DNA of 64,000 bases, taken from positions 109,259-173,258 of the forward strand of contig NZ_LMPM01000001.1 of NCBI RefSeq assembly GCF_001423845.1. The letters run 5' to 3'. The DNA is from Sphingomonas sp. Leaf357. Lineage in GTDB: Bacteria; Pseudomonadota; Alphaproteobacteria; Sphingomonadales; Sphingomonadaceae. This document shows positions 1-64,000 of the stretch, piece by piece. The notes beneath the pieces were generated by a model. That model was not told where the DNA came from, ran no database searches, and was given only the letters and a program-made list of their open reading frames with translations. A program made the position numbers and the translations under genes. How positions within the stretch are numbered: position 1 is the stretch's first letter; every line of letters starts with the position of its first letter.

Positions 1-285
1 CTGTTCCGTCGCAAGTGCCGCCACGATTCGCGCCCCGACATCCCGGGCAAAGGCATCCAGCACCGGCAACGCGGCATCGAGATCGCCGTCCGAGGCACCG
101 CGCGTGTCGATCATGAGCAGGTCGATCGCGGCGTGATCGTGCACCCCGCCGACGTCGCGCCAGCCGAACCGTGCCACCACCCGCGCACCGGCGAGGTCCA
201 GCGCCTCGACCGCCAGTCGCTCGGCCGTCGGGTCGCCCGCCACCACGAGGGCGCCGGGCTGCATCGTGTAACTCGTGTCGTTCAT
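1..285 (-). CDS. N-terminal fragment of an unidentified, possibly receiver-like regulator (cut by window edge)
   Basis: The frame is open from an ATG at 285 to the window edge and gives 95 residues without a stop. The fragment begins MNDTSYTMQPGALVVAGDP and has an alternating beta/alpha pattern: a hydrophobic strand ending in GDP, a helix containing ERLAVEALDLAGARV, then the strand DLLMIDTRG. The Asp after LLMI stands where a response-regulator phosphoacceptor would be. That resembles a receiver or pseudo-receiver domain, but the conserved lysine region lies outside the window. I do not recognise the family. It is transcribed in the same direction as pntB, 161 bases further on. Confidence 0.5.
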   Translation of the reverse strand, partial: MNDTSYTMQPGALVVAGDPTAERLAVEALDLAGARVVARFGWRDVGGVHDHAAIDLLMIDTRGASDGDLDAALPVLDAFARDVGARIVAALATEQ

Positions 286-446
286 CGCCGATCCGCCCCG
301 CCGTTCCTCGCCCCGGGCCGAGGTACGCATTTTACGGATCGAGGCGTGTCAGATTACATCCGTTTTGGCCAGAACCCTCCGCCAGCCCACGGGATTTGCC
401 GCTTCCCGGCATCGCCATACCGCCATTCTGGACAGATTGCCGACCG

Positions 447-1976
447 TCAGTCGAGGTTCTTGACGATTTCCTCGACCATCTTCTTGGCGTCGGCGAGCAG
501 CATCATGGTGTTGTCCATGTAGAAGACGTCGTTGTCGACGCCGGCATAGCCGACCCCGCCCATGCTGCGCTTGATGAACAAAACCGTCTTGGCCTTTTCC
601 ACGTCGAGCACCGGCATGCCGTAGATCGGCGAGGTCTTGTCGGTTTTGGCCGCGGGGTTGGTCACGTCGTTGGCGCCGATCACGAAGGCGACGTCGGTCT
701 GCGCGAATTCGCCGTTGATATCCTCCAGTTCGAACACGTCGTCATACGGCACGTTGGCCTCGGCGAGCAGGACATTCATATGGCCGGGCATGCGGCCCGC
801 GACCGGGTGGATCGCATATTTCACGCGCACGCCGTGCGCCTTCAACTTGTCGCCCATCTCGCGCAGCGCATGCTGCGCCTGAGCGACGGCCATGCCGTAG
901 CCGGGGACGATGATGATCTGTTCGGCCTGCTGCATCAGGAAGGCGGCGTCCTCGGCCGACCCGCGCTTCCACGGCCGCTGCTCCTTCGCCTCGCCACCGG
1001 CGGCGGAAGCATCCGCGCCGAAACCGCCGGCGATCACGCTGATGAAGCTGCGGTTCATCGCCTTGCACATGATGTAGCTGAGGATCGCGCCCGACGATCC
1101 GACCAGGGCACCGGTGATGATCATCGCGCTGTTGTGCAGCGTGAAGCCCATCGCCGCCGCCGCCCAGCCCGAATAGGAGTTCAGCATCGACACCACGACC
1201 GGCATGTCCGCCCCGCCGATCGGGATGATCAGCAGGAAGCCGATTGCGAAGCTGAGCGCGGTGATCGTCCAGAACACCCAGGGGCTCTGGTCCTGCGTGA
1301 AATACGCCACCAGCGCGATGATCGCGCCCAGCACGGCCAGGTTGATGACGTGACGGCCCGGCAGCATGATCGGCTTGCCGCCCATATTGCCGTTCAGTTT
1401 CAGGAACGCGATGACCGAGCCGGAGAAGGTGATCGCGCCGATCGCGACGCCCAGGCCCATTTCGATGCGACTGACCGGGTTGATCATCGTCACCGGGACC
1501 GCCAAGAAGCTGCCGTCAGCCAAGGCATAACTGACGTTGACGATACTCGCGATGCCGAACGCAACCGGGTTCAGAAACGCAGCCGCAGCGACCAGCACCG
1601 CCGCCAAGCCGACCAGCGAGTGGAACGCAGCGACAAGTTGCGGCATGTCCGTCATCGCGATCCGGCGCGCGGTGATCAGGCCGATCACGCCGCCCAAAGC
1701 GATCGCACCCAGGATTTCGAGAATGGTGACGACGTCGAGCCGGGGAATGATCGCCGAATAATCGAAAGCCGGAGTCGCGCCGACGACGAGCAGATCGATC
1801 ACCGGCACATGCGTGACCAAGGTCGTCACCACCGCGATCGTCATGCCGATCATGCCGTAGCGGTTGCCGCGCTGCGACGTCGCCGGAGACGACAGGCCGC
1901 GCAAGGCGAGGATGAAGCACACGCCAGCGACGAGATACGCCAGCGCCGCCCATGGATTTACCGCAACATGTTCCAT
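447..1976 (-). CDS. pntB: NAD(P) transhydrogenase subunit beta
   Basis: This is the 509-residue membrane and NADP(H)-binding subunit of the proton-translocating transhydrogenase, which uses the proton motive force to drive hydride transfer from NADH to NADP+. The first half is a run of hydrophobic helices starting with NPWAALAYLVAGVCF. The C-terminal domain III begins near residue 355 with the nucleotide-binding loop PGYGMAVAQAQ and continues with GANDVTNPAAKT and the signature GVGYAGVDNDVFY. Length and end points match the family. It is the last gene of the split pnt operon, 109 bases after pntAB, and a paired palindromic repeat fills that gap. Identification is secure. Confidence 0.97.
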   Translation of the reverse strand: MEHVAVNPWAALAYLVAGVCFILALRGLSSPATSQRGNRYGMIGMTIAVVTTLVTHVPVIDLLVVGATPAFDYSAIIPRLDVVTILEILGAIALGGVIGLITARRIAMTDMPQLVAAFHSLVGLAAVLVAAAAFLNPVAFGIASIVNVSYALADGSFLAVPVTMINPVSRIEMGLGVAIGAITFSGSVIAFLKLNGNMGGKPIMLPGRHVINLAVLGAIIALVAYFTQDQSPWVFWTITALSFAIGFLLIIPIGGADMPVVVSMLNSYSGWAAAAMGFTLHNSAMIITGALVGSSGAILSYIMCKAMNRSFISVIAGGFGADASAAGGEAKEQRPWKRGSAEDAAFLMQQAEQIIIVPGYGMAVAQAQHALREMGDKLKAHGVRVKYAIHPVAGRMPGHMNVLLAEANVPYDDVFELEDINGEFAQTDVAFVIGANDVTNPAAKTDKTSPIYGMPVLDVEKAKTVLFIKRSMGGVGYAGVDNDVFYMDNTMMLLADAKKMVEEIVKNLD

Positions 1977-1997
1977 CCTGCCCCCTTAACCCGTTCG

Positions 1998-2075
1998 TCA
2001 TGCCAGCGAAGGCTGGCATCTCCCGCCCGCTCGCGCGCACTTGCGGCGCGAAACCCCAGCCTGCGCTGGGGTGAC
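1998..2075. repeat. Paired palindromic repeat, CCAGC family (copy 1)
   Basis: Two short palindromes lie head to head in the pntAB-pntB gap. The left is TGCCAGC-gaag-GCTGGCA (2001-2018) and the right is CCCCAGC-ctgc-GCTGGGG (2054-2071). The outer ends are GTCAT on the left and, on the other strand, GTCAC on the right. Similar doublets occur at 11812-11894 and 23484-23567, which indicates a dispersed element rather than a gene-specific terminator. Confidence 0.8.
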
Positions 2076-2085
2076 GGGCGTATCG

Positions 2086-2391
2086 TTACTTCGCTGCCGC
2101 CGCCGGCTTCTTCTTGTACATTGCCAGCATTCGCGCCGTCACCGCGAAGCCGCCGAAGATGTTCACGCTGGCCAGCACCACCGCGAGCAGCCCGAGCCAT
2201 TTCGAGGTCGCGCCCGTGCCGCCGATGCCGGTCGCCGCGCTGGCGATCAGCGCGCCGACGATGATGACGGACGAGATCGCGTTGGTCACCGCCATCAGCG
2301 GCGTGTGCAGCGCCGGCGTGACCGACCAGACGACATAATAGCCGACGAAGCAGGCCATGACGAAAATCGACAGGATGCTGATAAAGTCCAT
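2086..2391 (-). CDS. pntAB: NAD(P) transhydrogenase subunit alpha, C-terminal membrane part
   Basis: This 101-residue polypeptide corresponds to the membrane part of PntA, which is a separate protein in alphaproteobacteria. It starts MDFISILSIFVMACFVGYYVVW and contains the family hallmark VTPALHTPLMAVTNAISS followed by two more hydrophobic helices and a lysine-rich tail. It assembles with PntAA and PntB. It is separated from pntAA (ends 3555) by more than 1.1 kb holding three unrelated small genes, where a direct pntAA-pntAB arrangement would be expected. Confidence 0.95.
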   Translation of the reverse strand: MDFISILSIFVMACFVGYYVVWSVTPALHTPLMAVTNAISSVIIVGALIASAATGIGGTGATSKWLGLLAVVLASVNIFGGFAVTARMLAMYKKKPAAAAK

Positions 2392-2519
2392 TCAGTCTCT
2401 CCGGAGCCGAAGTTCACACAAAGTCACACGATACGAGGCCCAGCGTGACGCTGGCTCAGGCCCCGACGACCGATCGAGGCCAATGTCGCAGAAACCGGCC
2501 TTGTAGGACAGTCGCGCGA

Positions 2520-2879
2520 TCATCGATCGAGCTTCTGCGCGAGGAAATTCTGCAAACCGAGGATGTCGGTATTGCGGCCGACCTTGAACTCGATCGCGTC
2601 ATGGCCTGACAGATAGATGCTGAGTTCGGCATCGAGATCGAACGTGCCCGCGCTCTCGATCGAGAAGGCGGTGATCGAGCGGTACGGCACGGTGAGATAT
2701 TCGCGCTTGCTGCCCGTGAGGCCCTGCACGTTGATGTACAGCACGCGCCAGTTGGTGAAGGCGATGTAATCGCGCACCGTCTTGTAGCAATAATAGACCG
2801 TCTCGCCATCGGTCAGCGCCGCGCGATGCTTCTCGATCAGTTCGCGCGGATCGGCGGCGGTGGCGTGGAGGATGCCCAT
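2520..2879 (-). CDS. Bacterial PH-domain-like protein
   Basis: This protein has 119 residues and starts MGILHATAADPRELIEKH. The order of features, TDGETVYYCYKTVRDYIAFTNWRVLYINVQ, then SKREYLTVPYRSITAFS, then DLDAELSIYL and a C-terminal helix LGLQNFLAQKL, matches the bacterial pleckstrin-homology (bPH) family: a seven-strand sheet closed by a helix. The molecular role of most such proteins is unknown. The ATG overlaps the TGA of the upstream HicB-like gene by four bases (ATGA), so the two are probably translated together. It belongs to the block that separates pntAA from pntAB. Confidence 0.75.
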   Translation of the reverse strand: MGILHATAADPRELIEKHRAALTDGETVYYCYKTVRDYIAFTNWRVLYINVQGLTGSKREYLTVPYRSITAFSIESAGTFDLDAELSIYLSGHDAIEFKVGRNTDILGLQNFLAQKLDR

Positions 2880-3097
2880 CAGGCGGCGGCGCGACGCGAC
2901 TGGGGGACGGGTCGGCCCATTTCCTGGGCGGCCTCGATCCAGCAGCCGATCGCATCGTAGATATTGTCCAGTGCTTCCTGGGGGGTATCCCCGTCGGATC
3001 GACAGCCGGGAAGTTCGGGCGCGATCGCCGTAAAACCGCCGCCATCGGCGTCGGAGAGTGGCGACATCTTTACTCCAAAATCGAAGGGCGACTTCAT
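2879..3097 (-). CDS. HicB-family antitoxin-like protein, without a visible HicA
   Basis: This protein of 72 residues has the HicB/UPF0150 fold signature: GGGFTAIAPELPGCRSDGDTPQEALDNI, followed by an amphipathic helix AIGCWIEAAQEMGRPVP. HicB proteins normally neutralise a small HicA mRNase encoded next to them. No HicA-like frame (about 60 residues with a catalytic His) is visible on either side. Its neighbours are a DUF559 protein upstream and a PH-like protein downstream. The start at 3097 overlaps the TGA of the DUF559 gene (ATGA). Its ribosome binding site, GGGGAGGATCAAAA, lies inside the inverted repeat that flanks the DUF559 gene, so the repeat supplies the translation signal. Confidence 0.75.
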   Translation of the reverse strand: MKSPFDFGVKMSPLSDADGGGFTAIAPELPGCRSDGDTPQEALDNIYDAIGCWIEAAQEMGRPVPQSRRAAA

Positions 3098-3507
3098 TTT
3101 TGATCCTCCCCGGCACGGGGAGGGGGACCGTTCGCCTCTTCCGGCGAATGGTGGAGGGGGCGGGCGGCAAAGGCTGTGATCGCGTCGATAGCAGCGTCCG
3201 GGTCTTTAAGAATACGGGCAGCCGCGACATGCAGGAGATGCCAGCCATTCTCCCCCAAGAATGCGTCACGGCGCTCATCGCGCGCGGGGCGATCACCGCG
3301 ATTATGCGCCTCGCCACCGACTTCGATCGCCAGGCGGTTTTCGAGACAGCAAAAATCGATGACATGCGCGCCGAACGGGTGTTGCTTGCGGAATTTCAGA
3401 CCGGTCTGCTTGCCTTTCAGGCGCTGCCAAATCAGCACTTCCGGCAGGCTCATGTCTCGACGCAGGCGACGGGCCATCGCAACTTCGGGGCGCAGCGCTC
3501 GCGGCAC
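3094..3507 (-). CDS. DUF559 (Vsr/restriction-endonuclease-fold) protein
   Basis: This protein has 137 residues from a GTG at 3507; an ATG at 3477 is the alternative. The N-terminal LRPEVAMARRLRRDMSLPEV and then IWQRLKGKQTGLKFRKQHP, HVIDFCC, LAIEVGGEAH and GWHLLHV are the DUF559 core, a relative of Vsr-type endonucleases. The Asp of VIDF and the Glu of IEVGG sit where the catalytic acidic residues of the fold lie. GTG is preferred because homologues start before the ARRLRRDM helix and because GGAGGGGGC precedes it. That Shine-Dalgarno sequence, and the last 20 or so codons, are encoded by the flanking inverted repeat, so gene and repeat form one unit. The true function is unknown. Confidence 0.8.
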   Translation of the reverse strand: MPRALRPEVAMARRLRRDMSLPEVLIWQRLKGKQTGLKFRKQHPFGAHVIDFCCLENRLAIEVGGEAHNRGDRPARDERRDAFLGENGWHLLHVAAARILKDPDAAIDAITAFAARPLHHSPEEANGPPPRAGEDQK

Positions 3508-3559
3508 GCCCCCTCCACCGCCTTCGGCGGTTCCCCTCCCCGTGCCGGGGAGGATCAAG
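3099..3559. mobile_element. Inverted-repeat cassette carrying the DUF559 gene
   Basis: The DUF559 gene is bracketed by two inverted copies of a repeat of about 55-65 bases, at 3099-3163 and 3506-3559. Both read TTGATCCTCCCCGGCACGG from the outside, then GGAGGGG, ACCG, a hairpin of variable sequence, and GGTGGAGGGGGCG. The outer 26 bases agree at all but one position. The PntAA stop codon (3555-3557) lies inside the right copy and the HicB start (3095-3097) abuts the left copy. This fits a small cassette that landed between pntAA and the next gene. No RAYT or other transposase is present within it, so its means of movement is unknown. Confidence 0.65.
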
Positions 3560-4691
3560 ACAGGAGCCTCGCGTTCACCACGGCACCACCCTTGGTCAGG
3601 CGGATCGCGTCGCCGATTTCTTCATCGAGCACCGGCTTGCCCGTTTCCTTGTCCCAGAACGCGCTGAGGAAGTTGAACAGGTTGCGGCTGAACAAGGCGC
3701 TGGCGTCCGCCGCCAGGCGGCCGGCGACGTTGCGGTGGCCGACGATCTTCACGCCGTTCACGCTCACCACCTCGCCCGCCACGGACCCTTCGACGTTGCC
3801 GCCAGCCTCGACCGCGAGATCGACGATCACGCTGCCGGGGCGCATGCTGGCGACCTGCTCGGCCGAGATCAGGCGCGGCGCGGGGCGGCCGGGGATCAGC
3901 GCGGTGGTGATGACGATGTCCTGCCTGGCGATGTGGCCGGAGACCAGTTCCGCCTGCGCCGCTTGATATTCGGGCGACATCTCACCGGCATAGCCGCCGG
4001 CACCCTCGCCCTCGATGCCGGCGACGTTCTCGACGAAGATCGGCTTGGCGCCCAAAGACAGGATCTGTTCCCGGGTCGCGCTGCGCACGTCGGTCGCGGA
4101 CACCTGCGCGCCCAGGCGGCGGGCGGTGGCGATCGCCTGCAGGCCGGCCACGCCGACGCCCATCACGAACACGCGCGCGGCGCTCACCGTGCCGGCCGCC
4201 GTCATCATCATCGGGAAGGCGCGGCCATATTCGGCCGCCGCGTCAAGAACGGACTTGTACCCGGCGAGGTTCGATTGCGAGGACAGGATGTCCATCGATT
4301 GCGCGCGGGTGATGCGCGGCATGAATTCCATCGCCAACGCCTCGATGCCGGCGGTGGCATAGGCATCGACGCGGGCGCGCCCACCATTTTCTCCGGCCCC
4401 GAACGGATTGAGGCTTGCGGCGAGCCACGCACCCGGGGCCGCGCCGCCGATCGTCGCCGGATCGGGTCCGACCACCGCGAGGATGATCTCCGCCCCGTTC
4501 AGCGTATCCGCGCGCGGGCCGACCGTCGCGCCGGCCGCGGCGTAATCGGCATCGGCAAAGGATGCCGCGACACCGGCCCCCGCCTCGACCGCCATCTCGG
4601 CACCAAGGGCGATGAACTTCTTGACCGTCTCGGGGGTGGCGGCGACGCGGTTTTCACCGGCCGCCTGTTCCTTCAGGACCGCGATCTTCAC
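3555..4691 (-). CDS. pntAA: NAD(P) transhydrogenase subunit alpha, NAD(H)-binding part
   Basis: This soluble domain I of the transhydrogenase binds NAD(H). It has 378 residues, the usual size for the split form. It starts MKIAVLKEQAAGENRVAATP, typical of the AlaDH/PNT N-terminal domain, and carries the NAD-binding loop VFVMGVGVAGLQAIATARRLG followed by the mobile-loop region EGEGAGGYAGEMSPEYQAAQ. It ends AVVNARLLS. It lies nine bases downstream of the small oxidase-subunit gene. Its stop codon is inside the right inverted repeat of the DUF559 cassette, so the last one or two codons may have been altered by the insertion. Identification is secure. Confidence 0.96.
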   Translation of the reverse strand: MKIAVLKEQAAGENRVAATPETVKKFIALGAEMAVEAGAGVAASFADADYAAAGATVGPRADTLNGAEIILAVVGPDPATIGGAAPGAWLAASLNPFGAGENGGRARVDAYATAGIEALAMEFMPRITRAQSMDILSSQSNLAGYKSVLDAAAEYGRAFPMMMTAAGTVSAARVFVMGVGVAGLQAIATARRLGAQVSATDVRSATREQILSLGAKPIFVENVAGIEGEGAGGYAGEMSPEYQAAQAELVSGHIARQDIVITTALIPGRPAPRLISAEQVASMRPGSVIVDLAVEAGGNVEGSVAGEVVSVNGVKIVGHRNVAGRLAADASALFSRNLFNFLSAFWDKETGKPVLDEEIGDAIRLTKGGAVVNARLLS

Positions 4692-4700
4692 CCGCGGCGC

Positions 4701-4826
4701 TTAGCGCGAGATCAGCCAGATCACCGCGGCGGCGATCACGGCACAGGCGACGGCGCCCCACTTCAACAGGCCGATCACCTGGCCATAGGTCTGTTCGTGC
4801 GCTTTCAGATCACCGTTGCCGGCCAT
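4701..4826 (-). CDS. aa3-type cytochrome c oxidase subunit IV-like small membrane protein
   Basis: This 41-residue protein reads MAGNGDLKAHEQTYGQVIG and then a single hydrophobic helix, WGAVACAVIAAAVIWLIS. The HExTY motif before one transmembrane segment is the pattern of the bacterial aa3 oxidase subunit IV family. In alphaproteobacteria such genes are commonly found directly upstream of pntAA, as here (nine-base gap). Its actual association with an oxidase is known only from a few species. The ATG at 4826 gives the family-typical N-terminus; an in-frame upstream extension lacks similarity. Confidence 0.8.
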   Translation of the reverse strand: MAGNGDLKAHEQTYGQVIGLLKWGAVACAVIAAAVIWLISR

Positions 4827-4985
4827 GGCCTCATTTCCCCATAGAGCTTTTGTCGCATCCCGCTTAGCCCGAGCCCGCCGCGCCCTCAAGCCCCAGTCCC
4901 GCATGTCCCGTCTTGAGGCGGCTTAAGCTGGTCTTTACCCGGCACGATTAAGGTTACCCGCTACGAACGGGAACGGGAACACCGG

Positions 4986-6410
4986 ATGACGCGCAACGGA
5001 CAGCGCCTGTTGATGTTGATCGACGACGAGCCGGCACAGCGCCGGCTGGTCGCGGCGATCGCCGCGCGTCGCGGCTGGCGCGCGGTCTTCGCCAATGACG
5101 GCGAGATGGCGATCGCGATGCTCGGCACGCAGGACGGCATGCAGCTGGATGCGATCCTCCTCGATTCCTGGGGACCGGAGGCCGATGCGGCGACGTTGAT
5201 CGCCGAAATCCGCGAACGCCGCCCCGCGCTGCCGCTGCTGATGCTGACCGCCAACGGATCGGTCGCGCAGGCGGTCGCGGCGATGCGATCGGGCGCGACC
5301 GACTTCCTGGTCAAGCCGATCGCGCCCGAACGCCTGCTCTCGGCGCTCGACGCGGCGGTCGGCGGCAAGACGGCAGGCGAATTGCGCCCGCTGTCCGAGA
5401 AGATCCCGGCCCTGCTGGCGTTCGACGAGATCGTCGGCTCCGCGCCCGATTTCCGTGCCGCGCTGGCCATCGCCGCCAAGGCCGCCCGCGCGCGCGTCGC
5501 CGTGCTGCTGGAAGGCGAAAGCGGCGTCGGCAAGGAAGTGGTGGCGGAGGCGGTGCATGCCGCCTCGCCACGCGCCAAGAAACCGATGGTTACAGTGAAT
5601 TGCGGCGCGATCCCCGCGAACCTGGTCGAATCCGAACTGTTCGGCCACGAAAAGGGCGCGTTCACCGGTGCCTTCGAACGCAAGATCGGGCGCTTCCAGG
5701 AGGCCGACGGCGGCACGATCTTCCTCGACGAAGTGGGCGAGATGCCGCTGGAAGCGCAAGTCAAGCTGCTGCGCGTGCTGCAGAACGGGGATATCCAGCC
5801 GGTCGGTGCGCGGCATGCCCGCGAGGTCGACGTGCGGGTCATCGCCGCCACCAACAAACGGCTGATCGAGGAGGTCGAGGCCGGGCGGTTCCGCGAGGAT
5901 CTCTATTACCGGCTCAACGTCGTGCAGGTGACGATCCCGCCGCTTCGCGAACGCACCGGCGATATTCCGGCGCTGGCGCGCCATCTGCTCGCCCGCGTCG
6001 CGCAGCAGCCGGGGCTGCGTCCGCTCGGCATCACCGACGATGCGCTGGATTTGCTCGGCAGCTACGACTGGCCGGGCAATGTCCGCCAGCTGCAGAACGC
6101 GCTCTTCCGCGCCGCCGTATTGTGCGACGGTGCGGCGCTGACGCGCGCCGACTTTCCGCAGATCGCCGCCCTGGGGGCCGCGCGGCACGTTGCCCCCGTG
6201 CCGACGCCGATGGCGACGTCGGGCGGCGTGACGCTGTTCAACGCCGACGGCAACATGCGCGCGCTGGAGGATATCGAGGCCGACGTGATCCGCCTCGCGA
6301 TCGGCCATTATCGTGGCCGCATGACGGAAGTGGCGCGGCGGCTGGGGATCGGGCGCTCGACGCTCTATCGCAAGCTAGGCGAACTCGGCATCGACAACGC
6401 GGCGGCCTGA
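4986..6410 (+). CDS. Sigma-54-dependent response regulator, NtrC/FlbD class
   Basis: The protein has 474 residues. The receiver domain (about 6-125) has acidic Asp13-Asp14, phosphoacceptor Asp60 in AILLDS, and Lys110. The AAA+ domain (about 145-375) has Walker A GESGVGKE (177-184), the sigma-54 contact loop GAFTGA (224-229) and Walker B GGTIFLDE (242-249). A Fis-type helix-turn-helix lies at 447-466 (VARRLGIGRSTLYRKL). It should remodel RpoN-holoenzyme at enhancer-dependent promoters. No histidine kinase or rpoN gene is adjacent, so the signal is unknown. The residue after Asp60 is Ser and the following DMDG-like motif is missing (SWGPEAD), an unusual receiver loop. It is divergent from the pnt group. 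Confidence 0.93.
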   Translation: MTRNGQRLLMLIDDEPAQRRLVAAIAARRGWRAVFANDGEMAIAMLGTQDGMQLDAILLDSWGPEADAATLIAEIRERRPALPLLMLTANGSVAQAVAAMRSGATDFLVKPIAPERLLSALDAAVGGKTAGELRPLSEKIPALLAFDEIVGSAPDFRAALAIAAKAARARVAVLLEGESGVGKEVVAEAVHAASPRAKKPMVTVNCGAIPANLVESELFGHEKGAFTGAFERKIGRFQEADGGTIFLDEVGEMPLEAQVKLLRVLQNGDIQPVGARHAREVDVRVIAATNKRLIEEVEAGRFREDLYYRLNVVQVTIPPLRERTGDIPALARHLLARVAQQPGLRPLGITDDALDLLGSYDWPGNVRQLQNALFRAAVLCDGAALTRADFPQIAALGAARHVAPVPTPMATSGGVTLFNADGNMRALEDIEADVIRLAIGHYRGRMTEVARRLGIGRSTLYRKLGELGIDNAAA

Positions 6411-6417
6411 TCCGGCC

Positions 6418-7302
6418 TCACCACAACACGCCCTTTACCGGCACGACCGGCTCGGGCGCCGGATCGCCGAGCGCCTGGAGCAGGTCGATCTCGATCGTCC
6501 GGGTCATCGCGGTCAGCGGCACGTCGTGGATCTTGCCGGCGAACGGATCGACCAGATCCTCGCCGATCTGCAGGACGGCGAGGAACATCAGGCCGGCGAT
6601 GGTCGAGCCGACCGGCGTCGCGAAGCCCAACGTCTCGACCAGGCCGATCGGCAGCAGGACGCAGAACAGGCGCGTGAAGAAGCTGGGGAAGAAGCGGTAC
6701 TGATTGGGCAGCGGCGTGTTCTTCAGCCGCTCCATCCCGCCCTGCGCGTTGGCGATATCGACCAGAGTCCGCTCGATCGAGGCCTGCTGGATCGTGTCGA
6801 TCCAGCCATTGGCGCGCGCCTGATCGACGCGACGCCCGGTGCCGTCGAGAATGCCGTTGGCGATGTTGGTGCGCGCCAGCGACGGTGCCGCCTCGTCGGG
6901 CGAGAGGAAGCGGTTGACCTCGGCGGTCGGATCCTGCCGCCGGAGCTGGCAGCGCAGCACCTGGACATAGGTGATCTGGCGCAGGATGATCGCGCGTTGC
7001 AGATCGCGCCCCTCCTCGTCGGGCAGATAGCTGCGCGCGGCGCGCGCCAGGTTGCGCGACGAGTTGATCATCGCGCCCCACAGCACGCGCCCTTCCCACC
7101 AGCGCTGATAGGCCGAGGTGTCGCGGAACCCGAGGAACAGCGCCAAGGCCGAACCGAAGATCGTCAGCGGCAGCGACGGCGCCTTGTACGGCTGGACGTA
7201 ATAGATCACCGTCACGATGACGTCCCACACGAACAGCGCGATCAGCGGCTTCCATACCTCCGCCACCATATGTTTGACCCGTGGCACGGCATCTACGATC
7301 AC
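6418..7302 (-). CDS. Bestrophin/UPF0187-family anion channel-like protein
   Basis: The protein has 294 residues from a GTG at 7302, preceded by the ribosome site GAGGGGAAG. It starts VIVDAVPRVKHMVAEVWKP, followed by hydrophobic helices LIALFVWDVIVTVIYY and PLTIFGSALALFLGFR. The signature is FRDTSAYQRWWEGRVLWGAMINSSRN, and the later motif GEDLVDPFAGKIHDVPL is the bestrophin family's acidic cluster. Bacterial bestrophins are pentameric ion channels; some conduct cations rather than anions. Physiological function here is unknown. The gene follows folP by 84 bases on the same strand. Confidence 0.88.
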   Translation of the reverse strand: MIVDAVPRVKHMVAEVWKPLIALFVWDVIVTVIYYVQPYKAPSLPLTIFGSALALFLGFRDTSAYQRWWEGRVLWGAMINSSRNLARAARSYLPDEEGRDLQRAIILRQITYVQVLRCQLRRQDPTAEVNRFLSPDEAAPSLARTNIANGILDGTGRRVDQARANGWIDTIQQASIERTLVDIANAQGGMERLKNTPLPNQYRFFPSFFTRLFCVLLPIGLVETLGFATPVGSTIAGLMFLAVLQIGEDLVDPFAGKIHDVPLTAMTRTIEIDLLQALGDPAPEPVVPVKGVLW

Positions 7303-7386
7303 GCTCTTCCCCTCGATGTCAGCGGCGTTTGCGCGGCCCGAACGCAGAAAGCGCGCTAAGGATGCATCGGAAATGCATCGCAACCA

Positions 7387-8460
7387 TCATCCGCCGACCA
7401 GCGCCTGATCCTTCAACCCGCGCCATACGCGCACCGCCTGCGCCGTTTCGGCGACGTCGTGGACGCGCAAGATCTGCACGCCGGCCTCGACGCCCTTCAG
7501 CGCGAGCGCGAGCGATCCGCCGAGCCGCCGGTCCGCCGGAGCCTCGTTCGACAAAGCGCCGATCATCCGCTTGCGGCTGGCGCCCAGCATGATCGGGCAG
7601 CCGAGGCCGTGGAAGAGCGCGAGGCCGTTGAGCAGAGCGAGATTGTCGGCGAGCGACTTGCCGAAGCCGATGCCGGGATCGACGATGATCCGCTCGCGCG
7701 CGATGCCGCCCGCCACCGCCGCCGCGACGCGCGCCTCCAGCCAGTCGAACACGTCGGTCAGCACGTTGCGATAGTGTCCGTCGCCGTGCGGACCCTTGGC
7801 CGGATCGGGCGAGTGCATCAGGATCACCGGGCAGCCGGCGCGTGCGACGATGCCCAGCGCGCGATCGTCCCACAGCAGCGCGGCGACGTCGTTGACGATC
7901 TGCGCACCCGCCGCGAGCGCTGCCTCCATCACCGCACCCTTGCGGGTATCGATCGAGATCAGCGCGCCTCCGCTCGCCAGACGCTCGATCACCGGCACGA
8001 TACGCTTGATCTCGTCGCCTTCCCAGACGAGCGGCGCACCCGGGCGGGTGGATTCGCCGCCGATATCGATCAACGTCGCGCCGGCCACAGTCATGTCGAA
8101 GCCGGCGGTGGCGGCGGCGGCCGGATCGTCGCCATAGGCGCGCCCGTCGGAAAAGCTGTCCGGGGTGACGTTGAGGATGCCGGCGATGCTCGGCTGGTCG
8201 AAGCGCAGCACGCGATTCCCCAGCGTCAGCGCCGGTCGGGGCGCGGTGATCGCGGCGTGGAGCTTTGCGGCGCTTTCGTTCCCGCCGAGTGCGGTATCGA
8301 AGTCGGCGACCGGCACGATGCGCCGCGCGCGGCCCTCGATCACCTCATAGGCGGCGAACCACTGCATGCCGCCGGCGAGGCGCGCAACCGACCCCTCGGG
8401 CAGGCCGATCGGGGTATCGACGAACTGGATCGGGCGGAGGTGGAGGGGCAACGCAGTCAT
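7387..8460 (-). CDS. folP: Dihydropteroate synthase
   Basis: This enzyme condenses p-aminobenzoate with hydroxymethyl-dihydropterin diphosphate in folate synthesis and is the target of sulfonamides. Family motifs are all present in the C-terminal 270 residues: ILNVTPDSFSDGRAYGD, IDIGGESTRPGA, SIDTRKGAV, IVNDVAAL, DPGIGFGKS and MLGASRKRMIGAL. An N-terminal stretch of about 90 residues before the barrel (starting MTALPLHLRPIQFVDTP) is longer than in E. coli FolP (about 280 residues in total) and is common in alphaproteobacterial versions. Identification is secure. Confidence 0.95.
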   Translation of the reverse strand: MTALPLHLRPIQFVDTPIGLPEGSVARLAGGMQWFAAYEVIEGRARRIVPVADFDTALGGNESAAKLHAAITAPRPALTLGNRVLRFDQPSIAGILNVTPDSFSDGRAYGDDPAAAATAGFDMTVAGATLIDIGGESTRPGAPLVWEGDEIKRIVPVIERLASGGALISIDTRKGAVMEAALAAGAQIVNDVAALLWDDRALGIVARAGCPVILMHSPDPAKGPHGDGHYRNVLTDVFDWLEARVAAAVAGGIARERIIVDPGIGFGKSLADNLALLNGLALFHGLGCPIMLGASRKRMIGALSNEAPADRRLGGSLALALKGVEAGVQILRVHDVAETAQAVRVWRGLKDQALVGG

Positions 8461-8467
8461 AGGAACC

Positions 8468-8634
8468 CGTTCGTCCTGAGTAGCGGCTGAGCTTGTCGAA
8501 GACGCGTATCGAAGGATGGTTTGGGGCAGATGCTTCGATACGGGCCTTCGATACGCCTTCGGCTACTCAGTCCCTACTCAGCACGAACGGTTTGGGGAAT
8601 GGCGGTTTGGGGAATGGCGGCCTGGGGAATGGCG
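8468..8634. repeat. Degenerate TGAGCTTGTCGAAG-type repeat plus 15-base tandem repeat
   Basis: Bases 8468-8590 between folP and ccrM hold an enlarged copy of the dispersed CCGTTCGT...CGAACGG repeat. One arm contains GCTGAGCTTGTCGAAG, and inner stem sequences CGTATCGAAG and CTTCGATACG can pair. Immediately next to it, 8590-8634 is three 15-base units of GTTTGGGGAATGGCG; the third begins GCC instead of GTT. The array ends seven bases before the ccrM stop codon. Confidence 0.75.
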
Positions 8635-8640
8635 TAAAGG

Positions 8641-9985
<1,345 letters not shown>

Positions 9986-10636
9986 TCAAAGATCGAGCCA
10001 GGCCTGCGCGACGGGGCCGAAGCTGCGCCGATGCAGCGGTGTCGGCCCGTGTTCGCGCAGCGCGGCGAGATGATGACGGCAGCCATAGCCCTTGTTCGAA
10101 TGCCAATTGTAGACCGGATAGGTCTCGGCATGCGCGATCATGATCGTGTCGCGGGTGTGCTTGGCGACGATCGAGGCGGCGGCGATCGACAGACTGATCG
10201 CATCGCCCGAGACGATCGGCGTCGCGGCATAGCTCCAGCGCGGCAGGCGATTGCCGTCGACCAGCACATGGCCGGGCATGCAGCCGCCGTCGCGAATCAG
10301 CGCCTCGACCGCGAGCGTCATCGCCTTCATCGTCGCCCAATAGATGTTGAGCGCGTCGATCTCGTCCGCTTCGACGATGCCGACCCCGATCCGCGCGCAC
10401 CCGCGCAGCCGATCGTGCAGCCGGGTGCGTTCGGCGTGGCCGAGCTTCTTCGAATCGTCGATCCCGCGCGGGATGCCCTTGTCCGGCAGGATCACCGCCG
10501 CCGCGACGACCGGCCCGGCAAGCGGCCCGCGCCCGGCCTCGTCCACGCCCGCGACGGGGGCCAGGCAGAGCTTTTCATGGCGGAGGCCGGGGCGTTGACC
10601 GTTTTTGGGAGCGGGTTTCGGGGTGGCGCGCGTCAT
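9986..10636 (-). CDS. rnhB: Ribonuclease HII
   Basis: This nuclease cuts the RNA strand of RNA/DNA hybrids, including single ribonucleotides in DNA. It has 216 residues. The RNase HII signature GVDEAGRGPLAGPVVAAAVIL is at about 29-49, followed by DDSKKL, the third acidic residue in HVLVDGNRLP, and the fourth in VAKHTRDTIM. YNWHSNKGYGCRHHLAAL is also typical. The ATG at 10636 overlaps the thiD stop (ATGA at 10633-10636), so translation is probably coupled. The N-terminal 20 residues are basic and proline-rich. Confidence 0.95.
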   Translation of the reverse strand: MTRATPKPAPKNGQRPGLRHEKLCLAPVAGVDEAGRGPLAGPVVAAAVILPDKGIPRGIDDSKKLGHAERTRLHDRLRGCARIGVGIVEADEIDALNIYWATMKAMTLAVEALIRDGGCMPGHVLVDGNRLPRWSYAATPIVSGDAISLSIAAASIVAKHTRDTIMIAHAETYPVYNWHSNKGYGCRHHLAALREHGPTPLHRRSFGPVAQAWLDL

Positions 10637-11535
10637 TGGAAATCCGTCACCGATTGCTGACCCATCGGGCCGTGACCCTGGCCAAGACCGGGTGCCGCTT
10701 CCAGCGCTCGGCGGACGAAGCGGATCGCCCGTTCGATCGCCTCGGGCAGTGCCATCCCCTGCCCGAGGCCGGTGGCGATCGCGCTGGCCAACGTGCAGCC
10801 GGTGCCGTGCGTGCTGGTGGTGTGGATGCGTGGTGCGCTCCAGCGGGCGATCTCGCCGTCCGGGGCGTAGAGGATGTCGGTGACGTCGGCGGTGTCGGTG
10901 TGGCCGCCTTTTACCAGCACAGCGGTATCGAAAGCCGCCGCCAACCCAATTCCCGTCCGTGCTGAGCTTGTCGAAGCACTGTCCTCCTGATCGACCGCGC
11001 AAGAAAAGGGCAGTGCTTCGACAGGCTCAGCACGGACGGGGGAGAGTTTATCGATAACGGGGGAGAGGGTGGCGTGTAGGGCCGCCAATTCGGGGAAATT
11101 CGGCGTAACCAATGTTGCAATCCGCGTCAGCCGTTCGAACGCCGCGATCGTCGCCGCATCCGCCAGCACCGAACCACTCGTCGCCACCATCACCGGATCG
11201 AACACGATCGAAACATCGAGCGCCGCCAGTCTATCGGCCACGGCGTTTGCCGTCTCCGCCGATCCGATCATGCCGATCTTCACCGCATCCACGCCGATGT
11301 CCGACACGCAGGATTCGATCTGCGCCAGGACGATCTCGGTCGGCACCATATGCACCGCCTGCACGCCCAGGGTGTTCTGGGCGGTGATCGCGGTGATCGC
11401 GGTCATCGCATGCCCGCCGAGCATGGTCACGGTCTTGATATCGGCCTGGATGCCGGCACCGCCGCCCGAATCGGACCCGGCGATGATCAGGATGCGGGGG
11501 ATCAGGATGCGGGGGATCGGGATGTCCGGGGTCAC
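10633..11535 (-). CDS. thiD: Hydroxymethylpyrimidine/phosphomethylpyrimidine kinase with a repeat-encoded insertion
   Basis: ThiD phosphorylates HMP and HMP-P for thiamine synthesis. It has 300 residues from a GTG at 11535. Motifs: IIAGSDSGGGAGIQADIKT, GGHAMTAITAITAQNTLGV, VKIGMIGS, FDPVMVATSG, LVTPNFPELAAL, AVLVKGGH and the anion-hole HGTGCTLASAIATGL. Two oddities. The second codon block repeats IPRIL twice, from a 15-base tandem duplication at 11485-11529. Between TPNFPELAAL and VLVKGGH the chain is about 30 residues longer than normal; the extra part (SPVRAEPVEALPFS...SASTSSARTG) is translated from an inverted repeat of the TGAGCTTGTCGAAG family. All catalytic motifs remain intact, so the enzyme may still work. 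Confidence 0.92.
   Translation of the reverse strand: MTPDIPIPRILIPRILIIAGSDSGGGAGIQADIKTVTMLGGHAMTAITAITAQNTLGVQAVHMVPTEIVLAQIESCVSDIGVDAVKIGMIGSAETANAVADRLAALDVSIVFDPVMVATSGSVLADAATIAAFERLTRIATLVTPNFPELAALHATLSPVIDKLSPVRAEPVEALPFSCAVDQEDSASTSSARTGIGLAAAFDTAVLVKGGHTDTADVTDILYAPDGEIARWSAPRIHTTSTHGTGCTLASAIATGLGQGMALPEAIERAIRFVRRALEAAPGLGQGHGPMGQQSVTDFQ
10952..11040. repeat. Palindromic repeat inserted in frame within thiD
   Basis: Two arms of 29-30 bases (10952-10980 and 11012-11040) are inverted copies with one mismatch. They contain GTGCTGAGCTTGTCGAAG on the left and CTTCGACAGGCTCAGCAC on the right, separated by a loop of about 31 bases. The same family is intergenic at 16344-16428 and 41472-41557. 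Here it lies inside the thiD coding frame without breaking it. Confidence 0.9.
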
Positions 11536-11540
11536 GCGGA

Positions 11541-11765
11541 TCAGCCCTTGAAGGTGCGGACGGTCGAGGCCGGGTTTCGGGCGAGCGCCTTGCCGGTGCG
11601 CGCCGGGCGATCCATCAACTCGCCGCCGCAATTGGGGCAGCGTTCGTCGAGCGCATCGGCGCAATCGGTGCAGAAGGTGCATTCGAACGAACAGATGAAC
11701 GCGCCGGGCGCCTGGGCCGGCAGATCGATGCCGCAGCGTTCGCAATCGGGGCGCATTTCGAGCAT
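11541..11765 (-). CDS. DUF1272 zinc-ribbon protein
   Basis: This small protein has 74 residues and starts MLEMRPDCERCGIDLPAQAPG. Pairs of cysteines in CERC, ICSFECTFCTDC and RCPNCGGELM form likely zinc-binding knuckles and match the DUF1272 (COG3813) family, whose function is unknown. It lies five bases upstream of thiD and is probably cotranscribed with it. Confidence 0.88.
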   Translation of the reverse strand: MLEMRPDCERCGIDLPAQAPGAFICSFECTFCTDCADALDERCPNCGGELMDRPARTGKALARNPASTVRTFKG

Positions 11766-11811
11766 AACCCCGCTCTAGCCGCTCCCGCCCCGTTCGTCAT
11801 CCCGCCCCAAA

Positions 11812-11894
11812 CGTCATCCCAGCGCAGGCTGGGATATTTGTGGGGCTAAGGCTGCGCGCGCCACATTGAGATCCCAGCCTGCGCTGGGATGACG
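11812..11894. repeat. Paired palindromic repeat, CCCAGC family (copy 2)
   Basis: The arms are GTCATCCCAGC-gcag-GCTGGGAT (11813-11835) and ATCCCAGC-ctgc-GCTGGGATGAC (11871-11893). They are inverted copies separated by 35 bases between the DUF1272 start and the glmM end. Each arm is itself a hairpin. The doublet could act as a bidirectional transcription barrier, but there is no T-tract. Confidence 0.85.
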
Positions 11895-11918
11895 ATTTGG
11901 CGAAGCGGCGGCGGCGAA

Positions 11919-13271
11919 CTACTCCGCCGCCACGCGTACCGCGTCGCAGATCCGGTCCACCAGGCGAGTGACCTGTGCCGAATCGTCGCCCTCGGCCATC
12001 ACGCGGATCACCGGTTCGGTGCCCGAGGGACGGATCACCAGCCGACCGCGCCCGGCCAGTTCCGCCTCGGCCTCGGCGATCACCGTCTTGACCGCCTCGG
12101 CCTCCAACGGCTTGCCGCCCTTGAAGCGCACGTTCTTGAGCAATTGCGGCAGCGGCTCGAAGCGGTGGAGCAACTCGCTGGCCGGCACCTGCGCCCAGGC
12201 CAGTTCGGCCAGCACCTGCAACGCCGCGACCAGCCCGTCGCCGGTGGTCGCGTAATCCGACAGGATGATGTGTCCGCTCTGCTCGCCGCCGACATTATAG
12301 CCCTTGGCGCGCATCGCCTCGAGCACGTGGCGATCGCCGACCGCGGTGCGGATCAGGCCGATGCCCTGCGCCGCGAGATGCCGTTCGAGCCCGAGGTTCG
12401 ACATCACCGTCGCGACGATGCCGCCATTCCTGAGCCGCCCGGCGCGCGCATAGCCGCTGGCGATCGTCGCCATCAGCTGGTCGCCATCCACCACATGGCC
12501 CTTTTCGTCGACCACGATCAGCCGGTCGGCATCGCCGTCCAGCGCGATGCCGAGGTGCGCGCCGGAGGCCACCACCGTCTCGCACAACAGGTCCGGCGCG
12601 GTCGATCCGACGCCGTCGTTGATGTTCTTGCCGTTGGGCGACACGCCGAGCGAGATGACCTCCGCGCCCAGCTCCCACAGCGCCGAGGGCGCGACCTGAT
12701 AGCCGGCGCCATTGGCGCAATCGACGACGATCTTCAGCCCGTCGAGCGTCAGATCCTCCGGAAAGGTCGATTTGGCGAAGTGGATGTAGCGGCCCTGCGC
12801 GTCGTCCACGCGGCGCGCGCGACCGATGTCCGAGGGGGCGGCGAGCGCGATGTCGCCGCCTGCCGCATCATCGATCAGCGCCTCGATCGCCAGTTCGTCC
12901 TCGTCGCTCAACTTGTAGCCGTCCGGGCCGAACAGCTTGATCCCGTTGTCGCCGTACGGATTGTGGCTGGCCGAGATCATCACGCCCATGTCGGCGCGCA
13001 TCGACTGAGTCAGCATCGCCACCGCCGGCGTCGGCATCGGCCCGAGCAGAACCACGTCCATGCCGACCGAGGTGAAGCCCGCGACCATCGCGTTTTCGAG
13101 CATATAGCCCGACAGCCGCGTATCCTTGCCGATCACCACGCGGTGGCGATGATCGCCGCGCCGGAAGTGCGCGCCGGCCGCCATGCCGACCCTCATCGCC
13201 ATCGCCGCGGTCATGTTCGCGCCGTTGGTCACGCCACGAATGCCGTCGGTACCGAAATATTTTCTTGCCAT
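11919..13271 (-). CDS. glmM: Phosphoglucosamine mutase
   Basis: GlmM converts glucosamine-6-phosphate to glucosamine-1-phosphate on the way to UDP-GlcNAc for peptidoglycan and lipid A. It has 450 residues, the family length. Motifs: [13 protein letters not shown] at the N-terminus, the phosphoserine loop [28 protein letters not shown], the metal-binding GDADRL and the substrate-phosphate loop [12 protein letters not shown] near the C-terminus. The start is at MARKYFG. It is monocistronic and divergent from the symporter gene at 13348. Confidence 0.97.
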
Positions 13272-13347
13272 TCCTCGGCTTCCCGTCCGCTATGTCGGCG
13301 TATTCCTAACGCCTTATCGTCTCTTACCGCCATATCGAAGGATCTGC

Positions 13348-14610
13348 ATGTCGCAAGCCACCCGTATCCTGCTCGCGCTGATCGTCGGGCTGATCGCCGG
13401 CATCGCGCTGGCCGCGTTCGCGCATGGCAGCGTGGATGGCGTCGTGCTGGTCGCGCAGCCGATCGGCACCGCCTGGCTGAACGCGTTGCAGATGACGATC
13501 GTGCCGCTGGTCGTGGCGCTGCTGATCACCGGCGTGGCGGCGACAGCGGAAGCGGCGCAGGCCGGGCGGCTCGCGGGGCGCGCGATCGCGATGTACGTCG
13601 TGATCCTGTTCCTGTCGGCGGTCTCGGCCGCGATCCTGACGCCGCTGTTCCTCGAGATCGTGCCGCTGCCGGTCGATTCGGCCGCCGCCCTGCGCGCGGC
13701 GATGATCGGCGCGGAGAAAATCGGGCCGATCCCGCCGCTGGGCGAATTCATCGCTGCCGTCATCCCCTCCAACGTGGTCAAGGCGGCGGCGGAGAATGCC
13801 TTTCTGTCGCTGATCATCTTCTCCCTGATCTTCGCGTTCGCGATGAGCCGGGTCGCCGCCACGTCGCGCACGCTGCTCGTCGCCTTCTTCACCGCGGTGC
13901 GCGATACGATGCTGGTGGTGATCGACTGGATCCTGTGGATCGGCCCGGTCGGCGTGTTCGCGCTGGCGCTGGTTGTCGGTGCTAAGGCCGGAACGGGCGC
14001 GTTCGGGGCGCTGATCCACTACATCCTGACGATCGCGGCGGTCGGCCTCACCGTATCGCTCTGCGCCTATCCGCTGGCGGTGTTCGGCGGGCGGATCGGT
14101 ATTTCGCGTTACATCAAGGCCGCGCTTCCGGCGCAGGCGGTGGCGGTGAGCACGCAAAGCTCGCTCGCCTCGCTGCCGGCGATGGTCGAGGGCGCGAGCG
14201 AGATGGGCGTGCCGGTGACGACCTCCGGCGTGACGCTGCCGCTGGCCGTCGCGATCTTCCGTGCGACCGGCCCGGCGATGAATTTCGCGGTGGCGATCTA
14301 TATCGCGATCTGGTTCCAGGTGCCGCTGTCGCCCGCGACGCTGGCGGTCGGCGCGATCGTGGCAACGCTCACCTCGCTGGGATCGGTCAGCCTGCCCGGC
14401 ACGGTCAGCTATGTCAGCGCGATCGCCCCCGTCGCCTCGGCGATCGGCGCGCCGGTCGCGCCGCTCGGGCTGCTGGTGGCGGTCGAGACGATCCCCGATA
14501 TCGTGCGCACCCTGGGCAACGTGATGATGGACCTCGCGACCACCGTCACGCTGGCGCGGCGGGGCCCGGCCTCAATCCCAGAGGCGACGGGCGCCGAAGC
14601 GATCGAATAG
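13348..14610 (+). CDS. Dicarboxylate/amino acid:cation symporter (DAACS family)
   Basis: The protein has 420 residues with repeated hydrophobic helices. It starts MSQATRILLALIVGLIAGI and carries family landmarks: LNALQMTIVPLVVALLITG (helix 2), the serine-rich reentrant hairpin AVAVSTQSSLASLPAM and the substrate/Na+ site TTSGVTLPLAVAIFRATGPAMNFAVAIY. These place it with GltP/DctA-type Na+- or H+-coupled carriers for glutamate, aspartate or C4-dicarboxylates; the exact substrate cannot be read. Its last 39 bases overlap the convergent vapC-like gene. Confidence 0.9.
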   Translation: MSQATRILLALIVGLIAGIALAAFAHGSVDGVVLVAQPIGTAWLNALQMTIVPLVVALLITGVAATAEAAQAGRLAGRAIAMYVVILFLSAVSAAILTPLFLEIVPLPVDSAAALRAAMIGAEKIGPIPPLGEFIAAVIPSNVVKAAAENAFLSLIIFSLIFAFAMSRVAATSRTLLVAFFTAVRDTMLVVIDWILWIGPVGVFALALVVGAKAGTGAFGALIHYILTIAAVGLTVSLCAYPLAVFGGRIGISRYIKAALPAQAVAVSTQSSLASLPAMVEGASEMGVPVTTSGVTLPLAVAIFRATGPAMNFAVAIYIAIWFQVPLSPATLAVGAIVATLTSLGSVSLPGTVSYVSAIAPVASAIGAPVAPLGLLVAVETIPDIVRTLGNVMMDLATTVTLARRGPASIPEATGAEAIE

Positions 14611-14961
14611 GACTTCGTTGGACACCAGCAGCGCCTGCTCGATCTGGGCCTGCGCGATGAGCAGGCGGTCGAACGGGTCCCGGTGATCGAACGGTAACGA
14701 TCCAGCGAGATCGCCATGCGCCACCGTGATGTCCAAGCCCTGAAACCCGCGAGCCGGCACGATTGTAGCCAATCGCCCCGCGATCTCAGCCGCCTCAGGC
14801 AATTTGCCTATCCGGTATTTCGTCGAGATTTCCATCGCCGAAACCGCGCTGACCAGAATTATATTGTCATCGTATTCGATCGCCGCGCGGGCCGGATGGC
14901 TCAATTTCAGATCGCCGAGCAGAAACCAGAGCAGTGCATGGGTATCGAGCAGAAGCTTCAT
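14572..14961 (-). CDS. PIN-domain toxin (VapC-like RNase)
   Basis: The protein has 129 residues. It starts MKLLLDTHALLWFLLGD, with the first PIN acidic residue at Asp6. Glu in VSAMEISTK is the second, and the last cluster is LPFDHRDPFDRLLIAQAQ. These match type II toxin PIN RNases that cut tRNA or mRNA. Its ATG overlaps the antitoxin stop (ATGA, 14958-14961), the usual antitoxin-first arrangement. The 3' end overlaps the convergent symporter gene by 39 bases, so the pair may have arrived by insertion or decayed up to its neighbour. Confidence 0.9.
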   Translation of the reverse strand: MKLLLDTHALLWFLLGDLKLSHPARAAIEYDDNIILVSAVSAMEISTKYRIGKLPEAAEIAGRLATIVPARGFQGLDITVAHGDLAGSLPFDHRDPFDRLLIAQAQIEQALLVSNEVLFDRFGARRLWD

Positions 14962-15194
14962 TTACCCTCCCAGGCAGCAAGCTCTTCCTCGGGCAGTGGC
15001 TCGAAGAAACGATCGTCGATCGCAAACTGCCCCTTCATCGACCCGAATTCCCGCTTTGGTTTTCCCTCCACCGGCACCAATTTCACCTGCGGCTTGTCGC
15101 CCCGCGCGATCACGATGTCCTCGCCGGCCAGCGCGCGCGCGACCAGGCTGGACAGATTGGTCTTGGCCTCATGCATCTTCACGACCGTCGCCAT
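14958..15194 (-). CDS. Phd/YefM-type antitoxin
   Basis: The antitoxin has 78 residues and starts [42 protein letters not shown], the Phd/YefM N-terminal DNA-binding fold. The C-terminal half (FAIDDRFFEPLPEEELAAWEG) is acidic and aromatic, as expected for the toxin-wrapping segment. It precedes and overlaps the PIN toxin gene. The repeated TAGCTAAG sites just upstream are a probable autoregulatory operator. Confidence 0.88.
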   Translation of the reverse strand: MATVVKMHEAKTNLSSLVARALAGEDIVIARGDKPQVKLVPVEGKPKREFGSMKGQFAIDDRFFEPLPEEELAAWEGK

Positions 15195-15205
15195 CGGACA
15201 TCTCC

Positions 15206-15227
15206 TTAGCTAAGCAACATAGCTAAG
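15206..15227. promoter_or_regulatory. Probable operator of the PIN/Phd toxin-antitoxin pair
   Basis: Twelve bases before the antitoxin start lie two direct copies of TAGCTAAG (15207-15214 and 15220-15227) with a 13-base period. The first is part of the perfect palindrome TTAGCTAA (15206-15213). Phd/YefM antitoxins repress their own operons by binding such short palindromic sites. This AT-rich patch is unlike the GC-rich surroundings. Confidence 0.55.
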
Positions 15228-15288
15228 TTGGTCGCCAGGCACAATCTCGCAAGTGACGGCGCGCGCCGGCCGCGCTATTGCAGGCGGC

Positions 15289-16323
15289 ATGAACCGTCCC
15301 GCGCTGTCCATCGTCGTCCCCTGCTATAACGAAGCCGCCTGCCTCGACCTGCTCCACGCGCGCATTTCGGGCGCGGCGCGGGCGGCAGTGGGCGAGGATT
15401 ACGAGATCGTCCTGATCAACGACGGATCGAAGGACGAGAGCTGGCCGGCGATGCAGCGCCTGGCCGCCGCCGATCCGCATCTGGTCGCGATCAACCTGTC
15501 GCGCAACCACGGCCACCAACTGGCGCTGACGGCGGGGCTGGACCTGTGCGCCGGGCAGCAGATCCTGATCATCGACGCCGATCTGCAGGATCCGCCCGAA
15601 CTGCTCGCCGAAATGCGCGCGACGATGGCGGCGCAGGACGCCGACGTCGTCTATGCGGTGCGCCGCAAGCGCGAGGGCGAGACGGTGTTCAAGAAGCTGA
15701 CCGCCGCGATCTTCTACCGCATGCTGGACCGGTTGACCGACACGCCGATCCCGCTCGACACCGGCGATTTCCGCCTGATGAGCCGCCGCGCGCTGGATGC
15801 GTTTCTCAGCCTGCCTGAACAGGCGCGCTTCATACGCGGGATGGTGGCGTGGATCGGCTTCCGCCAGGTGCCGTTCCTCTACGACCGGGCCGAGCGCCAT
15901 GCCGGCGAGACCAATTACCCGCTCGGCAAGATGGTGCGCCTGGCGTTCGATGCGGTGACGGGATTCTCGACGGCACCCTTGCGCTTCGCCAGCCATATCG
16001 GCCTGGCGCTGACCGGCCTGTCGGCTTTGCTGTTCGTCTATATCGCGATCGGGTTCTTCAGTGGCAGCGCGGTGCAGGGCTGGACCTCGACGATGCTGAT
16101 CGTCGTCGCGATCGGCGCGGTGCAGATGTTCGTGCTGGGGATGATCGGCGAATATCTCGGGCGGCTGTACGTGGAATCGAAGCGGCGGCCGCTGTATCTG
16201 GTGTCGGATATCGCCGGGCCGGTGCAGGGCACCGCGACCCTGGGCTATCGCGCGGAACCCCGGGTGGCGACGAGCGTGCCGCCGGGGCCGGTGGAGGCGA
16301 TGATCTCGCGGTCGGCGGAATAG
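15289..16323 (+). CDS. Polyprenyl-phosphate glycosyltransferase, GT2 (GtrB/DPM1-like)
   Basis: The protein has 344 residues. The catalytic domain starts with LSIVVPCYNEAACLDLL, has VLINDGSKDES, the metal-binding IIDADLQDPPE and the acceptor region LDTGDFRLMSRRALDAF. Two transmembrane helices follow (IGLALTGLSALLFVYIAIGFF and TSTMLIVVAIGAVQMFVLGMIGEYLG). This layout is that of GtrB/ArnC-type enzymes that load a sugar onto undecaprenyl phosphate at the inner membrane. GtrA and a GT-C-like protein are encoded within 2 kb, consistent with a shared surface-glycan pathway. The ATG at 15289 gives the family N-terminus. Confidence 0.9.
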   Translation: MNRPALSIVVPCYNEAACLDLLHARISGAARAAVGEDYEIVLINDGSKDESWPAMQRLAAADPHLVAINLSRNHGHQLALTAGLDLCAGQQILIIDADLQDPPELLAEMRATMAAQDADVVYAVRRKREGETVFKKLTAAIFYRMLDRLTDTPIPLDTGDFRLMSRRALDAFLSLPEQARFIRGMVAWIGFRQVPFLYDRAERHAGETNYPLGKMVRLAFDAVTGFSTAPLRFASHIGLALTGLSALLFVYIAIGFFSGSAVQGWTSTMLIVVAIGAVQMFVLGMIGEYLGRLYVESKRRPLYLVSDIAGPVQGTATLGYRAEPRVATSVPPGPVEAMISRSAE

Positions 16324-16816
16324 CATAAGCGCAGCCCATATCCCCGTTCATGCCGAGCTTGTCGAAGCACGTGCCATGAACGAGCCGGCGCGCTTTGGGC
16401 ACGCCCTTCGACAGGCTCAGGGCGAACGGCGGAGAGCGGCGCAATCCAACTGCCCTTATCGCCTAGAGTGTGATGACATAAGCTTGAACCCCATGCTCCG
16501 TCATTCCCGCGAAGGCGGGAATCCATAGTCATCGCACTTTGTGAGACTCACTCGGATCAGCCAGTATGGATTCCCGCCTTCGCGGGAATGACGATGGAGG
16601 GAAGGCGATTCAAACCAAAGTCATCGTGCTCTAGGGCCGATCGACATTCAGTCGTTGCGAGGCAATTTTTGCTTTCTGCTCACCGTCACCCCGGACCTGT
16701 TCCGAAGTCCACCGTGCCGCAAACTCGCCGTTCAATGCACTCTTCGTGTCGAAAGCCGCCTGGTGGACCCCGGAACGGGTCCGGGGTGACGAAGAAAGGC
16801 TGAATGTCGATCAGTT
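16324..16816. repeat. Non-coding stretch packed with three different paired palindromic repeats
   Basis: This 493-base gap holds no gene I can support. It contains three distinct inverted-repeat doublets in series. The first is at 16344-16428 (arms with GAGCTTGTCGAAGCAC and CTTCGACAGGCTCAG). The second is at 16500-16593 (arms TCATTCCCGC-gaag-GCGGGAATCC and its inverse). The third is at 16685-16790 (arms CACCCCGGA-cctg-TTCCGAAGTCC and GGACCCCGGAACGGGTCCGG). Bases 16594-16630 (GATGGAGGGAAGGCGATTC and onward) continue the second element and recur at the second copy near 41.3 kb, so that family is longer than its doublet. Confidence 0.85.
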
Positions 16817-17548
16817 CTAGACCTTCGGCATCGCCAGCGTGATGATCGACACGCCCGGCGACATCGGCACGCGACCGACCAAGTGCCGTTCCAGGCGGAA
16901 GATCGTTTCGAACAGGCTGTTCACCGCCTTGGGCGGCGGCGAATCGTCGCTGTCGTCGCGGCCGGTCATCCGGCCGAGCAGGCGGGCGGTGGCGGCGAGC
17001 GGGAAGAGCAGCGAGTTGAAGTAGCCGAGCTTCTTGGGCTCCAGACCGGCCTTACGGATCGCGGCGATCAGCGTCTTCTTCGAATAGCGCCGGTGGTGGT
17101 GATTGACCACGTCGTGCGCGCTCCACAGCCATTGATGCGCGGGAACGGTGATCAGGATCTTGCCGCCGGGCTTCAGGCAGCTCGCCATCGCCTTCAGCGC
17201 GGCGACGTCGTCCTCGATATGCTCGACCACGTCCAGCACAGCGATCAGATCATAGGCGCCGCGCTCCACCCCCGGCAGGATCGGCAGCGGCGCGGCGCTG
17301 ACGGCGCGGCCGAGACGCAGCGAGGCGATGTCGCGCGCGGCGGGATCGATCTCGATCGCGTCGACCGCACCGAAGCTCGCGAGCATCGGCAGATTGTGGC
17401 CGGTGCCGCAGCCGATCTCGAGAATGCGCGCCTGGTCGGGCAGGTTGCCCTCGCGCGTCAGATAATCGGCGAGGATGTCGCGGCGGGCGCGATACCACCA
17501 ATGGGTGGAATCATGCGCGGCCATGCGATCGTAGACGATTCTATCCAT
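16817..17548 (-). CDS. Class I SAM-dependent methyltransferase
   Basis: The protein has 243 residues. Motif I ILEIGCGTGHNLPML is followed by AIEIDP (motif II region), DLIAVLDVVEHIEDD and LKPGGKILITVPA (motif III). The N-terminal DRMAAHDSTHWWYRARRDIL resembles methyltransferases encoded with polyprenol-linked sugar pathways. The substrate is unknown. It follows gtrA by 14 bases on the same strand, so it probably acts on the same glycan or its lipid carrier. ATG at 17548 is chosen; an upstream in-frame ATG at about 17578 would overlap the gtrA end. Confidence 0.85.
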   Translation of the reverse strand: MDRIVYDRMAAHDSTHWWYRARRDILADYLTREGNLPDQARILEIGCGTGHNLPMLASFGAVDAIEIDPAARDIASLRLGRAVSAAPLPILPGVERGAYDLIAVLDVVEHIEDDVAALKAMASCLKPGGKILITVPAHQWLWSAHDVVNHHHRRYSKKTLIAAIRKAGLEPKKLGYFNSLLFPLAATARLLGRMTGRDDSDDSPPPKAVNSLFETIFRLERHLVGRVPMSPGVSIITLAMPKV

Positions 17549-17562
17549 CGATTTTGGCCATT

Positions 17563-17991
17563 TCAGCCGAATACCCATTGCCGGTTGAGCGCGAAGGTCG
17601 CGATCGGCGTGACCAGCAAGACCGGGATCAGCGGGACCCAGTTCGGCTGATGGAACGGCCCGGTCAGAATCCAGGTGAACAGCGCGTTGAGCACCAGCCC
17701 GAAACCCTGCACCGCAATGAACTTCGCGTGCTGCCTGCCGCTCGTGTCGCGCGTGCCATGCCCCTTGAAGCTCCACGCGCTGTGGAGGAAGAAACCCGCG
17801 ACCACCGCGACGGCGAAGGCGAACGGCACGGCGAACACCGCATGCTTGGGCGCGAAGACATGCGCCGACAGCGGCAGATACACCGCGGTGTAGATCGCGG
17901 TCGAGATGACACCGGCGATGGCGAAGCGGATCAGCTGGCCGAGCATTCCGCTCGCCCTGAGGCTATCGAACTGTCTGATGATCCCGTTCAC
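17563..17991 (-). CDS. GtrA-family membrane protein
   Basis: The protein has 142 residues and four predicted transmembrane helices (LIRFAIAGVISTAIYTAVYLPL, VPFAFAVAVVAGFFLHSAWSF, FIAVQGFGLVLNALFTWIL, VPLIPVLLVTPIATFALNRQWVF). The conserved F(T/S)xN/HSxWSF and FxxNRxWVF patterns are typical of the GtrA family, thought to flip undecaprenyl-phosphate-linked sugars to the periplasmic side. It is the first gene of a two-gene unit with the methyltransferase and is divergent from the GT-C-like gene at 18051. Confidence 0.88.
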   Translation of the reverse strand: MNGIIRQFDSLRASGMLGQLIRFAIAGVISTAIYTAVYLPLSAHVFAPKHAVFAVPFAFAVAVVAGFFLHSAWSFKGHGTRDTSGRQHAKFIAVQGFGLVLNALFTWILTGPFHQPNWVPLIPVLLVTPIATFALNRQWVFG

Positions 17992-18050
17992 GCGTGTCTT
18001 GCCCTTTACGCGGGCCGCACTAGAGCGCGGACGGGGGCGAGGAAAGCATT

Positions 18051-19871
18051 TTGAACGATAGCGTAAAATCCGGCGTGCAGTTGCGAGAGGAACTCGACCG
18101 CCACTGGCTGCGCCTGACGATGATCGCGTGGGGCCTGCTGGTCCTGTGGTATCTGTTCGATCGCTGGAACGCGATCCACTGGCTGTCGCTGGGCGATACG
18201 GACGACAATATGCGCCTGGCGCAGGTGCGCGCCTTGCTCGACGGGCAGGGCTGGTACGACCTGCGCCAGTACCGGCTCAGCCCGCCCCGGGGCTTCGACA
18301 TCCATTGGAGCCGCATCGTCGATCTGCCGATCGCGGCAATGATTTTGCTGCTGCGCCCGTTCTTCGGCACGGGCGAGGCGGAGCGGCTGGCGTGCGGCGT
18401 CGCGCCGCTGCTGCCGCTGTCGATCGCGATGATCGGTTTGGCCGCGACGGTGCGGCGATTGGTCAGCCCGGTCGCTTGGCCAATGGCGATCGTGTTCCTG
18501 ATCGGCGCCACCGCGACGATGCTGATGTTCATGCCCGACCGCGTCGATCATCACGGCTGGCAGCTCGCGATGCTCAGCCTGACGGTGGCCGGCCTGTCCG
18601 ATCCGCGGCAGGCACGCGGCGGGGCGATCGTCGGCTGCGCCAGCGCCTTCTCGCTCAGCATCGGGCTGGAGATGCTGCCTTATGCCGCGATGGCCGGCGC
18701 GATCATCGGCCTGCGCTGGGTGTGGGACCGGGCCGAGGCGCAGCGGCTGATGGTCTATGCGCTGACGCTCGCGGCAGGTAGCGCGATCGGCTTCGTGCTG
18801 TTCGCCTCCAACGCCAATCAGGTATTGCGCTGCGATGCGCTGACGCCGGTGTGGCTGAGCGTTATGGTGGTCGGCGGGGCGTTCCTGTTCGCGATGGGAC
18901 GGTTCGGCCCGGCGGCGCGCTGGCAACGGCTCGTACTGGCGCTGATCGCCGCCGGGATCGTCGGCGGCGGGTTCGGCTGGCTGTTCCCGCAATGCCTAGG
19001 CCGGCCGGAACAGGTGTCGCCCGAACTGGCGCGCACCTGGCTCGACAACGTCAAGGAAGCGAAGCCGGTCTACCAGCACCCGTTCCGCATGGCCTTCACG
19101 ATCGTCGCGCTGCCGGTGATCGGGATCCTCGGCGCGGCGATCGCGACGTGGCGCGCGCGGCGTGCGCCGAACATCACCGGCTGGGTGCCGGTGCTGATGT
19201 TCGTGGCCTTCGCCGGCGCGATGCTGCTGTGGCAGACCCGCGCGGGGCCGGCGGCGCAGTTGCTCGCGGTGCCGGGCGCGGTGGCCCTGGCGTGGGTCAT
19301 TCTCCCCTGGTGCCTGAATTCGAAATCGATGCTGATCCGCGTGTTCGGCACCGTGATCGCGTTCCTGGTCGTGTCGGGCATGTTCGTCGGCTACGTGCTG
19401 AAGCCGATCGATTTCACGCTGTTCGGACACCGCTTCGCCTATCAGGTCGCGCCGGCCAGCAAGCGGACCAACGTCGTCAACCGCTCGACCGGCCTGTGCA
19501 TGACGCTGCCGGCGATGAAGCCGCTGGACCGCTATCCGAAACAGACGATCATGACGTTCGTCGATCTCGGCCCGCGCCTGATCGTGCTGACGCATCACGA
19601 TGCGATCGCCGGGCCGTATCATCGCAACGGCGAACAGATTCTCGACGTGCAGCACGCGTTCTCGCGAACGCCGGAGAATTTCCGCGCGATCGCCCGCAAA
19701 TATGGCGCGACGATGCTGCTGGTGTGCCCGAACATGGCCGAATCGACCGTGTACCGCGCGCGCAATCCGGGTGGATTCTACGACCAGCTGGCGCATGGGA
19801 AGACACCGGTTTGGCTGGAGCAATTGCCGTTGCCGGCCAAGTCTCCATTCCGGCTGTGGCGGATCAGGTGA
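18051..19871 (+). CDS. Polytopic membrane protein, GT-C glycosyltransferase-like
   Basis: The protein has 606 residues from a TTG at 18051, chosen because GAGGAAAG lies seven bases upstream and no ATG fits. It has about ten to twelve hydrophobic helices and a soluble C-terminal portion of about 150 residues. After the first helix comes the acidic loop LGDTDDNMRLAQVRALLDGQGWYDLRQYRL, and later PDRVDHHGWQ; an acidic motif in the first periplasmic loop is a feature of GT-C enzymes using polyprenol-linked donors. I infer that it transfers the sugar flipped by GtrA, but no specific family assignment is certain. Confidence 0.65.
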   Translation: MNDSVKSGVQLREELDRHWLRLTMIAWGLLVLWYLFDRWNAIHWLSLGDTDDNMRLAQVRALLDGQGWYDLRQYRLSPPRGFDIHWSRIVDLPIAAMILLLRPFFGTGEAERLACGVAPLLPLSIAMIGLAATVRRLVSPVAWPMAIVFLIGATATMLMFMPDRVDHHGWQLAMLSLTVAGLSDPRQARGGAIVGCASAFSLSIGLEMLPYAAMAGAIIGLRWVWDRAEAQRLMVYALTLAAGSAIGFVLFASNANQVLRCDALTPVWLSVMVVGGAFLFAMGRFGPAARWQRLVLALIAAGIVGGGFGWLFPQCLGRPEQVSPELARTWLDNVKEAKPVYQHPFRMAFTIVALPVIGILGAAIATWRARRAPNITGWVPVLMFVAFAGAMLLWQTRAGPAAQLLAVPGAVALAWVILPWCLNSKSMLIRVFGTVIAFLVVSGMFVGYVLKPIDFTLFGHRFAYQVAPASKRTNVVNRSTGLCMTLPAMKPLDRYPKQTIMTFVDLGPRLIVLTHHDAIAGPYHRNGEQILDVQHAFSRTPENFRAIARKYGATMLLVCPNMAESTVYRARNPGGFYDQLAHGKTPVWLEQLPLPAKSPFRLWRIR

Positions 19872-19898
19872 GGCTCGAACGCTTTCCGGGAATACTGC

Positions 19899-20005
19899 CG
19901 TCATCCCGGACGCGATCCGGGATCCAACGGGCGGCAAGCCACGGCGTAGAACCGTGAGGATCGCCCGTGCGGCACGTTGGATCCCGGATCAAGTCCGGGA
20001 TGACG
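19899..20005. repeat. Paired palindromic repeat, ATCCCGGA family
   Basis: The arms GTCATCCCGGA-cgcg-ATCCGGGATCC (19900-19925) and GGATCCCGGA-tcaa-GTCCGGGATGAC (19979-20004) lie inverted between the GT-C-like gene and marC, which converge here. It is probably the same superfamily as the CACCCCGGAC elements at 16685, 34301 and 47324, with T in place of C at a few stem positions. A shared transcription-end role is possible. Confidence 0.85.
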
Positions 20006-20032
20006 ACCTTTGGAACGGCGCGCGATAACCGA

Positions 20033-20653
20033 TCAGGTCAGGCTGATGCGGATTCCGTCGATCACGAACTGCACCGCAAGCGCGGCGAGCAGCACGCCGA
20101 GCAGGCGCGTGATCACCGCCTCGATCTTCGCGCCCAGCACGCGCATGATCGGCCCGGCGGCGAGCAATGCCAGCAGCGTCAGCAACAGGATCGTTGCCAG
20201 CGACCCCAAGACGACGAGCGACGCTTCCAGCCCCTGGGTGCGCCCCATCAGCAGCATGACCGAGGCGATCGATCCCGGCCCGGCGATCATCGGCATCGCC
20301 ATCGGGAAGATCGAGACGTCCTCCACTTCGGGCGTCGCGGCGACCTTTGCGGCGCGATCCTCGCGTCGTTCGGTGCGTTTTTCGAACACCATTTCCAGCG
20401 CGATCAGGAACAGCATGATGCCGCCCGCGATCCGGAACGACGCGAGGTTGATGCCGAGGCCCTTCAGCAACGCCTCGCCGAACAGCGCGAAGACCAAAAG
20501 GATCGCGCTCGCCACCAGCACCGCGCGCACCGCCATCCCCCGGCGCTGCACGGCGCTCGCGCCCGTTGTCAGCCCGGCGTAGATCGGCGCACAGCCGGGC
20601 GGATCGATCACCACGAAGAAGGTGATCAGCGACGAGATGTAGAGTTCGATCAT
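20033..20653 (-). CDS. MarC-family integral membrane protein
   Basis: The protein has 206 residues and six hydrophobic helices. It starts MIELYISSLITFFVVIDPPGCAPIY, the family hallmark. Later come FRIAGGIMLFLIALEMVF and FPMAMPMIAGPGSIASVMLL, where the P-M-x-x-GPG motif is diagnostic. It was once linked to multiple antibiotic resistance in E. coli, but that role was not upheld; function is unknown. It follows folD by seven bases on the same strand. Confidence 0.92.
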   Translation of the reverse strand: MIELYISSLITFFVVIDPPGCAPIYAGLTTGASAVQRRGMAVRAVLVASAILLVFALFGEALLKGLGINLASFRIAGGIMLFLIALEMVFEKRTERREDRAAKVAATPEVEDVSIFPMAMPMIAGPGSIASVMLLMGRTQGLEASLVVLGSLATILLLTLLALLAAGPIMRVLGAKIEAVITRLLGVLLAALAVQFVIDGIRISLT

Positions 20654-20660
20654 GTCAGTA

Positions 20661-21536
20661 TTATAGGCCGGACGGGTCGAACGGCACGCCGTCGCGGCGG
20701 TGCGCCGAGATCAGCGTGTTGCGCAGCAGGCACGCGATCGTCATCGGGCCGACGCCGCCCGGCACCGGCGTCACCGCGCGCGCCACGCTCATCGCGCCGG
20801 CGAAATCGACATCGCCGACCAGCCCGGCTTCGGTGCGGTTGATGCCGACGTCGATCACGGTCGCGCCGGGCTTGATCCACTCGCCCTTGATCATTTCCGG
20901 CCGCCCGACCGCCGCGACGACGATATCGGCGCGCGCGACCACGCTGGCCAGATCGCGCGTGCGCGAATGCGCGACCGTCACGGTGCAGCTTTCGGCGATC
21001 AGCAATTGCGCCATCGGCTTGCCGACGATGTTCGAGCGCCCGATCACCACCGCGTCCAGCCCCGCGAGATCGCCGAGCGTATCCTTGAGGAGCATGACGC
21101 AGCCATAGGGCGTGCACGGCACGAAGCCGTCCAGCCCGGTCGCCAGCCGCCCGGCATTGACCGGGTGGAAGCCGTCGACATCCTTTTCGGGATCGATCCG
21201 GATCGTCACCAGCCGCTCGTCGATGTGCGGCGGCAGCGGCAGCTGGACGAGGATGCCGTCGATTTGCGGATCGCCGTTCAGCGTATCGATCAGCGCGAGC
21301 AGATCGTCCTGATCGACATCGGCGGGCAGACGATGCTCGAAGCTTTGCATTCCCGCCTCGCGAGTCGCCTTGCCCTTGGAGCGGACATAGACCGCGCTTG
21401 CCGCATCCTCGCCGACCAGCACGACGGCTAGGCCGGGCACGCGCCCGCTGACCGCGTGAAAGGCCGCGACCCGTTCGCCGATCCGCCCGCGCAGGCGCGC
21501 GGCGAAGGCCTTTCCATCGATAATCTCTGCGCTCAT
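20661..21536 (-). CDS. folD: Methylenetetrahydrofolate dehydrogenase / methenyltetrahydrofolate cyclohydrolase
   Basis: This bifunctional one-carbon enzyme interconverts methylene-, methenyl- and formyl-tetrahydrofolate with NADP+. It has 291 residues. Motifs: [25 protein letters not shown] with the catalytic Lys, [25 protein letters not shown], the proline-rich [28 protein letters not shown] and the final [19 protein letters not shown]. The start is at [11 protein letters not shown]. Identification is secure. Confidence 0.97.
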
Positions 21537-21575
21537 GGCGCCGCCTCATAGAGCGGCGCGCGCGTCTTCGCTACC

Positions 21576-21881
21576 TCAGGCGGTGGGGACGGGATAGAAT
21601 TGCACCGCCAGCGAGGGGATGACGATGTTCATCAGGATGTAGAGGATCAGCAGCACGACCAGAGGCGACAGATCGAGCGCGCCGAAATCGGGCAGGATGC
21701 GCCGGATCGGTCGGTACAGCGGCTCGGTCATGCGTCGCAGCGCCTCCCACACGGTGCGCACCATATCGTTGGACGTGTTGATCACGTTGAAGGCGATCAG
21801 CCAGGACAGGATCGCCTGGATGATGATGATCCACCAGACGACGTTCAGGAGCACCATGACGATACGCAGGATGACGAGCAA
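21576..21881 (-). CDS. YggT-family membrane protein
   Basis: The protein has 101 residues from a TTG at 21881 (preceded by GGAGAC); an ATG at 21857 is an alternative. Two hydrophobic segments, VLLNVVWWIIIIQAILSWLI and LVVLLILYILMNIVI, are separated by NDMVRTVWEALRRMTEPLYRPIRRILP, the conserved YggT loop. The family is widespread, often near cell-division or pyrroline-reductase genes, with suggested roles in osmotic adaptation or division. It lies 39 bases upstream of folD. Confidence 0.9.
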   Translation of the reverse strand: MLVILRIVMVLLNVVWWIIIIQAILSWLIAFNVINTSNDMVRTVWEALRRMTEPLYRPIRRILPDFGALDLSPLVVLLILYILMNIVIPSLAVQFYPVPTA

Positions 21882-21975
21882 TGACGGTCTCCGGATAGGC
21901 CTTGTCGTTCCCCGATAGCGCATGCGGCCATCGGGGAACAACACCTTCGCGTCATTTGCCGCGGCGCGCGGTCCG

Positions 21976-22329
21976 TCAGACGGTGGCGAAGGCCCGGATC
22001 TTGCCCGGAACGGCGCAGTGCGCGGGCGTCAGGATGCGTTCGGCGACGCTCACGACCGCGACATGGCCACGCGCGCGCGCCTCTTCCGGGCCGGCGGGCA
22101 GCGGATCGGCACGGCGCAGCTTGGCGACGGCGCGGCGATCCAGGCTGTCCTCGCCCGACGATCCGACGACGCGGATGTCGGCGATGCCGCCATCGGGATA
22201 GACCTTGAAGGCGAGCATCACGACGCCGGTGCGGTAGCGGTGTTCGGGGCTCATCGGATCCTGCGCGGTGGCGCGGGCGATGGCATTGGCGAGATCGGCG
22301 ATCCAGCGGTTCAGATCATCGGCGGGCAT
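21976..22329 (-). CDS. TonB C-terminal-like domain protein without a membrane anchor
   Basis: The protein has 117 residues. The segment HRYRTGVVMLAFKVYPDGGIADIRVVGSSGEDSLDRRAVAKLRRADPLPAG matches the beta-alpha-beta pattern of the TonB/TolA C-terminal domain (V.v.f.v..dG.v.d..v..SSG...LD.aA....r). There is no N-terminal transmembrane helix, proline-rich spacer or signal peptide, so it cannot act as a normal TonB energy transducer. It may be a truncated relative or a cytoplasmic adaptor. A His- and Cys-containing tail (TPAHCAVPGKIRA) follows. Confidence 0.7.
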   Translation of the reverse strand: MPADDLNRWIADLANAIARATAQDPMSPEHRYRTGVVMLAFKVYPDGGIADIRVVGSSGEDSLDRRAVAKLRRADPLPAGPEEARARGHVAVVSVAERILTPAHCAVPGKIRAFATV

Positions 22330-22424
22330 GAGGGGGCACTCCTGCTTCGGGGATCTGCAGGATACGCCGCCGATGTGATGCTTACGCTACCGCAGGGTTA
22401 CCGTTTGGCGACAGCGGGATGCGC

Positions 22425-23324
22425 TCAGCGATGCACGAGCGTGCCCGCGCCCTCGCGGGTGAAGATCTCCAGCAGCATGCCGTGCGGCACGCGGCCGTCG
22501 ATGATCACCGCCGCATCCACCCCGGCCTCGACCGCGGTGACGCAGGTTTCCAGCTTCGGGATCATGCCGCCGGTGACGGTGCCGTCGGCGCGCAGCTCGG
22601 CGATCCGCGCAGGGTCGAGATCGGTGAGCAGTTCGCCCTGCTTGTCGAGCACGCCGACCACGTCGGTGAGCAGGAAGAAGCGCGACGCGCCCAGCGCCGC
22701 CGCGATCGCGCCGGCCATCGTATCGGCGTTGATGTTGTAGGTGTGCCCGTCCGCGCCGATCGCGATCGGCGCGATCACCGGGATGATCCCGGCGGCGGAC
22801 AGGGTGTCGATGATCCGCCGGTCGACGCCGACGGGTTCGCCGACGAACCCGAGATCGACATGCCGTTCGATCCCCTGCAGCTTGTCCGGCGTGCTGCGCT
22901 CGACCTTCTCGGCGGTGACGAAGCCGGCATCCTTGCCCGACAGCCCGACCGCGCGGCCGCCGGCCTGGCCGATCCAGCCGACGATTTCCTTGTTGATGCT
23001 GCCGGCGAGGACCATCTCGGCGATCTGCGCGGTCTCGGCATCCGTCACGCGCAGGCCATCGACGAAGCGCGATTCGACGCCGAGCCGCTTGAGCATCGCG
23101 CCGATCTGCGGCCCCCCGCCATGCACGACGACCGGGTTGATGCCGACCGCCTTGAGCAGCACGACATCCTCGGCGAAGTCGCGCTGCAATTCCGGGCTGC
23201 CCATCGCGTGGCCGCCATATTTCACGACGAAGGTCTGCCCGGCGTAGCGCTGCAGATAGGGCAGCGCCTCGACGAGCGTTTCGGCCTTGGCGAGGAGCGC
23301 CGGCGCGGGAGTGTGATCGGTCAT
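22425..23324 (-). CDS. argB: Acetylglutamate kinase
   Basis: ArgB phosphorylates N-acetyl-L-glutamate, the second step of arginine synthesis. It has 299 residues. Motifs: [59 protein letters not shown] and [18 protein letters not shown]. The start MTDHTPAP at 23324 is followed by the usual N-terminal helix [17 protein letters not shown] of arginine-inhibited hexameric forms, so feedback by arginine is likely. Nothing else of the pathway is adjacent. Confidence 0.96.
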
Positions 23325-23572
23325 GGGCTGCCTATTATGCGATACTCGCGCGAACCCCAACCCCAAGTGCCGTCCGTCCTGCGCCTGTCGCAGGACCGCC
23401 TTTCTTCCCGGCGGCAGAAAGGAAGGGCAGTGCTTCGACAAGCTCGGCACAGCCGGGAATGGGACTGGGCCGCGCTCCTCTAACGTCACCCCAGCGAAGG
23501 CTGGGGTCTCGGTGGGGCGGGCGCACTGCGCGCCTCCGGGAGATCCCAGCCTGCGCTGGGATGACGGGAAGT
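23325..23572. repeat. Intergenic stretch with a degenerate and an intact paired repeat
   Basis: Two elements fill this gap. Bases 23370-23455 hold a worn copy of the TTCGACAAGCTC family (CAGTGCTTCGACAAGCTCGG at 23429-23448 with a mutated left arm). Bases 23484-23567 hold an intact doublet of the CCCAGC family, GTCACCCCAGC-gaag-GCTGGGGTC and GATCCCAGC-ctgc-GCTGGGATGAC. No gene is visible. Confidence 0.8.
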
Positions 23573-24250
23573 TCAGGCCATCCGGTCCAGCCGTCGCCCG
23601 ATCGCGACGACGAGATAAATCAGTGGCGGCACGAGCAGGACCGACAGCGTTATCTTGGCGAGCATCTGTCCAGCGATCAGTTCGCCGATCGGGAAGACGC
23701 CGTAGAAAGCGATCGTCGCGAACAGCAAGGTATCGACGATCTGGCTGAGGACGCTGGCGCTCGCCGCGCGGAACCAGAGCAGCTTGCTGCCCTCGCGCCC
23801 CTTGAGCGCCGCGAAGATCGTCACGTTCAGCGTCTGGGAAATGCCATAGGCGACGATCCCGCCGAGCCAGATGCGCCACGTCGCCCCCAGCACCAGCTGG
23901 ATCGCATCGCGATTGGCGGGCTGCATATCGGGGGAAGCCGGCAGGATATGCACGATCCACGACAACAGGATCGATACGATCAACGGAATGAAGCCGATCC
24001 GGACGAGCTGATTGGCGACCTTCGGCCCATGCAATTCCGCGACCGCGCTCGATACGATGACGAGCAGAAGAAACGCGAAGATGCCGGCCTCGACCGCCAA
24101 AGGCCCCAGCCCGAAGATCGGCCCGATCGCCGACAATGGGCCAAGCGACACCTGCTTGTTGCCGAGTACGCCGGCAATACAGACCATGCCGCCATAGAAG
24201 ATCGAGAAGACGAAGAGCGAACGCGGCATCTTGAGGGTAGCGGTTTCCAT
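23573..24250 (-). CDS. Queuosine precursor transporter (YhhQ/VUT family)
   Basis: The protein has 225 residues and about six transmembrane helices. The N-terminal [26 protein letters not shown] and the later [23 protein letters not shown] and [28 protein letters not shown] match the YhhQ family, which imports queuosine precursors such as preQ0 or preQ1. The typical KW(Y/N)FRxxxSxxxSQxxDTxxF motif appears with small changes. It stands alone between repeats and the divergent nucleoside carrier. Confidence 0.88.
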
Positions 24251-24385
24251 CGCGCCGACGCTACCGGTTCCGGGGCGCGCGTCAATCCGCTTGGGTGGCG
24301 CGGCTGGGGGTGCGGCGCACAAATCGGTTGCGGAATGCGTGCCAAAGCTGCGAAGCTTCGGCCAAAGCGGGGAATATTGAGTACG

Positions 24386-25717
24386 ATGAACAGGTTCTTG
24401 ATCGGTCTGGCAGGCATTGCCGTGATCCTCGGCATCGCGGTGCTGCTGTCGAGCGACCGGCGCGCGATCCGCCTGCGCGTGGTCGGCGCGGCGTTCGCGC
24501 TACAGGCCGGCATCGCCGTGCTCGTGCTCTATTCGAGCGCGGGCAAGATGATCCTCGGCGAAATGTCCGGCGGCGTCGCCAATCTGCTCGGCTATTCGCA
24601 GAAGGGCACCGAATTCCTGTTCGGCAAGATGGCCACGCCCGAAATCGGCGGCCAGAGCTTCGCCATCGCGGCGCTGCCGGTGATCATCTTCTTCGCCAGC
24701 CTGGTGTCGATCCTCTATTATCTGGGGTTGATGCAGCTGATCGTGCGCTGGGTGGGCGGGGCGATCGAATGGGTGATCGGCGTATCGAAGGTGGAATCGC
24801 TGTGCGCGGCGGCGAACATCTTCGTCGGGCAGAGCGAATCGCCGCTCGTCATCCGGCCGTATCTGGCGGGACTGACCCCGGCGCAATTGTTCACCGTGAT
24901 GACCAGCGGCATGGCCGGCGTGGCGGGCACCATCCTGGCCGCCTATGCGTCGATGGGCATTCGGATCGATTATCTGCTCGCCGCCAGCTTCATGGCCGCG
25001 CCGGGCGGCATCCTGATGGCGAAGATCATCATGCCCGACCGCGTCGTGCCGCCGGACGGGGAATTGCCGCTCGGCGACCTGCCCGACGAGGATCGCCAGA
25101 TCAAGCTCGCCGAGACGCGCAGCGGCGGGATCGGCCCGGCGGCGTTGATCGCCGAAAGCGTGCCCGGCGAACCGCTGCCCCAGGCCACGCACGACGAGGA
25201 GAAGCCGGCCAACATCATCATGGCCGCGGCGCAGGGCGCGCAGACCGGCGTGAAGCTGGCCGTCGCGGTCGGCGCGATGGTGCTGGCGTTCGTGGCGCTC
25301 GTGGCGCTCGCCAACGGCCTGCTCGGCGGCGTGGGCGCGTGGTTCGGCTATCCGCAGCTCAGCTTCCAGGGGCTGCTCGGCTATGTCTTCGCGCCGATCA
25401 TGTTCCTGCTCAACGTGCCGTGGAGCGAGGCGGGAATCGCCGGCGGGTTGTTCGGGCAGAAGATCGTGCTCAACGAATTCGTCGCCTATATTAGCCTCGG
25501 CGCGCAGAACGGCCTGAGCCCGCGGACGGTGGCGGTGGTGACCTTCTCGCTGTGCGGCTTCGCCAATTTCAGCTCGATCGCGATCCAGATGGCGGTGACG
25601 GGCAGCCTCGCCCCGAACCAGCGCCCGATGATCGCGCGGCTCGGCCTGCGCGCGCTGGCGGCGGGGAGCCTGGCCAACCTGATGTCGGCGGCGCTGGCCG
25701 GGTTGCTAATCGGGTAG
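24386..25717 (+). CDS. Concentrative nucleoside transporter (NupC/CNT family)
   Basis: The protein has 443 residues. Family blocks: GKMATPEIGGQSFAIAALPVIIFFASLVSILYYLG, the substrate-binding VSKVESLCAAANIFVGQSESPL, LTPAQLFTVMTSGMAGVAGTILAAYASMG and the C-terminal LNEFVAYISLG...SLCGFANFSSIAIQ. CNT carriers take up nucleosides with Na+ or H+. An internal charged loop of about 60 residues (LPLGDLPDEDRQIKLAETR to THDEEKPANI) is normal in proteobacterial forms. ATG at 24386 precedes MNRFLIGLAGIAVIL, the usual start. Confidence 0.93.
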   Translation: MNRFLIGLAGIAVILGIAVLLSSDRRAIRLRVVGAAFALQAGIAVLVLYSSAGKMILGEMSGGVANLLGYSQKGTEFLFGKMATPEIGGQSFAIAALPVIIFFASLVSILYYLGLMQLIVRWVGGAIEWVIGVSKVESLCAAANIFVGQSESPLVIRPYLAGLTPAQLFTVMTSGMAGVAGTILAAYASMGIRIDYLLAASFMAAPGGILMAKIIMPDRVVPPDGELPLGDLPDEDRQIKLAETRSGGIGPAALIAESVPGEPLPQATHDEEKPANIIMAAAQGAQTGVKLAVAVGAMVLAFVALVALANGLLGGVGAWFGYPQLSFQGLLGYVFAPIMFLLNVPWSEAGIAGGLFGQKIVLNEFVAYISLGAQNGLSPRTVAVVTFSLCGFANFSSIAIQMAVTGSLAPNQRPMIARLGLRALAAGSLANLMSAALAGLLIG

Positions 25718-25756
25718 GACGAACCGGGATGAGCGGCGGGGCTGACACCGGCGCCG

Positions 25757-26899
25757 TTATTTCGCGACCAGTTGCGGATATTCCCAGCGCCACGGTGCGC
25801 CCGTATCGCCCAGCGCCGCCTTCACCAGATCGGGAAACGCCGCCTCGGCGCGCACATCGTTCGACAGGATCACGACGCAGCGCCGCGCCCGTTCGAGGCA
25901 GACGAAGGTGTTGCCGGTGCTGTCGTCATGGCCGCCTTTGTAGAAACCCGGCCCCTGCGGACCGGTGAAGGCGACCACACCGAGCGCCGCCGACAGGCCG
26001 GGCGTGCGCTCGACCGCCGGGGCTTCGGGCAGCAAGGTGGGGAATTGCGCGCGCGACGTGATCGGCAATTGCGGGCGCACCCACCGCGCGAACGCCGTCT
26101 TGCTTAGCCCGCGTCGGGCGGACACGGCGGCGGCGAAGCGCGCCATATCGGCGATCGTCGTATCCATCGATCCCGCCGCGCGCACGCGGCTACGTTCGTC
26201 GTGCGGCTCGACGCTGCCGTCGCTCTTCCAGCCATCGGCGAGGTTGCGGGCGAAATCGGCGCGCCAGATCAGGCTGGTGTTCGTCATCCCGAACGGCGCG
26301 AACACCCGACGCTGCACCTCCTTGCCGAGATCGAGGCCGAGCCCCTTTTCCAGCGCGAACTGCAGCAGCATCATGCCCTCGCCCGAATAGGCGTAGCGGC
26401 TGCCGGGTTCGAAATGGATGCGCAACTTTCCGTCCGGCTCGACGAACGCGAAATTGGCGAATCCGGTGCTGTGGGTGAGGACGTGGCGCATCGTGATCCG
26501 GCGCCAGCGCGGATCGCCGGCCAGATCGCCCCAATGGCCATAGGCATCGAGATTGCCATATTCGGGCAGCGGCCGGGGCAGATACTCGGCGATCGGCCGG
26601 TCGAGATCGACTTTCCCCTCGGCCACCATCTGCATCACGGTATAGCCGACGATCATCTTGGTCAGCGATGCGCCATACATCACGGTATCCCCGGCGAGCG
26701 GCGCACCGGCGGCGTTCCGCCGGCCATAGCCGCGTACCGCCAGGATCCGCCCGCGATCGACCACCGCGATGGCCAGGCCCTTCGCACCGGTCCTGGCCAT
26801 CGCCGCTTCGGCCGCCGCATCGATGCGCGCCTGCATTCCCGAAGAAGGCGCGACCGCGGCCGGAGCAATCATCGCAAGTGCCGCGCTCAACCCCAGCAT
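25757..26899 (-). CDS. Exported class C beta-lactamase-fold serine hydrolase
   Basis: The protein has 380 residues with a short signal peptide (MLGLSAALAMIAPAAVAP). The catalytic SxxK is SLTK in DTVMYGASLTKMIVGYTV; the tyrosine motif is YSG in SRYAYSGEGM, where class C enzymes have YxN; and a KGG (FYKGGHDD) stands for the third motif. It belongs to the broad beta-lactamase/D-aminopeptidase/esterase superfamily, and the substrate is unknown. The start at 26899 follows the ribosome site GGGGAGGGCG. It is divergent from the fusion gene at 27054. Confidence 0.85.
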   Translation of the reverse strand: MLGLSAALAMIAPAAVAPSSGMQARIDAAAEAAMARTGAKGLAIAVVDRGRILAVRGYGRRNAAGAPLAGDTVMYGASLTKMIVGYTVMQMVAEGKVDLDRPIAEYLPRPLPEYGNLDAYGHWGDLAGDPRWRRITMRHVLTHSTGFANFAFVEPDGKLRIHFEPGSRYAYSGEGMMLLQFALEKGLGLDLGKEVQRRVFAPFGMTNTSLIWRADFARNLADGWKSDGSVEPHDERSRVRAAGSMDTTIADMARFAAAVSARRGLSKTAFARWVRPQLPITSRAQFPTLLPEAPAVERTPGLSAALGVVAFTGPQGPGFYKGGHDDSTGNTFVCLERARRCVVILSNDVRAEAAFPDLVKAALGDTGAPWRWEYPQLVAK

Positions 26900-27053
26900 A
26901 TCGCCCTCCCCAATCTTCGCCCCTCGACTGTGCCACAGCGGCGGCGTAAGTCGAGCCCGTCCGCCGGCAGTTCGTCCGTAGCGCCGACGTGACGTAAATT
27001 TCATCTTGCCGACACCGTCATGCGCGCGGGGCGGCATTAGGGGCCGCGCATAT

Positions 27054-30000
27054 ATGTCAAAGCCGATCTTCTTCGATTCCCGCGGCACGCGGCGGCGCTG
27101 GTCGTTCCGCAGCCTGTTCGCGCTGATCGCCATGGTGCTGATCGCCGCCGGCGTCTTCGCGCTGACGATCATCAACGTCCCCTCGGGCGATCCGCTGCCG
27201 ATCCGCTACGAACGCGCGCACTCGACGCCGGTATTGGGCGAGCAGGTCGCCGCGATCCGGCACGACATCTCGCGTCGGCTGCGCTCGCTCGGTTGGCTGC
27301 CGCACCATACCGCGCGCGGCAAGCCCGGCGGCAAGCCGCTGTCGGTCGGTTTCTACGTGCCGTGGGACGATGCCAGCCGCGTATCGCTCAGCGCGCACAT
27401 GGACCAGCTCAACTGGGTCGTGCCGGCGCTCTTCACCGTGGCCGGGCCGAAGCACCAGCTGGTCCAGACCCCCGACCAGCGCTTCGACATCATCATGGCG
27501 ACGTCGCCGCGTCGCCCGGCGGTGCTGCCGATGATCCAGAACATCGCCGGCGGCAATTGGGACGGGGAGGGCATGGCGGCGCTGATGCGCAACGTGCCGG
27601 CGCGGCGCGCGCTGCTGAAACAGTTCGCCGACGCGCTGGACAAGCGCCACGCGGCGGGCGCTGTGTTCGATCTGGAAAGCCTGCCCGCATCGTCGCTGGC
27701 CGATTACCGCGCCTTCCTGCGCGATGCCCGCACGCTCTTCGCGCCGCGCAAGCTGCTGGTGACGCTCACCGTTCCGGCCGGCGACGGAGATTGGGATCTG
27801 CGCGCCTTCGCCAAGGTCGCCGACCGCGTCTTCCTGATGAATTACGACGAGCATTGGCAGGGCGGCACGGCCGGGCCGATCGCGTCGCAGCCCTGGTTCC
27901 TGCACCAGTTGCGCGATGCGGTGGAGCGGATCGGGCGCGACAAGCTGATCGTCGCGTTCGGCAGCTACGGCTACGACTGGCACGGCGAGGGCAAGGACGC
28001 GCATGTCGATGCGCTGACGATCGAGGAAGCGTGGCTCGCCGCGCACGACAGCGGTGCCAAGATCAGCTTCGATCCCGCCAGCGGCAATACCAGTTTCGCG
28101 TACAATGACGGCACGACCGATCATCACGTCTGGATGCTGGACGCCACCGCGACGTGGAACCAGCTGCGCGTGACGCATGCGATGGGGGTCAATTCCGTCG
28201 CCTTGTGGCGGCTGGGCAGCGAGGATCCCGGCGTCTGGGCCGATCTTGCCGGCTGGCAGGGCGCGGGCCTGCCCGACCTGACCAAGATCAGACCGCTGAC
28301 CAACGTCGACGTCGAGGGCAATGGCGAGATCCTGCGCATCGCCGCCACGCCGAGCGACGGCAACCGCACGATCCGCGCCGACGCCAACCGCCTGATCCGC
28401 GACGTGCGCTACGGCGATCTGCCGACGCCCTATATCGTGCAGCGCGTCGGCGACCGGCCGAAGGAGCTCGCGCTGACCTTCGACGACGGCCCGGACGGAA
28501 CGTGGACGCCGCAGATCCTGGATATCCTGAAGGCCAAGAAGGCGGTCGGAACGTTCTTCATCGTCGGCGAGAACGGCCTCGCCCACCCGCTGCTGCTGCG
28601 CCGGATCATCAACGAGGGCAGCGAGATCGGCAACCACAGCTATACGCATCCGAACATGGCGCTCGCCTCGCAACGCGGCATCGCGGTGGAACTGAACGCG
28701 ACGCAGCGCCTGATCCAAGCCTATACCGGGCGTGCCACGCGGCTGTTCCGCGCGCCGTATTTCGGCGATGCCGAACCGACCACCGAGGACGAACTGTTCC
28801 CGGTGCTGGAGGCGCAGCAGCGCGGCTACACCTCGGTCGGGCTGCACGTCGATCCGAACGACTGGCAGCGCCCGGGCGTGCAGGCGATCATCACGCAGAC
28901 GGTGAACCAGGTGCTCGCCGGCGACGACGAGCGCTCCGGCAACATCATCCTGCTGCACGATGGCGGCGGGGATCGCGCCCAGACCGTCGCCGCGCTGCCG
29001 CAGATCATCGATCAGCTGCGCGCCAGGGGCTATCGCTTCGTGCCCGTCTCGCAGCTTGCCGGCCTCTCGCGCGACCAGGTGATGCCGCGCATCGAAGGCA
29101 ACGATCTGATCGCAGTGCGCGCCGATGTCGGCATCTTCGCGTTCCTCGCGCTGATCGGCTGGCTGCTGAAATGGATCTTCTTCCTCGCCATCGCGCTCGG
29201 CATCGCGCGCGCGATCGTGATGGCCGGGCTCGCGATGTGGAACAAAAGGCGCGAAAACGGCGTGGTGCCACCGCCGTTCGATACCGACCGTCTGGTCTCG
29301 GTGATCATCCCGGCGTGGAACGAGGAACGCGTGATCGTCTCCTCGATCGAACGCGTGCTGGCCAGTACGAGCGCGCACATCGAGGTGATCGTGGCCGATG
29401 ACGGATCGACCGACGGCACCAGCGCGGTGGTCGCCGCCGCGTTCGACGGCGATCCGCGCGTGCGCCTGCTCACGCTCGTCAACGGCGGCAAGGCCGAGGC
29501 GCTCAACCGCGCGCTGACCTATGCCAAGGGCGAGATCGTCGTCGCGCTGGATGCCGATACGCAGTTCGAGAAGGAAACGGTCGCGCGGCTGGTGCGCTGG
29601 TTCGACGATCCGGAGATCGGCGCGGTGGCGGGCAATGCCAAGGTCGGCAACCGGGTCAATCTCGTCACGCGCTGGCAGGCGGTGGAATATGTGACGGCGC
29701 AGAACGTCGAACGCCGCGCGCTGGCGCAGTTCGATGCGATGATGGTCGTGCCCGGCGCGGTCGGGGCGTGGCGGCGCGCGGCGCTGGACGCGGTCGGCGG
29801 ATATCCGATCGACACGCTGGCCGAGGATCAGGATCTGACGATCGCGATCCAGCGCGCGGGATGGCGCATCGCCTACGATGTCGATGCGGTCGCCTGGACC
29901 GAATCGCCGGAAAGCTTCACCGCGCTCGCCAAGCAGCGCTTCCGCTGGGCGTTCGGCACGCTGCAATGCCTGTGGAAGCATCGCCGCGTGATGCGCACCG

Positions 30001-30410
30001 GCCAGCCCAAGGGCCTGGCATTCGTCGGCATGCCGCAGGCGTGGATGTTCCAGATCTTCTTCGCCGCGGTGTCGCCGGTGATCGATCTGGCGCTGATCGT
30101 CTCGATCGTCGGCACCTGGATCCGCGTATCGCAGCACGGCTGGGCGCAGACGCAGAGCGACGTGTTCATGATGGCGATCTACTGGACCGCCTTCACCGCG
30201 ATCGACGTATTGTGCGGCTGGATCGCCTATCGGCTGGAACCGCGCGAGCAGCGCTATCCGGCGCACCTGCTGATCGCGCAGCGCTTCATCTATCGCCAGG
30301 TGATGTATTGGGTGGTGCTGAAGGCGATCGGCGCGGCGATCAGCGGGCTGGGCGTCGGCTGGGGCAAATTGGAACGCACCGGCAGCGTGGAGGCCGAGGG
30401 CCGGGCCTGA
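27054..30410 (+). CDS. Three-domain fusion: GH18-like hydrolase, NodB deacetylase, GT2 glycosyltransferase
   Basis: The protein has 1,118 residues. A transmembrane helix at about 20-42 is followed by a GH18-like domain (about 95-410) with the catalytic-type Glu208 in VFDLE. Next is a NodB polysaccharide deacetylase (about 470-670): TFDDGP 475-480, NHSYTH 527-532, RAPYF 566-570, DPNDW 600-604 and LLHDG 633-637. Helices at about 693-728 lead to a processive GT2 domain (about 745-970): DDGS 782-785, DAD 833-835, EDQD 924-927 and QRFRW 961-965, then three or four more helices. The topology puts hydrolase and deacetylase in the periplasm and the transferase in the cytoplasm. It resembles PgaB and PgaC joined in one chain, so an exported, partly deacetylated N-acetylhexosamine polymer is a reasonable product. 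Substrate and cargo are inferred. Confidence 0.9.
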   Translation: MSKPIFFDSRGTRRRWSFRSLFALIAMVLIAAGVFALTIINVPSGDPLPIRYERAHSTPVLGEQVAAIRHDISRRLRSLGWLPHHTARGKPGGKPLSVGFYVPWDDASRVSLSAHMDQLNWVVPALFTVAGPKHQLVQTPDQRFDIIMATSPRRPAVLPMIQNIAGGNWDGEGMAALMRNVPARRALLKQFADALDKRHAAGAVFDLESLPASSLADYRAFLRDARTLFAPRKLLVTLTVPAGDGDWDLRAFAKVADRVFLMNYDEHWQGGTAGPIASQPWFLHQLRDAVERIGRDKLIVAFGSYGYDWHGEGKDAHVDALTIEEAWLAAHDSGAKISFDPASGNTSFAYNDGTTDHHVWMLDATATWNQLRVTHAMGVNSVALWRLGSEDPGVWADLAGWQGAGLPDLTKIRPLTNVDVEGNGEILRIAATPSDGNRTIRADANRLIRDVRYGDLPTPYIVQRVGDRPKELALTFDDGPDGTWTPQILDILKAKKAVGTFFIVGENGLAHPLLLRRIINEGSEIGNHSYTHPNMALASQRGIAVELNATQRLIQAYTGRATRLFRAPYFGDAEPTTEDELFPVLEAQQRGYTSVGLHVDPNDWQRPGVQAIITQTVNQVLAGDDERSGNIILLHDGGGDRAQTVAALPQIIDQLRARGYRFVPVSQLAGLSRDQVMPRIEGNDLIAVRADVGIFAFLALIGWLLKWIFFLAIALGIARAIVMAGLAMWNKRRENGVVPPPFDTDRLVSVIIPAWNEERVIVSSIERVLASTSAHIEVIVADDGSTDGTSAVVAAAFDGDPRVRLLTLVNGGKAEALNRALTYAKGEIVVALDADTQFEKETVARLVRWFDDPEIGAVAGNAKVGNRVNLVTRWQAVEYVTAQNVERRALAQFDAMMVVPGAVGAWRRAALDAVGGYPIDTLAEDQDLTIAIQRAGWRIAYDVDAVAWTESPESFTALAKQRFRWAFGTLQCLWKHRRVMRTGQPKGLAFVGMPQAWMFQIFFAAVSPVIDLALIVSIVGTWIRVSQHGWAQTQSDVFMMAIYWTAFTAIDVLCGWIAYRLEPREQRYPAHLLIAQRFIYRQVMYWVVLKAIGAAISGLGVGWGKLERTGSVEAEGRA

Positions 30411-30482
30411 GGCGATCCGCATGACGCGAATGTCATGTCGGCGTCACGGGTGGGACACGCGCATGCGCCTAGCGGGAACGGC

Positions 30483-31253
30483 ATGATCGGTCGCCGCCAT
30501 CCCTCCGCCGCCCCGCGCACCCGCCGGCGCCTGCGCATCGTCGCGGGCATCGCCGCGTTGATCCTGCTGGCGATCGTCGCGCTGTTCGCCAGCGCGGGCT
30601 TCTTCGACGCGGACGCGGTCCACATCGTGCCCCCGACCGACCCGCGCAAAGCGATCGGCGCGGTCTATTTCACCGGCGACATGGGCGTGCGCTTCGGGAT
30701 GAGCGCGGACACGATCCCGGCGCTCGCCGCCAACGGCTATCCCGTCTACGCGATCAACAGCCCGACGCTGTTCGCGCGCCGCCGCACGCGGGCGGACGTC
30801 GAACGGATCGTCGCCGATGCCGTGCGCCGGGGTCTCGAACAGACTCAGTCCGACCGCGTCGTGCTGATCGGCCAATCCTATGGGGCCGACATCCTGCAGA
30901 CCGGCCTCGCCGCCCTGCCCGCCGATCTGCGCGCGAAGGTGGCAGGCGTGGTGCTGGTCGTGCCGGGCGAGACCGTATTCTTCCGCGCCGACCCTTCGGG
31001 CCTCGTCTATCACGGCACGCCCGACAGCATGGGCGCGGCGACCGCGCGGAAGCTGAACTGGACGCGCTTCACCTGCATCTACGGCTCCGCCGAAAGCGAC
31101 AGCCTGTGCCCGCAGATCGTGCTGCCCAACCTGCGCACGATCGCGATGCCCGGCGGCCATTTCCTAGGCCGCGACAGTGCCGGGCTGATCGCCCATGTGC
31201 TGGCCGCAATCCCGGCCGCCCCCTCGCCTGCCCCCTCCAAGGACCGACCATGA
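30483..31253 (+). CDS. VirJ/AcvB-family serine hydrolase (probable lysyl-phosphatidylglycerol hydrolase)
   Basis: The protein has 256 residues. A positively charged N-terminus precedes one transmembrane helix (IVAGIAALILLAIVALFASAGF), so the rest should be periplasmic. The domain has the alpha/beta hydrolase nucleophile elbow GQSYGAD, FTGDMGVRF near the front, ADVERIVADAVRRGLEQ and a final GGHFLGRD whose His could complete a triad. This matches the VirJ/AcvB family. In Agrobacterium and Rhizobium, AcvB-type proteins remove lysine from lysyl-phosphatidylglycerol and sit beside the synthase gene. The same pairing here, with mprF two genes downstream, supports that role. Confidence 0.82.
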   Translation: MIGRRHPSAAPRTRRRLRIVAGIAALILLAIVALFASAGFFDADAVHIVPPTDPRKAIGAVYFTGDMGVRFGMSADTIPALAANGYPVYAINSPTLFARRRTRADVERIVADAVRRGLEQTQSDRVVLIGQSYGADILQTGLAALPADLRAKVAGVVLVVPGETVFFRADPSGLVYHGTPDSMGAATARKLNWTRFTCIYGSAESDSLCPQIVLPNLRTIAMPGGHFLGRDSAGLIAHVLAAIPAAPSPAPSKDRP

Positions 31254-31666
31254 TGCGCATTCCCGCCACCCTGACCGCAACGCTCGCGATGCTGATCGCC
31301 GGCACGGCCCCGGCCGTCGCCTCGTCCAATCCGGTGCTCGGCACCTGGGTCAACCCGAAGCACACGCTCGCGGTGCAGACCGCCGCGTGCGAGGCCGGTG
31401 GGCTGTGCGGCGCGATCGTCCGCGCCGACGAACAGGCGCTGGCCGATGCGCGCGATGCCGGCGTGCCGCAACTGATCGGGCTGCAATTGCTGCAGGACTA
31501 TCATCCCGCGCATGGCGGCGTCTGGTCGGGCCGGGTCTATGTGCCCGACATGGGACGCAGCTTTTCCTCGCGGATCGAACAGGTGTCGCCCGACGCGCTG
31601 AAGATCTCCGGGTGCCTGGTCGGCGGCTTCCTCTGCAAGTCGCAGGTGTGGCGTCGCCTTAAGTGA
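31250..31666 (+). CDS. DUF2147 secreted protein
   Basis: The protein has 138 residues with a signal peptide (MMRIPATLTATLAMLIAGTAPAVA). The mature part has VLGTWVNPKHTLAVQT, CEAGGLCGAIV, LIGLQLLQDY, GGVWSGRVYVPDMGRSFSSRIE and LKISGCLVGGFLCKSQVWRRL, the DUF2147 pattern with its paired cysteines. Function is unknown. The start overlaps the VirJ-like stop (ATGA at 31250-31253) and mprF follows four bases after the stop, so it is part of one operon on lipid charge modification. Confidence 0.85.
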   Translation: MMRIPATLTATLAMLIAGTAPAVASSNPVLGTWVNPKHTLAVQTAACEAGGLCGAIVRADEQALADARDAGVPQLIGLQLLQDYHPAHGGVWSGRVYVPDMGRSFSSRIEQVSPDALKISGCLVGGFLCKSQVWRRLK

Positions 31667-31670
31667 TATC

Positions 31671-34229
31671 ATGCCCGACATGATCGCCGCCATCGTCAAC
31701 ACGGCCATGAAATATCGCCGCGCGATCACGCTGGCGGTCGTCGCGCTGGTCGCCGGGATCGGCTTCGAGGCGCTGCGCCTGATCCTGCACGAAGTGCATT
31801 TGAGCGACGTGCGCGCGGCGATCGCCGCCGTGCCGCGCGAGCGCATCGCCCTCGCGCTGGCGCTGACCGTGGGGAGCTATCTCGCGCTCACCTTCTACGA
31901 TGCCATCGCGCTGCAGGTGATCGGCCGGCCGCAGCGCTGGCTGGTGGCGGCGACGGCGTCGTTCACCAGCTATACGATCAGCCACAATCTCGGCCTGTCG
32001 CTGCTGACCGGCGGATCGGCGCGCTACCGGGTCTATACCTCGGTCGGGCTGGATCTCGGCGATGTCGCGCGCGTCTCGGCGATCGCCAGCCTGACCTTCT
32101 GGGGCGGGATCGTCACCACCGGAGGGCTCGCGCTGCTCACCGCGACGCACGGCTTCGCGTTGGGACCGATCGCGCTCACCGCGTGGCAGTGCCGCGCGCT
32201 CGGCATCGGCGTGGTCGCGGCGATCGTGGTGGCCGTCTCTCTGCTGCGCACCCGGCGGAACCGGATCCTGCGCGTCGGCGGCGCATCGCTGCCGCTGCCC
32301 ACCAACCGCCAGTTGCTGGCGCTCGGCGGCGTCACGCTGATCGACGTCTTCGCCGCCTCCGCCGCCTTGTTCGTCCTGCTGCCGTCGCTGGGGATCGGAT
32401 CGTTCCCGATCTTCGTCCTCGCCTATATCCTCGCCCTGCTCGCTGCCCTGGTCACGCATGTCCCCGGCGGACTCGGCGTGTTCGAGGCGGTGATGCTGGC
32501 GATGGTGCCCGACGATCGTCCGGCCGTGTTCGCCGGGCTGCTGCTCTATCGCATCCTCTATTACCTGCTGCCGCTGCTCGTCGCCGGCGCGCTGATCGCG
32601 GTCGCCGAGGGCAAGCGCCTGCGCCAGCCGATCGGCACCGGCCTGTCGCTGCTCGATCGCGCCGGCCGCGCGATGGCACCGGGCGCGGTGACGCTGCTGG
32701 TGTTCGCCGCCGGCTTCATCCTGCTCGTGTCGGGCGCGCTACCCGGCGTGAAGGCGCGGCTCACCAGCCTCGACGATATCGTCCCGCTGTCGTTCATCGA
32801 GGGATCGCATCTGGGCGGCAGCCTGATCGGGACCGCGCTGCTGCTCGTCGCCCCGGCGCTCAACGCGCGCCTGCAGAGCGGATTCCAGATGGCGCGCCTG
32901 CTGCTGATCGGCGGCGCGATCTTCTCGCTGATGAAGGGCCTGGATTACGAGGAAGCGGCGATCATGCTCGCGATCGCCGGGCTGCTGCAATATTGCCGCC
33001 GCGGCTTCTATCGCAAAGGCGGCCTGCTGACCGAACCGATCGACTGGGCGTGGCTCGGCGGTGCGGCGATCGCCGTCGCCCTGAGCCTGTGGGCCGGGTT
33101 CTTCGCCTATAAGCGCACGCCCTATTCCGACGATCTGTGGTGGCATTTCGCGCTGAACGGCAACGCGCCACGCTTCCTGCGCGCCAGTTTCGGCGCGGGG
33201 ATCCTGCTTGCCGCCACCGCCTTCTGGCACCTCATGTCCGGTCGCCGCCCGCGCGCCGTGCCGGACCTGCTGCCCGACGGCGTCGCCGCGCAGGCCTTGG
33301 CCTTCGCCGAGCGCACCGACGCCAACCTCGCCTTCACCGGCGACAAGAGCTTCATCGTCAGCCGCGCCGGCGACGCGTTCCTGATGTACCGCATCCATGG
33401 CCGCACCTGGGTGATCATGGGCGATCCGGTCGGCCCGCGCGCGGCGTGGAGCGAACTGGTCTGGGCGGTGCGGCGTGCCTGCGATGCCGCGCGCGGGCGG
33501 CTGTGCTTCTTCCAGGCGAGCGACGCGATGCTGCCCCTGTTCGTCGATCTCGGCCTGACCACGATCAAATATGGCGAGGAAGCGACCATCCCGCTCGCCG
33601 ATTTCACCCTGGCCGGACCGCAGGCGAAGAACCTGCGCCACACCACGCGCCGCGCCGAGGCGGCCGGCCTGAGCTTCGCGGTGGTGCCCGCCGCCGACGT
33701 GCCGGGGTTGATCCCCGAACTGAGTGCGATCTCCGATGCTTGGCTCGACGAGAAGGGCGGCAAGGACAAGCAGTTCAGCCTCGGTGCGTTCGATGCCGAG
33801 TATCTCGCCCGGTTCCCGCTGGCGGTGGTGCGGGAGGGAGGTCGGATCCACGCCTTCGCCAATATCTGGACGACGGCGGACGGGCGCGAGCTGTCGGTCG
33901 ATCTGATGCGCCACGGTCTCGACGCACCGTACGGCACGATGGACCTGCTGTTCGTACGCCTGCTCGAATGGGGCCGCGCAGAAGGCTATGTCCGCTTTAA
34001 CCTCGGCGTCGCGCCGCTGGCCGGTATCCAGGGCAACCGCCTGGCCCCGCTCTGGGCGAAACTGGCGCGGACGTTGTTCGAGAATGGCGAGCGGATCTAC
34101 GGGTTTGTCGGCCTGCGCGCGTTCAAGGCGAAATATGCGCCGGACTGGACCCCGCGCTACATCGCCACGCCGGGCGGCGCCGGCATGGTCCGCGCTCTGG
34201 TCGATCTGGTGCGCATCGTCGGAAATTGA
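31671..34229 (+). CDS. mprF: Lysyl-phosphatidylglycerol synthase/flippase
   Basis: MprF transfers lysine (or another amino acid) from aminoacyl-tRNA to phosphatidylglycerol and flips the product, lowering the negative charge of the envelope and the action of cationic peptides. It has 852 residues. The N-terminal 500 or so form about 12 to 14 helices with the flippase signature NLGLSLLTGGSARYRVY and THVPGGLGVFEAVML. The cytosolic synthase domain (from about 540) has FTGDKSFIVSRAGDAFLMYR, MGDPVGPR, SDAWLDEKGGKDKQFSLG and MDLLFVRLLEWG...FNLGVAPL. The aminoacyl specificity cannot be read directly. Last gene of the VirJ-DUF2147-mprF unit. Confidence 0.95.
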   Translation: MPDMIAAIVNTAMKYRRAITLAVVALVAGIGFEALRLILHEVHLSDVRAAIAAVPRERIALALALTVGSYLALTFYDAIALQVIGRPQRWLVAATASFTSYTISHNLGLSLLTGGSARYRVYTSVGLDLGDVARVSAIASLTFWGGIVTTGGLALLTATHGFALGPIALTAWQCRALGIGVVAAIVVAVSLLRTRRNRILRVGGASLPLPTNRQLLALGGVTLIDVFAASAALFVLLPSLGIGSFPIFVLAYILALLAALVTHVPGGLGVFEAVMLAMVPDDRPAVFAGLLLYRILYYLLPLLVAGALIAVAEGKRLRQPIGTGLSLLDRAGRAMAPGAVTLLVFAAGFILLVSGALPGVKARLTSLDDIVPLSFIEGSHLGGSLIGTALLLVAPALNARLQSGFQMARLLLIGGAIFSLMKGLDYEEAAIMLAIAGLLQYCRRGFYRKGGLLTEPIDWAWLGGAAIAVALSLWAGFFAYKRTPYSDDLWWHFALNGNAPRFLRASFGAGILLAATAFWHLMSGRRPRAVPDLLPDGVAAQALAFAERTDANLAFTGDKSFIVSRAGDAFLMYRIHGRTWVIMGDPVGPRAAWSELVWAVRRACDAARGRLCFFQASDAMLPLFVDLGLTTIKYGEEATIPLADFTLAGPQAKNLRHTTRRAEAAGLSFAVVPAADVPGLIPELSAISDAWLDEKGGKDKQFSLGAFDAEYLARFPLAVVREGGRIHAFANIWTTADGRELSVDLMRHGLDAPYGTMDLLFVRLLEWGRAEGYVRFNLGVAPLAGIQGNRLAPLWAKLARTLFENGERIYGFVGLRAFKAKYAPDWTPRYIATPGGAGMVRALVDLVRIVGN

Positions 34230-34543
34230 CGCGCCAAGGCTAAGGCGGATCGTCATTCGATTTTTGGAAGCTTTGAGAGCTGTTTACCATACACAACCGA
34301 CACCCCGGACTTGTTCCGGGGTCCACCAAGCGGCTTTCGATACGAACAACGCTGTGAGTGCCGAGTTCCCGGCACGGTGGACCCCGGAACAAGTCCGGGG
34401 TGACGGGGCTAAAACCCATCATAACGATGAACGTCGATTTTCCCTTAGGCGGATGAGCATGCCCGCCGGCGCATGTTCATTTGCATATCGCGACAAACTC
34501 GAAGAGTAGCGGTCCCACTGGAAACGGCGGAAACGGGCTGGAT
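34230..34543. repeat. Intergenic stretch with a CACCCCGGAC paired repeat
   Basis: The doublet at 34301-34403 has arms CACCCCGGA-cttg-TTCCGGGGTCCAC and GTGGACCCCGGA-acaa-GTCCGGGGTGAC in inverted orientation, closely similar to the one at 16685-16790. The remaining bases up to mltA hold no supportable gene. An in-frame extension of mltA upstream to 34481 lacks a signal-peptide-like start. Confidence 0.8.
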
Positions 34544-35860
34544 ATGATGCGCGTATCGGGGGGAATTGCGTTGGGCCTGCTGCTCAGCGCCTGTGTCGGT
34601 GGCGTGGCGCCGCCGAGCAAGCCGGTCTCGGTCGGCGAGCGATCCGCGCCGCCACGCGTGCATCCGCTGCGCGATCCGGGTGCGGCGCCCAATATCCGGA
34701 ATATCCAGTTTCCCGCGCGGATCGTCGGCGCGGTTCCGCTGGCGGCGATGCCGGTGGCCCCGGTGACTCAGCCCACCAATGCAGTCGCGGCGGGCGTTTT
34801 GCCGGGGCCGCCGATCGCGTCCCTGCCGATCACCGATGCGGAGGCCGAGGCGGCGCGAATCGTGTTCCTGACCAGTTGCCCGGGCCTGCAACGCCGCGCC
34901 GACACGTCCGGCCTGACGCGCGGCGCGGATTGGCAGCCGGCCTGCGCGGCGGCGGCGGCGACCCCGACGGGCGGCGCGCGCGCGTTTTTCGCCCAGTGGT
35001 TCGAAGCGGTGCAGATCGGCGATGGCAAGGCGTTGGCGACGGGCTATTACGAGCCGGAAATCGACGGTTCGCTCGATCAGCGCGCCGGATATGCGCCGGT
35101 TTATGGCCGGCCGAGCGATCTGGTCGATGTCGATCTCGGCGCGTTCTCGACCGATCTGAAGGGCAAGACGATCCGCGGGCGGGTCGATGGCCGCCGGCTA
35201 GTGCCCTATTACGATCGTACCGCGATCGAGCAGGGGGCGCTGTCCAGAACCGCGCCGATCCTCGCCTGGGCGAAGGATCCGGTCGAGCTGTTCTTCCTGC
35301 AGATCCAGGGGTCGGGCCGGCTGCGGCTGCCCGACGGCGAGATCCTGCGCATCGGCTACGATACGCAGAACGGGCGCGATTACACCGGCATCGGCGCATT
35401 GATGAAGGCGCGCGGGCTGCTGAAGCCGGGGCAGACCTCGATGCAGGGGATCGTCGCCTGGCTGCACGCCAACCCGGCCGAGGGTCAGGCAATCATGCGC
35501 GAGAACAAGAGCTTCGTGTTCTTCCGCGAGATCGGCGCGCCGACGGGCGCGATGGGCTATCCGGTGACGGGCCAGGTGAGCGCGGCGGCGGATGCCAAGT
35601 TCGTGCCGCTCGGCGCACCGGTGTTCCTGTCGCTCGACCGGCAGGACGCGTCCGGACTGTGGATCGCGCAGGATATCGGTGGCGCGATCAAGGGCAGCAA
35701 CCGCATCGACACCTATTGGGGCGCGGGCGCGGCGGCGGAATCGACCGCCGGCGGCATGTCCGGGCGCGGCACCGCGTTCGTGCTGCTGCCGGTCGGCACG
35801 CTGGCGCGGCTGGAGGGGGCGCGGCTGGATGCGGCGCGGTCAGCCCTGCCGGGTAGCTAA
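34544..35860 (+). CDS. mltA: Membrane-bound lytic murein transglycosylase A (lipoprotein)
   Basis: MltA cleaves glycan strands of peptidoglycan and releases 1,6-anhydroMurNAc muropeptides. It has 438 residues. The lipobox LLLSAC lies about 17 residues from the start MMRVSGG, so the protein is an outer-membrane-directed lipoprotein. MltA motifs: GYYEPEIDGS, YAPVYGRPSDLV, FFLQIQGSGRLRLPDG and GILRIGYDTQNGRDYTGIG-like region, with the C-terminal 3D domain GLWIAQDIGGAIKGSNRIDTYWGAG carrying the three aspartates, the first of which is catalytic in the family. It opens the recycling island and its last 21 bases overlap convergent murQ. Confidence 0.94.
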   Translation: MMRVSGGIALGLLLSACVGGVAPPSKPVSVGERSAPPRVHPLRDPGAAPNIRNIQFPARIVGAVPLAAMPVAPVTQPTNAVAAGVLPGPPIASLPITDAEAEAARIVFLTSCPGLQRRADTSGLTRGADWQPACAAAAATPTGGARAFFAQWFEAVQIGDGKALATGYYEPEIDGSLDQRAGYAPVYGRPSDLVDVDLGAFSTDLKGKTIRGRVDGRRLVPYYDRTAIEQGALSRTAPILAWAKDPVELFFLQIQGSGRLRLPDGEILRIGYDTQNGRDYTGIGALMKARGLLKPGQTSMQGIVAWLHANPAEGQAIMRENKSFVFFREIGAPTGAMGYPVTGQVSAAADAKFVPLGAPVFLSLDRQDASGLWIAQDIGGAIKGSNRIDTYWGAGAAAESTAGGMSGRGTAFVLLPVGTLARLEGARLDAARSALPGS

Positions 35861-36724
35861 GGCCTGCGAGAGACTGCCGCCGGATTGGTCGAGCAGGTGG
35901 CGGGCGCGATCCGGCGTTTCGCCCAGCGCGATCAGCACGGCGCGGGGGATGTGCCGCCCGGCGGCTTCGATCGCCCCGTCCGCCTCGGCGATCGACACGC
36001 CGGCGATCTCCGCGACGATCGCCGCGCCGCGCCGGCGCAGCTTGGTGTTCGACATCCGCATGTTCACCATCAGACCGCGATGCACGAAGCCCAGGCGGAG
36101 CATGATCGCGGTGGAGATCATGTTGAGCGCCGCCTTCTGCGCGGTGCCGGCCTTCATGCGGGTGGAGCCGGCGACGATCTCGCTGCCCGTCTCGGCGAGG
36201 ATCGCGTGCTCGGCGGCCGCCAGCAGCGGCGCGGCGGAATTGTTCGCTACGGCGATGGTCAGCGCGCCCGCCGCCCGTGCCGCTTCGATCGCGGCCAGCG
36301 TGAAGGGCGTCGTGCCGCTCGCCGCGACGCCGATCAGCACGTCGTTCGCGCCGATCGCTTCCGTCGCGACCCCGGCTCGGGCGGCATCGCCATCATCCTC
36401 CGCACCTTCGGCGCTTTCGGTCAGCGCCCCCGTCCCGCCGGCGAGCAGGAAAACGAGCCGGTCCTTCGGCCAGTCGAAGGTCGGTCGCAATTCGACGCCG
36501 TCCTGCACCGCGATGCGGCCGGACGTTCCCGCCCCGGCATAGCAGAGCCGCCCGCCCGCCTTCAGCCGGGCCGCCGCCGCATCGCTCGCCGCGGCGATGG
36601 CGGCGACCTGCGAGTGCAGCGCCGCGATCGCCGAGAGCTGGCCTTCCAGCATCGCTTCCACGGCGGTGGCGGTGGGCCAGGTGGCGACGTGGAGAAAGCG
36701 GGGGTCGGTGGTTTCCGTGGACAT
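35840..36724 (-). CDS. murQ: N-acetylmuramic acid 6-phosphate etherase
   Basis: MurQ removes the lactyl ether from MurNAc-6-phosphate to give GlcNAc-6-phosphate, the key step that returns MurNAc to metabolism. It has 294 residues with a SIS fold: GRLCYAGAGTSGRIAVQDGVELRPTF (the Glu matching the catalytic one of ECPPTF), AASGTTPFTLAAIEAARAAGA and GSEIVAGSTRMKAGTAQKAALNMIS. A substrate kinase is needed first; the BadF-type kinase two genes upstream on the same strand could provide it. The coding end overlaps mltA tail to tail. Confidence 0.95.
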   Translation of the reverse strand: MSTETTDPRFLHVATWPTATAVEAMLEGQLSAIAALHSQVAAIAAASDAAAARLKAGGRLCYAGAGTSGRIAVQDGVELRPTFDWPKDRLVFLLAGGTGALTESAEGAEDDGDAARAGVATEAIGANDVLIGVAASGTTPFTLAAIEAARAAGALTIAVANNSAAPLLAAAEHAILAETGSEIVAGSTRMKAGTAQKAALNMISTAIMLRLGFVHRGLMVNMRMSNTKLRRRGAAIVAEIAGVSIAEADGAIEAAGRHIPRAVLIALGETPDRARHLLDQSGGSLSQALATRQG

Positions 36725-36738
36725 CGTTTCCTCCGGGC

Positions 36739-37533
36739 TCAGCCGGCGACCCGCAACCACAAGGCGGTCGCATCGTCGCTGCGCTTGAAGCGCGGGTAGC
36801 GCGCGCAGACCGCGTCGTCGCGCTCGATCGCGCGCAGACGGACGGCAAGTGCGGGCAGGCCTTCGTCGCGCAGATGCGTGACGAAGGCCGATATCGGCAT
36901 GTCGTAATCGTCGAACAGGGCGGCCATGCCGTCGGTCATCAACACAATGTCGTCGCCGGCGCGGATCGTCGCGCTGGCATGATGGACGTGATCGGCATGC
37001 GCGGGATCGATGCCGAGCACGCGGCGCTCGGGACGCGCGCGATGTTGCCGCAACGCCGTCGTCGCCGCGTCGCGCGACCCGGCCAGCGCGCGCGCCTGTT
37101 CAGTTTCGGCGCTGGTTGCCTGCGGCCCGAGCCGGACGACCTCGTCGGCGCGAACCAGCAGGCACGCGCAGTCGGCGAGCCAGGCGAGGTGCAGCGTCTC
37201 GTCTTCGATCGCAACCGCGAAAAACGCGGCGCTGGGATGCTCCCATGCGCCGAGCGGCTCGCGCGCCCGCTCCGCCAGATAGGCCGATGCGAGCCGGGCG
37301 AACACCGCGCCGACGGTCGTAGCGAGCGGCGCGGCATCGGCCGAGGCGAAGGCGCGTGCGGCGGTGCCGGACAGCCACGCCGCGCCGCCCTGCGCGCCCA
37401 TCAGCCCGGCCTCGCCGAGATCGGTGGCGCCGTCGATCATCCAGGCGAGCCGGGCGGTGGATCCGCATCGATCGTCGTTCGGCGTGGCCGGGTCGCCCGC
37501 CAGGCTCAGCGTCTGGATCAGATCGAAATGCAT
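36739..37533 (-). CDS. PP2C-like serine/threonine protein phosphatase
   Basis: The protein has 264 residues. Metal-binding aspartates typical of PP2C phosphatases appear in NDDRCGS, WMIDGATDLG (DG motif), IVLMTDGMAALFD and the final KRSDDATALWLRV. The core also carries FFAVAIEDETLHLAWLADC. This compact PPM/PP2C domain has no sensor or membrane part. Its place between the sugar kinase (25 bases upstream) and murQ (14 bases downstream) is unusual: I know of no standard MurNAc pathway with a protein phosphatase. It may regulate the pathway or act on a sugar phosphate. Confidence 0.82.
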   Translation of the reverse strand: MHFDLIQTLSLAGDPATPNDDRCGSTARLAWMIDGATDLGEAGLMGAQGGAAWLSGTAARAFASADAAPLATTVGAVFARLASAYLAERAREPLGAWEHPSAAFFAVAIEDETLHLAWLADCACLLVRADEVVRLGPQATSAETEQARALAGSRDAATTALRQHRARPERRVLGIDPAHADHVHHASATIRAGDDIVLMTDGMAALFDDYDMPISAFVTHLRDEGLPALAVRLRAIERDDAVCARYPRFKRSDDATALWLRVAG

Positions 37534-37557
37534 CGGCAGCCTCGTCTCGTTCGCGGA

Positions 37558-38424
37558 TCAGTCGTCGTGCCGCAGCCCGGCGAGTTGCAACGCGCCATCC
37601 AGCGCATCGCCCCGCGGCGCGACCAGACGCGCGGTGGTGCGCTGGCGCAGCCACGGGCCGAGGCGAGGCGCGAGGCCGCCGGTCAGGGCGCAGGCGGGGG
37701 CACCGCGTTCGAAGATGGTTTCGACGAACCGTTCGACATGTTGCGCGGCGTCCTCGACGATCGAACGCGCGAGGGCATCGCCGGCTTCGGCATGGTCCAT
37801 CACGATCGGAGCCAACGCGGCATAATCGCGCGGGGTGGCGCGATCCATCCACGCGATCGCGCGCGGAATCGCATGTTCGAACCGGTCGGCGATCGCGATG
37901 CTGAGCGGCGTGCGCTCCGACCGGCCATCCAGCCCGCGCAGGGCATGGCGCATCGCCGAGAGCCCCAGAGCCGCGCCGCTGCCCTCGTCCGAGATCGGGA
38001 AGCCGTAGCCGCCGATCGCAAAATCCGCGCCGCCGACGCGCAGTTGCGCGATGCTGCCGGTGCCGAGGATCAGGATCGCGCCGTCGGCACCGCGATGCGC
38101 GCCGAGATTGGCGATCTCCGCATCGGTGGCCCAGACCACCGATGCGAACGGAAACGGAAGACCGGCCAGCGCATCGCGCACGCCGGGCCGCGAGATGCCG
38201 GCGATGCCGATGCCGACATGCACCTGCCCCAGCGCGGCCTCGTCCAGCCCGGCGGCCTTCAGCGCCTCGCCGATCGCGATATCGAGCACCGCGCGCAACG
38301 CCTCGACGCCGATCCGGGCATTGGCGGGGCCGGTAGCACCCGTGCCGATCACCCGCCCGGCGGCATCGACGATCCGGGCGCGACAATGGCTGCCGCCCGC
38401 ATCGATGCCGAGATAATAGCTCAT
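37558..38424 (-). CDS. BadF/BcrA-type amino-sugar kinase (GlcNAc/MurNAc kinase-like)
   Basis: The protein has 288 residues with an actin-like ATPase fold. The phosphate-1 loop is YLGIDAGGSHCRARIVD, phosphate-2 ILILGTGSIAQL, and further IGGYGFPISDEGSGAALGL and ACALTGGLAPRL. This is the BadF/BadG/BcrA/BcrD family, which includes eukaryotic-type GlcNAc kinase and the clostridial MurK that phosphorylates both MurNAc and GlcNAc at O-6. Because murQ is downstream and no anhydroMurNAc kinase (AnmK) is in view, a MurK-like role is the best inference. The start at 38424 has GGAG nine bases upstream. Confidence 0.85.
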   Translation of the reverse strand: MSYYLGIDAGGSHCRARIVDAAGRVIGTGATGPANARIGVEALRAVLDIAIGEALKAAGLDEAALGQVHVGIGIAGISRPGVRDALAGLPFPFASVVWATDAEIANLGAHRGADGAILILGTGSIAQLRVGGADFAIGGYGFPISDEGSGAALGLSAMRHALRGLDGRSERTPLSIAIADRFEHAIPRAIAWMDRATPRDYAALAPIVMDHAEAGDALARSIVEDAAQHVERFVETIFERGAPACALTGGLAPRLGPWLRQRTTARLVAPRGDALDGALQLAGLRHDD

Positions 38425-38598
38425 CCGGTGTCTCCTGCGCGAACACCATGCCCCGCACCGGTGCACCTTAACGGATTTGGGCCACCGCGTGATGACGCAA
38501 TGCCATATCGAATCGACCGCCAGCCATAACCGGGGGTGATCGAACGGTTGACTGGCGGGCGCGATCGACGGACGCTCCGCGCGTTTCGGGGAGAGAAG

Positions 38599-40131
38599 AT
38601 GCCAGACGCCGCCGCCATCGCGGTTCCGCCCTTGCCGGGGGTTCCGCATGCCACCGATCGCCGGGGCATGTTGCTGTACGGGCTGCTCGGTTTCGCCGCC
38701 GGCCTGCCCTTCTACATGTTCTCGACCGTATTGGTGCTGCGGTTGCAGGCGCACGGTGTCGCGCTGACGGTACTCGGGTTCTTCGCCTGGGTGCAGTTGC
38801 TGCCGACGCTCAAATTCCTCTGGGCGCCATTGCTCGATCGCTACGACATTCCGGGGTTCGGGCGCTTCTGGGGCAAGCGGCGCGGCTGGATCATGCTCGC
38901 GCAGCTCGGCATCTTTACCGCGATGGTGGCGATGGCGTGGACGTCGAGCGACGCGAGCCTGGGCGTTACGGCGTTGTTCGCGGTGTTGCTGGCGTTCTGG
39001 ACCACCACGCTGGAGATCGCCGCCGACGCCTGGCGCATCGAACTGTACCCGACGCAGGACGAACAGGGGCCGATCGTCGCGGCGAACCTGTGGGGCTATC
39101 GCAGCGCGATGGTCGCGGCGGGCAGCGGCGCCTTGCTGATCGCAGACAGCGGCGGCTGGGCGTTCGCCTATCTGGGCATCGCGGTGGCGGCGTTCCTGCC
39201 CTTCCCGATCTTGGTCGCGATGCGCTCACATGGGTCCGAAGGTAGCGGGCGGGGCGGGGCGCTGGCGACCGGGGTGATCGCGAGCGTCGTGATCCTGGGC
39301 ATCGTGGCGGCGGCGACCGCGGCGATCGGCTGGGTCGCGCTGAGCCTGGCGGCGCATGCCGGGATCGATGCCAAGAGCAACGTGACCCCCTGGGTGCTGG
39401 GGCTGTGCATGCTGCCGTTCGTGGCGATGGCCGCCGCCTTGCCGCGCATCCGCCGCGCGCCGGCCGACGCGCCGATCCGCACCTCCGTCGCGCTCGGGCC
39501 CTATGTCGATTTCTTCTGGCGCTACGGCTTCGCCGCGATCCTGCTGATGGCGTTCGTGTCGATCTATCGCATGGGCGACGTGCTGGCGCTGAACCTGTCC
39601 AAGCCGATGATCAAGGCGCTCGGCTATTCGCTGAGCCAGATCGGGCGGGCGGACGGCGTCGTCGCGTTGTTCTCCAGCATCGTCGGCGTCGGGCTGGGCG
39701 GCTGGCTGGTCACGCGCTGGCCGATGAGCTGGATGCTGGTGATCGGCGCGGTGGTCGCGGGGATCGGCAATTTCGGCTTCGTCTGGCTGGCGCATCAGCC
39801 GGTCGCCGAATCCATGCTGTATGTCGCCACCGCCTTCGACCAGTTCGGCAACGGCTTCGCCGGCGCGGTGTTCGTCGTCTATCTTTCGCTGTTGGTGAAT
39901 CCGCGTCATGCCGGTGCGCAATATGCGTTCCTGACCGGGTTCGCGTTCCTCCTGCCGCGCCTGCTGGCGGGAGCCGGCGGCGCGATCGTCGGGGTGATCG
40001 GGTATGACAAATTCTTCCTGATCTCTGGCGTGGCGAGTCTGGCGGCGATTCCGTTCGTGCCGGCCTTGACGCGGGTGCGGGCACGGACGGACGGTGAGCC
40101 GGAGGACGGTAAGTCGGAGGACGGGGCATGA
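38599..40131 (+). CDS. ampG: AmpG-type muropeptide permease (MFS)
   Basis: AmpG imports GlcNAc-anhydroMurNAc peptides released by lytic transglycosylases. It has 510 residues with 12 or more helices. Diagnostic start: LLYGLLGFAAGLPFYMFSTVLVLRLQ, followed by FAWVQLLPTLKFLWAPLLDRYDIPGFGRFWGKRRGWI, the family's loop 2-3 motif, and TLEIAADAWRIELYPTQDEQG. The start at 38599 follows GGGGAGAGAAG. It is divergent from the kinase operon, and its stop overlaps the next hydrolase start by four bases. Confidence 0.93.
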   Translation: MPDAAAIAVPPLPGVPHATDRRGMLLYGLLGFAAGLPFYMFSTVLVLRLQAHGVALTVLGFFAWVQLLPTLKFLWAPLLDRYDIPGFGRFWGKRRGWIMLAQLGIFTAMVAMAWTSSDASLGVTALFAVLLAFWTTTLEIAADAWRIELYPTQDEQGPIVAANLWGYRSAMVAAGSGALLIADSGGWAFAYLGIAVAAFLPFPILVAMRSHGSEGSGRGGALATGVIASVVILGIVAAATAAIGWVALSLAAHAGIDAKSNVTPWVLGLCMLPFVAMAAALPRIRRAPADAPIRTSVALGPYVDFFWRYGFAAILLMAFVSIYRMGDVLALNLSKPMIKALGYSLSQIGRADGVVALFSSIVGVGLGGWLVTRWPMSWMLVIGAVVAGIGNFGFVWLAHQPVAESMLYVATAFDQFGNGFAGAVFVVYLSLLVNPRHAGAQYAFLTGFAFLLPRLLAGAGGAIVGVIGYDKFFLISGVASLAAIPFVPALTRVRARTDGEPEDGKSEDGA

Positions 40132-41153
40132 TCGAGCGCATCGCAGACGCCGCCTTCCGGCCGGCCGCCGATTCTGTCGCACAGGGGCGGATTCCCGGAG
40201 CGGTGCTGGGCATCGTCACCGCCGATGGCACGCAGGCGGTGCGGGTCGCGGGGCTGGCGCAGAAGGTGCCGGTGCCGGAAATTCTGACGACGGAGCATTG
40301 GTTCGACCTCGCCTCGGTCAGCAAGGTGATCGCGACGAACAGCTTCGTGCTGCGGCTGGCGGAGGAGGGGCGGATCGATCTCGACCGGCCGCTGACCGAT
40401 GCGATCCCCGATCTGCGCCAGTACGACGTCATGGGCGCGCCCGAGCGGCGGCTGACGTTCCGCGATTGCCTGGTGCACCGCACCTTTTTGCCGGCGGTCG
40501 AGCCGATCTACACTTATGGCGACGATCCCGCGCGGTTGCGCGCGTTCGTGCTGCAACGCGCCTGGAAACACGGCCCGGCGGTCTATTCCGACATCAACTT
40601 CATCCTGCTGGGAATCGCGGTGGAACGGCTGACCGGCGCAGGGCTCGACGCGCTGCCGCTGGGGCCGGGCCTGAGCTTCGGCCCGCCGCCGGGGCCGGCG
40701 GTGGCGACGGAATTTTGTCAGTGGCGCGGGCGCGTGCTGAACGGCGAGGTGCATGACGAGAATTGCGCGGCGATGGGCGGGCGGACCGGCCATGCCGGCC
40801 TGTTCGGCACGGTGGACGGCGTGCTGGGATTTGCCCGCGGGTTGCTCGACGGCAGCGGCGCGTCTCCTGCGATGCTGGACGCGATCCGTACCCCGGTGGA
40901 GGGGCATCGCACCGCCGGATGGGAGATCCGCTTTCCCGGCTGGTCGGGCGGGCAGGCCTGTTCGCCCGGCACGATCGGGCATACCGGGTTCACCGGCACG
41001 GGGCTGTGGGTCGATTTCGATCGCGGCGTGGCGTGGACTTTGCTGACCAATCGGGTGCATCCGACACGGCATTTCGACAGCGGGATGTTCGATCTGCGGC
41101 CGGCGACGGGGGATGCGCTGGTCGGAGCCTGGGATGCTTGGTTGGCGGGGTGA
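40128..41153 (+). CDS. Beta-lactamase-fold serine hydrolase coupled to ampG
   Basis: The protein has 341 residues. SxxK is SVSK in WFDLASVSKVIATNSF, the tyrosine motif is YSDIN in GPAVYSDINFILLGIAVE, and the third motif is HTG in GTIGHTGFTGTGLWVDF. There is no signal peptide, so it should be cytoplasmic. Translational coupling to ampG (ATGA, 40128-40131) suggests a job on imported muropeptides. Bacillus AmiE, a beta-lactamase-fold enzyme encoded beside murQ, removes the peptide from MurNAc-peptides; an analogous amidase is my inference here. Plain esterase or D-aminopeptidase activity is the alternative. Confidence 0.85.
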   Translation: MIERIADAAFRPAADSVAQGRIPGAVLGIVTADGTQAVRVAGLAQKVPVPEILTTEHWFDLASVSKVIATNSFVLRLAEEGRIDLDRPLTDAIPDLRQYDVMGAPERRLTFRDCLVHRTFLPAVEPIYTYGDDPARLRAFVLQRAWKHGPAVYSDINFILLGIAVERLTGAGLDALPLGPGLSFGPPPGPAVATEFCQWRGRVLNGEVHDENCAAMGGRTGHAGLFGTVDGVLGFARGLLDGSGASPAMLDAIRTPVEGHRTAGWEIRFPGWSGGQACSPGTIGHTGFTGTGLWVDFDRGVAWTLLTNRVHPTRHFDSGMFDLRPATGDALVGAWDAWLAG

Positions 41154-41650
41154 AGGTCGTTTACGCGAAGGCGCTAAGGTGAAGCGAAGGCGCTGAGAGA
41201 AGAAGGTTGGTTCGCGCGGAGGCGCGGAGACGCGGAGGGAACCAGGACCGCAGGTCAGTCAGCACCAACCAGCACCAATTCTTGGGCCGATAGGTGGGAA
41301 TGCCGCTGCGCGGATCAGGGCGCGATGACTTCGGTTCGAATTGCCTTCCCTCCATTATCATTCCCGCGAAGGCGGGATTCCATACTGGCTGAACCGAATA
41401 GTCTCCAGAAAGTGCAATGATTATGGATTCCCGCCTTCGCGGTGATGACGGAGGATGTGGTTCAACCTCCCCGTTCGTCCCGAGCCTGTCGAAGCACGTG
41501 TCCCAAGAGCAGCCGGAGCGTGTGGAACACGTGCTTCGACAGGCTCAGCACGAACGGTTCGGGTTCAAGCCATCGCCTTGAGAATATCTCCGCGTTCCCC
41601 GCACCTCTGCGCGAGCGCTCTTCTTTGCGCCTTCGCGCCTTCGCGTGAAA
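41154..41650. repeat. Non-coding repeat cluster between the recycling island and dacB
   Basis: No gene is supported here. The stretch is bounded by two inverted copies of a GCGAAGGCGC-rich repeat: 41159-41241 (ACGCGAAGGCGCTAAGG, then TTCGCGCGGAGGCGCGGAG) and 41595-41650 (its inverse, TTTGCGCCTTCGCGCC and TTCGCGTGAAA). Inside are the second copy of the TCATTCCCGCGAAGGCGGG doublet (41358-41450, with its GGAGGGAAGGCAATTC extension at about 41334-41357) and a TTCGACAGGCTCAGCACG doublet (41472-41557). Confidence 0.8.
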
Positions 41651-43072
41651 TCAATTCGCCGCCGCGATCGCGAGCAGCGCCTTGTCCACCGCCGCCGTCG
41701 CCGAAGTGTCGCCGGGCATGTCGTTGGCGAGCGCCGAGAAGGTGAGCGTGCGGCCGCTGGCGGCGATCATGAAGCCGGAGACCGCGTTGCTGGCGTTGAG
41801 CGTGCCGGTCTTGGCGAACAGCTTGCCGTCGAGCGCGGTGCCGCGGAAGCGCCCGGCGAGCGTGCCGTCCACGCCGCCGACCGGCAGCGTCGCGCGCCAT
41901 GCCGCGCCCCAGGGCTGGGTCTGCGTCCAGCGCAGGAAGCGCACCGCCGCACGCGGGGTGATGCGGTTGTAGCTCGACATGCCGGAGCCATCGGCGAAAT
42001 CGTAGCTCCAGCGATCGACCCCGGCGCGGTCGAGCATCGCGCGCACGGCCATCTGCCCGTCCGCGACCGACCCCGACCCGGCGACCGCGCCGACGCGGCG
42101 CAAGAACAGTTCGGCGTGCAGATTCTGGCTGATCTTGTTGGTGTGGTGAAGATCGTCGGCGAGCGGCGGCGGCGCGAGGCGGGCGAGGACCGGCTGTCCG
42201 GGCGGGCGCGGCGCGGGTGCGGTGCCGCGCTGGGCCGGATCGTCCGAGGGCGAACCGGGGCGGTGGCGGACGAGGATGCGGCCGGTGACACGCACGCCCA
42301 AAGTGCGGAGTTGCGCGGCCAGCCGCCAGGCGGCGCGGTGGGCGGGATCGTCCACGCCGGGCAACAAAGTGACCGGCTTGCCCGGCGGGATCGTGCCGGA
42401 GACGCGCAACAGATCGCTGCCGGGTTCGCGCGTGACGGACATCGCCGCTTTCGTGCCCCCGGTCGTGGCGCGATTGTCGATGCGGTAATAACCGTCGCCG
42501 GCGATCGTCGGCGCGGCACCCGCCGCGCCCGGGGCTACCGTGACCGTCGCGACATTGTCGTCGATCGTCAGCGCCGAGATCGCGGTGCCGTAGCGCCCGG
42601 CCATGTTGTTCCAGCTCATGCCAGCCGGCCAGCGTTCGTCGGGAAAAGCGCTGTCGTCGCCGACCACGTCGTGGACGATGCGGGTGCGCGCCGCCACCGC
42701 GCGAGCGAGATCGGACAGGCAATCGGTGGCGCAATCGGCGGCGCTCGACAGGCGCGCGTCGCCGTGGCCAGCCAGCACCACGTCCCGCCCCTCGAGCCGC
42801 ACGGTCGCGCCCCCGCCGCCGTCCGGCGCGGCGGTATCGAGCGAGGCGAAGGCGGCGGCGGTGGTGAACATCTTGGTGTTCGATGCGGGCACGAAGCGGT
42901 CGTCGGGGCGGATCGCGACGATCTCGTCACCCTGATCGTCGGCCACGACCAGCCCGATGCGCGTGCCGGGGCCGGCGCTGGCCAGGGCGGCCTCGACCGC
43001 CGGATCGGCCGGGCCGGCGGCGGTGAGGACGATTGCGACGACGGCGACGGCGGGGGCGAGCAGGATGCGCAT
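41651..43072 (-). CDS. dacB: D-alanyl-D-alanine carboxypeptidase/endopeptidase, PBP4
   Basis: DacB trims the terminal D-Ala or cuts cross-links of peptidoglycan in the periplasm. It has 473 residues with a signal peptide (MRILLAPAVAVVAIVLTAAG). Class C penicillin-binding motifs: SNTK in FVPASNTKMFTTAAAF, SQN in NKISQNLHAELFLRRVG, and KTG in LFAKTGTLNASNAVSGF. The inserted domains between motifs 1 and 2 are the PBP4 type. Its ATG overlaps the LysR stop by one base, so it is the last gene of the D-glutamate-related string. Confidence 0.94.
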   Translation of the reverse strand: MRILLAPAVAVVAIVLTAAGPADPAVEAALASAGPGTRIGLVVADDQGDEIVAIRPDDRFVPASNTKMFTTAAAFASLDTAAPDGGGGATVRLEGRDVVLAGHGDARLSSAADCATDCLSDLARAVAARTRIVHDVVGDDSAFPDERWPAGMSWNNMAGRYGTAISALTIDDNVATVTVAPGAAGAAPTIAGDGYYRIDNRATTGGTKAAMSVTREPGSDLLRVSGTIPPGKPVTLLPGVDDPAHRAAWRLAAQLRTLGVRVTGRILVRHRPGSPSDDPAQRGTAPAPRPPGQPVLARLAPPPLADDLHHTNKISQNLHAELFLRRVGAVAGSGSVADGQMAVRAMLDRAGVDRWSYDFADGSGMSSYNRITPRAAVRFLRWTQTQPWGAAWRATLPVGGVDGTLAGRFRGTALDGKLFAKTGTLNASNAVSGFMIAASGRTLTFSALANDMPGDTSATAAVDKALLAIAAAN

Positions 43073-43956
43073 CACGGAGCCTCGATGACGTCGCCGAGGA
43101 CGGCGAGAAATTCGCTGGCCAGTGCGCTCGGCGGGCGATCCAGCAGGTGGATCGCGTGCAGGTCGAACGCCAGTGGGGGTTTCAGCGAGCGCATCGCCAG
43201 TCCCGGCGACATCCACGCCTCGGCGGTGAAGCTGTCGACCACCGTCAGGCCGACGCCGGCGCGGACGAGGGCGGCGGCGATGTAGAAGGTGCGCGCCGAG
43301 ACGACTTCGTTCAGATCGAGCGCGAGGCGTTCGAGTTCGGTCGAAAACAATTGCCCGATCGGGCCGCTGGCGGCGAGCGTGATGAACGGGTGACCGGCAA
43401 GCTGCGTCAGTTCGACGCGCGGCGGGGCGTCCGGCATGTCCTCGTCGCGATAGAGCACGACCAGTTCGCCCTCGCCGAGCCAGATCTGGCCGAGCGGCGC
43501 GCCGCGCGGCACCTCGGCGGCGATCGCGATATCCGTCTCGCGTTCGTAGAGCTTGCGCAGCAGATCGTCGTGATGGACGGTCTGCAGATCGAAACGCACG
43601 TCGGGATGGGTCTTCAGGAAGCGCGACACGGCGACCGGCAGCGCGCCGAGCGCGAGGCTGGGCAGGGCCGAGATGCGCAACGTGGCGCCGGCCCCGGCGC
43701 GCAGGTTGCGCCCCGCCTCGCGCAGCGCGCGCACGCGCTCCTGGATATCGGCGACGTCGCCGAACAAGGCATGCGCGTCCTCGGTGGGCACGAGCCGGCC
43801 GTTGGTGCGCCGGAACAGTTCGAAGCCCAGCATCGTCTCGGCATGGCGCAGCGTCTTGGAGACCGAGGGCTGCGAGATGTTGAGCGCGCGGGCGGCGGCG
43901 CTGACGGAACCGTTGACATAGACGGCATGGAAAATCTCGATGTGGCGCAGGTTCAT
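43072..43956 (-). CDS. LysR-family transcriptional regulator
   Basis: The protein has 294 residues. The N-terminal winged helix-turn-helix is MNLRHIEIFHAVYVNGSVSAAARALNISQPSVSKTLRHAETMLGFELFRR, and the substrate-binding half follows from about residue 90 (LRISALPSLALGALPVAV). It lies within the operon, overlapping the symporter stop by four bases (43953-43956) and the dacB start by one, rather than divergent from it as many LysR genes are. It probably controls this operon in response to its substrate, though no LysR box can be assigned. Confidence 0.92.
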   Translation of the reverse strand: MNLRHIEIFHAVYVNGSVSAAARALNISQPSVSKTLRHAETMLGFELFRRTNGRLVPTEDAHALFGDVADIQERVRALREAGRNLRAGAGATLRISALPSLALGALPVAVSRFLKTHPDVRFDLQTVHHDDLLRKLYERETDIAIAAEVPRGAPLGQIWLGEGELVVLYRDEDMPDAPPRVELTQLAGHPFITLAASGPIGQLFSTELERLALDLNEVVSARTFYIAAALVRAGVGLTVVDSFTAEAWMSPGLAMRSLKPPLAFDLHAIHLLDRPPSALASEFLAVLGDVIEAP

Positions 43957-45203
43957 GTGCGGACGGGCCCACGGAAGCGCGCTTCGTCGAGACTGCCTTC
44001 CGAGCGGGCGACGAGCGTCGCGACGGTGAGGTTGGCCGAGGCCGAGGGCACGGTGCGAGTCATGTCGAGCAGCCGATCGAACGGCAGGACGAGGCCGACG
44101 ACCAGAGCGGTCTGTTCCGCGCCGACGCCGACCGCCGACAGCATCGCGGCGAGCATGAACAGCGAGGCCGACGGGACCGGCGCGGTGCCGAAGGCGGCGA
44201 GCGCCCCGGTCAGCAGCATGACGCCGAGCATCCACGCATCGGGGACGATGCCGAGCGCCTGAAGCGCGAACTGGCCGAGCAGGCCGACATACATCGCGGT
44301 ACCGTCCTTGCCGATGCTCGCGCCCAAAGGAAGGACGGTGGAGGCGATCGGGCGGGCAATGCCGAGATCGTCCTGCGCGACGCGCAGGGCGACAGGCAGG
44401 GTCGCGGAGGACGAGGCGGTGGAGAAGGCGACCACGAGCGCATCGACGATGCCGCGGAAGAAGCGCGACACAGGCAGGCGCGCGACGAAGGCGATCAGGC
44501 CGGCATGCACCACCAGCATCTGCACCAAAGAGGCGAGCACGACGCACAGAGCGAGCCAGCCGACATTGACGAACACCGCCATGCCGTTGCTCGCCACCGC
44601 GCCGGCGATCAGCGCGAGGACACCGAACGGAGTCGCCTCCATGACGATGCGCACGATCTGGAGCAGCACTGCCGCGCCGGATTGGAGCAAGGCGACGACC
44701 GGCTTGCCCGCTTCGCCCGAGACGACGCTGCCGATGCCGAGCAGGATCGCGACGAAGATGATCGCGAGCATGTCGCCCTTGGCCAGCGCCTCGAATATGT
44801 TGGCGGGGACGATGCCGAGCAGCTGATCCGCCGGGGCGATCGCCGGGCCGAGCGCATGCGGGGCGATGCCGGCCAAGGCGATGCCTGCGCCCGGCTGGAT
44901 CAGCAGGCCGAACGCCATGCCGATCGAGACCGCGAGCAGCGTCGTGAGCGCGAACCAGACGATCGTGCGCCCGCCGATCGACCCGAGCCGGCGCGGATCA
45001 CCGAGCGAGGAGATGCCGGCAGCGATCGTGACGAGCACGACCGGCACGACGAGCATCTTGATCAGCCGAACGAACAGGTCGCCGACCAGCTTGATCGACA
45101 GTGCCCCTTCCGGCCACACGGCCCCGAGCAGGGCGCCGAGGACGAGCCCGCCGACGACCCGCTTCCACAGCGGAATCGCGAACCAGGCCCGCAGGAGCGT
45201 CAA
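43953..45203 (-). CDS. Dicarboxylate/amino acid:cation symporter (DAACS family)
   Basis: The protein has 416 residues from a TTG at 45203, which overlaps the epimerase stop as TTGA. Family helices: PLWKRVVGGLVLGALLGAVWP, IKMLVVPVVLVTIAAGISSLGD, the serine-rich hairpin VVAFSTASSSATLPVALRVAQ, and VLPLGASIGKDGTAMYVGLLGQF with the conserved MDG-like Na+ site replaced by KDGTA. It is related to glutamate/aspartate carriers, which fits the D-Glu-handling neighbours. It is distinct from the symporter at 13348. Confidence 0.9.
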   Translation of the reverse strand: MTLLRAWFAIPLWKRVVGGLVLGALLGAVWPEGALSIKLVGDLFVRLIKMLVVPVVLVTIAAGISSLGDPRRLGSIGGRTIVWFALTTLLAVSIGMAFGLLIQPGAGIALAGIAPHALGPAIAPADQLLGIVPANIFEALAKGDMLAIIFVAILLGIGSVVSGEAGKPVVALLQSGAAVLLQIVRIVMEATPFGVLALIAGAVASNGMAVFVNVGWLALCVVLASLVQMLVVHAGLIAFVARLPVSRFFRGIVDALVVAFSTASSSATLPVALRVAQDDLGIARPIASTVLPLGASIGKDGTAMYVGLLGQFALQALGIVPDAWMLGVMLLTGALAAFGTAPVPSASLFMLAAMLSAVGVGAEQTALVVGLVLPFDRLLDMTRTVPSASANLTVATLVARSEGSLDEARFRGPVRT

Positions 45204-46192
45204 GCCGGCGTGCCCCAGAAGCCGGGTGCGGGGGGCGAGAGCATGCCACCCCGATCGATCACGCCGCCGGGGCGGTCCTCCGCCAACCACAAGGGCCCGT
45301 CGAGGTCGACGAACGCGGCTTGCCCGGCGAGCAGCATCGCGGGCGCGATCCCGAGCGACGAACAGACCATACACCCGATCATCAGCCCGAACCCCTTTCC
45401 GCGTGCTGCATCGACCAGTGCCAGGGCTTCGGTCAAGCCGCCGGTCTTGTCGAGCTTCACGTTGACGAAGTCGTAGCGGCCGACGAGCGTATCGAGATCG
45501 GCGGCGGTGTGGAGCGATTCATCCGCGCATATCGGCACATGCGAGTCGAACCCGGCGAGCGCGCCATCCTCGCCCGCCGGTAGCGGCTGTTCGAGCAGGT
45601 CGACGCGTTGCGCTACGAGGAAATCCTGCAAGCGCGCGACCTCCGCGATCGACCAGCTTTCGTTGGGATCGACGATCATGCGCGGATCGGGCGCGGCGGC
45701 GCGGACGGCGGCGATCTGCGCCTCGGCATGGTCGCGGTCGACCTTGACCTTGAGCAGCGGCACGCGCGCGACGCGAGCGGCGAGCGCGGCCATCGCATCG
45801 GGCGCGTCGATGCCGATCGTGATCGCCGAGGCGACCGGCACGGGATCGGCCAGACCGGCGAGCGCGGCGACGCTGGTGCCGCCGAGCTTCGCTTCAAGGT
45901 CCCAAAGCGCGTTGTCGATCGCGTTGCGCGCCGCGCCGGGCGGCATGATCCGCGCGAGATCATCGCGGGACAGGCCGGCTTCGACCCGTGACGCGATCCC
46001 GCCGATCGCGTCGATCGTGTCCTTGATCGTCTCGCCGTAGCGGGGATAGGGCACGCCCTCCCCTCGCCCGCTGACGTCGCCCTGCCGGAGCGTCACGGTG
46101 ACGACATCGGCGGCGGTCTTCACCCCCCGCGAAATGCGGAAGGGCGCATTCAGGCCGAACCGGTCATGGCGGGCGTCGAGATGTCGAAGCAT
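45200..46192 (-). CDS. dgcA: Dipeptide epimerase / N-acetyl-Glu racemase-type enolase-superfamily enzyme
   Basis: The protein has 330 residues of the mandelate racemase/muconate-lactonizing branch of the enolase superfamily. The catalytic Lys is in LLKVKVD (KxK); metal ligands are Asp in MIVDPNESW, Glu in LLEQPLP and Asp in ICADESL; the second catalytic Lys is in VNVKLDKTGGL. In E. coli the family epimerises L-Ala-D/L-Glu from murein. In DgcN-DgcA pathways it converts N-acetyl-D-Glu to N-acetyl-L-Glu. With DgcN directly upstream (43-base overlap) the latter is favoured, but both activities are possible. Confidence 0.88.
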   Translation of the reverse strand: MLRHLDARHDRFGLNAPFRISRGVKTAADVVTVTLRQGDVSGRGEGVPYPRYGETIKDTIDAIGGIASRVEAGLSRDDLARIMPPGAARNAIDNALWDLEAKLGGTSVAALAGLADPVPVASAITIGIDAPDAMAALAARVARVPLLKVKVDRDHAEAQIAAVRAAAPDPRMIVDPNESWSIAEVARLQDFLVAQRVDLLEQPLPAGEDGALAGFDSHVPICADESLHTAADLDTLVGRYDFVNVKLDKTGGLTEALALVDAARGKGFGLMIGCMVCSSLGIAPAMLLAGQAAFVDLDGPLWLAEDRPGGVIDRGGMLSPPAPGFWGTPA

Positions 46193-47187
46193 GTCTGCAT
46201 CCTGTCGATGATCGGATCGGCCCCGAAGCGATAGGGATCGGTGCACGGCAGATTGAGCCGATCCGCGGTCTCGGCGCAGAGCCGGAGCGCCTCGTCTTCG
46301 CCGAGCTTGATCGTGTTGAGCGCGATGCCGACCGCCTGCACGTCCGGGCTGGTCAGCCGCGCGACCGAGAGATTGGCGGCAAGGCAGGTGGCGAGATCGG
46401 GCAGTTGATAATGCGGCAGGCCGCGCATGTGCGGGCGCGACGGATCGTGGCACAGCACGATCGCCTTGGGTTGCGCGCCGTGCAGCAGGCCGGTGGAGAC
46501 ACCGGCGAAGGACGGGTGGAACAGCGACCCCTGCCCCTCGATCAGATCCCAGCCGTCGTCGTTCCGCGCCGGGGTGATCGATTCGATCGCGCCCGAGATG
46601 AAATCGGCCACCACCGCATCGAGCGGCACGCCGTCGCCCGCGATCAGGATGCCGGTCTGCCCGGTCGCGCGGAAATCGGCCGCGATGCCGCGCCGGCGCA
46701 TCGCATCGCGCAGCGCGAGCGTGGCGTACATCTTGCCGACCGAGCAATCGGTGCCGACCGTGAGCAGGCGGTTGCCGGCGCGGTACTTGCCGGTGCCGAC
46801 CGGCAGATGGGCGGGCGGATCGCGCACGTCGAACAGCGCGACGCCAGCATCGGCGGCGGCGCGGACCAAGGCAGGCACGTCGCGCAGCCGGTGGTGCAGG
46901 CCCGAGGCAACGTTCATGCCGGCCGAGATCGCGGCCAGCGCATCCTCGACCAGTGCGGGCTCCATCTGGCCGCCGGCATTGGCGATGCCCAGCACCAAAG
47001 TGCGCGCGCCCGCCGCGCGTGCCTCGGCCACGCCCATGCGCGGCAGGCCGAGCGTGAGCGGGCTATCGTCGTGGCGCCATTCGCCGACGCAATCGTCGGG
47101 CCGGAACACGGCGAGCCCGCGCGAGGTCTTGATGCCGACCGCGTCGGTGGAATGGCCGAGATAGAGCAGGAAGGGACCAGGGATCAT
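46150..47187 (-). CDS. dgcN: DUF1611 protein, DgcN-type D-glutamate N-acetyltransferase
   Basis: The protein has 345 residues. It starts MIPGPFLLYLGHSTDAVGIKTSRGLAVFRPDDCVGE, with GIANAGGQMEPALVEDALAAI, the P-loop-like LTVGTDCSVGKMYATLALRDAM and LIEGQGSLFHPSFAGVSTGLLHGAQP, all DUF1611 signatures. Family members encoded with DgcA acetylate D-glutamate in a recently described D-Glu catabolic route. Here dgcN and dgcA overlap by 43 bases in different frames and a symporter and regulator follow. An upstream in-frame start at 47250 lacks family similarity. Confidence 0.85.
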   Translation of the reverse strand: MIPGPFLLYLGHSTDAVGIKTSRGLAVFRPDDCVGEWRHDDSPLTLGLPRMGVAEARAAGARTLVLGIANAGGQMEPALVEDALAAISAGMNVASGLHHRLRDVPALVRAAADAGVALFDVRDPPAHLPVGTGKYRAGNRLLTVGTDCSVGKMYATLALRDAMRRRGIAADFRATGQTGILIAGDGVPLDAVVADFISGAIESITPARNDDGWDLIEGQGSLFHPSFAGVSTGLLHGAQPKAIVLCHDPSRPHMRGLPHYQLPDLATCLAANLSVARLTSPDVQAVGIALNTIKLGEDEALRLCAETADRLNLPCTDPYRFGADPIIDRMQTCFDISTPAMTGSA

Positions 47188-47463
47188 CGCATACCTGCGT
47201 CTAGGGAGAGGAGGAGCGAGGGATAGGATGCGGGCTCGGTATCGCGCCAATCATGCTCGGACTGCGGCCCATAACCTTGAGCTATGTCGGACTGAGCCTT
47301 TCGATCCTTCGCGGCTTCATTGCCGTCACTCCGGACTCGTTCCGGGGTCCACCGTGCAGCAAACTGCAGACCGGAGAGACTGTAGCACAGCAAATCCCGG
47401 AACAAGTCCGGGATGACAGAGAGGTCTCACAAAATCGGGCTGGTCGCAAAGAACACGCATGAC
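47188..47463. repeat. Gap with a CACTCCGGAC/CCGGGATGAC paired repeat
   Basis: The doublet spans 47324-47417, with arms GTCACTCCGGA-ctcg-TTCCGGGGTCCAC and AATCCCGGA-acaa-GTCCGGGATGAC. It lies between the deacylase stop and the dgcN start. It may weaken read-through from the acylase pair into dgcN. The rest of the gap holds nothing I can identify. Confidence 0.75.
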
Positions 47464-49068
47464 CTAGCTCGCCGGGCAGCCCGCCGGTTTGGGGCGCAGC
47501 AGCACGCGACCCGGCGCGGCGCCGGTGGACGCCCCGTTCGCCAGTGCGAGCTCGCCGTTCACGAACAGCGCCGTGACCCCGGCGCTCGGCACGCGGGGAT
47601 GGACGTAATCGGCGCGCGGCGCGTAGCGGACGGGATCGAACACGACGACATCGGCGAAATAGCCGGCGCGGAGATAGCCGCGCCGGTCGAGCTTGTAGAT
47701 ATCGGCGGTCGCCCCGGTCGAGCGGCGGACGAAGTCGCGCAGCGAGATCACCTTCCGCTGGCGCACATAGACCTGATATTTGCGCGGGAAGGTGGCGTAT
47801 TGGCGCGGATGGCCGTCCGACCCGTCCGAACTGGTGACGATCCACGGCTGCTTCATCAGCAGATCGACGTCGCGATCGGCCATGTTGAAGCTGGCGATGC
47901 CGACGCCGGCCGGTTCGGTGCCGGCGGCGTTGGGCACGCGCAGGATACGGATCGCCGCATCGACGGGATCGAGCTTCCACAAAGTCGCCATCTGGCCAAG
48001 CGTCTTGCCGGTCCAGGGCTGGCCGGCGCTGGTGAGCAGGATCGACTCCTTGCCGCCGCGACGGCGCAGGTTCTCCGCCATCTCGATCTTGAGCTTCGCC
48101 AAGGTCGCGGGATCGTCGAAGCGCGCGATCAGTTTCCTGTAGCCGCCATCGTTCGCCCAACGCGGGACGAGCGCGGCATCGACGCTGGAGCCGGACGCGA
48201 GCCAGGGATATTGATCGGCGGTGACGTCCTGCCCGGCGGCGCGGGCGGCGGCGATCGTCGCGATCAGCAACGGCGCCTGCCCCTGAAGATCGACGCCGAG
48301 CGCCTTCAGATGCGCGAAATGAACGGGCATTCTTGCCTGACGGCCGATCTCGATCGCCTCCTTCGTGCTGGCGATCAGGCCGATCGTGTAATTGGATTCG
48401 TCGCGCTGATGCGTATCGTAGATCCCGCCGCGGCTACCCGCCTCGCGCGCGACGGCGATCACCTCGTCCGTCCTGGCGAAACTTTGCGGAGCGTAGAACA
48501 GGCCGGTCGACAGGCCATACGCACCCTCGCACATGCCCTTCGCCGCCAGCGCCTGTTCGCGCGCGAGTTCGGCCGCGGTCGGCGCGCGATCGTCCTGCCC
48601 GAGCACGCGGCCACGGATCGTGCCGAAGCCGACGAACGGCACGAGGTTGGTGCCGATGCCGGCGGCGGTGAGCTTGCGCGCATCCTGCGCCACGTCCGGA
48701 GTGCCGCCACCGTCCACGCCGGTGACGATCGTCGATACGCCCTGCGCCAGCCAGGGCAGGTTGAGCCGCTGTTTCGCATCGGGCGAACGGATATAGGTAT
48801 CGGGATGGGTATGCGCGTCGATCAGGCCGGGCGCGACGATCTTGCCCGTCGCATTGACGATCCGCGCGGCGGCGGTGCGGCGGGAGGGGCCGACATAGAC
48901 GATGCGGTCGCCGGCGATCTCGACATCGCCGACGATCGGCGCGGTATCGGCACCGGTATAGATCGTTCCGCCGCGAATGACCGTGTCGATGCGCGGCGCG
49001 GCGAGCGCGGGCCCGGCACAGGCGACGACCAGAGCGGAGAGAGCGAGACGCTGGATCGACGGGGTCAT
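47464..49068 (-). CDS. N-acyl-D-amino-acid deacylase (amidohydrolase superfamily), exported
   Basis: The protein has 534 residues with a Sec signal (LALSALVVACAGPALA). Domain order is that of D-aminoacylases: IRGGTIYTGADTAP, the metal-binding LIDAHTHPDTYI, GLSTGLFYAPQSFA, YDTHQRDES with a further His, MPVHFAHLKALG, and the catalytic Asp in VTSSDGSDGHPR. Such enzymes free D-amino acids from N-acyl forms. The start overlaps the penicillin acylase stop (ATGA, 49065-49068). Being periplasmic, it would work before the cytoplasmic DgcN/DgcA steps. Confidence 0.9.
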   Translation of the reverse strand: MTPSIQRLALSALVVACAGPALAAPRIDTVIRGGTIYTGADTAPIVGDVEIAGDRIVYVGPSRRTAAARIVNATGKIVAPGLIDAHTHPDTYIRSPDAKQRLNLPWLAQGVSTIVTGVDGGGTPDVAQDARKLTAAGIGTNLVPFVGFGTIRGRVLGQDDRAPTAAELAREQALAAKGMCEGAYGLSTGLFYAPQSFARTDEVIAVAREAGSRGGIYDTHQRDESNYTIGLIASTKEAIEIGRQARMPVHFAHLKALGVDLQGQAPLLIATIAAARAAGQDVTADQYPWLASGSSVDAALVPRWANDGGYRKLIARFDDPATLAKLKIEMAENLRRRGGKESILLTSAGQPWTGKTLGQMATLWKLDPVDAAIRILRVPNAAGTEPAGVGIASFNMADRDVDLLMKQPWIVTSSDGSDGHPRQYATFPRKYQVYVRQRKVISLRDFVRRSTGATADIYKLDRRGYLRAGYFADVVVFDPVRYAPRADYVHPRVPSAGVTALFVNGELALANGASTGAAPGRVLLRPKPAGCPAS

Positions 49069-51452
49069 CGGCGGGTCTTTCCTGGTGTCAGCGTGCGGCG
49101 CGCGGCGACATGCGCATCGACCGTCGCGCGCCCGAACAGCATAGGCTGCATCCGCCCGGCGATCCACGGCGCATAGAGATCGCGGTAATGCGGCGAGCGC
49201 GGATCGTTCGACTGGCCGGGCAGGTTGAGCATCAGCGAATTGTCCCACGCGCCGACATCGATCACCTGAAGATAGCTCGCCCCACCGCTCGCCCGCCAGC
49301 TCGGGCCGTTGCTGAGCCAGCGCGCCATGACGGTGTAGGAATCGCCGCCGGTACCTTCGCCCTGGATCGCCGGGAAGGCCGCGGCGATGGCAGGAATGCT
49401 GGCCAGCGGATGCACGATGCGGACCTGATGCAGCTTGCTCCAGCGCCACGCGGCGGGATCGGGGCCGAGCAATTCGAGCGCGGAGGCCCAGGCCGAGGCG
49501 AGCGCGGCATCGAACAGCGCATCGCGCGCCGCGACCGGGTTGGGGCCGAGGCGGGCGTCGGGATGCGCGAGCAGGCCGAGCAGCACCGACGGCGCGATTT
49601 CGGTAACGAGCGACTTGGCGCGGTCCGGCACGATCGCGGCGAGCAGGCGCTTGCCGAGATCGCGCCACAGGATCTGGAACAAAGCGGCCGGCGCGCTGTC
49701 GCCGTCGATCCGACCGTCCCATTCGCGCAGCAGATCGGCGGCATTCGAGCGGCGTTTCGGTAGCAGGGCAACGAGCTGGCGCGCGGGCGTGGAGAGCGTG
49801 TCGTGCTGCAGCGCGACGCTGTCGGCCAGCGTGTGCTTGTCCTGCTTGCTTAGCACATCGACGATGCGATTGTAGCGATACGGATCGCGGAACGAGAAAG
49901 CCGGGATGCGGTCGCGGGGCCAGCCGGCGGGCAGATTGTTCTGGTTGGCGGAGGCGAACCAGCCCTTGGCCGGATTGTATTCGCTGGGCAGCGCGGCGAA
50001 ATCGCGCATGCCGGTCCAATCGTAACGGCCGTCGCCCGGCACCGGCAGCAGGCCCTCGCCCGTCTTGCGCACCGGCGCGAAGCCGATCACCTGCCAGCCG
50101 GTATTGCCGTCGATATCGGCATAATGGAAATTGGTCGGCGACGGATGCAGGCGGAACGCGGTGCGCAGCGACGCCCAGTCGTGCGCGAGGTTGATCGCGA
50201 TCATCGCGAACGCGCCCGCGCCGCCCGGCTGCATCGCGACCGAGCCCATCACGGTGGCGCGGTGCCCGGCAGGATCGTGCGAAATGACCGGGCCGTGCAC
50301 CGAATAGCGCAACGTCACGCGTCGCGGCGGCGCATCCTTGACCGGGATGTCCACCGCAACCTTCTTGAACGTCTTCCATCCGCCGTCATGCGCGTAGCGT
50401 TCGGGATCCTCGGCGTGCAGCGTGAGGACAAACAGATCCTCCTGATCAATGTGGAAATTGGTCCGGCCGAAGGCGAAGCGGTCGGTATGGCCCTGCATGA
50501 TGCCGGGCAGACCGGGCGCGCCGCCACCGATCACGTCGAGGCCGGGTGCCGAGAGATGCGCGACGTGGCGCGGGCCGAACCCGCCGATGCCGAGATGCGG
50601 ATCGTTGGCGAGGATCGCCCGGCCGGTGGCGCTACGCGACGGCGCGATCGTCCAGGCGTTGCTGCCGGCATTGGCGCGCTCGGTGGCGATGTCGGCGGGA
50701 TCGACCGTCGGGGTGCCGGGGCCGAACGGCAGGCCGCCCAGCCGCATCACGCCGAAATCGGCCTCCGACACCTTGGAGACGTCCAGCCCCGGCGGGACCG
50801 CCATCGGCCATGGGGGGCTGAGCGGTGCCACGACCGCATCGAGATCGAGCAAACCGAGCGCGGCGAGCTGCGCGCGGCGGATCTCGTCATCGACATTGCC
50901 GATCGATCCGCCGCGCGCGAGGACGAGATCGCGCACGTCCCACTTCATCGGCGCGACGCCGAGGATGGTATATTCGAGCGGCAGCAGCGTGCGGTCGGCG
51001 GCGACTTCGTCTATCCGCGCATTGATGCCGGCGACATAGGCGCGCGCGCAGGCCAGCACGTCAGCGGGAATCCCGCGCAGTTCGGCGGCGAGATCGCCGC
51101 GATAGTGGAACAGCCGCGCGGTGGCATCGAATTTCGCGAAATCGGCACCGAACGCCTCCGCCATCAGCCCCATCTCGCGGCGGTGCGCGAAATCGATCTG
51201 GAACAGCCGGTCGCGCGCAACGACATAACCCTGGCCGAAGAACGCATCGGGAATCGATGCGGCGCGGATGTGCGGCACGCCGTAGACGTCGTCGACGATC
51301 TCGATTGGGGCGTGCAATCCGTGTATGGGCATGGCCGATATGTCCCGGGCGCTATCGGGGCTGGGCGCGCAGGCACTGGCGGAGAACCCCCAAGTCAATG
51401 CCAGCGTGGCGGCGGAGCCGTGCAGGAACACTCGACGGTCGATCATCGGCAT
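49065..51452 (-). CDS. Penicillin acylase-family Ntn hydrolase, exported
   Basis: The protein has 795 residues. The N-terminus MPMIDRRVFLHGSAATLAL has a twin-arginine motif (DRRVFLHG) and ends SASAC, so Tat export and perhaps lipid attachment are likely. The alpha-chain starts with VDDVYGVPHIRA and FGQGYVVARDRLFQID. The autocatalytic beta-chain Ser lies in NAGSNAWTIAPSRSATGRAILANDPHLG. YSVHGPVI and ANQNNLPAGWPRD follow, and a late Asn-containing segment completes the family pattern. Such enzymes hydrolyse N-acyl amides, including acyl-homoserine lactones and beta-lactam side chains. First gene of the string; a start at 51446 is also possible. Confidence 0.9.
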   Translation of the reverse strand: MPMIDRRVFLHGSAATLALTWGFSASACAPSPDSARDISAMPIHGLHAPIEIVDDVYGVPHIRAASIPDAFFGQGYVVARDRLFQIDFAHRREMGLMAEAFGADFAKFDATARLFHYRGDLAAELRGIPADVLACARAYVAGINARIDEVAADRTLLPLEYTILGVAPMKWDVRDLVLARGGSIGNVDDEIRRAQLAALGLLDLDAVVAPLSPPWPMAVPPGLDVSKVSEADFGVMRLGGLPFGPGTPTVDPADIATERANAGSNAWTIAPSRSATGRAILANDPHLGIGGFGPRHVAHLSAPGLDVIGGGAPGLPGIMQGHTDRFAFGRTNFHIDQEDLFVLTLHAEDPERYAHDGGWKTFKKVAVDIPVKDAPPRRVTLRYSVHGPVISHDPAGHRATVMGSVAMQPGGAGAFAMIAINLAHDWASLRTAFRLHPSPTNFHYADIDGNTGWQVIGFAPVRKTGEGLLPVPGDGRYDWTGMRDFAALPSEYNPAKGWFASANQNNLPAGWPRDRIPAFSFRDPYRYNRIVDVLSKQDKHTLADSVALQHDTLSTPARQLVALLPKRRSNAADLLREWDGRIDGDSAPAALFQILWRDLGKRLLAAIVPDRAKSLVTEIAPSVLLGLLAHPDARLGPNPVAARDALFDAALASAWASALELLGPDPAAWRWSKLHQVRIVHPLASIPAIAAAFPAIQGEGTGGDSYTVMARWLSNGPSWRASGGASYLQVIDVGAWDNSLMLNLPGQSNDPRSPHYRDLYAPWIAGRMQPMLFGRATVDAHVAARRTLTPGKTRR

Positions 51453-51774
51453 GGTTCCGCTATCGTGAAGTCCGAACAAGCAGGCTAGTCTTACGCCAGC
51501 GGTTCCGACGTATGACAAGCACTGCGCAGACCATAAGCGATGTTTATGGCAGGTCTCCCCATAATCCAACGCTATAGGTCTATCACGTGAGGAATGGCGA
51601 TCGGGCCTTGACGCTCGCGGTCGCCCACGCGCAGGTTCGCCGTTCCGACACGATCTGCGTCGCGGCCCGGGTGCGCGGGCCGGGCGACCGATCGGCGGAC
51701 TGCCGCGGGAGGCAGCGGGACTCGACCGGCGATCATGGCCGGTGCGAAGACGAGTTGGATTTTAGGGGGCTTAT
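51453..51774. promoter_or_regulatory. Divergent intergenic region between the acylase operon and the TonB-dependent receptor
   Basis: This 322-base gap must contain the promoters of both divergent units. A long leader for the receptor gene is likely. The repeat-like CTGCC-gcggga-GGCAG hairpin (about 51700-51716) and GC-rich stems near 51660-51690 are visible. I cannot assign -35/-10 boxes, a riboswitch or a LysR site with confidence. The receptor ATG has no strong Shine-Dalgarno; the nearest is TTAGGGGGC. Confidence 0.4.
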
Positions 51775-54768
51775 ATGACGACTTCAGGTCAATTCCGGCG
51801 GCACCGTTCGATGCTGGCGAGCTTTTCGAGCCTGGCGACCTTGATCGTCGCGGCCGGCATCGCCGCACCCGTCGCCGCGCAGACCGCCGATACGCCGGCC
51901 GCCGAGACGACGGAAACGCCCAGCGCGGACGACATCGTCGTCACCGGCACGCGCGTGGTGCGCGACGGCTTCCAGTCGCCGACGCCGCTGACCGTCGTGA
52001 CGCGCGAGGAGATCCTGAACTCGTCGCCGTCGAACAACATCGCCGATTTCGTCAACCAGCTGCCATCGGTCGCCGGCTCGACCCGCCCCGCCAACTCGCG
52101 CCTCAACCTGTCGAGCGGCCAGGCCGGCATCAACACGATCAACCTGCGCAACCTCGGCGACAATCGCACGCTGATCCTGCTCGACGGCCGCCGCTCGGTC
52201 GGTTCGACGATCACCGGCCTGGTCGACGTCAACACCATTCCCCAGCAATTGGTGAAGAGCATCGAGGTGGTCACCGGCGGCGCCTCCGCCGCCTATGGGT
52301 CGGACGCGGTAGCCGGCGTCGTCAACTTCGTGCTCGACAAGAAATATACCGGGCTGAAGGGTGCGATCGACAGCGGCATCACCGACAAGGGCGACGGCCG
52401 CAACTATTCGGTCAGCCTGGCCGGCGGCCTGGCGTTCGGCAGCGAGAATCGCGGACATATCCTGCTCTCCGGCGAAGTCGCGCACCGCGACGGCATCTTT
52501 CAGGTCGATCGCGACTGGAACGCGACCGGCTATGTCCGCATCCAGGACCCAAACTGGACGGCCACCAGCACCACCCCGCAATTCCTGATCCGGCGTCAGG
52601 TCGGCGCGGCGAATTCCACGCCGGGCGGCCTGATCACCGGCAACAGCGTTCTCGCCGGTAGCGGCCTGACGGCGAACAATCTGCGCGGCATCTATTTCGG
52701 GCAGAGCGGCGCGCTCAACCAGTTTCAATACGGCGCGCTGACCTTCCCCTCCCCTACCGGCACCGCGGCGCCGACGCTGACGCAGGGCGGATCGTGGCAG
52801 GTGAACGATTCCGGCCGGCGGATCGGCCTGGATCCGAAAGACGACCGCTACGGTGTCTTCGGCCGGCTGAGCTACGAAGTCGCCGACGGCATCGAAATCT
52901 TCGCGGAAGGCGCGTACAACCAGCAGAAGATCTTCTTCAACGCCGGCCCCAACCTGGCGACCGGCATCGTCTATCAGCGCGACAACGCGTTCCTGATCAA
53001 CGCGCTCGGTGCGAGCCGCCTGACCGGGATCAACACCGTGACGGTGGCGACGACCGCCGCCGACCTGCCATTCCGTGCGATCGACAATCGGCGCAAGGTG
53101 CAGCGTTACTCGATCGGCGCGGAGGGCGTCAGCGAACTGTTCGGCAAGCGCGCGACCTGGAACATCTATGCGCAATATGGCCGCGCCGACCTGCGCGAGC
53201 AGCTGCGCAACGTGATGAACATCACGCGCATGAACAACGCCACCGACGCGGTATTCGCCGCGGCGGGCAATCCGGGCAATTATGCGGCCGGTTCGATCCA
53301 GTGCCGCGTCAATGTCGACGCAGTCACCACCAACGACGACGCCGCCTGCGTGCCGCTCAATCGTCTGGGCATCAGCGTCGCCAATCCGGCGGCGATCGCC
53401 TATGTGCTGGGCAATCCGTATCGCGACGAAGTGACCGAACAATACAACGCCGCGGCGAACCTTTCGGTCACACCCTTCTCCACCTGGGCCGGCGATGTCA
53501 GCGTGGCCTTTGGCGGTGAATATCGCGAGGAAAAGATCCGTGGCTTCGTGCCGGCCGAGTTCCAGCCGACCGTGACCACGACGGCGACGACGAACCGCTG
53601 GTCGGTCGGCAATTACCTGCCCACCAACGGCAAGTACAACGTGAAGGAAGCCTATCTCGAGACCGTCGTTCCGCTGGGTCTGGGCATCGAGCTCAACGGT
53701 GCGGGGCGTGCGACCTGGTATTCGACCGCGGGTTACGTCACGACCTGGAAAGCCGGCGCGACCTGGCAGCCGATCCCCGACATCCGCTTCCGCGTGACGC
53801 GATCGCGCGACATCCGTGCCCCCAATCTGAACGAGCTGTATCAGGCCGGATCGGCCAACAGCGATTCGGTCCGCAACCCCGCCTACACCAGCGACGGGCT
53901 TAACGGTCCGGCGACCTTCGGCTATTCCGCCACGGTGACCGGCAATCTGAATCTGCTGCCTGAAAAAGCGGATCAGTGGAACATCGGCGCGGTGCTGTCG
54001 CCCCGCTTCCTGCGCGGCTTCAACCTGTCGGTCGATTATTACCGCATCAACCTGAAGAGCGGTATCAGCACGCTCGATGCACAGACCATCCTGAATCTGT
54101 GCTATCAGGGCGACCAGACGTACTGCGCCGCTTACACGCAGGATCCGTCCCGCTCCGCGCCCGGCCAGCCCTATCTGCTGTTCCGCAACCAGCCGTTCAA
54201 CGCCGCCAGCCAGCTCACGCGAGGTGTCGACATCGATGCGTCCTATCGCTTCCCGCTGGACGCGATTTTCGCCAAGGCCGGGGGCAATTTCACGCTGCGC
54301 GGCGTGGCGACGCGCTATATCGAGAACCTGTTCAACAGCGGCATTCCGAACACGGTGGTGCTCAACACGGTCGGCGTGAATGGTGGACAGGGGTCGACGC
54401 CCAAGTGGATCTACCGCGTCAACGCGACTTACGACACGGACCATTTCTCGATCACCGCGACCGGGCGCGGCGTCAGCGCGGGCAAATACGTCGCCAACGG
54501 CATCGAATGCCAGACCGGCTGCCCGCTCTCGACCACCCTCTTCCCGACCTATGACAACAATCACGTCTCCGGGCTGTTCTACGCCGATCTCAATCTCACG
54601 ACGAAGATCCGAGCCGGCGGGGCCGATGCTCAGCTGTTCTTCAACGTGACCAACCTGTTCGATCGCTGGCCGTTGCTGGTGCCAGAAACCGGTCTGGCGG
54701 CGAACTCGACCTATTCGGATCTGCTCGGCCGCCAGTTCCGCATCGGGGTCCGCTTCCAGACTCGATAG
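51775..54768 (+). CDS. TonB-dependent outer-membrane receptor
   Basis: The protein has 997 residues. A signal peptide (LASFSSLATLIVAAGIAAPVAAQ) is followed by the TonB-box-like DDIVVTGTRVV and the plug domain: TPLTVVTREEILNSSPSNNIADFVNQLPSV, NLRNLGDNRTLILLDGRRSVGSTITG and VVTGGASAAYGSDAVAGVVNFVLDKKYTG. The C-terminal beta-barrel ends RQFRIGVRFQTR with no final aromatic residue. The ligand cannot be read from sequence. Position opposite a D-amino-acid acylase operon suggests peptides or acylated amino acids rather than iron. Confidence 0.93.
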   Translation: MTTSGQFRRHRSMLASFSSLATLIVAAGIAAPVAAQTADTPAAETTETPSADDIVVTGTRVVRDGFQSPTPLTVVTREEILNSSPSNNIADFVNQLPSVAGSTRPANSRLNLSSGQAGINTINLRNLGDNRTLILLDGRRSVGSTITGLVDVNTIPQQLVKSIEVVTGGASAAYGSDAVAGVVNFVLDKKYTGLKGAIDSGITDKGDGRNYSVSLAGGLAFGSENRGHILLSGEVAHRDGIFQVDRDWNATGYVRIQDPNWTATSTTPQFLIRRQVGAANSTPGGLITGNSVLAGSGLTANNLRGIYFGQSGALNQFQYGALTFPSPTGTAAPTLTQGGSWQVNDSGRRIGLDPKDDRYGVFGRLSYEVADGIEIFAEGAYNQQKIFFNAGPNLATGIVYQRDNAFLINALGASRLTGINTVTVATTAADLPFRAIDNRRKVQRYSIGAEGVSELFGKRATWNIYAQYGRADLREQLRNVMNITRMNNATDAVFAAAGNPGNYAAGSIQCRVNVDAVTTNDDAACVPLNRLGISVANPAAIAYVLGNPYRDEVTEQYNAAANLSVTPFSTWAGDVSVAFGGEYREEKIRGFVPAEFQPTVTTTATTNRWSVGNYLPTNGKYNVKEAYLETVVPLGLGIELNGAGRATWYSTAGYVTTWKAGATWQPIPDIRFRVTRSRDIRAPNLNELYQAGSANSDSVRNPAYTSDGLNGPATFGYSATVTGNLNLLPEKADQWNIGAVLSPRFLRGFNLSVDYYRINLKSGISTLDAQTILNLCYQGDQTYCAAYTQDPSRSAPGQPYLLFRNQPFNAASQLTRGVDIDASYRFPLDAIFAKAGGNFTLRGVATRYIENLFNSGIPNTVVLNTVGVNGGQGSTPKWIYRVNATYDTDHFSITATGRGVSAGKYVANGIECQTGCPLSTTLFPTYDNNHVSGLFYADLNLTTKIRAGGADAQLFFNVTNLFDRWPLLVPETGLAANSTYSDLLGRQFRIGVRFQTR

Positions 54769-54784
54769 GGCGCGATGATCTGCA

Positions 54785-54815
54785 CCGACCCGTTCGTTTC
54801 GCGCGAACGGGTCGG
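54785..54815. terminator. Strong bidirectional hairpin between TonB receptor and tauE
   Basis: A perfect 12-base stem, CCGACCCGTTCG paired with CGAACGGGTCGG, encloses the seven-base loop TTTCGCG. It begins 16 bases after the receptor stop and ends one base before the tauE stop on the other strand, so it can serve both convergent genes. There is no T-run on either side, so termination may depend on Rho. Confidence 0.7.
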
Positions 54816-54816
54816 G

Positions 54817-55596
54817 TCAGACGATCAACTTGCCGCCGACGATCGCGAGCGTCGCGGCGAGCACAGTGCGCAGGATCCGCTCCGGGATGCGCGTCGAGAC
54901 CAGGCTGCCGAGGATGATCCCCGGCACCGAGCCGATCAGCAGCGAGACGAGCAGCGCCGGATCGACCGAGCCCATCGCCCAATGCCCGGCACCGGCGACG
55001 AAGGTCAGCGGCACGGCATGCGCGATGTCCGATCCGACGAGGCGCACGGTCGGCAGGCGCGGATAGAGGATCAGCAAGGCGGTCATCCCCAGCGCGCCCG
55101 CGCCGACCGACGACAGCGACACCAGCACGCCAAGCGCCGCCCCGAGCAATATCGTCAGACGCGCGATACGCCGGTCCGACACCCGGTCGAGCGAGTGGCC
55201 GAAACGGGCGATGATGCGATTGCGGAACAGCATCGCGATCGCGGTGGCGATCAGCGCGAGGCCGAGCGTGATCGTGATCAGCCGCTCCGTGCCCTCGAAA
55301 TGCGTGCCGGCAAAATGCAGCGAGACCAAGGTGACGAGAGTCGCCGGCACGCTGCCCAGCGCCATCCGGCGCACGATCTTCCAGTCGATCGAGCCGCCGA
55401 TGCCGTGCACGACCGTGCCGACGCTCTTGGTCGCCGAGGCATACAGCAGATCGGTGCCGACCGCGGTCACCGGGTGAAAGCCGAACAGCAATACGAGCAG
55501 CGGCGTCATCAGCGATCCGCCGCCCACCCCGGTCATCCCGACCAGCAGGCCGACCGCGAACCCGGCCAGCGAATAGAGCAGATCGACGCCGATCAT
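54817..55596 (-). CDS. TauE/SafE-family sulfite/organosulfonate exporter
   Basis: The protein has 259 residues and about eight helices. It starts MIGVDLLYSLAGFAVGLLVGMTGVGGGSLMTPLLVLLFGFHPVTAVGTDLLYASATKSVGT, the standard family N-terminus, and repeats a related motif in its second half (LSSVGAGALGMTALLILYPRL with GSDIAHAVPLTFVAGAGH). The family exports sulfite, sulfonates or related anions. No sulfur metabolism gene is adjacent, so the substrate stays open. Confidence 0.92.
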   Translation of the reverse strand: MIGVDLLYSLAGFAVGLLVGMTGVGGGSLMTPLLVLLFGFHPVTAVGTDLLYASATKSVGTVVHGIGGSIDWKIVRRMALGSVPATLVTLVSLHFAGTHFEGTERLITITLGLALIATAIAMLFRNRIIARFGHSLDRVSDRRIARLTILLGAALGVLVSLSSVGAGALGMTALLILYPRLPTVRLVGSDIAHAVPLTFVAGAGHWAMGSVDPALLVSLLIGSVPGIILGSLVSTRIPERILRTVLAATLAIVGGKLIV

Positions 55597-55758
55597 ACCG
55601 ATCGAGTTACGCCAGCGCGGGTCGAAATCGCGATCTTGCGGAGGATGGGAGACCTGTCGTTCATACGCCCTCCTCGCCCATGGTCGAATCGTACGCCGAG
55701 CGTGACGGATGCGCGGTGACGGCGCGAGGTAGATTTTCTGCCCCCCGACGAGGCCCAG

Positions 55759-56916
55759 CTAATCGGCGAGGGTGCGCCGGTAGGCCGCCAGGCGTGCGCC
55801 GGCCGCGTCGATCACCGCATCCTGCTTGGCGAAACACAGGCGGATGACGTGATCGTCCGGTGGCGTGACGTGGAAGGCCGACAGCGGGATCGCCGCGACC
55901 CCGGCGGCGGCAACGAGGTCTCGACAGACGCTGCGATCGTCCTGCGCGATGCCGGAGGCGGCGAGATCGACGCACAGGAAGTATGTGCCCTCGCTCGGCA
56001 GCACGGCATAGCCCGCATCTGTCAGCAGTGCCGCGAGCCGGTCCCGCCCGCGTTGGTAGCCCGCGCGCATCTGTCGGAAATAGGCATCGTCCTTGCCCAA
56101 GCCGTAAGCCACCGCGACCTGCAGATTGGGCGGCGTCGCGAACGTCAGAAACTGGTGGGCACGCGCAATCGGCCCCAGCAACGCGGAGTCTGCGACGACC
56201 AGCCCGACCTTCCACCCGGTCAGCGAGAAGATCTTGCCGGCCGACCCAATCTTCACGGCGCGCGCCGCCATGCCCGGCCGCGCGATCAGAGGCTGGTGGG
56301 TGCGGCCGTCGAACAGGACATGCTCCCACACCTCGTCGCAGATCGCGATCAGATCGTGGCGCACGCACAGGTCGGCCAGCGCATCGACCTCGCCCGCATC
56401 GAACACCCGCGCCACCGGGTTCATCGGATCGTTGAACATGATCAGGCGCGTATCCGGGCCGATCGCCGCCGCGATGTCGGCGATCGGCAGCCGCCAATCG
56501 GGCGGCGCGACGGAGACGAAGCGCGGCACCCCGCCGGCGCGCAGGATCAGCGGCACATAGGCGTCATAGGCCGGCTGGATGACGATCACCTGGTCGCCCG
56601 GCGTGATCAGCGCAATCAGCGCCGCCGCCAGCGCCTCGGTCGCGCCGGAGGTGACCAGGATGTTCGGCGCGCCGATATCGAGCCCCTGGAAGCGCCGGTA
56701 ATGCTCCGCCGCCGCGTGGCGCAGCACGTCGAGACCCATCATCGGCGGATATTGGTTGGATCCGTGCAGCACCGCGTCGGCGGCGGCCTGCCGCACGTCG
56801 GTCGGGCCAGAATCGTCGGGAAATCCCTGACCGAGATTGATCGCATCGTGCCGGCGCGCGAGCAGCGACATCTCCTCAAAGATGCTCGTCGGCATATCGG
56901 CATAGAGCGGATTCAT
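55759..56916 (-). CDS. PLP-dependent class I/II aminotransferase
   Basis: The protein has 385 residues. It starts MNPLYADMPTSIFEEMSLLARRHDAINLGQGFPDD, matching the KAT/methionine-aminotransferase-like subgroup. The cofactor Lys is in SAGKIFSLTGWKVG; NDPMNPVAR binds PLP where NPxNPTG is usual (a Met in place of His or Gln); ICDEVWEHVLFDG supplies the Asp contacting the pyridine N; and VIRLCFAK carries the substrate-carboxylate Arg. The amino donor is uncertain. It is divergent from the PAS regulator at 57171. Confidence 0.9.
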   Translation of the reverse strand: MNPLYADMPTSIFEEMSLLARRHDAINLGQGFPDDSGPTDVRQAAADAVLHGSNQYPPMMGLDVLRHAAAEHYRRFQGLDIGAPNILVTSGATEALAAALIALITPGDQVIVIQPAYDAYVPLILRAGGVPRFVSVAPPDWRLPIADIAAAIGPDTRLIMFNDPMNPVARVFDAGEVDALADLCVRHDLIAICDEVWEHVLFDGRTHQPLIARPGMAARAVKIGSAGKIFSLTGWKVGLVVADSALLGPIARAHQFLTFATPPNLQVAVAYGLGKDDAYFRQMRAGYQRGRDRLAALLTDAGYAVLPSEGTYFLCVDLAASGIAQDDRSVCRDLVAAAGVAAIPLSAFHVTPPDDHVIRLCFAKQDAVIDAAGARLAAYRRTLAD

Positions 56917-57170
56917 CCGTGCATCACGCGGGGGATGCGGCAGGGCGGGTGCGGAAGACCGGGATGTTCGCGCAAGATCGGTGCCCTCGTGTCGGCGACG
57001 GAATGGCTCGCACCGCGGCGCTACAGATACGACACCCGTGGCGGACGCGTCCAGCGGTCCCGGCGCGAGCGCGCACCTTCGGGCTGAGCCGCGAACATTG
57101 AACCTGTCCGACCGGCTTCAATGCCGTTAGCAGCTGTCGGCACGATCTCACGCTAGCGACGAGACTGATC

Positions 57171-58667
57171 ATGCCCGCCCTCCACCTGACCGGCGTCGAT
57201 CTGCGCCGGCTCCAGCAGATCGTCACCGGCTTGACCGAAGGGGTGATCCTCGTTTCGCCCGAGCAGGCGATATTGTGGGCGAACGATGCCGCGCTTCGGA
57301 TGCACGGTGCTTCGCACATCCCCGATCTCGGCCGGACGATCGACGAATATCGCACGCGCTTTCGCCTGCGCTACCGCAACAACCACTGGCTGGAGGCGAA
57401 CGACTATCCGCTCGAACGCGTGGTGGCGGGGGAGGCTTTCAACGAGGTGATAGTCGAGGTGATTCCGCAGGGCGAGGAGGAGCCGCGCTGGATTCACCAG
57501 ATCCGCAGCCTGGTGCTGACCAACGCCGACGACGAGCCGGATCTGCTCGTGCTGGTGATGCAGGACGTGTCGCTGCGGTTCGAGGCGGAGGAACGGTTCG
57601 AGCAGACGTTCAACGCTAACCCGGCGCCGGCGGTGATCTGCCGCCTGTCCGACCAGCGCTTCGTGAAGGTCAATCTGGGCTTTCGCGAACTCACCGGCTG
57701 GCAGCGCGACGACGTGCTGGGGCGCAGCGTGTACGAGCTGGACGTGCTGGCCGACGCGACCGACCCCGATCTCGCCAAGGAACGGCTGCGCGAGGGCCGG
57801 ACGATCCCGCAGATGCAGGTCGACCTGCGCTGTGCCGACGGCAGCCGCCGGCTCGCGATCGTCGGCGGACAGCCGATCGACCTGAACGACCAGCCGTGCA
57901 TGCTGTTCACCTTCGCCGACCTCGAGCCGCGCCGCCAGACCGAGGGGGCGCTGCGCGAGAGCGAGGCGCGCGCGCACCGCACGTTCGAACTGGCCCCGAT
58001 CGGCATGGCGATCGCCAGCCTGGACGGACACCGCTTCGTGCAGGGCAATGCCGCGTTCCTCGAACTGACCGGGCTGACCACCGACGAGATGACGCGCCAG
58101 ACCGCGGGCGGGATCAAGCTGTGGGAGACGAGCGAGGCGCGCGCCGAGATCGAGGCCGAGATCACCCGCGACGGCGGATTCCAGGGCCGCGACGCGCAGT
58201 TGCAGCGCGCGGACGGGACGCGGATCGACGTGCTGGTATCCGCCGGGATCATCCCGATGCACGGCAGCGATTGCGTGCTGTGGGTGGTGCAGGACATCGC
58301 CGACCGCCGCCGCTCCGAACTCGAACTGATCGGCGCGATCGAGGCGGTGATGCGCGACACCAACTGGTTCAGCCGGATGATCGTGGAGAAGCTCGCCAAC
58401 CTGCGCACGCCCGCGGCGCACCAGCATATCGTCGAGGTCGGATCGCTGACCGGGCGGGAGCGCGAGACGCTGAGCCTGATGTGCGAGGGACAGGACGATG
58501 CCGGGATCGCCGTGGCGATGGGGGTGTCGCGCAACACGGTGCGCAACAACGTCGCGCGGATCTACGCCAAGCTGGGCGTCAACCGGCGCGGCGCGGCGAT
58601 CATCTGGGCGCGCGAGCGGGGATTTCCGCTGCCGTCATCGCGCGGGGCACCGATCGAAAAACGCTAG
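57171..58667 (+). CDS. Multi-PAS LuxR-type transcriptional regulator
   Basis: The protein has 498 residues. Three PAS domains are visible: about 14-130 (LQQIVTGLTEGVILVSPEQAILWANDAALRMHG), about 138-255 (FNANPAPAVICRLSDQRFVKVNLGFRELTGWQRDDVLGRSVYEL) and about 262-385 (APIGMAIASLDGHRFVQGNAAFLELTGLTTDEM). The C-terminus is a LuxR/FixJ helix-turn-helix: LTGRERETLSLMCEGQDDAGIAVAMGVSRNTVRNNVARIYAKLGVNRRGAAI. With no transmembrane part it should sense a cytoplasmic signal (redox, light or small ligand). The stress-type genes begin 129 bases downstream on the same strand, so they are candidate targets. Confidence 0.87.
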   Translation: MPALHLTGVDLRRLQQIVTGLTEGVILVSPEQAILWANDAALRMHGASHIPDLGRTIDEYRTRFRLRYRNNHWLEANDYPLERVVAGEAFNEVIVEVIPQGEEEPRWIHQIRSLVLTNADDEPDLLVLVMQDVSLRFEAEERFEQTFNANPAPAVICRLSDQRFVKVNLGFRELTGWQRDDVLGRSVYELDVLADATDPDLAKERLREGRTIPQMQVDLRCADGSRRLAIVGGQPIDLNDQPCMLFTFADLEPRRQTEGALRESEARAHRTFELAPIGMAIASLDGHRFVQGNAAFLELTGLTTDEMTRQTAGGIKLWETSEARAEIEAEITRDGGFQGRDAQLQRADGTRIDVLVSAGIIPMHGSDCVLWVVQDIADRRRSELELIGAIEAVMRDTNWFSRMIVEKLANLRTPAAHQHIVEVGSLTGRERETLSLMCEGQDDAGIAVAMGVSRNTVRNNVARIYAKLGVNRRGAAIIWARERGFPLPSSRGAPIEKR

Positions 58668-58796
58668 TTCTGGTTCAAATGCACTAAACGATTTGAGCAA
58701 AGCCGCTCTATTTCGCGCTCGGCCGATCCCTATCTGGGTCGGGCTGAACGATGCGGCAATCCCGCCGCATCCGTTCCGTCGCGAAAGGACCGCAGC

Positions 58797-58979
58797 ATGG
58801 ACGACGACCGCAGCATAGGTGCCGGCAGGCAGGTGAAGGGGTCGATCAAGGAAGCGATCGGCAAGATCACCGGCGATCGTTCGGCCGAGGCCGAAGGTGC
58901 CGCCGAGAAGGCGGCCGGCAAGGTCCAGTCCGCGCTCGGCAAGGCCAAGCAGGCCGCCCGCGACGCCAAGGGCAACTAG
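58797..58979 (+). CDS. CsbD-family stress protein
   Basis: The protein has 60 residues. The core GRQVKGSIKEAIGKITGDRSAEAEGAAEKAAGKVQSALGKAKQAARDA is the CsbD helix repeat. The family is induced by general stress in many bacteria; the molecular role is unknown. It is the first of a run of small stress-type genes that extends to 60876. Confidence 0.92.
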   Translation: MDDDRSIGAGRQVKGSIKEAIGKITGDRSAEAEGAAEKAAGKVQSALGKAKQAARDAKGN

Positions 58980-59033
58980 CACTCCGCCGGGGGTGTCCTC
59001 GCCCCCGCGCGCTCTTTTCAACAGGAAACCATC

Positions 59034-59942
59034 ATGTCCCATGTCTACGAAGACCCGGCTTATGCCGGGAACGCCCCCGTGTCGCCCGGCCACATCGTCG
59101 ATGCACCGGCGCATCGCGCATCGCGCATGTCCTGGCAGGCGGTGTTCGCCGGGGTGACGATCGCCATCGCCATTCAGATCGTGCTCGGCCTGCTCGGCAC
59201 CGGCATCGGGATGAGCCTGGTCGATCCGGTCGCGGGCACGACGCCGAGCGCCAGCGGCCTGGGCATCGGCGCCGGCATCTGGTGGGTGCTGAGCACGATC
59301 GTCGCTCTCGCCGCCGGCAGCTATGCCGCCGCGCGCATCGCCGGCCTGGTCGAAGCGTTCGACGGAATGGTCCACGGCCTCGTCATCTGGGGCGTCACGC
59401 TGATCATCACGCTGTATCTGCTGACCTCGGCGGTCGGCAGCATCATCGGCGGCACGTTCCGCACGATCGGCGGCGTGGCCAGCGCGGCCGGCAGCAGCAT
59501 CGGCGCGACCGCACCGACCGTCGCCAAGGCGGCGGGGATCGACGTCGAGGATCAGGCCTCGGCCTATCTCGACGCGGCCCCGGCCGATCCGGCGCTGATG
59601 ACGCCGCAGGAAGCGCAGAAGGAAGTCGCCAAGCAACTGCCGGCGCTTGCCCGTGGCGGTGCCGACGGACGGAGTGCCGAAGCGCGGATCGTCGATATCG
59701 TCGCGGCACAGCGCAAGATCGCTCGTCCCGAGGCGCAGGCCCAGGTGACGCGCGCCAAGCAGCAGTTCGTCGCCGCCAAGGAAGCGACCGTCGAAACCGC
59801 CAAGAACGCGGCCGATGCGGGCGCGGGCGCGGCCGCCGGGACGTCGTTCACCGCATTCGCGGCCTTGCTCCTCGGGGCAGGTGCGGCCGGCTTCGCCGGG
59901 GCCACCGCCACGCGCCGCCGTCGCATCGTGCGCACCGCCTGA
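59034..59942 (+). CDS. Unassigned membrane protein of the stress gene cluster
   Basis: The protein has 302 residues. Three hydrophobic helices lie in the first half (SWQAVFAGVTIAIAIQIVLGLLG, IGAGIWWVLSTIVALAAGSYAAARIAGLVEAF, MVHGLVIWGVTLIITLYLLTSAVGSII). An Ala/Gln-rich helical segment follows (MTPQEAQKEVAKQL, KIARPEAQAQVTRAKQQF), then a last helix and a basic tail TRRRRIVRTA. I do not recognise a defined family. Similar proteins occur near CsbD genes in alphaproteobacteria. Function unknown. Confidence 0.75.
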   Translation: MSHVYEDPAYAGNAPVSPGHIVDAPAHRASRMSWQAVFAGVTIAIAIQIVLGLLGTGIGMSLVDPVAGTTPSASGLGIGAGIWWVLSTIVALAAGSYAAARIAGLVEAFDGMVHGLVIWGVTLIITLYLLTSAVGSIIGGTFRTIGGVASAAGSSIGATAPTVAKAAGIDVEDQASAYLDAAPADPALMTPQEAQKEVAKQLPALARGGADGRSAEARIVDIVAAQRKIARPEAQAQVTRAKQQFVAAKEATVETAKNAADAGAGAAAGTSFTAFAALLLGAGAAGFAGATATRRRRIVRTA

Positions 59943-60139
59943 CCGGCGGCGCATGGGAGGTCCGCCCCGCCCGACCGGGCGGGGCATGTGGAGCGTGCCC
60001 CGGACAGCGTATCCGACCGGGGCATGTCGGACCGGCGGCCGTCGTCTTCGGACAGCATCCAAAAGCGACGGTCGTCGTCATTCCGCGATCAGTTTCGAAC
60101 ACACCCTTCAAAAACACCAACTCGTTGAAGGACTACATC

Positions 60140-60433
60140 ATGGACACGCATGAAATCACCGGTGGGATCAAGCAGGCCGCCGGCACGGTCGAGGAAAGCT
60201 TCGGTCGCGCGACCGGCGACCGCGCCACGGAATTGTCGGGCGCGGCGCGCAAGGTCGCAGGACAGGTCGAGGGGGCTTATGGCGACGCCGTCGACATCAC
60301 CCGATCGACCATCGGCCACAGCCCGTTGCTGTCGCTCGGCCTGACCGCCGTCGCGGCGTTCACGCTCGGCGCGTTGGTCTCGGGTTTCGCCCGCAGCGCA
60401 CCCCCCGCGCCGCCGGCCCGGCGCAAGCGCTGA
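60140..60433 (+). CDS. CsbD-like protein with a C-terminal membrane helix
   Basis: The protein has 97 residues. The N-terminal half, MDTHEITGGIKQAAGTVEESFGRATGDRATELSGAARKVAGQVEGAYGDAVD, repeats the CsbD helix pattern. The C-terminal half carries a hydrophobic helix SLGLTAVAAFTLGALVSGFA and ends in a proline/arginine tail. The fusion anchors a CsbD-type segment to the inner membrane. The 197-base gap before it has no gene. Confidence 0.8.
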   Translation: MDTHEITGGIKQAAGTVEESFGRATGDRATELSGAARKVAGQVEGAYGDAVDITRSTIGHSPLLSLGLTAVAAFTLGALVSGFARSAPPAPPARRKR

Positions 60434-60440
60434 GGCCGCG

Positions 60441-60626
60441 ATGTCGGACAGCGAGGATCGCTATCTCGCCGAACGCGCCGAGACCAGCCGGCGGCTGGCC
60501 GAAGCCGCCACCGACACGGCGGCACGGCGGGCGCATCTGGCCCTGGCGGAGCGATACGAGCAACGCCGCGCGGCGGACCGCAGGGGTGACGATCCGTCAC
60601 AGGAAGCGCCCGCCGCCGACGACTGA
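60441..60626 (+). CDS. Small charged helical protein of unknown function
   Basis: The protein has 61 residues, with a single predicted helix (EDRYLAERAETSRRLAEAATDTAARRAHLALAERYEQRRAADRR) and an acidic tail. It begins seven bases after the preceding gene, so it is probably translated from the same mRNA. No conserved domain is recognised. Confidence 0.55.
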   Translation: MSDSEDRYLAERAETSRRLAEAATDTAARRAHLALAERYEQRRAADRRGDDPSQEAPAADD

Positions 60627-60729
60627 ACCCGAACCGTTTTCCATGTTTCGCCCCCATCAGGGGCGAGCCAACCGGCGCCAGCGTCCCGATCATCGCGATG
60701 CGACGCCCCAATCGAAGAGGACCAAGACC

Positions 60730-60876
60730 ATGACCAACAAGACGATCGCCCTCGTTTCCGCGCTTGCCGCCCTGTCGCTGTCGGCGTGCAACACCGTCAA
60801 CGGCGCCGGCAAGGACATGAAATCGGCCGGCAGCGCCGTCTCCAAATCGTCCGGCAAGGACGGCAAGAAGAACTAG
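60730..60876 (+). CDS. Entericidin A/B-family small lipoprotein
   Basis: The protein has 48 residues. MTNKTIALVSALAALSLSACNTVNGAGKDMKSAGSAVSKSSG contains the lipobox LSAC and the Gly/Lys-rich mature part typical of entericidins, which are stress-induced lipoproteins of unclear function (once proposed as toxin and antidote in E. coli). It ends the stress gene run; a hairpin follows at 60902-60930. Confidence 0.9.
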   Translation: MTNKTIALVSALAALSLSACNTVNGAGKDMKSAGSAVSKSSGKDGKKN

Positions 60877-61197
60877 GACGGATCAACCTCCAGCATTCTT
60901 CCGTCACCCCGGGCCTGTTCCGGGGTGACGGCGAATGGATCGCACGCTGTACGCCACGGCTGACTGTCGGTCGGCCTTAGGGGTGATCGAGATTTAGGGT
61001 CGCGCGAAGGCGCGAAGGCGCGAAGGCGCGAAGAAGGGGGTCGCGCGGAGACGCAGAGGTGTCGAGCCGCACCGGCCGCCCTTCGTCCTAGGTGTGAGCC
61101 CATATAGCGACGAGGCGGACGGGTGGGGCTGCGGCATTCGGCTGCACAGCCCGATTGCGACAGGCCATACACTGTTATGAGGGGTAGATGAGCCCTT
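60877..61197. repeat. Non-coding stretch with a hairpin and a GCGCGAAG tandem repeat
   Basis: Bases 60902-60930 form a compact palindrome, CGTCACCCCGG-gcctgtt-CCGGGGTGACG, just after the entericidin gene; it may act as terminator and is a minimal relative of the larger doublets. Bases 61002-61033 are four perfect tandem copies of GCGCGAAG, within a GCG-rich repeat (60999-61060) whose inverted partner is at 61916-61980. Between these I see no gene. Confidence 0.75.
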
Positions 61198-61616
61198 CCA
61201 CACAGCCGAATCACACCTACGCCGTGGAGTTTCGCTTCTATGGCGAGGCGCTCGACCTGGCAGAGGTTTCGTCGATCATGGGCCTTCAGGCCACCAACTC
61301 GTCACACGATGAACCGATCGGCAAACGACCGAAACTGTCGTTCCGGGGGCTGTAACGGAAGCGACGATCCTCAGTTTCAGGAAGAGTGCAGTCCTTGGAG
61401 GATGGCCTGGCTTTGGTCGTGCGCAGGTTGAAGCCTTATCGATCGATCATCACCGGGCTGTCTGATCGGTTCGAAGGAATCTGATGGTGTGGGCATTTCC
61501 AGTTCAGCTTTGACGGCGGTCCCACTTAGTCATCGGGACTCCTCGCCGACGTGGCGAGCTTTGGATCTCCGCTCTTTTTCGACACCTACCACACCGGCAA
61601 CGATGGCAGCTTATAG
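61198..61616 (+). pseudogene. Broken DUF4279-family gene
   Basis: The first 52 codons, MSPSTQPNHTYAVEFRFYGEALDLAEVSSIMGL..., read like the N-terminus of DUF4279 proteins, then stop at TAA (61363-61365 region). In another frame the rest of the domain is still visible: LEDGLALVVRRLKPYRSIITGLSDRF, then WCGHFQSSFDGGPT, then LADVASFGSPLFFDTYHTGNDGSL ending at TAG 61614. The two parts are out of register (a frameshift), and the second contains in-frame TGA (61482) and TAG (61527). Three separate lesions make it a clear pseudogene. Confidence 0.75.
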
Positions 61617-61875
61617 ACGATCGAGCCTACGATGCTGACCGCATCCGCGTGCTGATCCAGGATAGCGTCGCGACGCCCAACATTCCGCCGAAGAGCAACC
61701 GCCGTTGGAAGCCATGCCTCATCAAGCGGCTCTACCGCGAGCGCAACCCGATCGAGAGTTTCCTGCGCTTCCGCCGGGTAGCCACCCGCTACGACAAGCT
61801 CGCCGCCAACTTCTTCGCTATGATCCAGCTCTCCCCAACGCGCCTGTGGCTTCGCGCTTACGAGTCTGCGGCCCA
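61617..61875 (+). mobile_element. IS5-family transposase remnant (C-terminal part)
   Basis: The segment from 61625, AYDADRIRVLIQDSVATPNIPPKSNRRWKPCLIKRLYRERNPIE, then RFRRVATRYDKLAANFFAMIQL and LWLRAYESAAQ, is the C-terminal third of an IS5-group DDE transposase. The catalytic Glu region (RERNPIE) is present, but the usual FFNKLKH-type residues before RFRRVATRYDK are lost. The N-terminal two-thirds and both terminal inverted repeats are missing. It directly follows the DUF4279 pseudogene, so the insertion may have helped break that gene. Confidence 0.75.
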
Positions 61876-61915
61876 GACCGTTGAAGATCGGAATGCGCCT
61901 CCGAGCGCGACACCA

Positions 61916-61980
61916 TTCCGCGTCCTCCGCGCCTCCGCGCGAACCACGACCTTCGCGCCTTTGCGGCTTCGCGTGAACCG
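61916..61980. repeat. GCG-rich repeat, inverse partner of 60999-61060
   Basis: TTCCGCGTCCTCCGCGCC, then TTCGCGCCTTTGCGGC and TTCGCGTGAACC read, on the other strand, as the repeat TTCACGCGAAG...GCGCGAAGG...TTCGCGCGGAGGCGCGGAG. The same family occurs at 41159-41241 and 41595-41650. With the copy at 60999-61060 it brackets the two decayed genes. Confidence 0.7.
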
Positions 61981-62098
61981 ACGCCATCTGTCGCTGAATG
62001 TCGATCTGATCGAGCTATCGCCGCTATTTGGGGGCGGACGGCCCGACCAGGGATCCCCGGCCGGGCGCGCCTGCCGGGGTCTTGTTCGCGCCTCTCGT

Positions 62099-63460
62099 TC
62101 ACCCCGGCTGTAGCGCGGCGGCAATATCCGAGGCGAAGCGGGCGATATCGAAGCGGGCCATGCCGGGATCCTCGCCACGCCGGACGATCACCAAACGCCG
62201 CGACGGGATGACCATCACATATTGCCCGCGATTGCCCTGGGCCGCGAAGGTGCCTTCTGGAAGGCCCTGTTTCGGGCCGAACAGCCACATCGTCGCGCCA
62301 TAGCCCGGCCCGTTCGCCGGCTGCGGGCCGCTGGCCGTCGTGATCCGGCGCATCCATCCCTCGGGTAGCAGGCGCTGCCCTGCCCAGGCCCCGTCCTGCG
62401 ACCAGAACAACCCCAGCCGGGCCAGATCGCGTGCCGTCGACCAGATCTGACTGGAGAGGATGTAATTGCCGTGCCAATCGGTCTCCGCGACGGTGTGCGA
62501 CATGCCAAGCGTACCGAACAGACGCTCCGGCAATGCGCGATAGCGCTCCTCACCGATCGCCAGGCGTGTGGCATACACCGCCAGAAGGATATCGTTGTTG
62601 GCATAGCGGAAGCGGGTGCCCGGCAGAGCTTCCAGGGGCCAGGACACCGTTTGCTCGTCGACGGTGCCGCCGCCGAAATAGACCGCGTCGGTGCGGTTGC
62701 CCGCGGTGTCGCTGTGCAGGCCGGAGGCCATGCGCAGCAGGTGATCGAGCCTGATCGCCCGGCGTGGATCACCGGCCCGCCACTGCGGGATCGACACGGG
62801 GGCATCGATCGCGCCCGCATTGGCCATGCCGATCAGCGTGCCGGCGATCGACTTGCCGACGGACCAGGTGCGGTTGGACACGAACGGCCCGAAACCGTGG
62901 CCATAACGCTCGGCGACGATGCGGCCATCCTGCACCACGACCACGCCGATCGTCTTGCTGCCGACGCCGTACGCAGCCTCGAACGCCTTGCCGACGACCT
63001 GGGCCAGCGCGGCGGACGGGTGCGGCACGATGCCGGCGTCGCCCTGCGGCCAGCGCCGGGCATCCGCGCCCGCGATGCCCGACGCGCGTGCCGACGTGGC
63101 GCCGGCGGGGGCCATGCTGCCGATCGGCAGGCTCACGCAGCCATGGCCTTCGGACCAGGTCGATCGGCGCGGCGGCAGGTTCGGATCGAACGCCACCGCG
63201 ACCGAGCGGCGTCCGCGATCCACGTCCGCCGTCAGCGTCGGCACGATGGCGTCATATTCGGGATAGATGCCGGCCAGTTCGTCGGCATCGATCTGGCTGG
63301 GCGTGCGGCCGGCGTTGAACAGTCCGGAGCAATAGAGCGCGGCCTTGTAGCCGGCCGCCACCGCGCGCTGATAGGCCCCGGCGGACGGCTGAGCGACGAT
63401 CTGGGCATCGGCCGGCACCGACAGGAGCAGGGCGACCCAGGCTGTTTTGAGGATCCGCAT
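62099..63460 (-). CDS. Exported beta-lactamase-fold serine hydrolase
   Basis: The protein has 453 residues with a signal peptide (MRILKTAWVALLLSVPADA). The N-terminal 150 residues include GYKAALYCSGLFNAGRTPSQIDADELAG, a pattern seen before the hydrolase domain in several such proteins. The catalytic motifs are SVGK in TWSVGKSIAGTLIG, YAN in RYANNDILLAVYA and a C-terminal GNRGQYVMVIPSRRLVIVR block. Substrate is unknown. The start is the ATG at 63460; a GTG 15 bases upstream is weaker. Confidence 0.85.
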   Translation of the reverse strand: MRILKTAWVALLLSVPADAQIVAQPSAGAYQRAVAAGYKAALYCSGLFNAGRTPSQIDADELAGIYPEYDAIVPTLTADVDRGRRSVAVAFDPNLPPRRSTWSEGHGCVSLPIGSMAPAGATSARASGIAGADARRWPQGDAGIVPHPSAALAQVVGKAFEAAYGVGSKTIGVVVVQDGRIVAERYGHGFGPFVSNRTWSVGKSIAGTLIGMANAGAIDAPVSIPQWRAGDPRRAIRLDHLLRMASGLHSDTAGNRTDAVYFGGGTVDEQTVSWPLEALPGTRFRYANNDILLAVYATRLAIGEERYRALPERLFGTLGMSHTVAETDWHGNYILSSQIWSTARDLARLGLFWSQDGAWAGQRLLPEGWMRRITTASGPQPANGPGYGATMWLFGPKQGLPEGTFAAQGNRGQYVMVIPSRRLVIVRRGEDPGMARFDIARFASDIAAALQPG

Positions 63461-63548
63461 GACGCACCATCCCACCCCGTCGGCGGTTCGGCAATGCGTT
63501 TCCCGACGCCGCGCGCCCGGCCGCTGCCGGCGCGCCCGCTTGGGAATA

Positions 63549-63878
63549 TCAACTGGCGCTCGGCTTGAAATCGCCGGCGGAAAGCGGGATGCGCCCGCTC
63601 AGGCGGATGACCATATCGGGTGTCGCGTCGCCACCGAGGTCGATCTCGACCAGCGTCTCGCCGCCATCGTACCGCGCCCGCACCTGACCGACACCGGTGA
63701 ACGCGGCCGTACCGACGAACACCAGCGGCCGGAGCGGCGAAAGCGCGGAAAGATCGATCCGGTCGCCCTCCGCCGGCGAGAAATCGGTGATCCAGTCCTC
63801 GGTCGCGGTGGTGGTGCCGCTATCGGTGCGGGTGACATAGGAGATCGGATGAGACGTGCTTAGGGGCGTTGGACCCCG
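63549..63878 (-). pseudogene. N-terminally lost serralysin/RTX-type C-terminal domain
   Basis: An open frame without a start codon gives SYVTRTDSGTTTATEDWITDFSPAEGDRIDLSALSPL, then FVGTAAFTGVGQVRARYDGGETLVEIDLGGDATPDMVIRLSGRIPLSAGDF and a stop. This is the end of a peptidase M10 serralysin C-terminal (calcium-binding/type I secretion) domain. Upstream in frame is a TGA at 63879-63881, and no RTX GGxGxDxxx repeats are visible before it. So only the last 100 residues or so of a large secreted protein remain, next to a tRNA gene. Confidence 0.7.
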
Positions 63879-63897
63879 TCAACTCATGGAAAAAGAT

Positions 63898-63930
63898 CAA
63901 AAAAAAGCCGCCGCAGGATGTCCTGGGCGG
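63898..63930 (-). terminator. Rho-independent terminator of tRNA-fMet
   Basis: On the minus strand, 19 bases after the tRNA 3' end, the stem CCGCCCAGGA-ca-TCCTGcGGCGG is followed by C and eight T residues. This is a textbook intrinsic terminator, the strongest in the window. Confidence 0.88.
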
Positions 63931-63948
63931 ATTTGGGATTGTGGTGAT

Positions 63949-64000
63949 TGGTTGCGGGGACAGGATTTGAACCTGTGACCTTCAGGTTATGAGCCTGACG
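63949..64000 (-). tRNA. Initiator tRNA-fMet(CAT), 3' part (cut by window edge)
   Basis: The minus-strand sequence has the anticodon stem-loop TCAGG-CTCATAA-CCTGA with anticodon CAT at 63989-63991, a T-arm with the loop TTCAAAT (ACAGG-TTCAAAT-CCTGT) and the encoded end CCCCGCAACCA. The A at position 72 before the discriminator A is the initiator mark (unpaired with C1); elongator tRNA-Met ends otherwise. The three pairs 29:41, 30:40, 31:39 are AU/GC/GC instead of the three GC of E. coli, a variant known in alphaproteobacteria. The 5' half lies outside the window. Confidence 0.9.

Follow-up and report, generated by a model that had tools for sequence, protein, structure and literature searches.

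Does the D-glutamate (D-Glu) pathway encoded by dgcN and dgcA stand alone in this sphingomonad, or is it one branch of a larger system, and what would such a system feed on? The window, i.e., the whole stretch of 64,000 nucleotides that was analyzed (C1:109259-173258 of a 3.87-Mb genome; the closest named matches come from Sphingomonas), carries the two genes in a compact run whose members are listed first.

Gene content and junctions of the locus

The core set consists of eight genes and two palindromes, with functions named after the protein families.

41651-43072, minus strand: dacB, encoding PBP4, a predicted DD-peptidase (TIGR00666, 183.6 bits; cut-off, 107.8)
43072-43956, minus strand: LysR-family regulator (PF00126 and PF03466)
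43953-45203, minus strand: DAACS dicarboxylate/amino acid symporter (PF00375)
45200-46192, minus strand: dgcA, predicted N-acetyl-D-Glu racemase (NF042940, 437.9 bits; cut-off, 400)
46150-47187, minus strand: dgcN, predicted D-Glu N-acetyltransferase, DUF1611 (NF041892, 508.8 bits; cut-off, 480)
47270-47286, no strand: CATA-N9-TATG palindrome upstream of dgcN, candidate LysR-type operator
47464-49068, minus strand: exported Amidohydro_3 protein, D-aminoacylase-like, with Asp for Cys (PF07969)
49065-51452, minus strand: Tat-exported hydrolase of the penicillin acylase family (S45) (PF01804, 581 bits; cut-off, 21.3)
51532-51548, no strand: CATA-N9-TATG palindrome in the acylase/receptor intergenic region
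51775-54768, plus strand: TonB-dependent outer membrane receptor (PF07715 and PF00593)

As the original prediction had it, the receptor gene faces the minus-strand genes, and the assignments of DgcN and DgcA to their families hold, both proteins exceeding the curated cut-offs; the D-Glu N-acetyltransferase activity of DgcN is presumed from its family. In the whole genome, dgcN is the only DUF1611 match. The seven minus-strand genes had also been described as joined throughout by overlaps. Genes, families, and five of the six junctions, read from the sequence, were exactly as described: ATGA at 49065-49068 (acylase/amidohydrolase), 43 bases (dgcN/dgcA), TTGA at 45200-45203 (dgcA/DAACS symporter), ATGA at 43953-43956 (DAACS symporter/LysR), and 1 base (LysR/dacB). 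The sixth is a gap of 276 bases (47188-47463) between the end of the amidohydrolase gene at 47464 and the ATG of dgcN at 47187, which contains two REP-like palindromes (47331 and 47397) and the operator-like palindrome at 47270-47286. Because of this gap with its operator-like palindrome, dgcN probably starts its own transcript; a scan for sigma-70 promoters and terminators gave no signal above shuffles. Other REP-like palindromes lie at 16770, 34305, and 34384.

The core set had been interpreted as a co-ordinated gene set for D-Glu. Its conservation and a shared operator-like site, described below, agree with this, but the view was incomplete in that the recycling families adjoining the set at 34481-41153 had been missed.

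34481-35860, plus strand: MltA-type lytic transglycosylase, flanking (PF03562 and a 3D domain)
35840-36724, minus strand: MurQ-like MurNAc-6-phosphate etherase (subfamily NF003915, 322.6 bits, cut-off 168; equivalog TIGR00274, 234.6 bits, cut-off 302)
36739-37533, minus strand: PP2C-like protein (PF13672), between murQ and the kinase gene, found in 0 of 49 related loci
37558-38424, minus strand: NagK/MurK-like sugar kinase of the BadF/NagK type (PF01869)
38536-40131, plus strand: AmpG-family muropeptide permease (TIGR00901, 324.7 bits, just under the cut-off of 350)
40128-41153, plus strand: serH, PF00144 hydrolase, AmiE/PBP4B-like, without an evident signal peptide

All of these except the PP2C-like protein belong to peptidoglycan-turnover families, and serH overlaps ampG. 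Both AmpG equivalog models also score below their cut-offs, and the permease is named as AmpG-family only. The kinase reaches 226.8 bits with the model for NagK of the SO3507 type (NF046058), under the cut-off of 370. In alignments read by eye, its catalytic position carries Thr-Asp, like that of MurK, and Gly replaces Glu/His; the MurNAc/GlcNAc kinase of PDB entry 8zo3 has Asn there. The accessible part of one study gives small residues around the lactyl group and a Thr before the catalytic Asp as the criteria for MurK (PMC10465942).

The combined gene content is best explained, with a probability of roughly 0.6, by an island for the salvage of peptidoglycan fragments in which DgcN and DgcA form a regulated D-Glu branch.

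Three further features lie around the locus. At 30435-34229 on the plus strand, a VirJ-like protein (PF06057) precedes an MprF-type phosphatidylglycerol lysyltransferase (PF09924), a pair that presumably resembles lpiA/acvB. The gene at 27006-30410 on the same strand combines GH18, polysaccharide deacetylase, and family-2 glycosyltransferase domains in one long product. Past the receptor, at 54817-56916 on the minus strand, are a TauE-family protein and a PRK08912-type aminotransferase, found in one and none of the 49 related loci, respectively.

Conservation of the dgcN neighborhood and a shared palindrome

In a genus sample of 101 genomes drawn by the search tool, DgcN was found in 54 and scored over the cut-off in 42. 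All same-genus over-cut-off dgcN loci except the window's own, 49 in number, were compared at flanks of about 9.5 kb (L126, L147, and L163 being short) with 40 control regions placed at round coordinates in eight of the genomes; a neighbor was accepted at a tblastn E value of ≤1e-10, at least 35% identity, and at least 30% coverage. Near dgcN we found dgcA in 47 of the 49 loci, LysR in 39, the amidohydrolase in 37, DAACS in 36, PBP4 in 30, the receptor in 21, the acylase in 16, serH in 12, and ampG in 10. Each gene matched in none or one of the 40 controls (PBP4, 0/40). The grouping of dgcN with its neighbors is not due to chance, and the expectation, set as a check in advance, that conservation would extend beyond dgcN-dgcA is borne out both here and in the comparison of 46 sphingomonadalean with 34 other loci given below. 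The counts for ampG and serH are underestimates because the two genes lie 5 to 9 kb from dgcN, at the limit of the flanks. The kinase (7/49) and murQ (2/49), each with either of two probes, and MltA (0/49) were seldom or never found near dgcN, and the low kinase and murQ counts weigh against the salvage reading, though at flanks of only about 9.5 kb.

The single control matches for ampG and serH both fall in L181, a region spanning the real serH locus of genome G091, and the one for the acylase in L195. Region L189 (genome G026) accounts for those of LysR, the amidohydrolase, and DAACS, which match there together at 46 to 51% without dgcN; it is perhaps a related cluster. In another genome (G083:C1:625885-626852), the dgcN match is split into two pieces in different frames, and this dgcN is possibly broken.

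Eighty named loci, which are the best dgcN matches and no random sample, were divided by taxon according to their record titles. Specifically, the 46 sphingomonadalean loci (counting L053, titled Arthrobacter) and the 34 others contain PBP4 in 29 and 0 cases, respectively, the acylase in 22 and 0, serH in 23 and 0, ampG in 21 and 0, the receptor in 22 and 6, DAACS in 36 and 8, the amidohydrolase in 41 and 9, LysR in 42 and 15, and dgcA in 45 and 29. The opposite trend is displayed by gamma-glutamyltranspeptidase (1 and 10) and the sodium/glutamate symporter GltS (0 and 10); the non-sphingomonad neighborhoods featuring one or the other (10 of 34 each) include L071, L072, L075, L084, L088, and L097. 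Two main gene orders occur among the named loci. One is that of the window; the other runs amidohydrolase (minus strand), LysR, dgcN, dgcA, DAACS, ampG, serH, dacB, and acylase (minus strand), as in the Sphingopyxis-type loci L056, L059, L063, and L100; the receptor comes next if the locus extends far enough (L063).

Upstream regions of 280 bases, thinned at 80% ungapped identity (so that phylogeny remains), were searched for dyads and compared with shuffles within 20-base blocks. CATA-N9-TATG was the top dyad upstream of dgcN (exact in 37 of 110 regions, the maximum for any dyad in 20 shuffles being 13), of the acylase (21/39; shuffle maximum, 7), and of the receptor (18/49; shuffle maximum, 8), the latter two sets sharing one intergenic region. 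The window contains exactly two copies, at 47270 and 51532; none of 100 shuffles contained two or more. Six sites are present in the whole genome, including these two (12 rows of the search, each site being found on both strands), compared with seven for a reversed control pattern, and control DNA holds seven exact copies in 796 kb. Six per genome is a chance number; only the placement is telling, with two sites upstream of conserved members. As judged by eye from translations, none of the remaining four genome sites adjoins a related gene.

Upstream of the other genes, the exact palindrome is rare (LysR, 1/72; DAACS, 1/66; amidohydrolase, 1/75) or missing (ampG, 0/41; serH, 0/39; dacB, 0/57; dgcA, 0/73); with one mismatch allowed, it precedes dacB in 15 of 57 cases. 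The dgcN unit and the acylase/receptor pair are probably co-regulated through one kind of site, and since no exact copy precedes ampG or serH, these two probably stand outside the regulon in this gene order. LysR boxes have the form T-N11-A, and CATA-N9-TATG fits this palindromic form of a candidate LysR-type operator. With up to one mismatch, the motif is present in 56 of 75 cases with and 20 of 35 without a LysR gene, a weak association (p = 0.08), and at several gammaproteobacterial loci with the motif the nearest LysR match reaches only 31 to 36%. That the local LysR protein binds the palindrome is a guess.

The same distribution of sites would suit a different substrate. The regulated branch could use natural products that are N-acylated or contain D-Glu (lipopeptides, N-acyl-D-amino acids, or poly-gamma-D-Glu) and not the wall: the receptor would import them, the Tat-exported acylase would strip the acyl chain, the amidohydrolase would free D-Glu, and the AmpG genes would form a separate recycling unit. 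The palindrome is indeed common to dgcN, acylase, and receptor and absent from ampG and serH; several loci without ampG in range keep the receptor and two amidohydrolases beside dgcN (e.g., L116, L119, and L123); and the known enzymes of the acylase family act on N-acyl amides. PBP4, however, fits poorly with such a diet, being found in 30 of 49 loci and no control and overlapping LysR in the window, and in the Sphingopyxis-type loci ampG, serH, and dacB follow dgcN, dgcA, and the symporter on the same strand. We regard this alternative as unlikely, though it is the strongest of those considered, and retain the salvage of peptidoglycan fragments as the preferred reading.

Co-occurrence of serH and dgcN and copies of the set elsewhere

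serH (E ≤ 1e-60) and over-cut-off dgcN are each found in 42 of the 101 genus genomes and occur together in 33 (Fisher p = 1.5e-10, uncorrected for kinship). Nine of the 42 dgcN genomes have no serH and nine of the 42 serH genomes no over-cut-off dgcN, which counts against the salvage reading. ampG lies directly upstream of serH in all 20 serH loci fetched, out of 42 found, and PBP4, DAACS, or the amidohydrolase is near several serH genes even in dgcN-less genomes (L214, L223, L224, and L228).

Most of the island set recurs within 24 kb on plasmid p-A-Sy of Sphingobium yanoikuyae. There, genes for a BadF-type kinase, D-lactate dehydrogenase (dld), NagA, a SIS-domain protein (nagB-like, to judge by its position), MurQ, GntR, a permease 64% identical to the window's AmpG, and serH are accompanied by a second serine hydrolase, dacB, acylase, receptor, amidohydrolase, LysR, dgcN, dgcA, and symporter, and a tyrosine recombinase is encoded just past the set. 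MurQ yields GlcNAc-6-P and D-lactate, and nagA and the D-lactate dehydrogenase gene beside murQ therefore make catabolic sense. On this plasmid, one-mismatch sites of the palindrome precede dgcN and dacB and another lies within dld, whereas the search found none in the acylase/receptor interval, a pattern that weighs against the main reading.

Outside the sphingomonads, serH is located beside anmK in Mariluticola, where dgcA and genes for a dipeptide ABC transporter accompany it, and in Rhizobium lusitanum, where nagK and murQ matches do so. The plasmid neighbors of serH in Deinococcus deserti show no link of this kind. Distant serH relatives (27 to 33% identity) are fused to NamZ (Burkholderia and Cupriavidus) or to a GH3 domain (Bacteroides). 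dgcN homologs of about 56% identity occur on plasmids of Klebsiella, Enterobacter, and Pantoea, 28 of 100 matching records being typed as conjugative.

Could the D-Glu operon and the wall-recycling genes merely adjoin in sphingomonads, their linkage reflecting shared ancestry and no shared pathway? Many of the loci are related, neighbors can be co-inherited, and several genomes, G010, G042, and G091 among them, have ampG/serH apart from dgcN. Against this, membership is kept despite rearranged gene order, serH and dgcN are found together even in genomes where they are not linked (kinship uncorrected), and the association recurs on the Sphingobium plasmid and, with other transporters, in Mariluticola. 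We consider mere adjacency distinctly improbable and the salvage island the better explanation.

The enzymes and a proposed route for wall-derived D-glutamate

Some genomes are represented among both named and unnamed loci, and the 122 dgcA rows and 98 amidohydrolase rows correspond to 113 and 89 distinct sequences, respectively. DgcA has the DxD motif (D296 and D298) in 122 of 122 rows and 113 of 113 distinct sequences, a motif that marks L-Ala-D/L-Glu epimerases. The least likely of the alternatives, and one to which we give little weight, is that DgcA is mainly such a dipeptide epimerase, with the epimerized wall dipeptide cut by ordinary peptidases and another role for DgcN: besides the invariant DxD, the second-best PDB match (280 bits) is 1jpd, a structure of the E. 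coli epimerase, but the epimerase model NF011708 gives 315.9 bits, under its own cut-off of 343, whereas the DgcA model exceeds its cut-off and 47 of 49 loci have dgcA next to dgcN.

The exported amidohydrolase had been called a D-aminoacylase. It shares with D-aminoacylase and N-acyl-D-Glu deacylase (PDB 1rjp and 3gip) the sequence family, both metal His residues, the HxH pair, and the catalytic Asp; it differs from them in having Asp for the Cys metal ligand. Asp119 occupies the subtype V Cys position in 98 of 98 rows, and His86, His88, His220, His253, and the catalytic Asp415 are invariant in all 89 distinct sequences. Subtype V is defined by a Cys/His/His metal site, according to the accessible part of PMC12017989. 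With the defining Cys ligand replaced by Asp in 89 of 89 distinct sequences, the assignment as a true D-aminoacylase had to be given up. The acylase has Gly266-Ser267-Asn268 in 38 of 38 distinct sequences, and we take this Ser to be the catalytic Ser of penicillin amidase S45. A Tat-like motif is present in 35 of 37 distinct acylase orthologs, the rows without it having N termini shortened by start choice. For PBP4, the SxTK, SxN, and K[TS]G patterns are found in 60 of 66 distinct orthologs; the other six lack SxTK.

We presume that the products of amiE and yfeW belong to PF00144, and the window would then resemble their clusters in that a PF00144 hydrolase travels with murQ and sugar uptake. 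It differs from the B. subtilis and E. coli mur clusters in that serH has no evident signal peptide, pairs with an AmpG-family permease, and scores 77.1 bits with the AmiE/PBP4B model NF002968, under the cut-off of 385. The clusters in question, murQRP-amiE-nagZ and murQP-yfeW, respectively, are mur operons in which amiE and yfeW sit, as given in the accessible part of PMC5061867. A role for SerH as a substitute for AmpD was also considered; an Amidase_2 (AmpD-type) domain is present in 101 of 101 genomes, so that such a substitute is not needed, and the family resemblance alone is retained. This distribution also counts against the need for an AmiE-like role of SerH. A link to microcystin degradation, with SerH and AmpG as relatives of MlrB and MlrD, was also considered and dropped, as no paper on it was found.

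Elsewhere, the window's genome has matches to NagA, GH3 (NagZ-like), S66 (LdcA-like), and Amidase_2, with a TGA within the S66-matched stretch. AnmK has no match in this genome, which counts against the salvage reading, as MltA would yield anhydro-MurNAc. The Mpl cut-off was reached in none of the 101 genus genomes and in one of 14 control genomes; therefore, reuse of the intact stem peptide is improbable, which would leave its D-Glu to be catabolized. To our knowledge, no gene of the island encodes an enzyme that cuts the gamma-D-Glu-mDAP bond, a further point against salvage.

D-glutamate catabolism by DgcN-DgcA was reportedly described by Yu et al. (2023, ISME J). The window resembles that pathway in its two adjacent genes with products over curated cut-offs and differs from the pathway alone by the addition of PBP4, acylase, receptor, exported amidohydrolase, and AmpG/MurQ-family genes. 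DgcN and DgcA are named in the accessible parts of PMC10845958 and PMC12363236 and once each in PMC11747546; a literature search, outside of which the founding DgcN paper (Yu et al. 2023) fell, found nothing on DgcN combined with AmpG or an acylase. Muropeptide recycling by AmpG-NagZ-AmpD-LdcA-MurQ-NagA is covered for E. coli and Caulobacter in the accessible parts of PMC11980594 and PMC13046382; MurQ, LdcA, and Mpl are reportedly missing from Caulobacter. The window has the AmpG-family permease, MurQ-like etherase, and NagK-like kinase in common with this system, to which the rest of its genome adds the GH3, NagA, Amidase_2, and S66 matches, and differs from it in the missing AnmK match, the absence of over-cut-off Mpl from the 101 genomes, and its explicit D-Glu branch.

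The salvage reading takes each enzymatic step from the protein families and builds on the observed gene set, its conservation, its co-occurrence, and the shared palindrome. Wall peptides would be trimmed in the periplasm by receptor, exported acylase, exported amidohydrolase, and PBP4, with guesses as to what the acylase and the receptor act on, and the DAACS carrier would import D-Glu (or L-Glu). DgcN would acetylate D-Glu, and DgcA would racemize the resulting N-acetyl-D-Glu, giving N-acetyl-L-Glu. Through the CATA-N9-TATG sites, a LysR-type regulator would jointly switch the dgcN unit and the acylase/receptor pair. In parallel, the AmpG-family permease would import muropeptides, which the cytosolic AmiE/PBP4B-like hydrolase SerH would cut, and the NagK/MurK-like kinase and MurQ would process the sugar. 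A bolder version, speculative and rather doubtful, is that sphingomonads possess a dedicated LysR-switched system, sometimes plasmid-borne, for feeding on the walls of other bacteria, in which the acylase-fold enzyme would be a new peptidoglycan-peptide amidase and the Asp-variant amidohydrolase a periplasmic L-Ala-D-Glu dipeptidase freeing D-Glu for DgcN-DgcA.

Studies of recycling in alphaproteobacteria have left the fate of the stem peptide open; for Caulobacter, its degradation to amino acids is called only plausible in the accessible part of PMC11980594. A unit of AmpG-family permease, PBP4, and DgcN-DgcA would give wall-derived D-Glu a defined route to central metabolism and would suggest why the costly acetylate-then-racemize pathway is retained. 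It would also supply a testable regulon, two hydrolases for substrate discovery, and a mobile "wall-eating" island.
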